Shown piece by piece: positions 1 through 26,965 of a DNA stretch of 26,965 nt (position 1 is the first letter of the stretch; each line of letters opens with the position of its first letter). The notes under the pieces were generated by a model. It made no database searches. It saw only the letters and a program-made list of their open reading frames with translations, and was not told where the DNA came from. The stretch spans positions 1 through 26,965 of the IMG/VR virus record IMGVR_UViG_3300024264_002661; one strand, given 5' to 3'. The position numbers and the translations under genes were made by a program. Origin of the DNA: a virus.

Positions 1-258
1 GCCTTTTCTTGGCTTTCCTTTTACAGCTCCGGCAACATCTCCGGCTTGGTCTACTACATCTTTAGCAGCATCAGCAACGTCTTTGAGCTCTTCTTTTACT
101 CTTTTAGCTCTACGTTTCACTTCTTTAACAGTATCCTCAACTTTATCAGGAATACCGTCTTTGTCGTCATCTTTTGTAAGTCCAAAAAACTTCGTACCTA
201 CCCATACTGCTCCAGCTACAACCGCCAAAACCAGTACAATAATTAGAATTGTTTTCAT
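1..258 (-). CDS. Membrane-anchored protein with Asp-rich repeat motif (3' end off window)
   Basis: Reading the minus strand from the ATG at 256-258 gives 86 codons with no stop before the window edge. The product starts with an uncleaved-looking signal anchor (residues 1-26, MKTILIIVLVLAVVAGAVWV followed by GTKFFG). Next comes DDDKDGIPD at about residues 29-37, an aspartate-rich calcium-binding-type motif like those of thrombospondin type 3 repeats. A highly charged Lys/Glu/Ala helix then runs to the edge. A single-pass protein with its charged tail on one side of the membrane is the simplest reading. The plus-strand frames here are shadows. The function is unknown, and a lysis or envelope role would be speculation. 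It is preceded by a 62-base gap carrying a copy of the palindromic AT-rich element. Confidence 0.7.
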   Translation of the reverse strand, partial: MKTILIIVLVLAVVAGAVWVGTKFFGLTKDDDKDGIPDKVEDTVKEVKRRAKRVKEELKDVADAAKDVVDQAGDVAGAVKGKPRKG

Positions 259-284
259 TTATAAATTATTTAATTAACGTTAAT

Positions 285-298
285 ATATATAAATATAG
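285..298 (-). promoter_or_regulatory. Candidate promoter/operator element, variant copy
   Basis: The plus strand reads atatataaatatag, one mismatch from the 14-mer atatctaaatatag found at 823-836 and 18197-18210. It sits 27 bases upstream of the ATG at 258 in one of the few real intergenic gaps. Its function as a -10-like or operator site is inferred from recurrence and position only. Confidence 0.35.
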
Positions 299-326
299 TT
301 TAATTATTTAAATAAACCAACTATAT
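293..326 (-). other. Dyad symmetry across the stop codon of the upstream gene
   Basis: The arms atatagtt (293-300) and aactatat (319-326) are perfectly complementary over 8 bases around an 18-base AT loop. The right arm contains the stop codon of the gene ending at 321, and the left arm overlaps the element at 285-298. No U-tract follows, so it is not a classical terminator. An operator or weak RNA hairpin is possible. Confidence 0.25.
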
Positions 327-824
327 ACTATATTTCTTTGGTAGTGAAAGTACTCCTCTTTTACCATATTTATCTTCCATCTTATAGTAAAAAGAAATAA
401 GATCTTTATTAGGTTTGACTACCTCTTTATCATACTGCTCTTTAGTCATCCTAAATTCGAATACAAAAGCTTTTCGTAACTCTTCCAACTTAGTTGCTTC
501 ATCTTTATCTCTATCCTCTTGTAGTCTTTTACGACGAGCTTTATCCAGCTGAATATCTTCACTAAAAGTATCTTCATGTTTATGAGTTTGAGATTTTTCA
601 TTGATGCGATGTTCAACTAATTCTATTTCAAATACATAAGGACCTAAGTCAAAGTCACCGTTAAGTATTCTATCTCGTAAAGGATGTCTGTTAGTTAGTG
701 GTTTATTTCTTAACGTATAAGATCTCCACCACATATAACGGTCGTACTTTTTTTTGTAGTAAGTTTTTTTGAGATATCTCTCAAGCCAAGCTTTCGAATG
801 GGTTGGTTTAAAAGGTGCATTCAT
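321..824 (-). CDS. Unknown basic charged protein, 167 aa
   Basis: This is a complete reading frame for a soluble charged protein. The first 50 residues are rich in Lys, Arg and aromatic residues (ERYLKKTYYKKKYDRYMWW). The middle (about 85-120) is a Lys/Arg/Glu helix likely to form a coiled coil, and the tail is GKRGVLSLPKKYSI. I do not recognise the family. The basic N-terminus suggests nucleic-acid or acidic-surface binding, but this is not demonstrated. The ATG directly abuts the AT-rich element at 823-836, so the transcript would be nearly leaderless if that element is a promoter. Alternatively the real start could be the Met at residue 31. Confidence 0.75.
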   Translation of the reverse strand: MNAPFKPTHSKAWLERYLKKTYYKKKYDRYMWWRSYTLRNKPLTNRHPLRDRILNGDFDLGPYVFEIELVEHRINEKSQTHKHEDTFSEDIQLDKARRKRLQEDRDKDEATKLEELRKAFVFEFRMTKEQYDKEVVKPNKDLISFYYKMEDKYGKRGVLSLPKKYSI

Positions 825-836
825 ATCTAAATATAG
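823..836 (-). promoter_or_regulatory. Candidate promoter/operator element (exact 14-mer copy)
   Basis: The plus strand reads atatctaaatatag, identical to 18197-18210; its first 13 bases also match 24194-24206. The core is a small palindrome, ATAT-CTAA-ATAT. It lies between two genes and overlaps the ATG of the gene ending at 321. A transcription or regulatory signal is inferred. Confidence 0.4.
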
Positions 837-853
837 TCAGAATAGTTCAGACT
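835..853 (-). other. Short hairpin just upstream of the AT-rich element
   Basis: On the minus strand AGTCTGAA-CTA-TTCTGACT forms an 8-bp stem with one T-T mismatch and a 3-base loop. It sits 5 bases after the stop codon of the 859-1371 gene. There is no U-run after it, so efficient termination is doubtful. An RNA end-stabilising or attenuating role is possible. Confidence 0.3.
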
Positions 854-858
854 ACCAA

Positions 859-1371
859 CTAAATTAATTGCTCTTTTTCTTGTCTAAGTTTAAGTTCCTT
901 AACAAATAAAGATTTATCATACTTAACTCCTATATCTTTGAATTGAACCAAATCCTCTAAATAAATTATAGGAATAGATGTTGCTTTAGAAATATCAGTT
1001 AGTTGTTTTCTAGTGTCCTCTAAACGTTGAAGAGCACTATCTATCTCCTCTTGGGTAAATTCCTTACTAACATACTTACTGTTGTGTTTACCTTTCATAT
1101 GTTTATGTAAGTTAAGGTATGATATAGCTTGTGCTAGTTTATCTTTTCTATCTAAAAGAACAGTCTTATCAAACTTCTTAATTAATTGTAATGTGTCTGA
1201 TGTTGTTAGTGTTTGAACTGCTATCTTAACTATATCTTTAGATGGGTCAAAATCAGCAATATACCCAGGAGTTGTTGGTTCTAATATTCCTACCTTACCG
1301 TAGGCTTTTGATATGGCTTCTAACAATCTAGAAGAACCACTCCTAACCACTGTCACTATCAATATACTCAT
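859..1371 (-). CDS. Small sulfotransferase-like P-loop protein, 170 aa
   Basis: The protein opens with a beta strand and a P-loop-like turn, ILIVTVVRSGSSRLLEAI (residues 3-20). This matches the 5'-phosphosulfate-binding loop of PAPS-dependent sulfotransferases. VLLDRKDKLAQAISY (71-85) fits the 3'-phosphate-binding segment, with Arg75 and Ser84. It is short for the family (usually 250 or more residues), so substrate-recognition elements are minimal. Substrate unknown; sulfation of a carbohydrate or small molecule is the family role. It overlaps the preceding oxygenase gene by 4 bases (ATGA), implying coupled translation. A generic P-loop kinase is the alternative, but there is no Lys in the Walker A position. 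Confidence 0.6.
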   Translation of the reverse strand: MSILIVTVVRSGSSRLLEAISKAYGKVGILEPTTPGYIADFDPSKDIVKIAVQTLTTSDTLQLIKKFDKTVLLDRKDKLAQAISYLNLHKHMKGKHNSKYVSKEFTQEEIDSALQRLEDTRKQLTDISKATSIPIIYLEDLVQFKDIGVKYDKSLFVKELKLRQEKEQLI

Positions 1372-1895
1372 AGTAATAGTTTAGATTCTTTACTTGTAGG
1401 TTGGTTATAGAAAACTATAAATGATTTTCTAGTACCTTTTTTTACTTTTGATACACCGTGAAGGTATTTACCACCGTTAAATATAACTACTTTATTTTTA
1501 TTGCAGGTCATAGTTCTTCCATCTAATATAAAGTCTCCTCCTTGTTTTGGTTCTTCTAATAAAAACGTATAAGTATCAGATACTTTAATGTAGTAATTGT
1601 CATAATGAGGGTTAAAGTAAGCACCTTCTTTCATATCATTGAGATGTATGTTAGTAATATACTTACTACTAATACCTGTAAATATCTCTAACCATTCAAG
1701 TAACTTAATATTGTTAGCTAACCCTAAGGGAATTAAAGTAAGAAGAGAACTATCAAATTGAGTACTTTTATTGTTGCCTATACCGGGTGTTGAATTGATA
1801 GTTTTTAAATGTTCACCTATCGGTGGTTTACTTTCATTGATAATTAATTTGAGATCAATCAGCTGTTTGTCTGTTATATCAATTACTTTATACAT
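1368..1895 (-). CDS. 2-oxoglutarate/Fe(II)-dependent dioxygenase, prolyl-hydroxylase-like
   Basis: The protein is 175 aa with a C-terminal double-stranded beta-helix core. The iron ligands are visible as His97-x-Asp99 in FNPHYDNYY and His146 in KYLHGVSKVKKGTRKSF; Arg156 is placed to bind 2-oxoglutarate. GGDFILDG (119-126) matches the strand before the distal His in prolyl 4-hydroxylase-like enzymes. The family hydroxylates protein side chains, nucleobases or small molecules; the substrate here is not evident. Its start overlaps the stop of the preceding glycosyltransferase-like gene (TAATG), and its end overlaps the sulfotransferase-like gene by 4 bases. Together they look like a polymer-modifying cassette. 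Confidence 0.8.
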   Translation of the reverse strand: MYKVIDITDKQLIDLKLIINESKPPIGEHLKTINSTPGIGNNKSTQFDSSLLTLIPLGLANNIKLLEWLEIFTGISSKYITNIHLNDMKEGAYFNPHYDNYYIKVSDTYTFLLEEPKQGGDFILDGRTMTCNKNKVVIFNGGKYLHGVSKVKKGTRKSFIVFYNQPTSKESKLLL

Positions 1896-2551
1896 TAAAT
1901 AATATTGTTGTGTACAAACTTTTTATACAGAACGTCTTTAAGCTTGACGTTATACTTTTGCAAAATTGCAGTCAATGCTCCTCCTTCTCCATAACCAACA
2001 CCGTATCTAGCATATCTTGATATAGATTGATTATCAGTTTTTACATTTTGATTAAATTTTGCTTCCCAATCTACCTGAAGTGTGTATAGGTCATCTAGTA
2101 TATTTTGAGCACAATCCAAATATGGTAAAGACATTATAGCTTCACCAATATAAACATCTCTCTTTAAATTAAAGTTATTTTTTTCGAGTACATCTATAAC
2201 CATATTTATACCTTCCATAGCAAATGGTTTCTTTTCAAAATCTTTAAATTTAAAAAGTGCATAAGTATAAAATGTATCTGGTTCCATATCAAAACCTTCG
2301 TGTAAACCAGAAAACCAATCACAATCTATAAATGTAACTCTTTGTTTTCTCTCTAAAACCTTTCTAACTAAAAATGTTAGTTTGTCGTAGTAGCTAAATA
2401 CCTCCTTATCGTACAGTTCAGTTTTACATTCCGGAAAAAGTTCTGGTTTGTCGGTGAGTATGTGAACATCTTTTCCTTTTACCTCTCTTATAACCTGTTG
2501 AGCATATCTAGGTCCATATTCTTCTCCTGTAATAAAAGTAGCATAAATCAT
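1895..2551 (-). CDS. Glycosyltransferase-like protein (GT-A type, tentative)
   Basis: This 218-aa protein begins MIYATFITGEEYGPRYAQQV, followed by a strand-turn (DVHILTDKPELFP) typical of the first Rossmann half of nucleotide-sugar enzymes. RVTFIDCDWF (71-80) supplies an Asp76-x-Asp78 motif that could chelate the metal and sugar nucleotide, as in GT-A glycosyltransferases. YGEGGALTAIL near the C-terminus could be acceptor-side. There is no secretion signal, so it is probably cytoplasmic. The ATGA overlap with the GNAT gene and TAATG with the oxygenase place it in the same transcription unit. The family assignment rests on the DxD and overall pattern only. Confidence 0.5.
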   Translation of the reverse strand: MIYATFITGEEYGPRYAQQVIREVKGKDVHILTDKPELFPECKTELYDKEVFSYYDKLTFLVRKVLERKQRVTFIDCDWFSGLHEGFDMEPDTFYTYALFKFKDFEKKPFAMEGINMVIDVLEKNNFNLKRDVYIGEAIMSLPYLDCAQNILDDLYTLQVDWEAKFNQNVKTDNQSISRYARYGVGYGEGGALTAILQKYNVKLKDVLYKKFVHNNII

Positions 2552-3078
2552 TTAAGATAGTTGTATATTGTTAAACCATTTTGAAAGTTTACTCTAAATG
2601 CTGGTTTATTCCAATTGTCAATGTACCCATATATTGTATGGTAACCCATTTCATTTATCCAGTAGTCAAATATTTTATTATAATTATAAAGACCTGCATC
2701 AGCTGGTCGATCTACATGTCGTGATACAAAACACCCTCCTCCATATAATTCTCCAGAAGGTAAATCTTGTATGTTAGTTTGCCAATCTATACATACGTTG
2801 TCGTTACCCCAATTCCAACCTATACATTGACCGTTGTAGTAGAAAAGTAAACAATGTGAATCTGCTTCAAATCTTCTTAAGACTGTTTCATAATTAGGTA
2901 CATCAGCCCAATCTGTTATTTCCTCATTAATAAGGTCCACTACGGTTTTGAGATCATTTGAAAATTTATCTACATTAGTCCTATCAGCATACTTCATACT
3001 GTAGTGTGCTTTATCAGGAAACCGTTTGTAGTCTTCTTTAAGTAACCTAATCTGTGTAGTAGATAAAGGATCTAACAT
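2548..3078 (-). CDS. GNAT-family acetyltransferase-like protein, 176 aa
   Basis: The C-terminal half follows the GNAT order. A strand pair ends in CLLFYYNGQCIGWNWG (about 77-92). ELYGGGCFVSRHVDRPADAG is in the place of the strand and loop before the acetyl-CoA site. A final YGYIDNWNKPAFRVNFQNG matches the family's N-x-x-A-x-x-x-x-x-x-x-G signature near the C-terminus. The classic R/Q-x-x-G-x-G/A loop is degenerate, so catalytic activity is uncertain. The N-terminal 60 residues look helical. It sits directly after the Cys-rich gene (adjacent, no gap) and overlaps the glycosyltransferase-like gene by 4 bases. Substrate unknown. Confidence 0.55.
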   Translation of the reverse strand: MLDPLSTTQIRLLKEDYKRFPDKAHYSMKYADRTNVDKFSNDLKTVVDLINEEITDWADVPNYETVLRRFEADSHCLLFYYNGQCIGWNWGNDNVCIDWQTNIQDLPSGELYGGGCFVSRHVDRPADAGLYNYNKIFDYWINEMGYHTIYGYIDNWNKPAFRVNFQNGLTIYNYLK

Positions 3079-3378
3079 TTATTCACCAATATCAATAATT
3101 TTCATAGCCATACGAATCACATCTTCATCGTAATCACAAAGTAATCTGTATGCCTTTTGTTTTAATTCTGATATAGGATGCTTAATTACTTTCCTGTCTT
3201 CTATACCACCCATGAACGGTCTTTCAGTTACTGTACCACCTCCATCTGGAGATTCGTAAATAAATTTACCTTCCATAGTAGCACTCATGTTATCATCATG
3301 ACATCCACAATCGGAGCCACAACAGTCATCAAGTTTATCTTCTTGCATTTCATGCCATTTTTTAATTGAATCACTCAT
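3079..3378 (-). CDS. Small Cys-rich protein of unknown function, 99 aa
   Basis: Residues 18-28 hold a tight cluster, DDCCGSDCGCHDD, with four Cys and one His that could bind a metal. It is followed by GKFIYESPDGGGTVTERPF, a hairpin-like segment of a kind I associate with small conserved phage proteins. The C-terminus is a helix (ELKQKAYRLLCDYDEDVIRM). I cannot assign a family. It lies immediately upstream of the GNAT gene with no gap, and two bases from the end of metK, so it is part of the same transcript. The plus-strand frame at 3178-3369 is a shadow. Confidence 0.7.
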   Translation of the reverse strand: MSDSIKKWHEMQEDKLDDCCGSDCGCHDDNMSATMEGKFIYESPDGGGTVTERPFMGGIEDRKVIKHPISELKQKAYRLLCDYDEDVIRMAMKIIDIGE

Positions 3379-3379
3379 T

Positions 3380-4330
3380 TTATTTCCATTTAAAGTTATT
3401 ACCCATATGTCCCCAATCGGCTGTTACACTAAAGTTAGGCTCTTTTAAATTTAAATATTGTATAATCCCATTAGGAGTTAAATCATATCCTTTTACCCAC
3501 TCGTGTTTACCGTCTATAAGGGCACTTGCTTGTATTGGTTTTTCATATCCAATTGCATAAGCTAATTGAACAAAAACCTCGTTAGCAGTATTATCTTCTA
3601 ATAAATCAACTGCTATTTTTCTTGCCATGTAAGCAGCTGATCTATCAACCTTACTAGCATCTTTACCAGAAAAAGCTCCTCCTCCGATAGGTACTCTAGG
3701 ACCGTAATTATCTACTGCTAATTTTCTTCCTGTTAGTCCAGCATCTGCATCAAATCCTCCTACTGACCAATCACCGGCTGGGTTACAATGTAAGTCTTCT
3801 ATTCTATATTCAGGATATTGATCAAAAAATTCTACTACCAAATCTCTAAGTTCGCTATTTGGAGTACAGCAAAATGAAGCAACTACTCTTAAAGAATTGC
3901 CATTCATAGTAACTTGAGTTTTTCCATCAAACGGATACTTTTCGTATATATGTTGTGCTAATTTACGAGCTAAGTAGTACTCTTGAGGTACATATTCCTT
4001 GTTATCGTTACAAGCATATCCTATCATTATACCTTGATCACCTGCACCTCCTTTGTTAACTCCTCGAGCAATCTCAGGAGATTGTCTAACTATATTAGTT
4101 TGTACACCGATATCCTTGCCGTATACTTTTTTAACAACTTCTGGTACATCAACAAATGCTTTTGTTGTTAATTCTCCAGTAACTGTAATAATACCGTGAC
4201 CACCCATCGTTTCGATAGCCGCTCTAGTATTAGGATCTTGCTTAAGACATTCGTCTAAAATTGCATCAGATATTCTATCACAGATCTTATCTGGGTGCTT
4301 TGGGGTAACTACTTCTGCTGTTCTAACCAT
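3380..4330 (-). CDS. metK: S-adenosylmethionine synthetase (compact)
   Basis: It makes SAM from methionine and ATP. Family hallmarks are intact: HPDK (12-15) in the ATP-binding start; GAGDQG (95-100); DAGLTGRKLAVDNYG (196-210), matching the metal and phosphate site; GGGAFSGKD (216-224); and KVDRSAAY (227-234). A QSPEIARG segment (83-90) occupies the position of the mobile active-site loop. The length is 316 aa against about 380-400 in cellular enzymes: central loops and the C-terminus are trimmed but no catalytic motif is lost, so it is probably active. It overlaps the nucleosidase gene by 22 bases, and the start at 4328-4330 is the only ATG that keeps the N-terminal catalytic region. Phage-encoded SAM synthetase is uncommon. 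Confidence 0.93.
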   Translation of the reverse strand: MVRTAEVVTPKHPDKICDRISDAILDECLKQDPNTRAAIETMGGHGIITVTGELTTKAFVDVPEVVKKVYGKDIGVQTNIVRQSPEIARGVNKGGAGDQGIMIGYACNDNKEYVPQEYYLARKLAQHIYEKYPFDGKTQVTMNGNSLRVVASFCCTPNSELRDLVVEFFDQYPEYRIEDLHCNPAGDWSVGGFDADAGLTGRKLAVDNYGPRVPIGGGAFSGKDASKVDRSAAYMARKIAVDLLEDNTANEVFVQLAYAIGYEKPIQASALIDGKHEWVKGYDLTPNGIIQYLNLKEPNFSVTADWGHMGNNFKWK

Positions 4331-4851
4331 TCTTTGAATATGACTTTAAAGTTTTCATAACCTATTGCTGCATTAGATTTCCAGTCGTTTTTCGAGCCGT
4401 CATCACTAATCCATTTATATGAATATAAGGTTTTATTTGCAGCTATACAACTTTTTGCAATAGAATATAATTCCATTTCTACAATATCACAGTTATCCAC
4501 TGCGTGTAAGTAAGAGTGATGATAGTCTTGATTATATTCATAAAACGTATCCGTTGTAAAACATTTAATATTGCTATCTGATAATTTGATAGGTTCGTAA
4601 CCGTATATATCACCAGCAAAAAAATCATTATACACTGTACCTACTTCAAGCACTTCTCCTACTTTATAATCTTTTAATGAACCTACTGAGCCAAAGTTGA
4701 CTACTATGTCTGGGTTATGTTCATCAATCAACCTTTGTGTGTTAACTGCTGCATTTATTTTTCCTATACCAATTATATGTATTGGAATGCCAAACAACTC
4801 ATCATCGTGGTGTTCTAGTTTAGTGGCTGATACTAATAAGATATTAGACAT
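4309..4851 (-). CDS. 5'-methylthioadenosine/S-adenosylhomocysteine nucleosidase-like protein
   Basis: Members of this phosphorylase/nucleosidase superfamily cleave adenine from MTA and SAH. Visible signatures are GIGKINAA (28-35), VNFGSVGSL (51-59), IVEMELYSIAKSC (123-135) and KWISDDGS (146-153). In E. coli MtnN the corresponding sites hold the ribose-binding Glu174 and catalytic Asp197; here Glu125/Glu127 and Asp150 fill them. Glu13 could match the N-terminal catalytic Glu12. At 180 aa it is shorter than the usual 230. It is overlapped on both sides, by apt (19 bases) and metK (22 bases). This supports a shared pathway: removal of SAM by-products and release of adenine. Another purine nucleosidase specificity cannot be excluded. 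Confidence 0.78.
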   Translation of the reverse strand: MSNILLVSATKLEHHDDELFGIPIHIIGIGKINAAVNTQRLIDEHNPDIVVNFGSVGSLKDYKVGEVLEVGTVYNDFFAGDIYGYEPIKLSDSNIKCFTTDTFYEYNQDYHHSYLHAVDNCDIVEMELYSIAKSCIAANKTLYSYKWISDDGSKNDWKSNAAIGYENFKVIFKEWLEQQK

Positions 4852-5315
4852 TTAATATTATGGTTTTTAAGCAAGCCAATATCCAATAGACATATTGAGT
4901 CTATAACTTGGTAACCTGCATTTGTTGCTAAAATTTCTGCTGCTTTGATAGTACCGCCTGTTGCAAGTACATCATCTACTATAATTGTATTCCCCCATCC
5001 GTACTCCATCTCTAAAGTATTACTACCGTACTCCAAATCATAATCCATAGACAAAATTTCACCTGGTAACTTACCCGGTTTACGAATCATTTTAAACCCT
5101 TTGTTTGTTATCCACGCCATCGCAGTCCCAAATATAAACCCTCTTGACTCAATGCCCGCGAAATATTCTACGTTATCTATATCAATTAAATCTACCATAC
5201 CTTGTATAGCATCTTCAAATGCTCTTGCATCGTTTAAAAGAGGTTGAATGTCTCGATATAAGATCCCTTTTTTGGGAAAATCTTCAATACTTTTTATATA
5301 ACTCTTCAGTTCCAT
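4833..5315 (-). CDS. apt: Adenine phosphoribosyltransferase
   Basis: It converts adenine plus PRPP to AMP. The 160-aa chain aligns along its length with bacterial APRT: SIEDFPKKGILYRDIQPLL (9-27), FAGIESRGFIFG (52-63), GKLPGEIL (81-88), YDLEYG (92-97) and the PRPP loop IIVDDVLATGGT (111-122). The C-terminus is slightly shorter than the usual 170-180. The start at 5315 lies directly after the stop of the 273-aa sulfotransferase-like gene. It is the first gene of the apt-nucleosidase-metK trio, whose products would form adenine salvage, by-product cleavage and SAM synthesis. This context makes adenine the likely substrate. Confidence 0.92.
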   Translation of the reverse strand: MELKSYIKSIEDFPKKGILYRDIQPLLNDARAFEDAIQGMVDLIDIDNVEYFAGIESRGFIFGTAMAWITNKGFKMIRKPGKLPGEILSMDYDLEYGSNTLEMEYGWGNTIIVDDVLATGGTIKAAEILATNAGYQVIDSICLLDIGLLKNHNIKCLISY

Positions 5316-6137
5316 TTAAATGTTTTTTCCACCAAACCTTGGTATAACTCTTTTTAATTTTTCGTAATACCAGATTTCCTTATCCAGTATCTTATTTATT
5401 TTATCTCTCACTCGCGGATATAAAAACGGATGTTCCATTACGTCTTCAAATATTGAATAGTAACTCTGCAAGCTATGTCTAAAGAAGTTTACTGTACTAT
5501 CTCCCGGTTTTTGTCTATGAACGTGTTTTATACTCTCTGTAAAATCTAACTCCTCTATAGGCATCCAATTGAACGGTATGTTACGAATTGGTTCGTATTG
5601 TCTATACTCATCAAAAGCATAGTAAAATAACGAAGAGTGAAAGCTGTTATTCCATATACTACTAAAGTTGTTGTTGAACAATCCTACCATCTCTATTAAA
5701 ATCTGATCATAATGTTTATCGAAAAACACATGACTAATTCTATCTTTGGTGATACCTAAGTCGTAAAGATCATCATCATAATACTCGTCGTGTAGATGAA
5801 AAATACTATTACGTTTTCTACGAACGAAATCTTGCAACTTTTCATTATGCGGTAGTCTAGGTGTAAATAAATCTTGTGCCAACCCCGACCATAACTTGTT
5901 ACGCGGATGTCTAACTATGATTGTAGCTCCTTCATCGTAGACCTCTTGTGGAGTTTTGTCCCAAGAACGGTAATGTATCCTTCGATGATTTTCTTGCTGT
6001 CCAATCCAAAGTACCATATGTGTTAAATACAAATAGCCTTGTTTTAACGTAGAACAAAACCATTTATTATCTACTTTATGGTAAGTTATGAAAAAATTAT
6101 CGTCTCTTAAAAAACCGGAGTGAGGGAGATTTTGCAT
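5316..6137 (-). CDS. Sulfotransferase-like protein, 273 aa
   Basis: The N-terminus has FITYHKVDNKWFCSTL (about 16-31), in the place of the PAPS 5'-phosphosulfate loop (normally PKxGTT). ATIIVRHPRNKLWSGLAQDL (71-90) is a clear 3'-phosphate-binding segment with Arg76, Pro78, Ser84 and Gly85, like the RDPxxRxxSG motif of carbohydrate sulfotransferases. The rest is rich in aromatic residues and His, and the C-terminal helix (KINKILDKEIWYYEKLK) resembles that of the 197-aa protein at 13859 (IQEYLDKETHYYNLCK). The two are probably distant relatives. Substrate unknown. It is the first gene after the terminator at 6164-6189 and is preceded by a partial copy of the AT-rich element (atatctaaa, 6154-6162), so it probably begins a transcription unit. 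Confidence 0.6.
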   Translation of the reverse strand: MQNLPHSGFLRDDNFFITYHKVDNKWFCSTLKQGYLYLTHMVLWIGQQENHRRIHYRSWDKTPQEVYDEGATIIVRHPRNKLWSGLAQDLFTPRLPHNEKLQDFVRRKRNSIFHLHDEYYDDDLYDLGITKDRISHVFFDKHYDQILIEMVGLFNNNFSSIWNNSFHSSLFYYAFDEYRQYEPIRNIPFNWMPIEELDFTESIKHVHRQKPGDSTVNFFRHSLQSYYSIFEDVMEHPFLYPRVRDKINKILDKEIWYYEKLKRVIPRFGGKNI

Positions 6138-6163
6138 TAACTCTTTTAAATAAATATCTAAAG

Positions 6164-6189
6164 AAAAAACCCCGCCGTTTCCGGAAGGG
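6164..6189 (-). terminator. Rho-independent terminator with GAAA tetraloop
   Basis: On the minus strand CCCTTCCG-GAAA-CGGCGGGG folds into an 8-position stem (six GC pairs, one T-G wobble, one mismatch) closed by a GNRA tetraloop. Six T residues (6169-6164) follow at once. It lies 51 bases past the stop of the H1-like gene and before the sulfotransferase-like gene, so it should end the transcript carrying hsp20, groES, groEL and the H1-like gene. It is the clearest terminator in the window. Confidence 0.85.
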
Positions 6190-6240
6190 CTTAATCAAAA
6201 ATGCGCGTGACGACTTCGTCGAAAGAGAGAAAAACGCCCC

Positions 6241-6414
6241 CTACCCCTTCGTTGCCTCCATGTTCGCTTTCTTGTAAGGAGTGATCAATTTCTTGATCTC
6301 ACCAGCTGCTTTTCTAGCTCTTGCTTGAGAAGCTTTTGTAGTTCCACCGTTTTCGGTTTCTAGAATTGCAAAATTCTCTGCAATTTGTTCAAATAGTTCT
6401 TGTTTTGCACTCAT
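6241..6414 (-). CDS. Histone H1-like (Hc1-type) DNA-binding protein, 57 aa
   Basis: Reading from the ATG at 6412-6414 to TAG at 6241-6243 gives a 57-residue protein: MSAKQELFEQIAENFAILE, then TTKASQARARKAAGEIKKL and a basic tail. The pattern helix, Gly/Thr-rich turn, then A-x-x-A-R-x-A-x-x-E-I-K-K-L matches the bacterial histone H1-like Hc1 family, which is common in Bacteroidota and occurs in phages. The role is probably DNA binding or compaction. It is followed by the strong terminator and lies 19 bases after groEL, so it is the last gene of the chaperonin transcript. Its codons and base composition are richer in G and C than its neighbours. Confidence 0.8.
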   Translation of the reverse strand: MSAKQELFEQIAENFAILETENGGTTKASQARARKAAGEIKKLITPYKKANMEATKG

Positions 6415-6433
6415 GTTTAATTAAATTTAATTG

Positions 6434-8092
6434 TTAACCTAACAGCATATTAGGATCAATTCCTTGTGCTGCATTCTTTTTTTCTTTTCCTTTTGAGACT
6501 ACAGCTTCAGTAATTAATAATGTACCAGCTACTGATGCTGCATTTTCTAAGGCAAGTCTCGTTACCTTAGTTGGATCAATGATTCCTTCTTTAAACATAT
6601 CATAATAGTCATCTTCTCTCGGATTGTAACCAAACCAAAATGATCCTTCTTCTTTTATACGTAATTCAATTTCACCTATTTCGTCCTGAGAGTATCCTGC
6701 ATTTACTAGTATTTTAAAGAATGGTTGCTCTATTGCATTTATAACAATATCATAACCAGTTAATTTATCTCCTTCAGGCTTTGGTACATCTTCTAACTCA
6801 TTGCTTAAACTATCAGCAAGCCATAATGCAGCTTTTAAGAGAGCTGTTCCTCCTCCAGGTAAAATACCTTCTTCAATAGCAGCTTTTGTAGCGTGTAAAG
6901 CATCATCTACTCTATCTTTCTTTTCTTTCATTTCTACCTCAGTATGGCCACCAACGTGAACAACTGCTACTCCGCCTACAAACTTAGCAAGTCTACCTTG
7001 AAGAGTTTCTTTTTCAAAAGGTGAATTAGATTCATCAATTTGAGATTTAATCTCTTCTATCCTAACTTGTATGTCGATAGCATCTCCTTGAGCATCTATA
7101 ATTGTAGTAGTATCTTTACCAACTGTAACTTTATTAGCTGAACCTAACCAAGAAGGATCAAACTTATCCAACCTCATTCCTTTTTCAGACGAAACTACCT
7201 TACCACCAGTTAACACTGCAATATCCTCTAGTGTAGCTTTTTTCCTATCACCAAAGCCTGGAGCTTGAACAGCTACACAGTTTAGTATGCCTCTCATTTT
7301 ATTTACTACTAACGTAGAAAGAGCTTCTCCTCCAACATTATCAGCAATGATTAAGAGTGATTTGTTCTGATTAGAGACACCTTCTAATATAGGTAGCAAC
7401 TCTTTTATTTGTGTTAGTCCTTTGTCGGTAATAAGTATTAACGGATCTTGAAGAACAGCTTGCATCGAATTGTTGTCTGTAACGAAGTAAGGAGACTTAT
7501 AACCTCTATCAAATTGAATACCCTCGACAGTTTCGAGGTACGTTTCTCCTGTTTTAGATTCTTCGATTGTGACAACGCCATCTTGGCCTACCTTATCCAT
7601 GGCTGTGGAAATCAATTCACCAACTTCATCATCATTGTTAGCTGAAATAGTAGCAATCTGCTTAAGCTGCTCTTCATCCGTAATGTCTTTAGATTCTATA
7701 CCTAAGTAGCTTGTAATATGTTCTACTGCTTCGTCAATACCTCTTTTAATATCAACTACATTAGAACCTTTTTGCATTCTATCTAAACCTTCTGTAAGTA
7801 TAGATTGAGCTAGTAGTGTAGAAGTTGTAGTACCATCTCCAGCTTGTTCAGCAGTTTTAATAGCTGCTTGTTTAACTATCTGTGCTCCTAAATTTTCTAC
7901 TCTATCTTTAAGTTCAATAGACTTAGCAACTGTAACACCATCTTTAGTTGAAGATGGCATACCCATCTCTTGTTCTATAATTACATTACGTCCTGATGGA
8001 CCTAATGTTGCTGTTACTGCGTTTGCTAGTTTATCGACTCCGTCAGCTAGTTTATTTCTAGCATCTTTTGAAAATGTAATTTTTTTACTCAT
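6434..8092 (-). CDS. groEL: 60 kDa chaperonin GroEL
   Basis: This is a full-length group I chaperonin of 552 aa. Equatorial ATP-site motifs are present: LGPSGRNV (30-37), DGVTVAK (51-57) and GDGTTTST (85-92). The apical region ([25 protein letters not shown]) and the second equatorial half ([13 protein letters not shown]) are also present. The C-terminus ends IDPNMLLG and lacks the GGM repeats seen in many cellular GroELs. It would fold phage proteins together with the phage GroES. The gene is coupled through a TAATG junction to the 41-residue frame, which is coupled in the same way to groES. No Shine-Dalgarno sequence precedes it, so coupling may matter for its translation. Confidence 0.98.
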
Positions 8093-8217
8093 TATGAAAT
8101 ATCTCTTTTAGTATTATTTCTGTTTGAATTAATTTTATTAGCCATATTAGCAGTCAACCAATATCTGTTGAATCTTCGTTCTTTGCGACCAGATGACTGT
8201 CCTCTATTTCTACTCAT
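8092..8217 (-). CDS. Tiny basic protein between groES and groEL, 41 aa
   Basis: ATG at 8215-8217 to TAA at 8092-8094 encodes MSRNRGQSSGRKERRFNRYW, then LTANMANKINSNRNNTKRDI and Ser. Ten of 41 residues are Arg or Lys. Both ends are TAATG junctions: its ATG overlaps the groES stop and its stop overlaps the groEL ATG. The frame exactly fills the 124-base space between them, which argues strongly that it is translated. It is too short for usual ORF cut-offs. No family recognised. Possible roles: nucleic-acid or ribosome binding, a chaperonin partner, or simply a coupling peptide that carries ribosomes from groES to groEL. Confidence 0.75.
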   Translation of the reverse strand: MSRNRGQSSGRKERRFNRYWLTANMANKINSNRNNTKRDIS

Positions 8218-8546
8218 TATATATCGTCTTCAAATCCAATTTTAGCTTCTTCGTACACTACAGCAAGGATTTCCCTATCTTGAGCTATGTAATACTCTTC
8301 TCCATCGAAATCTATTCTCAAAGTACCAATTTTAGGTACTAATACTACATCTCCTACTTTACAAGAGCGTACTGTATTTAGTGTTCCTGTTTCGGTAAAT
8401 CTACCAGGACCTATTGCAATTACTTCACCCATCTCGGGTTTTTCTTTGCCCATATCTGGAATAACTATAGAGCCGTAGGTCTGTTCACCTTCATCTATAG
8501 GTTTAAGTAGTATACGGTCGTTTGTGGGTCTTAATTCTTTTGACAT
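8217..8546 (-). CDS. groES: Co-chaperonin GroES
   Basis: This is a 109-aa co-chaperonin. LRPTNDRILLKPIDEGEQ (5-22) is the first beta strand region. The mobile loop that binds GroEL follows (TYGSIVIPDMGKEKPEMG). Then come GEVIAIGPGR, VGDVVLVPKIG and a C-terminal YIAQDREILAVV strand. It is about 12 residues longer than E. coli GroES because of an acidic tail (EEAKIGFEDDI). The gene order hsp20-groES-orf41-groEL on one strand, with TAATG coupling from here to groEL, indicates co-expression of both chaperonin subunits. Confidence 0.96.
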   Translation of the reverse strand: MSKELRPTNDRILLKPIDEGEQTYGSIVIPDMGKEKPEMGEVIAIGPGRFTETGTLNTVRSCKVGDVVLVPKIGTLRIDFDGEEYYIAQDREILAVVYEEAKIGFEDDI

Positions 8547-8594
8547 TTTTATAACTTTATTTATTATTAATATAAGATAATTTATTAGAAGAGC

Positions 8595-8612
8595 AAACCT
8601 CAGAGCAGGTTT
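8595..8612 (-). other. RNA hairpin just after the hsp20 stop codon
   Basis: AAACCT (8595-8600) and AGGTTT (8607-8612) form a perfect 6-bp stem with a 6-base loop, starting 3 bases after the hsp20 stop. No T-run follows on the minus strand, so it is unlikely to terminate. It may protect or process the mRNA between hsp20 and groES. The 9 bases at 8598-8606 recur inverted at 9076-9084 on the other side of hsp20. Confidence 0.3.
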
Positions 8613-8614
8613 AT

Positions 8615-9025
8615 TTAGCTAATTTTTAGAGTTTTTGGTTCTAATCCTTTAGCAAAAGGTATAACTATTTGTAGCAGTCCGTTTTTAAAATCGGCTGTTG
8701 CATTTGATAGATTAAATCTACTATCAATTTTCCACCCTAAGTTGAATGATCTTTTAGCGATACCTCTGTGGATATATTCGCCTGCACCAACATCTTGGGG
8801 TTTATCGTAATTTACTCTGATTATATTACCCTCTATAAGAATTTCAATATCTTCTTTTGAGATGCCAGTACAAGCTATGTCTAGTCCTAGACCGTTATCT
8901 CTTTCGTAAATATCTACTGGGTGGGGTAATTTGGATTCTGCAAGAGGTCTATATGCTCCTGCGTCTTGGAAAAAATTCCTTACTAAAATGTCGAACGGAT
9001 TACGTTCAGTTAAAAATGTATTCAT
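8615..9025 (-). CDS. Small heat-shock protein, Hsp20/alpha-crystallin family
   Basis: The 136-aa chain begins NPFDILVRNFF (9-19), the short N-terminal arm of bacterial Hsp20. An alpha-crystallin domain follows (about 35-130): PVDIYERDNGLGLDIACTG, ISKEDIEILIEGNIIRV, YIHRGIAKRSFNLGWKI and ADFKNGLLQIVIPF (the conserved G-x-L strand). The C-terminal I-x-I anchor is reduced to LKIS. It is an ATP-independent holdase that keeps unfolded proteins soluble. It lies between the initiator tRNA and groES, forming a protein-folding block. Small heat-shock proteins are widespread in large marine phages. Confidence 0.92.
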   Translation of the reverse strand: MNTFLTERNPFDILVRNFFQDAGAYRPLAESKLPHPVDIYERDNGLGLDIACTGISKEDIEILIEGNIIRVNYDKPQDVGAGEYIHRGIAKRSFNLGWKIDSRFNLSNATADFKNGLLQIVIPFAKGLEPKTLKIS

Positions 9026-9107
9026 ATCATTTAAATTTGTGAGTGCCTAAGCTACTCGGGTTAAAAAAAATTATCGCTCTGAGGTCGATCTCCTTTATTA
9101 TAATTAG

Positions 9108-9179
<72 letters not shown>

Positions 9180-9216
9180 ATATTAAGATAGGTACTTTTT
9201 AATTAGATACCAACTT

Positions 9217-10497
9217 TCACATTAAAATTTTTCCTTTTTTTCCTGTCCAAGATTTAGCTAATCCGTCATGGTAATTTTGCATAACAAGTTTCCATGGTTC
9301 ATCACCATTTAAGTAATCTAAAGCAACTTTATTGTTATGTACCAGTATATCCTTCATATCAAAAAGCATATTTTCTAGTTTACTAAACGGTAAAGAATTT
9401 AAATACTTTAAATTATCTACTATAATTTTTATAGCAACTCTAGCATCATCAACATCATCATAAGATTCATCCCAAAATTTATCAAAAGTTCTAAACCCAA
9501 AAACATTTTTTAAGTCTTTAAGGTAGTTTTTATTAGCTAACACTATGAAAGGTCTGTGAGTAAGTGTTGGTTTGAATAACTTTTCTGTATGAAAATTTAT
9601 ACTGCTGATAAGTGGGTCAGAACTTAACCCTCTAAAGCAATATGTTTCAACTGTAACATCAACAAATATCTTTTTAGAAAATTCATGGTCGGGTAGTTGA
9701 AAGTAAGGTTCATGATAGTAGTCTTCAAATTTGCGGTTAGGCATATTGCACATTGGTAACATAGGGAGTAACTGCTGTATTATTTTACTATCTTCCTTAG
9801 TTAACGTCATTTCAGGACGAGGAGATAATGTTCCTAACCTTAAATCATTAGGTGTAGCATTTTTATAAACATCAATGTAGTACTCATCAGTAACATATTT
9901 TAGAAATCTTTTAGGGGTTTCTTCACCAAAGTTATAATAACATTGATCAAGAAGGTTGCTTTTAATTAATTCATTTAGCAGTAATACTCTATTATTCTTA
10001 GTCTTACCAGAATAAATTAAAAATCTTTTTTCTAAATTTAACTCACTAAAAGCATAACTTTCCGTATAATTGTGAATAGTTTGTGTTAGTTTTATTTTTG
10101 CTGGTGAGTAGAATTGATTCCAATTATGTACAAAGTTGTAAGCTGCAGTGTGACTTTGTATCAAAGTAACGTAAGGGGGGACCTGAGAAATATATCTACT
10201 AATAAATGTTTCTTGGCCTGTGCCTTGAAAAAATAAATAGACATGATTTTTTAAACTATTAATATCAATAAACTTATCAAGTTCAAGGAATAAAACTGTA
10301 CGAAATATTTCTGCAACTTCTCCTTCTTCTAATAAAAGTAATCCACAATCGGGGTTATTTTTAAGATATTCAATACCTTGATCATCTGCAAATTTAGGTT
10401 TATACTTACCTGTCTTATATAGGTTGATTAAAACATAGTATTCAGGGGGAAATCTAACTACTAAGTATTCTTTATCGTCTAACTTAAAAAGTTCCAT
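9217..10497 (-). CDS. Uncharacterised protein, paralogue A of tandem pair (possible glycosyltransferase)
   Basis: The protein is about 426 aa and aligns throughout with the neighbour at 10499. Shared segments include NPDCGLLLLEEGE, HVYLFFQGTGQE, YSGKTKNNRVLLLNELIKSN and TEKLFKPTLTHRPFIVLANK. GFRTFDKFWDESYD and MLFDMKDILVHNN are also shared. Both end in a WTGKKGK-type tail. The combination of EK-x-x-KP-x-x-x-x-RPF and F-x-DE-x-YD resembles a donor-binding pattern in uncharacterised glycosyltransferase-like proteins; this is tentative. I chose the ATG at 10495-10497 (MELFKLDDKEYLVVRF) because it aligns with the paralogue's start and lies one base after that gene's stop. The in-frame ATG at 10512 would add five residues. 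Confidence 0.8.
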   Translation of the reverse strand: MELFKLDDKEYLVVRFPPEYYVLINLYKTGKYKPKFADDQGIEYLKNNPDCGLLLLEEGEVAEIFRTVLFLELDKFIDINSLKNHVYLFFQGTGQETFISRYISQVPPYVTLIQSHTAAYNFVHNWNQFYSPAKIKLTQTIHNYTESYAFSELNLEKRFLIYSGKTKNNRVLLLNELIKSNLLDQCYYNFGEETPKRFLKYVTDEYYIDVYKNATPNDLRLGTLSPRPEMTLTKEDSKIIQQLLPMLPMCNMPNRKFEDYYHEPYFQLPDHEFSKKIFVDVTVETYCFRGLSSDPLISSINFHTEKLFKPTLTHRPFIVLANKNYLKDLKNVFGFRTFDKFWDESYDDVDDARVAIKIIVDNLKYLNSLPFSKLENMLFDMKDILVHNNKVALDYLNGDEPWKLVMQNYHDGLAKSWTGKKGKILM

Positions 10498-10498
10498 A

Positions 10499-11788
10499 TC
10501 AAATAGAGGCATTTCCTTTTATACCTGTCCATGCTTTTCCTTTGCCGTTCAAGTATTTTTTTACATCCCTTTTCCATGCTTCACCTCTCATAAAGTACCT
10601 TTTAGCCATATTGTTGTTGTGAATCAATATATCCTTCATGTCGTATAACATATTGGCTAACTGGTTATTGCTACGGGAATTGATATACTTCATATTATCT
10701 ATTACTATTCTAAAAGCTGCTTGTGCATTATGGCTTTCATCATAACCTTCATCCCAAAACTCACCAAAAGTTTTGTATCCAAATTCCTTTCTTAAGTCTC
10801 TTAAATAAAACCTATTACCTAAAGCCATGAATGGTCTAAAAGCAAGTATAGGTTTGGTAATTTTTTCAGTAAAAAAGTTAATATTTTTGAATAGGTTATT
10901 TGCAACTATACCTCTGTGGTGAAATGTCTCGTTAACTATGTCAACAGCTATAGATTTATATAATTCAGGTTCTGGAATTATCCACCAAGGGTCGTAGTAG
11001 TAATCATCAGTTTTTCTAGGTAGGTTAAATAAAGGTAGTACGTTTTTATGTATATGTCTAACTGTGGTTAGTTCTTCATCAGTAATTAAAAGGTTGTGGT
11101 TACGTAAAAATTCTGCTTCCGATTTACCGTGGTGGTTGTTTATTATTTCTCTATAAGTCCAACCCTGGTCCATAAACTTTTTTATAACCTCTTTATCTAA
11201 CTTTATATATTCATTATTAAATGAATAGTAAGTATTATCTAAAAGGTTAGTTTTAAGTAGCTGATCTAGAAATAGTAGTCTACTAACTCTACATTTTCCA
11301 GCAAGTATTAAAAAGGCTTTATCAATTTTTATATCATCTAAAAAATATTCTTTGGTATAGGTTGTCTTTAACTTTTCTTCTGCATCGTGTACGTTTGAAT
11401 GTACTTTAGTCCAGTTCATACAAAAATTATATGATGCACTTACACTTCTTATTAGAGTTATAAAATTTGGTACTGTTCTTAAATATGGTTCTATATAATT
11501 TTCTTGACCATACCCTTGGTATAGAATAAATACGTGATTGTTAAGTTTGTTGTCCTTACGATATTGTGTGATAGTTTCAATTAAAGGATTTCTTTGGTAG
11601 TCATCACATTCCCCTTCTTCCAATATTAGTATACCAACATCAGGATTCTTTCTTAAGTACGTTACTTCTTCTAAGCTGCCAAATTTTATTACGTACTCCT
11701 TGGTGTAGTAAAGATGGATTGAAGCATAGTGTTCGTAAGGTAATCTAAATATTACAAACTCTCTACCTCGGTAGTTCCATCTTTCCAT
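10499..11788 (-). CDS. Uncharacterised protein, paralogue B of tandem pair (possible glycosyltransferase)
   Basis: This 429-aa protein is related along its whole length to the gene at 9217. It begins MERWNYRGREFVIFRLPYEH. Landmarks are NPDVGILILEEGE (48-60), LNNHVFILYQGYGQE (82-96), ILAGKCRVSRLLFLDQLLKT (161-180), TEKITKPILAFRPFMALGN (307-325), YKTFGEFWDEGYD (338-350) and MLYDMKDILIHNN. The tail is GKAWTGIKGNASI. No signal peptide or membrane segment is seen. Its start overlaps the epimerase gene by 37 bases. A sugar-related role fits the neighbouring epimerase and carbohydrate-cluster protein, but no catalytic residue can be assigned. Confidence 0.8.
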   Translation of the reverse strand: MERWNYRGREFVIFRLPYEHYASIHLYYTKEYVIKFGSLEEVTYLRKNPDVGILILEEGECDDYQRNPLIETITQYRKDNKLNNHVFILYQGYGQENYIEPYLRTVPNFITLIRSVSASYNFCMNWTKVHSNVHDAEEKLKTTYTKEYFLDDIKIDKAFLILAGKCRVSRLLFLDQLLKTNLLDNTYYSFNNEYIKLDKEVIKKFMDQGWTYREIINNHHGKSEAEFLRNHNLLITDEELTTVRHIHKNVLPLFNLPRKTDDYYYDPWWIIPEPELYKSIAVDIVNETFHHRGIVANNLFKNINFFTEKITKPILAFRPFMALGNRFYLRDLRKEFGYKTFGEFWDEGYDESHNAQAAFRIVIDNMKYINSRSNNQLANMLYDMKDILIHNNNMAKRYFMRGEAWKRDVKKYLNGKGKAWTGIKGNASI

Positions 11789-12699
11789 TTAGTTCCAATT
11801 TTTGATTTCCAATGGTCAATAGTTCTATCTAAACCTTCGTTCATAGTTACTTTAGGAGACCAACCTAGTTTACTGGTTATTTTTTGATTTGTAGAATTTA
11901 ACAACCATATTTCTCCTGGTCTTTCTGGTTTGGTGTCCCAGTTTACTTTGCCATCCCAACCTAATTTATTTGCTATAATAGTAACATAGTCTTCAATTCT
12001 TATAGCATTATCTGGTCCTAAACAAAATATTTCTCCTACTACTTTCTCTGGATTTCTTATTACTTCTTCCCAAGCATCTAATAGGTCATCAATGTAAATA
12101 AAATTTCTATAAGGAGTACCGTACCCTAAGTTAATTTCATCTTTATTTTGTATCATTTGAGTAATAATCTGTTCAGTAACGAAGAAATCATTATCTTTAC
12201 GTCCATAAGCATTAGTTTGTCTTATAGCTGTAAATGGAAGTCCGTAACTTCTATGTGCATACTCTAAATACTTTTCACAGGCATACTTTGCTACAGCATA
12301 TGGTGCGTTAGGATTAGGAGGAGTCTGTTCGTTGAAAGCAACTATACCTTTATTGGTACCATCTTTGATTAAATCAGAAATAGGTTGCCATCCGTATACT
12401 TCCATAGTAGAAGCAAAAACGAAATTTTTAAGGTTTTTTAATCTTTTAGCAGTTTCTATCAAGTTAACCGTTCCAGTGTAATTAACTTCTGAAAAAGTAA
12501 TTTGTTCGTAAAAACTTTGTTCAACTTCTGTACGAGCAGCTAAGTGAACTATGATCTCAGGATCAGCATCCAGTATTTCGTCAGCTACTTCTTTATGGTC
12601 TCTCAAATCATTTTGAAGCAAAATAAGCTCATGTTCAGATAGTCTTTTTCTTAGGTGACTACCTATAAAACCTTGCCATCCTGTAATAAAAATTCTCAT
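11752..12699 (-). CDS. NAD-dependent sugar-nucleotide epimerase/dehydratase
   Basis: It is a 315-aa extended short-chain dehydrogenase. The Rossmann NAD motif is GWQGFIGSHL (7-16). HLAARTEVEQS supplies the second cofactor strand, FASTMEVYG contains the catalytic Ser/Thr region, and YAVAKYACEKY has the Tyr-x-x-x-Lys pair. NPNAPYAVAK and the C-terminal GWSPKVTMNEGLDRTIDHWK are typical of UDP-glucose 4-epimerase and GDP- or dTDP-sugar dehydratase-type enzymes. The exact sugar cannot be told. It overlaps the fused oxygenase gene by 4 bases (ATGA) and the paralogue B gene by 37. Mannose-phosphate enzymes encoded at 22373-23436 could supply an upstream precursor, which is inference. Confidence 0.9.
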   Translation of the reverse strand: MRIFITGWQGFIGSHLRKRLSEHELILLQNDLRDHKEVADEILDADPEIIVHLAARTEVEQSFYEQITFSEVNYTGTVNLIETAKRLKNLKNFVFASTMEVYGWQPISDLIKDGTNKGIVAFNEQTPPNPNAPYAVAKYACEKYLEYAHRSYGLPFTAIRQTNAYGRKDNDFFVTEQIITQMIQNKDEINLGYGTPYRNFIYIDDLLDAWEEVIRNPEKVVGEIFCLGPDNAIRIEDYVTIIANKLGWDGKVNWDTKPERPGEIWLLNSTNQKITSKLGWSPKVTMNEGLDRTIDHWKSKIGTKWKDGTTEVESL

Positions 12700-13829
12700 A
12701 TCTTATATCCTAATGTTATGTTTGGGTCTGGGTTATCATTAATGTATTCAAGTATTCTTTCTATTTTTTGAATATCTTCTTTTGTTTTGACAAAATTTAA
12801 TTCATTAGCAAAATGTAATTCAACATTATTGTCAACTGCTAATTCTAAAAGTTCTAATCTTCTTTCTTTATCATCCGGTAGACTGTAAATAGAACATAGA
12901 ACTATTCCTTGTATTCCTAAGCCTGTAATAAATTTTTCTAAACCTGGTAGCCAGTTACAGTACTCACTTTCAAACTGGTAATCGTTAATCTTAATGTCAA
13001 ATTTGTTACAATAGGAATCTATTATACCACGTTGCATAGGTAGGGGTATTGGATCAGAAAATTTAGTATTCCATCCAGCATAACTAACCCATGTTTTAGA
13101 TGTATCTACTTCAATACTAGATTCCCTTTCTCCTAAAAACCTGAAGTATCCTCCAGGAAGTTTTCTATGGTAGTGGCCTCCTTTTGGGAGTATCCTACCG
13201 TCCATAGACCATCTGGTTATTTCAGTAGTATTATTAAAGTTGCCGTGTATGTGTTCTTGTTGAAATAAGTATGTTTCACCAGGTGTAAGTGTAATTGGTT
13301 TTGAATACTTACCACATTCACTTTGTATTTTATCGTAGGACCATTTATTTATATAGGTATTTTTAGTTATGGAACGACTATCGTCATATGAGGCGACATA
13401 CATACTGTTTGTATCGTAAACCTCAGTAAAAGGGGTCCAAATTGTTCTTAAACCTAATCCATTGCCAACCCATATACCTTGATGAAAAGCAAGTAATCTT
13501 CCTGTTGATGCTTGATCTGGGATTACTATTCTAATTGTAAAATACCTTTGTATCATCCATTCATCAAACCCTATGTAGTTATCTACTATATCTTTAAAGT
13601 ATGAATCCACTCTATTAGAAAATTCGTCTGAACCACAAAAAGATTGACAGTATCTACCTAATATACTAATTTCGGATGCTGATAATGTTTTGTGAACAGT
13701 TTCAAGACTCTCAATTTGAGGGTACTTTTCTTGGGCAATCTTTAACCAGTATTCAGGCCAATTGTGTTTACTAAGATCATATCTTACTTTTTTTCGATCT
13801 GTTTTAGGGGATAATGCTTGATGGTCCAT
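12696..13829 (-). CDS. Fusion: 2OG-Fe(II) oxygenase plus sporadic carbohydrate cluster (LIC12192-like) domain
   Basis: The protein is 377 aa. The first two thirds look like the 2OG-Fe(II) oxygenase found in sporadic carbohydrate clusters: IRIVIPDQASTGRLLAFHQG, GLGLRTIWTPFTEVYD, a TLTPGETYLFQQEHIHGN distal His strand, then RWSMDGRIL with the 2OG-binding Arg. The last third (about 260-365) has IPLPMQRGIIDSYCN, GIQGIVLCSIYSLPDD, ELHFANELNFVKTKEDI and IERIL. These match the TIGR04323/LIC12192-type proteins that usually occur as a separate gene in the same clusters. Role: probable modification step for an unusual surface sugar. It is preceded by a 29-base gap after the sulfotransferase-like gene's start side and followed by the epimerase with an ATGA overlap. 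Confidence 0.75.
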   Translation of the reverse strand: MDHQALSPKTDRKKVRYDLSKHNWPEYWLKIAQEKYPQIESLETVHKTLSASEISILGRYCQSFCGSDEFSNRVDSYFKDIVDNYIGFDEWMIQRYFTIRIVIPDQASTGRLLAFHQGIWVGNGLGLRTIWTPFTEVYDTNSMYVASYDDSRSITKNTYINKWSYDKIQSECGKYSKPITLTPGETYLFQQEHIHGNFNNTTEITRWSMDGRILPKGGHYHRKLPGGYFRFLGERESSIEVDTSKTWVSYAGWNTKFSDPIPLPMQRGIIDSYCNKFDIKINDYQFESEYCNWLPGLEKFITGLGIQGIVLCSIYSLPDDKERRLELLELAVDNNVELHFANELNFVKTKEDIQKIERILEYINDNPDPNITLGYKI

Positions 13830-13858
13830 ATATAACGTTTAATATAAATAGAATGTTT

Positions 13859-14452
13859 TTAAATAAAAGTATCTTGATATCCTTTTTTGCATAGGTTGTA
13901 GTAGTGTGTTTCTTTATCTAAATATTCTTGTATTTTTTGTTGCACACCTGGTTTGATTGAATCATTAAATAGTGCTTTTTTAATTTCAGGGTATCTTTCT
14001 TTATTCGAGTGTTTTAATTCTTCTGTCTGTTTTTTTGGCTTCCAATCTTTTATATCTAGTACTGTCAGTTTATGTTTATTAGAGTACCTATAAACAAATT
14101 CATGATAAGGAGCTAAATTTGGATCTCTAACTACATGGTACCAACTGTTGTTGAGTATTCTTGCGAAAAAAGAAGACTTGTAAATGTCACCGGGTATTGA
14201 TGTGTTAAATAAAGGATGCTTTCTATTGGTAAACATATGAAGAGCACATTGAACTAAACCAGAAAAAAACCTATCATAAGGATCACGTATAAGAATAGTT
14301 GGTTTAAATTTTAATTCAGAATTTATATCTAAATTTTTATTGCCTTTTGTTTTTACGTCTGCTAAATTCATGACACTATTAGCACCTATTTTATATGTAG
14401 TAAGATAGTACACACCTTCAATTTTACCGTAAACAGTAGGGATAGTTGTCAA
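13859..14452 (-). CDS. Sulfotransferase-like protein, 197 aa
   Basis: YYLTTYKIGANSVMNLADV (15-33) is at the position of the PAPS 5'-phosphosulfate loop, with Lys21. KPTILIRDPYDRFFSGLVQC (50-69) is a canonical 3'-phosphate-binding motif: Arg56-Asp-Pro, Arg61, Ser64, Gly65. The C-terminal helix ends DKETHYYNLCKKGY. The protein is compact and has no membrane anchor, so a soluble enzyme acting in the host cytoplasm is likely. Together with the neighbouring epimerase and oxygenase it could decorate a glycan, but the acceptor is unknown. Its start overlaps the end of the 368-aa gene by 4 bases (ATGA). Confidence 0.72.
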   Translation of the reverse strand: MTTIPTVYGKIEGVYYLTTYKIGANSVMNLADVKTKGNKNLDINSELKFKPTILIRDPYDRFFSGLVQCALHMFTNRKHPLFNTSIPGDIYKSSFFARILNNSWYHVVRDPNLAPYHEFVYRYSNKHKLTVLDIKDWKPKKQTEELKHSNKERYPEIKKALFNDSIKPGVQQKIQEYLDKETHYYNLCKKGYQDTFI

Positions 14453-15555
14453 AATAAATTACCGGGTATATGAACAAGCTCACTAATTACCTTATCTAAA
14501 GGACTCTCCAATTTAGGAGATAGATCAGACCAGACTTCAGAGTCAGAATAATTTTCTATATGATCCTGGGTTATTGGAAGAGTGTTTTTTATAACTTTAC
14601 CAATAGGTATTGGAGTGTATAGGTATTTTTCCAATCCATATCCATCACACCAATCTGTAAACTGTGACTTATGGTAAACTTCTTTAACATCACCAAAGTA
14701 TATCTTTAAACTACCGTTTATATGGTCTAAGTTAGTAACATCAAACTCTAAAGGATTGTCAAAATCAGCAAAACAAAATTCGTAATCTTTACCTGCAATA
14801 GACTTACCTAAAAATACATCATAATCGTAAAAATTATTCGGAATAGATTGTCTTACTTCATCATCAGTCAGTCTATTACAATAAAAAAAACTATGTTCAC
14901 CACTTTCTGTATAGTTATCCCATTCAAGTTGTAAGTAGCCGTTATCAAAATTAGTCTCTTTTACTAGGTTTGAAGCTCTTACACTTTGTTGATATTCTTC
15001 ATAATGGTGAATGTATTTATTTATTCTTTCAATTGCATTACTAAACTCATCTGATTTACCTTCTTTGATATCATATTCCGGAGTAAGTAGCTTTGCAAAA
15101 GTTATTTTATCTTGATATGAATCTTTTTTTAATTGAACTAGTGCATCTTTATGTAAAAAGTGTTGCCAGTTAGTCATGGTAGATACTGCGACTGTAAAGC
15201 ATCTATGCAAAAGGTTGGTATGGTTCCATCCCATGCCTAAAAAAGCAGTATGAGGAAACTGTTTACCAGAGATGCATGAGTTTGCATCTGCAATTGCTTT
15301 ATTGATTAAGTCTACACAATCTTGTTGGGTAAGATTTGTATATGGATCTACATAATCATCACCTTTCCTATCAGGAGCAAAACCTATTTGAGGAAAGGTA
15401 CTACCGTGTGTTGGTTTATAGTCTTTATCAAGTCCATTTCTCACATAATATGCTTTATAGTTCTTAAAAGCATTTATCCATAACTTTGCAGCTTTTGTCT
15501 GAAGTAACTTTATATGTATTTCAGCACCGTTAAAGTGTAGTTTGAGAATATCCAT
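14449..15555 (-). CDS. Unknown protein, 368 aa
   Basis: This is a complete frame coupled by TAATG to the polymerase gene and by ATGA to the sulfotransferase-like gene. Residues 95-150 hold PHTAFLGMGWNHTNLLHRCF and TNWQHFLHKDALVQL, dense in Trp and His. Residues 225-300 contain ESGEHSFFYCNRLTDDEVRQ, then YDYDVFLGKSIAGKDYEFCF and LKIYFGDVKEVYHKSQF. The C-terminus is acidic. No transmembrane segment, signal peptide or recognised catalytic motif is seen. Its place next to the polymerase might suggest replication, but the other side is sugar genes, so context does not decide. Confidence 0.75.
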   Translation of the reverse strand: MDILKLHFNGAEIHIKLLQTKAAKLWINAFKNYKAYYVRNGLDKDYKPTHGSTFPQIGFAPDRKGDDYVDPYTNLTQQDCVDLINKAIADANSCISGKQFPHTAFLGMGWNHTNLLHRCFTVAVSTMTNWQHFLHKDALVQLKKDSYQDKITFAKLLTPEYDIKEGKSDEFSNAIERINKYIHHYEEYQQSVRASNLVKETNFDNGYLQLEWDNYTESGEHSFFYCNRLTDDEVRQSIPNNFYDYDVFLGKSIAGKDYEFCFADFDNPLEFDVTNLDHINGSLKIYFGDVKEVYHKSQFTDWCDGYGLEKYLYTPIPIGKVIKNTLPITQDHIENYSDSEVWSDLSPKLESPLDKVISELVHIPGNLF

Positions 15556-17900
15556 TAGTGTCCATCTCTCCAGTTATCAGATATCTCTGGAGGAGCTTTA
15601 AGAGTAACTCCTGGAAGTTGAGTAGTAGATTCCATAATCTCTTGAACTATAGGAGCAAACATTTCAACATCTTTTTCATCACAATTAATTAACAATTGAT
15701 CATGTACTTGTGCTTGAACCTTAGCATCAATACCTAACTCTTCAGCCTTACGATTGATAGCTAAAGCTGCTCTATTTACTACAGCGGCTGCTAAAGATTG
15801 CAATTGGAAGTTAAGACAGTTATTAAGACCGTTACGATAATCTCTATAAGCTTTCATAACTTGATCTTTACCATACTGAGGTTCTAATTCTTTTCTAAAC
15901 CTCCAGTCCATCATTCTATCACCAAACTTAGCATATGTTTTCTTAACTCTAGGTAAATGACGAACACGTCCTACATAGTTTTTTACATACCCATTAGCCT
16001 TCACTTGTTCTCTAGATCTTTCTCTCCATTCCTTAAGTTGAGGAAATCCATTTAAGTAACCATCAACTAATATCTGAGCTTCTTTTTGATTAACTCCTAA
16101 AGACATACCTAATGCATAAGCCTCCATACCGTATGCAATACCAAGTGAATAAGCTTTTGCTTGATTACGTTTAACTGGATCTAATTTCTTTAAATAGTTA
16201 TCAGCAGCTTTATCAGCAGATACTCCTTCTAACTTCTCAGTTTTGATAGCTACAGTAGAATAAAAGTCCCAATTCTTTTCAAATATCTCTTGTAAACCTT
16301 TATCTCCAGATACTGAAGCAAAACAGTGAGGTTCTAATGATTCGTAATCTGCATCAATAACTTTTCTACCATTACCTGCTACTAAAAATGCTCTCACAAT
16401 ATTAATGTACTTCATTAATATAGGAGCATCTTGACCTTCTTCTAAAGGTTTAGGTAACTGTTGAGCATCAGAACCGTATCTACCAGATACAGTACCATTT
16501 TGCTTAAAGTAAAAGTAGTATCTTCCATTTTCATTTCTATCTAAAAACCTATCAACATAAGTAGATTTAACTTTCAATAGTTTATTATAAATTCTTAAGT
16601 TTTCAGCCCATGGATTATCTTTAGCTAGTTCTTCTACCATATCCATATCAAACTTAGCTCTTCCTGATTTAGTATTAGATCCTTTTACTTTAGGTTCTAT
16701 ACCCATATATTCAAATATAATCTCACCTAGATGCTTTTTAGATTGTATATTAATGTAATCACCATCGTTATACTCTCTCCACATATCTAAACATAGACGT
16801 CTAGCTTCCTTCATATCGAGATGCTCAGTATTACCTTCTAATAAAAACTGCTTTATACTCTCTTCAGTTTCGTTTATAGTTTCTAAGTCTTTAATCTTAG
16901 CCTGAGTAAGAGAGTATTTACCAGTCTTTTCTGATTTAGGTAAACCTAATGAATATCTGGATACTAATTTTTGAGCAAAATTACCTTTATGTGATATAGG
17001 AAACTTTTCCTCTGCAGTTTTCAAAACCCAAGCTTTAGCTTCAGAAGTTTTAAGTAGAGATTTCATAACAATCTCTTTATTCTTTTTTAAGTCTTCTGTA
17101 ATCTCTACGTTTATCTTGTTAAGTAAATCCATATCAAGATCTACACCCATCATCTCCATAGGAAGAGTTACCTCACGATAGATAGGCATAACTTCATCTT
17201 TGAAAAAGAAATCTTCTAATCCTTCTTCTTTAAGTTTTCCCAAGTATAGATTACATATACGTAAAGTAAGGTCGGTATCAGCAGAAGCATACTTACTGAG
17301 TATGTCCAGATCAGCTTTGTAGATTTCAAAACTTTCTTTAGTAACACTTCCTCCATTGTCTTTTATACTTTGTTTTAGTTCTATCTGCTCTTCGTTAGCA
17401 GCTTTCTCAACATCTAAACCTAATGCCTTTTGATTCATAATAGCAATAGATTTCAAACCAAATGGATTACCAAATCCAAATGCTCCTTCTTCGTATACAG
17501 TATGAACAAGAAGTCCAGTATCAACCCATATCTGACGAGATAGATCAACACCGTAGAAGTTATTAATAAACTGAACATCAAAAGATGCATTATGGAACAC
17601 AAGTTTCTTATCTTGCTCAACCATAATCTTAAATAGATTACGAGATATAGTCTCAGTAGACTTACCGTTAATCTTTTGCAACTCTAATAACCCTTTATCA
17701 AAGTTCCATACAAGAGTAGGAATATAGAAACCTACTCCTTCATCACCGGATAAAGACCATCCAACAATTTTATCTTTTCTAGGATTAAGACCAGACGTCT
17801 CAGTATCTACTGCAATAACATCTGAATCTTTAATATGTTGAAACATTAAGTCTAACGTTTCTTCATCTTGTACTGTGTAATACTTTTTTTCTAACTGCAT
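15555..17900 (-). CDS. Family A DNA polymerase with 3'-5' exonuclease
   Basis: This is the 781-aa replicative polymerase. The N-terminal DnaQ-like exonuclease has Asp32-x-Glu34 (AVDTETSGLNP), FHNASFDVQF with Asp108, and Tyr204-x3-Asp208. There is no 5'-3' exonuclease domain. Polymerase motif A is VIDADYESLEPH (Asp518, Glu523). Motif B is RNQAKAYSLGIAYG (Arg578, Lys582, Tyr590). Motif C is QVHDQLLI (His733, Asp734). The residue aligned with E. coli Phe762 is Leu586, a variant known from marine phage polymerases. The motif C residue after Asp is Gln rather than the usual Glu. The gene starts 3 bases after the stop of the small gene at 17904 and is coupled by TAATG to the 368-aa gene. Confidence 0.97.
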   Translation of the reverse strand: MQLEKKYYTVQDEETLDLMFQHIKDSDVIAVDTETSGLNPRKDKIVGWSLSGDEGVGFYIPTLVWNFDKGLLELQKINGKSTETISRNLFKIMVEQDKKLVFHNASFDVQFINNFYGVDLSRQIWVDTGLLVHTVYEEGAFGFGNPFGLKSIAIMNQKALGLDVEKAANEEQIELKQSIKDNGGSVTKESFEIYKADLDILSKYASADTDLTLRICNLYLGKLKEEGLEDFFFKDEVMPIYREVTLPMEMMGVDLDMDLLNKINVEITEDLKKNKEIVMKSLLKTSEAKAWVLKTAEEKFPISHKGNFAQKLVSRYSLGLPKSEKTGKYSLTQAKIKDLETINETEESIKQFLLEGNTEHLDMKEARRLCLDMWREYNDGDYINIQSKKHLGEIIFEYMGIEPKVKGSNTKSGRAKFDMDMVEELAKDNPWAENLRIYNKLLKVKSTYVDRFLDRNENGRYYFYFKQNGTVSGRYGSDAQQLPKPLEEGQDAPILMKYINIVRAFLVAGNGRKVIDADYESLEPHCFASVSGDKGLQEIFEKNWDFYSTVAIKTEKLEGVSADKAADNYLKKLDPVKRNQAKAYSLGIAYGMEAYALGMSLGVNQKEAQILVDGYLNGFPQLKEWRERSREQVKANGYVKNYVGRVRHLPRVKKTYAKFGDRMMDWRFRKELEPQYGKDQVMKAYRDYRNGLNNCLNFQLQSLAAAVVNRAALAINRKAEELGIDAKVQAQVHDQLLINCDEKDVEMFAPIVQEIMESTTQLPGVTLKAPPEISDNWRDGH

Positions 17901-17903
17901 ATA

Positions 17904-18179
17904 TTATCTTACCTTTATTCCATAAACCATTGAAAAAAATGATGAAACAGCTTCACCAACTCTAACATAACCTTTACCTAAACTAGCTTCCAAATACTTT
18001 GAAATTAAACTAGTAGTACCATCTTGCTTTTTATAAGATGAATTATCTCTTAAAAACTCATAAATGACATTAGCATGATCTTTAGTTAAGTACCTAGCAG
18101 TATTCGAACTATAATCATTAACAACCCATTCATTAAGTTGATTGTAAATAGGTAAAAAATCTTCTTTTATATCTGACAT
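17904..18179 (-). CDS. Small unknown protein upstream of polymerase, 91 aa
   Basis: The product is a soluble mainly helical protein: FLPIYNQLNEWVVNDY, YLTKDHANVIYEFLRDN, then SLISKYLEASLGKGYVRVGE and SSFFSMVYGIKVR. No known family. The start at 18177-18179 lies 18 bases downstream of an exact copy of the palindromic AT-rich element, so it is probably the first gene of the polymerase transcript. The polymerase ATG follows its stop after 3 bases. A polymerase accessory function is possible but unsupported. Confidence 0.7.
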   Translation of the reverse strand: MSDIKEDFLPIYNQLNEWVVNDYSSNTARYLTKDHANVIYEFLRDNSSYKKQDGTTSLISKYLEASLGKGYVRVGEAVSSFFSMVYGIKVR

Positions 18180-18196
18180 AACCTTAATTAATTTAT

Positions 18197-18210
18197 ATAT
18201 CTAAATATAG
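18197..18210 (-). promoter_or_regulatory. Candidate promoter/operator element upstream of the polymerase operon
   Basis: The plus strand reads atatctaaatatag, identical to 823-836. It lies wholly within the 37-base gap between the 57-aa membrane protein gene and the gene starting at 18179. The core TATAT-CTAA-ATATA is palindromic. Position and recurrence suggest a promoter or operator; no transcription data are available. Confidence 0.45.
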
Positions 18211-18216
18211 GCATAA

Positions 18217-18390
18217 TTAATCAGAAAACCAACTTAAAAGAATGTTAATTACAATAAAAATATTACATATGACTGCTTGTAGGACAATAAAAGTTCTTAT
18301 CCAAGCTACGTTGTCTGCCCGCCGACTATCTTCTCCAATCTTTTCACCTAATGCTCTTGCCCAGGTTTTCCAAAAACTAGTATTCGCCAT
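18217..18390 (-). CDS. Small single-pass membrane protein, 57 aa
   Basis: ATG at 18388-18390 to TAA at 18217-18219. The N-terminal half is amphipathic and charged: MANTSFWKTWARALGEKIGE followed by DSRRADNVAW. The C-terminal half is one hydrophobic segment, RTFIVLQAVICNIFIVINIL, ending LSWFSD. The predicted topology is a single anchor with a cytosolic N-terminal helix. The start overlaps the end of the 86-aa gene by 14 bases, in keeping with the local pattern. It is too short for usual gene-calling cut-offs. Function unknown; a spanin or holin cannot be claimed from this. Confidence 0.72.
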   Translation of the reverse strand: MANTSFWKTWARALGEKIGEDSRRADNVAWIRTFIVLQAVICNIFIVINILLSWFSD

Positions 18391-18637
18391 AGAGATCGAA
18401 CTTCATAGGTTCTTCTTCAGGTATCTCTATTTCGTTTGACTCTATTATGTATAACTTACCATCTAAAGGTTCTAATCTATAGTGACCTTTAAATTTAGTT
18501 TTACGCATATACATTGTAAGAGCCATAACTAGACCTTCTATTCTATTGCCTTGGTCTATTACCAACTCCCAGTTATCACCTGGTGGTACTCTAGTTGCAA
18601 TTAGTTTCTTTTCCTCTTCTATTTGTATCTCAGCCAT
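18377..18637 (-). CDS. Small acidic protein after queF, 86 aa
   Basis: This protein is alternately charged: IQIEEEKKLIATRVPPGDNW, then a helix GLVMALTMYMRKTKFKG, a strand pair HYRLEPLDGKLYIIE and an acidic tail. No recognised family. Its ATG overlaps the queF stop (TAATG), so it is translated with QueF and may act in the same pathway, but only position supports that. Confidence 0.7.
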   Translation of the reverse strand: MAEIQIEEEKKLIATRVPPGDNWELVIDQGNRIEGLVMALTMYMRKTKFKGHYRLEPLDGKLYIIESNEIEIPEEEPMKFDLYGEY

Positions 18638-19545
18638 TACTGTCTTAAGGTTTTTCGAATTATGTATTCTGGTTTAGTAAAGAACTCAGGTATTAAACTG
18701 CTGTGAGTAGCTCTAATAGGGTTAATGTCTATACCTCCTCTACGAGTATACAAACAACTTACCATTAGTTGATCTGGTCCAAATCTCTCTGTTAGATGAG
18801 CAAATATCATCTCACATATCTCTTCATGAAAATGACTTACTGTTCTATGACTAACAATATATTTAGCTAACGAATCAGCTCCTGGTAACCTACCACCTTT
18901 CATATAAATAAATACATCACCCCAATCTGGTTGGTTGGTTACTCTACAATTAGATCTTAATAGATTAGATCTCAATTTTAACTCATCACCTTCATAATCA
19001 GCTTCTTGTAACTGATCTGCATCTGATTTAAAAGCAGTAAAGTCAATTAAATTTAAATCAACTACTTCTCCTAAATCCTCATAATCATCAGAAAAAGATA
19101 AAGGTTCAGTTTCAAATTCTGAAGCATAAAATGATACAGTAGTATTAGTTTCTAGTAACTCATCCAAATCTCTCTTTACTCTTGCTTCAATACCTGAAAT
19201 ACAATCTGCTGCATTATCACCAATCTGAGTCATATTGAAAGAGTTTAAGTATAACTTAATAGATTTAGACTCTACGTGATTCTCACTATCACTAGGACAA
19301 ACTATCTTAAGCATACCAGCAACTGGTTGACCTTTAGTAGTAATTGCTGAAACTTCATATGCGTTCCATACATCAACTCCTTTAAATTCCTTACCTGTTA
19401 GTCCATAACCTTCACGATTAAGACTTCTTGGTATTTTAACCAATAATTCAGGAGCATAAGTATCCTTATACCCTGCACCGCCAACAGTACCTAAGTGCTT
19501 GCTAGCTATTTCTACTACTTCTTGATAATTTTTTACTTCACTCAT
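18637..19545 (-). CDS. queF: NADPH-dependent 7-cyano-7-deazaguanine reductase (QueF)
   Basis: QueF reduces preQ0 to preQ1. The 302-aa chain is the bimodular E. coli type. The N-terminal half carries VESKSIKLYLNSFNMT (91-106), the family's substrate/NADPH signature. The C-terminal half carries the active site: Cys200 in LLRSNCRVTNQPDWGD (thioimide nucleophile), Asp207, His240-Glu241 in SHFHEE, and TRRGGIDINP (267-276). All match E. coli Cys190, Asp197, His229 and Glu230, so activity is expected. In this phage the likely purpose is DNA modification rather than tRNA queuosine, because a DpdA-like gene lies upstream in the same operon and FolE at 23438. It begins right after the zinc-ribbon membrane gene's stop. 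Confidence 0.94.
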   Translation of the reverse strand: MSEVKNYQEVVEIASKHLGTVGGAGYKDTYAPELLVKIPRSLNREGYGLTGKEFKGVDVWNAYEVSAITTKGQPVAGMLKIVCPSDSENHVESKSIKLYLNSFNMTQIGDNAADCISGIEARVKRDLDELLETNTTVSFYASEFETEPLSFSDDYEDLGEVVDLNLIDFTAFKSDADQLQEADYEGDELKLRSNLLRSNCRVTNQPDWGDVFIYMKGGRLPGADSLAKYIVSHRTVSHFHEEICEMIFAHLTERFGPDQLMVSCLYTRRGGIDINPIRATHSSLIPEFFTKPEYIIRKTLRQ

Positions 19546-19546
19546 A

Positions 19547-19900
19547 TTATGTATTTAAAATATAAAGGCCATAGCCGATTAAAAGGTTAAAATTTACTAT
19601 TACTATATTCCATTGCTTTGCAATCCATACTTGAGGTAATGAAAGCACTGCACCAATTAGGTATGTATATGCTCCTATATTATCATATTGAAGCAGATAA
19701 GGTGATGACATAATAAATGCTGAACCCATATAACCTAATCTATTTCCTAACCTCTCTACTGGTGTTAATCTACGTTCTTTTACTAGTGTACGTAGTATCT
19801 GTCTATACCAGTTTGTCTCACACTTTAAACAAGTCTTTTTATTCTCATGTTTAAATTTAAAGTCTTTTTTCTCAATTCCACAAACGTTACACGTTCTCAT
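19547..19900 (-). CDS. Zinc-ribbon plus membrane protein, 117 aa
   Basis: The chosen start (19898-19900) gives MRTCNVCGIEKKDFKF at the N-terminus and a 14-base overlap with the kinase-GNAT gene; upstream ATGs at 19909 and 19927 lengthen the overlap and add no recognisable feature. Cys4-x2-Cys7 and a second C-x-x-C (KKTCLKCETNWY) form a zinc ribbon. After a basic linker come hydrophobic segments, YMGSAFIMSSPYLL and AYTYLIGAVLSLPQVW, and a final NFNLLIGYGLYIL. The membrane half aligns with the 75-aa protein at 25878. LPQV recalls PQ-loop transporters only weakly. It lies between the kinase-GNAT fusion and QueF. Confidence 0.75.
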   Translation of the reverse strand: MRTCNVCGIEKKDFKFKHENKKTCLKCETNWYRQILRTLVKERRLTPVERLGNRLGYMGSAFIMSSPYLLQYDNIGAYTYLIGAVLSLPQVWIAKQWNIVIVNFNLLIGYGLYILNT

Positions 19901-20843
19901 AATATCCATATGTATAAGTTGAACCATCTACATCAGTAGTTTCTTCAGTAAAGGTAACACCATTTCGTTTATAGAACTCCATAGCTTCCGGATTAGACCA
20001 TAATGTAACTTTACCATACTTTAGTTTTAACGAACTAAAAACTCTGCTACCTAATCCTTTACCTTTATGTGAAGTAGTAAATCTACTTAAATGTACTGAA
20101 CCATCAGAATTCTGTCTAACGAAAGCAGTACCTATTCCAAAATCCATAGAGTACTCAGTTTGCAAAATTTTACAATCATCTCTTTCTTCATAACCTTCTT
20201 TCACCCAGTATCTAATAGCATCTTTTAAATACGTTATATACTCTGTATTAAATGTAGCAGCATAATCAAAGACAGTTGATAAATCTACTTGATCTAATTG
20301 AACTGGTAATGCTAATTTAGGTCCTATAACATTTCTAAATTTATCTGCTCTTTCTTTTACACTACCTGTAAGTTCTATTAATTTAACCTCTAACTCTCTA
20401 GTATACTTTTCAAATAAAGCTACTATTTCATCTCTAAACTTTTCATTAGAACTTCTAACTCCATCATCTTCAATAGGTATTTCAGGAGGTAAATAGAAAA
20501 TATAATCATAACGAGGAAGTACTTCTTTAGCAACTCCTAAGGCATAATCCATTATCCATTGATCTACTTTACCTTGATCATATAACCATTTAGTATAAAC
20601 TAATGCATCTAAAGCACATCTATCTGAAATAAAATGCTTTTTCATAATATTTTCAGCATGTATAGTAATAGTAAAAATCTGAGACATATTACTGCCCTCT
20701 TCATTTATATTAATACCTTTTGCAGCAATCTGACGAGTTAGTTCATCTATAAATTCAAAACCATAAAGATCGTTAGATCTTTTTAACGCCTTTAGTAAAG
20801 TACTTTTACCAGTAGATTGAGCTCCAGTTATTGCTATCTTCAT
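19887..20843 (-). CDS. NadR-like P-loop kinase fused to GNAT acetyltransferase
   Basis: The protein is 318 aa. Residues 1-175 are a NadR/AAA_28-type nucleoside kinase-like domain: Walker A GAQSTGKSTL (7-16), FIDELTRQIA, ISDRCALDALVYTKWL and YDYIFYLPPEIPIEDDGVR. Residues about 215-318 form a GNAT domain: IGTAFVRQNSDGSVHLSRF, the acetyl-CoA loop SHKGKGLGSRVF and NPEAMEFYKRNGVTF. It lies between DpdA (ATGA overlap) and the membrane protein before QueF. The GNAT could act on an amine such as the aminomethyl of preQ1; the kinase substrate is unknown. NAD metabolism (ribosylnicotinamide kinase) is an alternative that could feed NADPH-using QueF. Confidence 0.82.
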   Translation of the reverse strand: MKIAITGAQSTGKSTLLKALKRSNDLYGFEFIDELTRQIAAKGININEEGSNMSQIFTITIHAENIMKKHFISDRCALDALVYTKWLYDQGKVDQWIMDYALGVAKEVLPRYDYIFYLPPEIPIEDDGVRSSNEKFRDEIVALFEKYTRELEVKLIELTGSVKERADKFRNVIGPKLALPVQLDQVDLSTVFDYAATFNTEYITYLKDAIRYWVKEGYEERDDCKILQTEYSMDFGIGTAFVRQNSDGSVHLSRFTTSHKGKGLGSRVFSSLKLKYGKVTLWSNPEAMEFYKRNGVTFTEETTDVDGSTYTYGYYENV

Positions 20844-21673
20844 ATTTTATCAAATATAGTTTCTAAATTATTTTTACCAGAAACAAATCCTCTAAACTTG
20901 TCTATATTATCCAATATAAGATTTAAATCTAACTTCTCCAAAGGATAATCGATAAGTTCATGTAATTTTTGAGACTCTTTTGACCATAGTCCCTCTGGTT
21001 GATATTCTATTTGTTTGATCCCATGGACCACTGGATTACTAGTATCCAAACTATAAATAAAATTATAATCAGCATGTCTATAAAAACTAAATTCTTGAGG
21101 TAAACCACAACCTAATAAATGATGAGGCTTATCTTTATTAATTGTACCGTCTTTAAGTAAATCTCCTAGTAGCTTAACACGTCCCAACATCCAGCTAACA
21201 TACTTGTTAGGATGAGGAACTGACTTCGTATAATACGAATAGTCGAATGAAATTGCAATCATATCTACTTTTGCGATTTCGTCCATTGCTCTATAACAAT
21301 CCCTAATTTCTTCATAGGTTTTACCTTGAACAACTCCTATACTCTTACCCGGTACAATATCACCATATTTCTTAAACCAGTCTGCAGCTTGTTGCATAGT
21401 CTTTTCGGCATTCTCTAAAGCATCTGGTACTATATACCATGTAGGTTTTAATCTTTCTACCCACATTGCAAATCTATCAGCTTCAAAAGATTCTTCTAAC
21501 TCAAATATAGAATTATCTAAAATAACTTCCCTACCTCTTTTAACTGCTCCTTCAAATACGTCTCTATACCTAAAACTTTCTTCAAGTAAATGTACTAAAG
21601 CATAATCGTAATCTGTACGACTTTGAACTTCGTTAAAAATGTCTATAGGTGCTTCGTGTGCTATTTTAATCAT
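20840..21673 (-). CDS. DpdA-like DNA guanine transglycosylase (TGT superfamily)
   Basis: DpdA enzymes exchange guanine in DNA for a 7-deazaguanine base. The 277-aa protein follows the phage DpdA pattern, a minimal TGT barrel: EVILDNSIFELEES (49-62, candidate nucleophile Asp53), YIVPDALENAEKT (80-92), SIGVVQGKTYEEIRDCY (111-127), HHLLGCGLPQEF (184-195) and YSLDTSNPVVHGI (207-219, candidate Asp210). The zinc-binding C-terminus of tRNA TGT is absent, as in phage DpdA. It overlaps the kinase-GNAT gene by 4 bases. The presence of QueF and FolE nearby supports a preQ1-type base in the phage DNA. The substrate (DNA rather than tRNA) is inferred from family resemblance and context. Confidence 0.82.
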   Translation of the reverse strand: MIKIAHEAPIDIFNEVQSRTDYDYALVHLLEESFRYRDVFEGAVKRGREVILDNSIFELEESFEADRFAMWVERLKPTWYIVPDALENAEKTMQQAADWFKKYGDIVPGKSIGVVQGKTYEEIRDCYRAMDEIAKVDMIAISFDYSYYTKSVPHPNKYVSWMLGRVKLLGDLLKDGTINKDKPHHLLGCGLPQEFSFYRHADYNFIYSLDTSNPVVHGIKQIEYQPEGLWSKESQKLHELIDYPLEKLDLNLILDNIDKFRGFVSGKNNLETIFDKI

Positions 21674-21845
21674 TCTTGAATAAATCTTTTACGCTTTTAT
21701 CATAATCTTTAAATGCTGAATTTACTAAAGTTGAAATCTCATCAAATCTTTGAGTATAGGTTTCAGCAATGTACTTTTCAACAACTTCCAATGGAAGATG
21801 TTTTACTCCATCTACCTCTATAATATGTTCTTCTAACTTAATCAT
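21666..21845 (-). CDS. Small protein upstream of dpdA, 59 aa
   Basis: ATG at 21843-21845 to TAA at 21666-21668. The product is MIKLEEHIIEVDGVKHLPLE followed by a helix with VVEKYIAETYTQRF, then DEISTLVNSAFKDYDKS and VKDLFKND. It fills the otherwise empty 164-base space between the MazG-like gene and dpdA, overlapping the first by 8 bases and the second by 8 bases. That fit argues that it is real although it is short. The fold looks like a beta hairpin plus helices; no family recognised. It could be a DpdA accessory protein, supported only by position. Confidence 0.72.
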   Translation of the reverse strand: MIKLEEHIIEVDGVKHLPLEVVEKYIAETYTQRFDEISTLVNSAFKDYDKSVKDLFKND

Positions 21846-22368
21846 TGAAAAACTGTTTAAGGTTAGGTCTAAAGTAATTTACAGACTTTACTACTTTTTT
21901 ATCTCGTTCTCTGTAGACAATATATCTTCCTTCCGCAAGTTTCTCAAAATAGCAGGCCTCACCGTACTCCTCAGTTCTTTTGCGGACAGTTTCCATGGCT
22001 TCTTTTTCAGTTTTACAAGCCTTAGACATATTACTCGCTTGTACCTCTTGATATGCGGGCCATATCTTATCCTTAAGGCCATGTAACATAGTACCGTTCC
22101 CAAGGGAAACATAAGTAATATCACACAAAGCATCCAAAACTTCCACAATATCCCCTCTTTCGCAAGCTTCTCTATATTCTTCGAGTTCTTCAAGGATGAA
22201 ATCATAGACAAACTGCCACTCTTTCTTTTCTGGGATAACTGGTTCATAATTGTTTGGTTTACCAAATGTTTGATTAAAATCTTCTACTTCAGAAACAAAC
22301 GGTACGTAGTCGTTAACCCATACGTTATCTGCTTCTTCAGGGAATAATGTTAGTTGTTTTCCTTTCAT
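21838..22368 (-). CDS. MazG/PRA-PH-like nucleotide pyrophosphohydrolase
   Basis: This 176-aa protein belongs to the all-alpha NTP pyrophosphohydrolase group. FILEELEEYREACERGDIVE (58-77) and the following VLDALCDITYVSLGNGTMLHG contain the E-x-x-E-x12-28-E-x-x-D metal-binding signature. AYQEVQASNMSK (105-116) is characteristic of phosphoribosyl-ATP pyrophosphohydrolase-like phage proteins. The C-terminal RYIVYRERDKKVVKSVNYF is a small added strand region. The family hydrolyses (d)NTPs to monophosphates, cleaning nucleotide pools or removing non-canonical bases. Its neighbours are dpdA and phosphomannomutase genes. Which nucleotide it acts on is unknown. The frame at 21891-22265 is a shadow of this gene. 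Confidence 0.78.
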   Translation of the reverse strand: MKGKQLTLFPEEADNVWVNDYVPFVSEVEDFNQTFGKPNNYEPVIPEKKEWQFVYDFILEELEEYREACERGDIVEVLDALCDITYVSLGNGTMLHGLKDKIWPAYQEVQASNMSKACKTEKEAMETVRKRTEEYGEACYFEKLAEGRYIVYRERDKKVVKSVNYFRPNLKQFFND

Positions 22369-22372
22369 AATA

Positions 22373-23092
22373 TTATATTATACCTTCTGTTATTATTGAA
22401 TATAGTAAATCTCTCGTATCTTTCCAACTTTCTACATGATGAAATGTATTGCCAGTTAATTTTTTTCTAATTGTAGCTTCTTTAACAGCATAGTCATTAC
22501 CACCTGGAAATAGGTTATCACCAAAGAAGGTGAAATTGTCGCCATTTAAATCATCTAATATCTGACCTTTATCGGCTCCTTTTTCGTGAATGTCTATACT
22601 TATTTCTCCTCCTATAGATGCATCTAACCAACTATACCTTCCACATATTTCCTCAGCAAATGCTTTTCTTTCTTGATGTTTTTGGTCCCATTTATAGTAT
22701 TCATTTCTTTGTTCCTGAGTACAATTTCTACCAACAACAGAAAAATTAACTAAGCCAATTCTTTTTTCTATATGGTTACCAAACCTATGAGGGTATTCAG
22801 ATTTATCTAACATTATATTAAGTAAAGTGTCTAAATAATCTGTGCCTGACCATTCTGATTGTCTAACTACCTTACCTTCCATCCAAAGTTGATTACCACA
22901 GCTTTGATAAACTCTATCAGCAGCTAACCAAGCATCTTCACCTAACTGTTCAACTGACTTATCTTTATCACTTCCTGTAACTAACCAAACTTTATTGTGA
23001 TTACAAAAATTTAAGAAATCTTCTTTGAATTTAGGGTCAATAGGATTTCTGGAAGGAGTTAAAGTGCCGTCAATATCAAAAATGTATATCAT
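22373..23092 (-). CDS. HAD-type phosphomannomutase (eukaryotic PMM-like)
   Basis: The 239-aa protein starts MIYIFDIDGTLTPSRNPI with the HAD nucleophile Asp6 and acid/base Asp8. VWLVTGSDKDKSVEQLG, FGNHIEKRIGLVNFSVVGR, GGEISIDIHEKGADKGQIL and FFGDNLFPGGNDY follow in the order found in eukaryotic-type PMM. That enzyme interconverts mannose-6-phosphate and mannose-1-phosphate. It overlaps the cupin gene by 4 bases (ATGA). Taken together they could turn fructose-6-phosphate into mannose-1-phosphate, a GDP-mannose precursor. No GDP-mannose pyrophosphorylase is seen in the window. Confidence 0.88.
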   Translation of the reverse strand: MIYIFDIDGTLTPSRNPIDPKFKEDFLNFCNHNKVWLVTGSDKDKSVEQLGEDAWLAADRVYQSCGNQLWMEGKVVRQSEWSGTDYLDTLLNIMLDKSEYPHRFGNHIEKRIGLVNFSVVGRNCTQEQRNEYYKWDQKHQERKAFAEEICGRYSWLDASIGGEISIDIHEKGADKGQILDDLNGDNFTFFGDNLFPGGNDYAVKEATIRKKLTGNTFHHVESWKDTRDLLYSIITEGII

Positions 23093-23436
23093 ACTCTTTC
23101 GTAATCGTCTTCTATTCTAACTATATCATCTTCTCCAAAGTACGTTCCGGTCTGTACTTCTATAAATTGAGCTAATTCCATGGTATCGTTATATGCTCTA
23201 TGTTTAGCTCCTTGAGGAATATTAATTGATTCACCAGGTTGTAAATCGTATAGAATATCTTCACGAACTACTGATAATCTACCTTTTGTACAGGTCCAAA
23301 CTTCTGCTCTTTTATGGTGATATTGGTAAGATAATCTACCGCCAGGAGCCACAGTAATTCTTTTAACTTTAGTATGTTCTGAGTCTAGTAGTACTTCATA
23401 TATACCCCATGGTCTGCTTTCTGCTTCGTATTTCAT
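23089..23436 (-). CDS. Cupin of the mannose-6-phosphate isomerase type II family
   Basis: It is a 115-aa single-domain cupin matching the C-terminal isomerase part of type II PMI/GMP enzymes: ESRPWGIYEVLLDSEHTKVK, VAPGGRLSYQYHHKRAEVW (cupin motif 1 with His ligands), LQPGESINIPQGAKHRAYN (motif 2 with His) and FIEVQTGTYFGEDDIVRIED. The nucleotidyltransferase half is missing, so only isomerisation of fructose-6-phosphate to mannose-6-phosphate is expected. It is one base after folE's stop and overlaps phosphomannomutase by 4 bases. A sugar-binding regulatory cupin is a less likely alternative. Confidence 0.87.
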   Translation of the reverse strand: MKYEAESRPWGIYEVLLDSEHTKVKRITVAPGGRLSYQYHHKRAEVWTCTKGRLSVVREDILYDLQPGESINIPQGAKHRAYNDTMELAQFIEVQTGTYFGEDDIVRIEDDYERV

Positions 23437-23437
23437 A

Positions 23438-24151
23438 TTAATGCTTACAGATACTTGCTAATTCTATATTCTTATAAAACTCTGCTTTAGCAGAATCTTC
23501 ATCAAGGAAAGCTCCAGTTAACTTAGCTGTCTGCATAGAAGCTCCTCCATGCTTTACTCCTCTACATGATACACAGTTATGAGTAGCATTAATTTGAACT
23601 GCTACACCTAAATTACCTTCACATATCTTATCTACTGCATTATGAATAGCTACAGTTAATTGCTCTTGTATAGCTCCTCTTCTTCCGAATTGCTCTACTA
23701 TTCTATTCAGTTTAGACAATCCTACAACCTTTCCAGACTCTGAAGCAATATAGGCTATGCTAACAGTCCCACCAATTGTCTGGTGATGGTGACTACACAT
23801 TGACGTTACTGGTATATTAGACTCTTGTACGATTCCGTCGTAGCCGTCGCTAGGGAATGCTGTAACTCGGTCTAAAGGTTCAAATCGACCTTTCCATAGA
23901 TCATTAACGTATGCTTTAGCTACTCGCATTGGAGTATCAGAAGAGTTGGGATCGTTTTCCCAGTCAGTTCCAAGAGCGGTTAAGAAGTCACCAAATGCTG
24001 TTGCTGCATTAGTAATAATCTCTTGTTTTTCTTCTGATGTTAACCTTGCTTCAGGTCCTTCAGTTTCTTGTTTCTTTGCTAATTGACTTGATATACCGTT
24101 AGCAAAACCGGCTTGAACTAATTCTGTTCCTTCTATAAACTTTTTAGGCAT
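23438..24151 (-). CDS. folE: GTP cyclohydrolase I (FolE)
   Basis: FolE converts GTP to 7,8-dihydroneopterin triphosphate, the first step of folate and 7-deazaguanine synthesis. The 237-aa chain has an extended N-terminus. Zinc ligands are Cys119 and His122 in VTSMCSHHHQTIGG, and Cys193 in THNCVSCRGVKH. VVGLSKLNRIVEQFGRR (142-158) and IQEQLTVAIHNAV are the conserved core. HHHQTIGG replaces the more usual HHLLPFxG, a departure worth noting near the active site. Given QueF and DpdA in the window, DNA base modification is the likely use. QueD, QueE and QueC are not in this window and would come from elsewhere in the genome or the host. Confidence 0.95.
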   Translation of the reverse strand: MPKKFIEGTELVQAGFANGISSQLAKKQETEGPEARLTSEEKQEIITNAATAFGDFLTALGTDWENDPNSSDTPMRVAKAYVNDLWKGRFEPLDRVTAFPSDGYDGIVQESNIPVTSMCSHHHQTIGGTVSIAYIASESGKVVGLSKLNRIVEQFGRRGAIQEQLTVAIHNAVDKICEGNLGVAVQINATHNCVSCRGVKHGGASMQTAKLTGAFLDEDSAKAEFYKNIELASICKH

Positions 24152-24190
24152 TTACTTTTGTTTTATTGAGGTTCTACGACTCATTAATTA

Positions 24191-24208
24191 CTTATATCTA
24201 AATATAAG
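24191..24208 (-). promoter_or_regulatory. Candidate promoter/operator element, perfect palindrome copy, upstream of folE
   Basis: The plus strand reads cttatatctaaatataag: a 7-bp perfect inverted repeat around CTAA, containing the 13-mer shared with 823-835 and 18197-18209. It overlaps the stop codon of the 245-aa gene (24198) and lies about 40 bases upstream of the folE ATG at 24151. A promoter or operator is inferred. Confidence 0.42.
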
Positions 24209-24935
24209 ATTTTTTATTCAAACTATCAACATATTTTTGATGTTTCTTTCTTCTTTCATACTGGTGGTAAATATGGTAATCATCGATATTAAAATTATCG
24301 TCTAAATTACCCATATGTAGTACATATCTTCCTTGACTAGTCCAACGAAATCTATATTTAGTATAAAGTAACAAATTAAATGTTGATTGGTCAAGACCAG
24401 AAGTAACGTCTTGTATGTTTTTAAAACTACTACTTAAACCTGTAGAGTAAAAATCACCAAAAAATTCTTTTAATATGTATCCCTTTCCTATTACTACACC
24501 AGCACAAAAAGGAAGTTTATCTTTAAGTTTGTTGTAGTATTCTGGATATCCTTTTTGTATTGTCTTCCGATTCCATTCGTGGTTTTCAAAAGTAAGTCTA
24601 GTGTCTAACTGCACATAGAAATCAACTTTAATATCGGAAGGTGATTTTGCAAAGTAAACATCTCTCATATCGGCACAACAAATGTACTCATCCTGCAAAT
24701 TGCACTCTACAATAATGTCAGAAAATTCCTTTCTTCTTTGAAAGTTAATATGGTATTTTGGTTTAGGGTAAGTAAGAACTTCCCACCCTTGTTTTTCTAA
24801 ATAACTTACTATAGATTTTTCCGGATTATAATACGCTACTATTTTTCTACCGTCAAAACCAGTTTTATTAAGTGAATCTACAAAGTTATATATTACATCC
24901 TTAGTGTAATTGGTAAATGCAGTTAGTACTGTCAT
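24198..24935 (-). CDS. Glycosyltransferase-like protein (DxRDVxF type)
   Basis: This is a 245-aa protein with an N-terminal Rossmann-like half: MTVLTAFTNYTKDVIYNFVD and GFDGRKIVAYYNPE. EYICCADMRDVYFAKSP (83-99) is a D-x-R-D-V-x-F motif that binds metal and sugar nucleotide in several bacterial glycosyltransferase families. PFCAGVVIGKGYIL and SGLDQSTFNLLLY resemble the acceptor-side helix of those families, and YHIYHQYERRKKHQKY ends the chain. Substrate unknown. Its start overlaps the phosphoribosyltransferase gene by 4 bases (ATGA). It is followed by the palindromic element and folE. Confidence 0.6.
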   Translation of the reverse strand: MTVLTAFTNYTKDVIYNFVDSLNKTGFDGRKIVAYYNPEKSIVSYLEKQGWEVLTYPKPKYHINFQRRKEFSDIIVECNLQDEYICCADMRDVYFAKSPSDIKVDFYVQLDTRLTFENHEWNRKTIQKGYPEYYNKLKDKLPFCAGVVIGKGYILKEFFGDFYSTGLSSSFKNIQDVTSGLDQSTFNLLLYTKYRFRWTSQGRYVLHMGNLDDNFNIDDYHIYHQYERRKKHQKYVDSLNKKSYI

Positions 24936-25348
24936 TTTATTAGGTAATCTTGAACAGGAATACTATCTAATGATTCCCAAGGAAAAACTAACCAACGGTC
25001 ATCACTAATTATTTCACCAGTAAGTCTGGGTAGCGTTTTAGTACCTATTCTTGCACAAAGACTAGAAGTAATAAATCCTAACTTATCAGCTTCTTCCATA
25101 GTAACTCCAGTATCTGATATATCGTCTATTACTATTGTTTTTCTTTTTAGTTCTGACGGAAGCATTTTTGCAGATGAATAACTAATATATTTTATACCGA
25201 AGGCATGTGACATCATAACTGCAGGTATTAAACCTCCTCTAGGTATGCCCGATACAAACTCTAGATCCAAACCTTCAAGTCTATCACCTATAATATTGAT
25301 CTGTTCATCAACCCATTTCCAACTTAAATATAACTTATTTTTTTCCAT
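24932..25348 (-). CDS. Purine-type phosphoribosyltransferase
   Basis: It is a 138-aa type I PRTase. FVSGIPRGGLIPAVMMSHAF (31-50) is the N-terminal PPi-loop region, and TIVIDDISDTGVTMEEA (71-87) is the PRPP-binding motif with Asp75-Asp76 and Thr80-Gly-Val-Thr. The short length and PRGGLIPA resemble xanthine/hypoxanthine-guanine PRTases of bacteria and archaea rather than APRT. It would convert a free purine plus PRPP to the nucleoside monophosphate. Base exchange by a DpdA enzyme releases guanine, so guanine salvage is a plausible use, inferred only from co-occurrence. It overlaps the glycosyltransferase-like gene by 4 bases and shares position 25348 with the kinase gene (TAATG). Confidence 0.85.
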   Translation of the reverse strand: MEKNKLYLSWKWVDEQINIIGDRLEGLDLEFVSGIPRGGLIPAVMMSHAFGIKYISYSSAKMLPSELKRKTIVIDDISDTGVTMEEADKLGFITSSLCARIGTKTLPRLTGEIISDDRWLVFPWESLDSIPVQDYLIK

Positions 25349-25881
25349 TATAACAATTCTAATATTTTACTTACTGTGTAGTCATTTACCTCTATTTCAT
25401 GGTAAGATTGGTTATGCTCTTCTAATTTAGCTTTACATAATTCATCTATCTCTATAGACTGCTTAAGATCTTGAAATCTTTCAGCTTCATTAATTTCTGT
25501 ATTTGATCTTTTAAGTAGTATGTTAAGGTTATCATAGGTATTATGTAGATCTACTACCATATTATGGAACGATTGTCCATAGTTCTCCGCTGGGTATCCT
25601 TTAGTATAGTAGCTATGATAGATAGTAGAAAAGAGTACGGGAGAATCAATGATTATATAGTCTACCTTGTTGTAACACTCTGCTATGCCTCTATGCTGAT
25701 TTGCAAATACATATAATTGATCTTGTATAGCTGGATAGTTTTTATCCCATGCTAGCTTCTTAGGAAACTCATAAGGGTTATTACAGCTTATATGTTTTCT
25801 TTTCAGTTCATATGTTAATCCGGCTGCAATTCCACTCTTTCCTATTCCGGGGCCTCCAAATAAATTAATTAACTTGCTCAT
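25348..25881 (-). CDS. P-loop nucleotide/nucleoside kinase-like ATPase, 177 aa
   Basis: Walker A is LFGGPGIGKSGIAAGL (7-22), preceded by strand 1. YIIIDSPVLFSTIYHSYYTK (about 75-94) is the Walker B-like strand and lid start, and LNILLKRSNTEINEAERFQD gives the arginine-rich lid. The pattern resembles NadR/AAA_28 and phage polynucleotide kinase-like ATPases; the phosphate acceptor is not evident. It is coupled by ATGA to the membrane protein gene and by TAATG to the phosphoribosyltransferase. Its N-terminal half is comparable to the kinase part of the fusion at 19887. Confidence 0.7.
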   Translation of the reverse strand: MSKLINLFGGPGIGKSGIAAGLTYELKRKHISCNNPYEFPKKLAWDKNYPAIQDQLYVFANQHRGIAECYNKVDYIIIDSPVLFSTIYHSYYTKGYPAENYGQSFHNMVVDLHNTYDNLNILLKRSNTEINEAERFQDLKQSIEIDELCKAKLEEHNQSYHEIEVNDYTVSKILELL

Positions 25882-26105
25882 TGAGTAAAGATGCTATATA
25901 AGTAACCACATATACCTACTACATTAAGTAGAGATAGATTATAAGATTTAGTTCTTTGAGTTTGAACTGTTAGTAGTGCTAATCCTACTGCAGATAGCAG
26001 TTTACCGATTAAAAAATTAACGAAAAATGGTCCGATCATAAGAGATGCGGTACCGATGTAGATTACAAATATCTTGTAAAGTAGTTCTTTTGTTTCTGTT
26101 TTCAT
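25878..26105 (-). CDS. Small membrane protein, 75 aa (paralogue of the protein at 19547)
   Basis: There are two to three hydrophobic segments: YIGTASLMIGPFFVNFLIG, LLSAVGLALLTVQTQ and LLNVVGICGYLYSIFTQ, separated by a short basic loop (QRTKSYN). No signal peptide. The Tyr-x-Gly-x-Ala start, the Met-x-x-Pro step and the Gln, Lys, Asn and Gly-Tyr residues of the last segments match the membrane half of the 117-aa zinc-ribbon protein at 19547-19900 at the same spacing (one gap). It overlaps the kinase gene by 4 bases (ATGA) and the S1/P1 nuclease gene by 4. Function unknown. Confidence 0.72.
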   Translation of the reverse strand: MKTETKELLYKIFVIYIGTASLMIGPFFVNFLIGKLLSAVGLALLTVQTQRTKSYNLSLLNVVGICGYLYSIFTQ

Positions 26106-26923
26106 TCGAATATTTCATTTATTAAGTTACCTAATCTTACTCCTGCATAATATAACCGTTTTTCTAATACCGGTTGGTATTTGTAAACATAATCGTATGA
26201 TAGATACGAACCATCTGGTGTATTCTTATAGATGTCTCTAGCCCACCAGTGTGATTCGAAAGTCCACTCTAATACATTAGTCTGTTTTACTTCTTTTCTA
26301 CCGTATTTATTCTGTAAATGAGTACTCCACTCAGTATATGACATTTTAAAATCATCTATTAAGTTAGTATCCCATAGAACATGTAAATTCGTTTTATTAT
26401 CAGATCCTTTTCTACCTTTGAACGTAATGTAAATTTTTGAGCCTCCATAATCTTCATATCTACCTGTATGCATCGGTTGATGAATATCACCTACTAAGTG
26501 AACTAAATACTTAAGGTAGAATTTTTTCATTTCCTTATCTGATGAAGGTGATTTAAGTATAGCAACACATCTTTCGATTATAGTCACTACATTTTCTTCT
26601 GGTGTATCTGCATCTGGATATTCTACATCTAATGGCAGGTTTACGTAGTGCCATTTATCATAAGGTCTCCAATTAGGATTGCTTCTCATCTCATCTGCCC
26701 AAGTGCTAACTGATGCTAACGATTCTCCATCTAAAATATCGTATATAACTTTTTTTACATCTTCAGTTAATTGTCTTTCTGCAACTTCACCTACTATTCT
26801 GTGTCCTGTTTTACCCCATTCTCCATCGGCTGCTCTAGCAGGTGCTGGTATAAGTAAAAAGAATATTGTCATTAATATAATAAAACCTATCCCTAACCAA
26901 TCTGCAAACTCTAATTTTTTCAT
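26102..26923 (-). CDS. Secreted S1/P1-family nuclease
   Basis: This is a 273-aa zinc-dependent single-strand nuclease. Residues 13-31 form a signal peptide core (GFIILMTIFFLLIPAPARA), so the product should leave the cytoplasm. Trizinc ligands are visible: Trp36 and His41 in GEWGKTGHRIVGEVA, Asp77 in STWADEM, His92 in KWHYVNLPLD, His142/Asp146/His152 in VHLVGDIHQPMHTG, and His181/Asp185 in LHVLWDTNLID. The family cleaves single-stranded DNA and RNA. In P1 the Trp is the mature N-terminus; here predicted cleavage after Ala31 leaves four extra residues before it. Phage-encoded members are unusual. The gene starts immediately after the stop of the gene at the window's end. Confidence 0.92.
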   Translation of the reverse strand: MKKLEFADWLGIGFIILMTIFFLLIPAPARAADGEWGKTGHRIVGEVAERQLTEDVKKVIYDILDGESLASVSTWADEMRSNPNWRPYDKWHYVNLPLDVEYPDADTPEENVVTIIERCVAILKSPSSDKEMKKFYLKYLVHLVGDIHQPMHTGRYEDYGGSKIYITFKGRKGSDNKTNLHVLWDTNLIDDFKMSYTEWSTHLQNKYGRKEVKQTNVLEWTFESHWWARDIYKNTPDGSYLSYDYVYKYQPVLEKRLYYAGVRLGNLINEIFE

Positions 26924-26965
26924 TTATTTAAATTTATGATCAACCCATTTTTTGTAGTAATATAG
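26924..26965 (-). CDS. C-terminal end of an upstream gene (5' end off window)
   Basis: On the minus strand a frame enters from the edge and ends in YYYKKWVDHKFK followed by TAA at 26924-26926, directly before the nuclease ATG. Only 13 codons are visible. The abrupt stop-start junction is like those of neighbouring genes, which supports it. No product can be assigned. Confidence 0.4.
   Translation of the reverse strand, partial: LYYYKKWVDHKFK

Follow-up and report, generated by a model that had tools for sequence, protein, structure and literature searches.

The window analysed here is the whole of a 26,965-base (27-kb) IMG/VR fragment from a relative of Flavobacterium phage immuto (vB_FspM_immuto_2-6A, MW353175). 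The genes for FolE, DpdA and QueF are intact and all lie on the minus strand (Table 1), in the order folE, MazG, dpdA, kinase, queF, polA that is common to the window and its relatives; immuto shares this order, together with groES and groEL further on. Identity to immuto amounts to 70% for DpdA, which is annotated as such in that phage, 61.5% for QueF and 64% for PolA. The preliminary description had placed FolE, QueF and a DpdA-like TGT homologue at these positions, and this assignment agrees with Pfam for FolE and QueF, with PDB for QueF, and with the identity to immuto and the fold search for DpdA.

Table 1. Features of the 7-deazaguanine locus and its surroundings in the window.
Feature	Position	Strand	Evidence and context
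Family A DNA polymerase	15555..17900	-	PF00476, 208 bits; 64% identical to immuto PolA along the full length; 3' of queF, kept in syntenic block
QueF, bimodular NADPH-dependent preQ0 reductase (302 aa)	18637..19545	-	Pfam QueF_N 100.8 bits, QueF 61.1 bits
Small putative zinc-ribbon membrane protein	19547..19927	-	Between fusion gene and queF
Fusion of nucleotide/nucleoside kinase (residues 1-176) and GNAT acyltransferase domain (177-318)	19887..20843	-	Start overlaps dpdA stop
DpdA, DNA-guanine transglycosylase (277 aa)	20840..21673	-	70% to immuto DpdA; TGT fold in model
MazG/PRA-PH-like nucleotide pyrophosphohydrolase	21838..22368	-	PF01503, 41.9 bits; dpdA neighbour in most relatives
FolE, GTP cyclohydrolase I (237 aa)	23438..24151	-	Pfam GTP_cyclohydroI (PF01227), 142 bits; PHROG 2197
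Purine phosphoribosyltransferase-like protein	24932..25348	-	PRK09177 (NCBIfam), 37 bits, below cut-off; PHROG 8995; near folE in most relatives

The zinc-site Cys and His of FolE are present in the translation (CSHHH and CVSC). QueF aligns over its whole length with the Vibrio cholerae enzyme (3bp1; 2.5e-47), and the residues previously described as intact, Cys200, Asp207, His240 and Glu241, are invariant among 13 phage QueFs. The NADPH-binding motif of QueF, E(S/L)K(S/A)hK(L/Y)(Y/F/W), takes the form ESKSIKLY in the window, and ESKSxKLY is invariant in the same 13 proteins. Against TIGR03138, the protein scores 234 bits, under the 293-bit equivalog cut-off, which is an annotation threshold and does not define a biochemical trait; the name QueF rests on the residues and the full-length homology.

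The absence of queC, queD and queE from the window had been noted in the preliminary description; it follows from the window being itself a fragment of 26,965 bases. The rest of the genome can be approached through its relatives: queC is present in all 12 long relatives tested, queD and queE lie 5' of folE in most relative loci reaching that far, and the sister contig L003 holds a partial queE about 5 kb past the position equivalent to the window's right end. The isolate immuto combines dpdA with all of queC, queD, queE, folE and queF in its cassette. Since the relatives share the gene order and carry queD, queE and queC beyond the fragment edge, the preQ0/preQ1 pathway is probably complete, the genes for the absent steps lying in another part of the genome.

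DpdA (277 aa, compared with 375 aa for E. coli Tgt) has no Pfam match, TGT families included, and its score against the TGT model TIGR00449 (1.8e-4, 20.5 bits) is below the cut-off of 47.6. Likewise, a profile of 29 DpdAs matched no PDB sequences, and the kinship with TGT is visible by fold search only: the AlphaFold model (pLDDT 87.5) has a TGT-like TIM-barrel fold, and the Foldseek PDB matches are tRNA-guanine transglycosylases in 50 of 50 cases among the matches listed. Four residues, D53, D84, Q116 and D210, are invariant across 35 sequences; hhalign places Q116 on the TGT QG motif, while the three aspartates are paired with TGT aspartates by motif only. The preliminary description had treated a phylogenetic position among tRNA enzymes as decisive against a DNA-modifying role, and the protein sits far from tRNA TGT. 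It is 43% identical to the enzyme of Campylobacter phage CP220 over 87% of its length and clusters with the Campylobacter phage enzyme, which reportedly defines the DpdA3 subfamily; complete replacement of guanine is reported to be a trait of this subfamily (Cui and co-workers, 2023). DpdA would be the enzyme that exchanges guanine in the phage DNA for a 7-deazaguanine base. This type of DpdA is encoded by over 500 matches in IMG/VR, and the system is thus common in the viral collection.

The gene between dpdA and queF encodes a two-domain protein whose GNAT half had been overlooked in the preliminary description. Its kinase half (PF13521, 78.8 bits; NadR/dNK fold, Z 15-18) is 37% identical to the kinase of immuto, and the fold-search matches listed for the fusion span this half only. 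Taken alone, the GNAT domain of the window reaches 20.6 bits against the Pfam model Acetyltransf_10, under the 23.6 cut-off; its L003 orthologue is above the cut-off in three Pfam GNAT models, and all nine PDB profile matches at E<1 are acetyltransferases. The GNAT half of the predicted model has its helices and strands in a succession that fits a GNAT, at the low confidence of a pLDDT of about 60, and a dN/dS of 0.22 between the window and L003 indicates purifying selection on this domain. A single-sequence search with the domain gave zero matches and a two-sequence profile matched L003 only; the fusion looks rare, being known in two contigs, the window and L003.

The position of this domain becomes informative when compared with the rest of the clade. 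In 70 of the window clade's 75 loci, a formyltransferase is located between dpdA and the kinase, none of these loci having a GNAT in the slot, and the remaining five all have a GNAT there, so that no locus of the clade shows an empty dpdA-queF slot. In the window and L003 the formyltransferase is replaced by the GNAT-fused kinase, in a second sub-lineage by an FkbH-GNAT gene, and a distant third lineage has a free-standing GNAT in the equivalent slot. Over 133 non-identical DpdA loci, a formyltransferase is present in 62, a GNAT in eight and neither of the two in 63, and they never occur together (Fisher test of exclusivity, p = 0.0017 over 80 clusters, a value that ignores relatedness and serves as a guide only). 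In the DpdA trees the three GNAT types occupy separate places, and two are nested within formyltransferase lineages. The formyltransferase of the dpdA-queF slot is swapped for a GNAT. A relocated copy was not found in the five clade contigs lacking the slot formyltransferase, nor in the 184.5-kb contig that represents the free-standing GNAT: in profile searches limited to the contigs, Formyl_trans_N (PF00551) was absent from the window, the 31-kb contig of L003, the FkbH-type contigs and the 184.5-kb contig, and it is single-copy in eight of eight long relatives. As the window and L003 are both known as fragments, their genomes may carry a formyltransferase elsewhere.

These observations can be assembled into a pathway, in which FolE, taking the first step from GTP, would make preQ0 together with QueD, QueE and QueC, encoded outside the fragment, QueF would reduce it to preQ1 and DpdA would put the 7-deazaguanine base in place of guanine in DNA. 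The kinase-fused GNAT would then move an acyl group, most likely acetyl with acetyl-CoA as donor, to the primary amine of preQ1, either on the free base or once it has been inserted, doing the job that the formyltransferase does in most close relatives. We hold it to be very probable that the cassette is a 7-deazaguanine DNA modification system, and only a little less so that it reaches the preQ1 level, given the gene set, the QueF residues and the gene content of the relatives; both points had been proposed before, and a preQ1-type DNA modification, already a known kind of system, is well supported in this phage. The further acylation by the GNAT is somewhat favoured, and the explanation as a whole, guanine replaced by a preQ1-type base that the GNAT then acylates, stands barely above an even chance. 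The earlier prediction of dPreQ1 is therefore retained as regards the preQ1 level and revised as regards plain dPreQ1 as the end product, as the GNAT domain in the slot, together with the formyltransferase found there in nearly all close relatives, points to further acylation of the preQ1 amine. From its place in the slot, the GNAT would have preQ1 as its substrate; the predicted product is N-acylated dPreQ1, probably N-acetyl.

The most serious competitor, which we consider distinctly less probable, is that the pathway ends with plain dPreQ1 and that the GNAT does other work, for instance modifying a host protein or a kinase-bound nucleotide. Phages commonly carry GNATs, many of which modify proteins (PMC7824862), Streptococcus phage Dp-1 obtains dPreQ1 from QueF and a DNA transglycosylase (PMC6884629), and the loci with neither enzyme, 63 of the 133, carry dpdA, kinase and queF, which makes dPreQ1 a viable end state. 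However, plain dPreQ1 leaves unexplained why three unrelated GNAT types occur in the formyltransferase slot, never beside a formyltransferase, and why empty slots are lacking in the window's own clade.

Readings that end short of preQ1, or beside it, are improbable. QueF and the amidinotransferase QueF-L, which would give deoxyarchaeosine, are hard to separate by sequence (Hutinet et al., PMC6884629), and the Campylobacter phages, the closest experimentally studied DpdA relatives, have been reported with dADG (PMC6884629), as would fit a base that stops at preQ0 or ADG. Nevertheless, the window protein is bimodular, has ESKSxKLY and all catalytic residues and aligns over its full length to V. 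cholerae QueF, the Campylobacter locus has no queF beside dpdA, and measured phages with QueF-L-like proteins had dPreQ1 (PMC6884629). Least probable of all, and very improbable, is a cassette that raises the queuosine content of host tRNA through a transglycosylase whose substrate is tRNA. FolE and QueF are also members of the queuosine pathway (PMC6884629), but length, scores and context led us to reject a tRNA-directed TGT: the transglycosylase is about a hundred residues shorter than E. coli Tgt, fails the Pfam and TIGR00449 comparisons given above and has phage proteins as the relatives found here, and phages of this class have been shown to modify their own DNA (PMC6884629).

The predicted acylated dPreQ1 can be set beside several known systems. 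Between dpdA and queF, immuto encodes a PurN-like formyltransferase and, as a separate protein, a TmpK-like kinase, in contrast to the different, GNAT-fused kinase of the window. The formyltransferase DpdN is reported to act on dPreQ1 to give fdPreQ1 (Cui et al. 2023); the proposed acylation of the preQ1 aminomethyl group and the equivalent cassette slot are shared, whereas DpdN is a formyl-tetrahydrofolate enzyme transferring formyl and the window has a GNAT fold predicted to use acyl-CoA and to transfer acetyl. The dPreQ1 phages Dp-1 and HVTV-1 likewise pair a QueF or QueF-L-like protein with preQ0 genes to place dPreQ1 in DNA, but no GNAT step is described for them, the DpdA of Dp-1 is 9g-type and HVTV-1 has no DpdA of its own (PMC6884629). 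Mom of phage Mu and other GNATs of DNA bases (PMC7824862) provide the parallel of GNAT-fold acylation of a phage DNA base, although the target of Mom is adenine and the one proposed here is an amine on the side chain of a 7-deazaguanine. DNA modifications of this class are known to protect from restriction (PMC6884629).

What is probably new here is the acetyltransferase-kinase fusion in the formyltransferase slot, together with a predicted DNA base not yet described. More tentatively, at a little less than even chance, the DNA of this lineage may hold N-acetyl or another N-acyl 7-aminomethyl-7-deazaguanine made through the kinase-fused GNAT, with dpdA-queF as a swap site for preQ1-capping enzymes (formyltransferase, kinase-GNAT, FkbH-GNAT and free GNAT). 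Eight 7-deazaguanine bases are reportedly known in phage DNA (Cui and co-workers), and a swap site would imply several undescribed ones, among them, for the FkbH type, a form with a glyceryl or related acyl group. A slot exchanging its capping enzyme would let sequence data by themselves predict more such bases, and would point to host defences as the driver of diversity at the 7-position of guanine; it also supplies concrete masses as targets, the calculated [M+H]+ values being 296.135 for dPreQ1, 324.130 with formyl (the form expected in immuto), 338.146 with acetyl and 384.151 with glyceryl.

Some neighbouring genes deserve mention. An ORF at 2548-3078, GNAT-like by eye, was dropped for want of Pfam support. 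The small putative zinc-ribbon protein upstream of queF was assigned to no family by the family searches; its homologues occur in L003, L004, L006, L007 and L010, some formyltransferase relatives being among the carriers. Finally, the phosphoribosyltransferase-like protein near folE could possibly salvage the guanine freed by DpdA.

The window spans an entire IMG/VR record (26,965 bases) that is probably part of a larger genome. Its cassette lies wholly on the minus strand and is a known kind of system, with gene families named by Pfam, PHROGs and NCBIfam. The presence of folE, queF and dpdA, reported in the preliminary description, is confirmed, FolE and QueF by clear Pfam profile matches and DpdA by its predicted fold and invariant residues. 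An NCBIfam profile search found next to no sequence similarity between this DpdA and tRNA TGT; its AlphaFold model (pLDDT 87.5) retrieved TGTs as 50 of the 50 PDB matches listed, residues D53, D84, Q116 and D210 do not vary across 35 sequences (among them that of the Campylobacter phage CP220), and Q116 falls on the TGT QG motif in hhalign. A DpdA of this type is encoded in more than 500 matches from a wider search. The dpdA of CP220 is annotated as "hypothetical", with the same kinase family next after it and no queF nearby.

Features of the window and of related IMG/VR contigs (L-numbers)
Feature	Position	Strand	Remark
folE	24151-23438	minus	first in transcription order; Pfam profile
cupin/mannose-6-phosphate isomerase-like gene		minus	after folE
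phosphomannomutase-like HAD gene		minus	between cupin-type and MazG-like genes
MazG-like gene	22368-21838	minus	directly before dpdA
dpdA	21673-20840	minus	
kinase-GNAT fusion gene	20843-19887	minus	after dpdA
small zinc-ribbon membrane protein	19927-19547	minus	between kinase-GNAT fusion gene and queF
queF	19545-18637	minus	
two small genes		minus	between queF and polymerase gene
family A DNA polymerase	17900-15555	minus	downstream of queF
S1/P1 nuclease	26102-26923		
SAM-cycle cluster	3380-5315		
epimerase and oxygenase genes	11752-13829		
tRNA-Met gene	9107-9179		
divergent QueF clade	L074:9385-10293, L028:7016-7924, L053:9057-9971		
FkbH-GNAT (508 aa), glyoxalase-fold partner, GIY-YIG-like endonuclease	L065:4897-7422, L074:6146-8812		formyltransferase position
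CP220 dpdA and kinase	L085:8995-9771 and 9813-10355		

QueF aligns over its whole length with that of V. cholerae. The residues singled out earlier (C200, D207, H240-E241) are indeed invariant across 13 phage QueFs, as is ESKSxKLY, the NADPH-binding signature of QueF that the archaeal amidinotransferase lacks, even in a divergent clade (~38% identity). In some members a QueF of this clade stands in for the common form, its catalytic residues unchanged. Sequence alone separates QueF from QueF-L poorly, and the QueF-L-like phages that were measured had dPreQ1 (PMC6884629).

The absence of queC, queD and queE from the window, also remarked on previously, holds, and is most likely due to where the fragment ends, because relatives carry these genes: the nearest isolate, Flavobacterium phage immuto (MW353175), is annotated with queC, queD, queE, folE, dpdA and queF in a single block; queD and queE lie upstream of folE in most of the far-reaching loci among 80 related ones from IMG/VR; queC occurs in 12 of 12 long relatives tested; and the collinear sister contig L003 has a partial queE ~5 kb past the point matching the window's right end.

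Among loci of immuto and its relatives in which the slot could be read, 70 of 75 carry a PurN-like formyltransferase (matching PF00551) after dpdA, and then a kinase. No such formyltransferase gene was found in the window or L003, where a kinase of a different type (31-37% identical to that of the relatives) bears an extra C-terminal domain of ~142 residues. Three Pfam GNAT models recognize this domain above their cut-offs in L003; the window's copy reaches 20.6 bits, under the cut-off of 23.6. All nine PDB matches at E<1 to a two-sequence profile are acetyltransferases, and an AlphaFold model shows, at low confidence, helices and strands in the order typical of GNATs. The domain's dN/dS is 0.22 between the window and L003 (neighbours, 0.06 to 0.12), and it is therefore under purifying selection. 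None of the clusters in the clade to which the window belongs has an empty slot.

Three further contigs of this clade without the formyltransferase (L065, L073, L074) contain a GIY-YIG-like endonuclease, a glyoxalase-fold protein, a third type of kinase, a divergent QueF and a 508-aa protein with an FkbH domain (151 bits, above cut-off) and, at its C terminus, a GNAT domain (44 bits). The lineage of L110, L145, L157 and L167 has a stand-alone ~181-aa GNAT that separates dpdA from the kinase, and no formyltransferase domain occurs anywhere on the 184.5-kb contig of L145. The FkbH-GNAT and stand-alone cases count as independent REPLACEMENTS. Among 133 non-identical DpdA loci, 62 have the formyltransferase, four a GNAT alone, two FkbH-GNAT, two kinase-GNAT and 63 neither; none has both formyltransferase and GNAT. 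The three GNAT types occupy three separate places in DpdA trees, kinase-GNAT and FkbH-GNAT each nested among formyltransferase lineages.

GIY-YIG-like homing endonucleases, named by eye, lie directly downstream of dpdA in L010, L055, L065, L074, L079 and L081, and may help to exchange the slot. Staphylococcal-nuclease-like or DNA/RNA non-specific endonuclease-like genes, also recognized by eye, occupy the kinase-queF interval in L005, L033, L048, L020, L021, L041 and L044. The window itself encodes an S1/P1 nuclease, and the presence of nucleases next to a cassette that protects DNA would be consistent with breakdown of host DNA.

We propose a route in which GTP would be converted to preQ0, QueF would reduce this to preQ1 and DpdA would place it in DNA, its primary amine being capped by an acyl group before or after insertion. 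The cap would be formyl in relatives with the formyltransferase, while the candidate GNAT of the window would draw on acyl-CoA, most simply acetyl-CoA. More speculatively, by analogy with FkbH domains in polyketide pathways, the group passed to preQ1 by the FkbH type may be glyceryl-like. The predicted dPreQ1 stands as to the preQ1 level, given the conserved QueF residues and ESKSxKLY, but in its plain form it probably falls one step short of the end product, given the GNAT in the slot. This GNAT in place of the formyltransferase is the part worth following.

Formylaminomethyl and methylaminomethyl forms, the formyltransferase DpdN and a DpdA3 subfamily have reportedly been described by Cui et al. 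in 2023. No published description of a GNAT in a DpdA cassette was found in the literature searched, which did not include that study. Mom is a known GNAT acting on DNA bases (PMC7824862), a GNAT of Aeromonas phage PX29 has been proposed as a DNA modifier (PMC8056088), and dPreQ0, dPreQ1, dADG and dG+ have been shown in phage DNA, together with protection from restriction (Hutinet et al., 2019, PMC6884629).

Nearly every DpdA examined (exceptions L152, L153 and L163) has a kinase of the cassette's family beside it, even in Campylobacter phages without queF there. Together, this kinase and the phosphoribosyltransferase near folE could return DpdA-released guanine via GMP and GDP to GTP. Elsewhere, a SAM-cycle cluster comprises MetK, an MTA/SAH nucleosidase-like protein and an adenine phosphoribosyltransferase, the latter two retained in L003 without MetK. 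A glycan-modifying block is suggested by an NAD-dependent epimerase and a 2OG-Fe(II) oxygenase (sporadic carbohydrate cluster type) that lie close to long uncharacterized genes, and a single tRNA-Met gene lies between this block and an Hsp20 gene.
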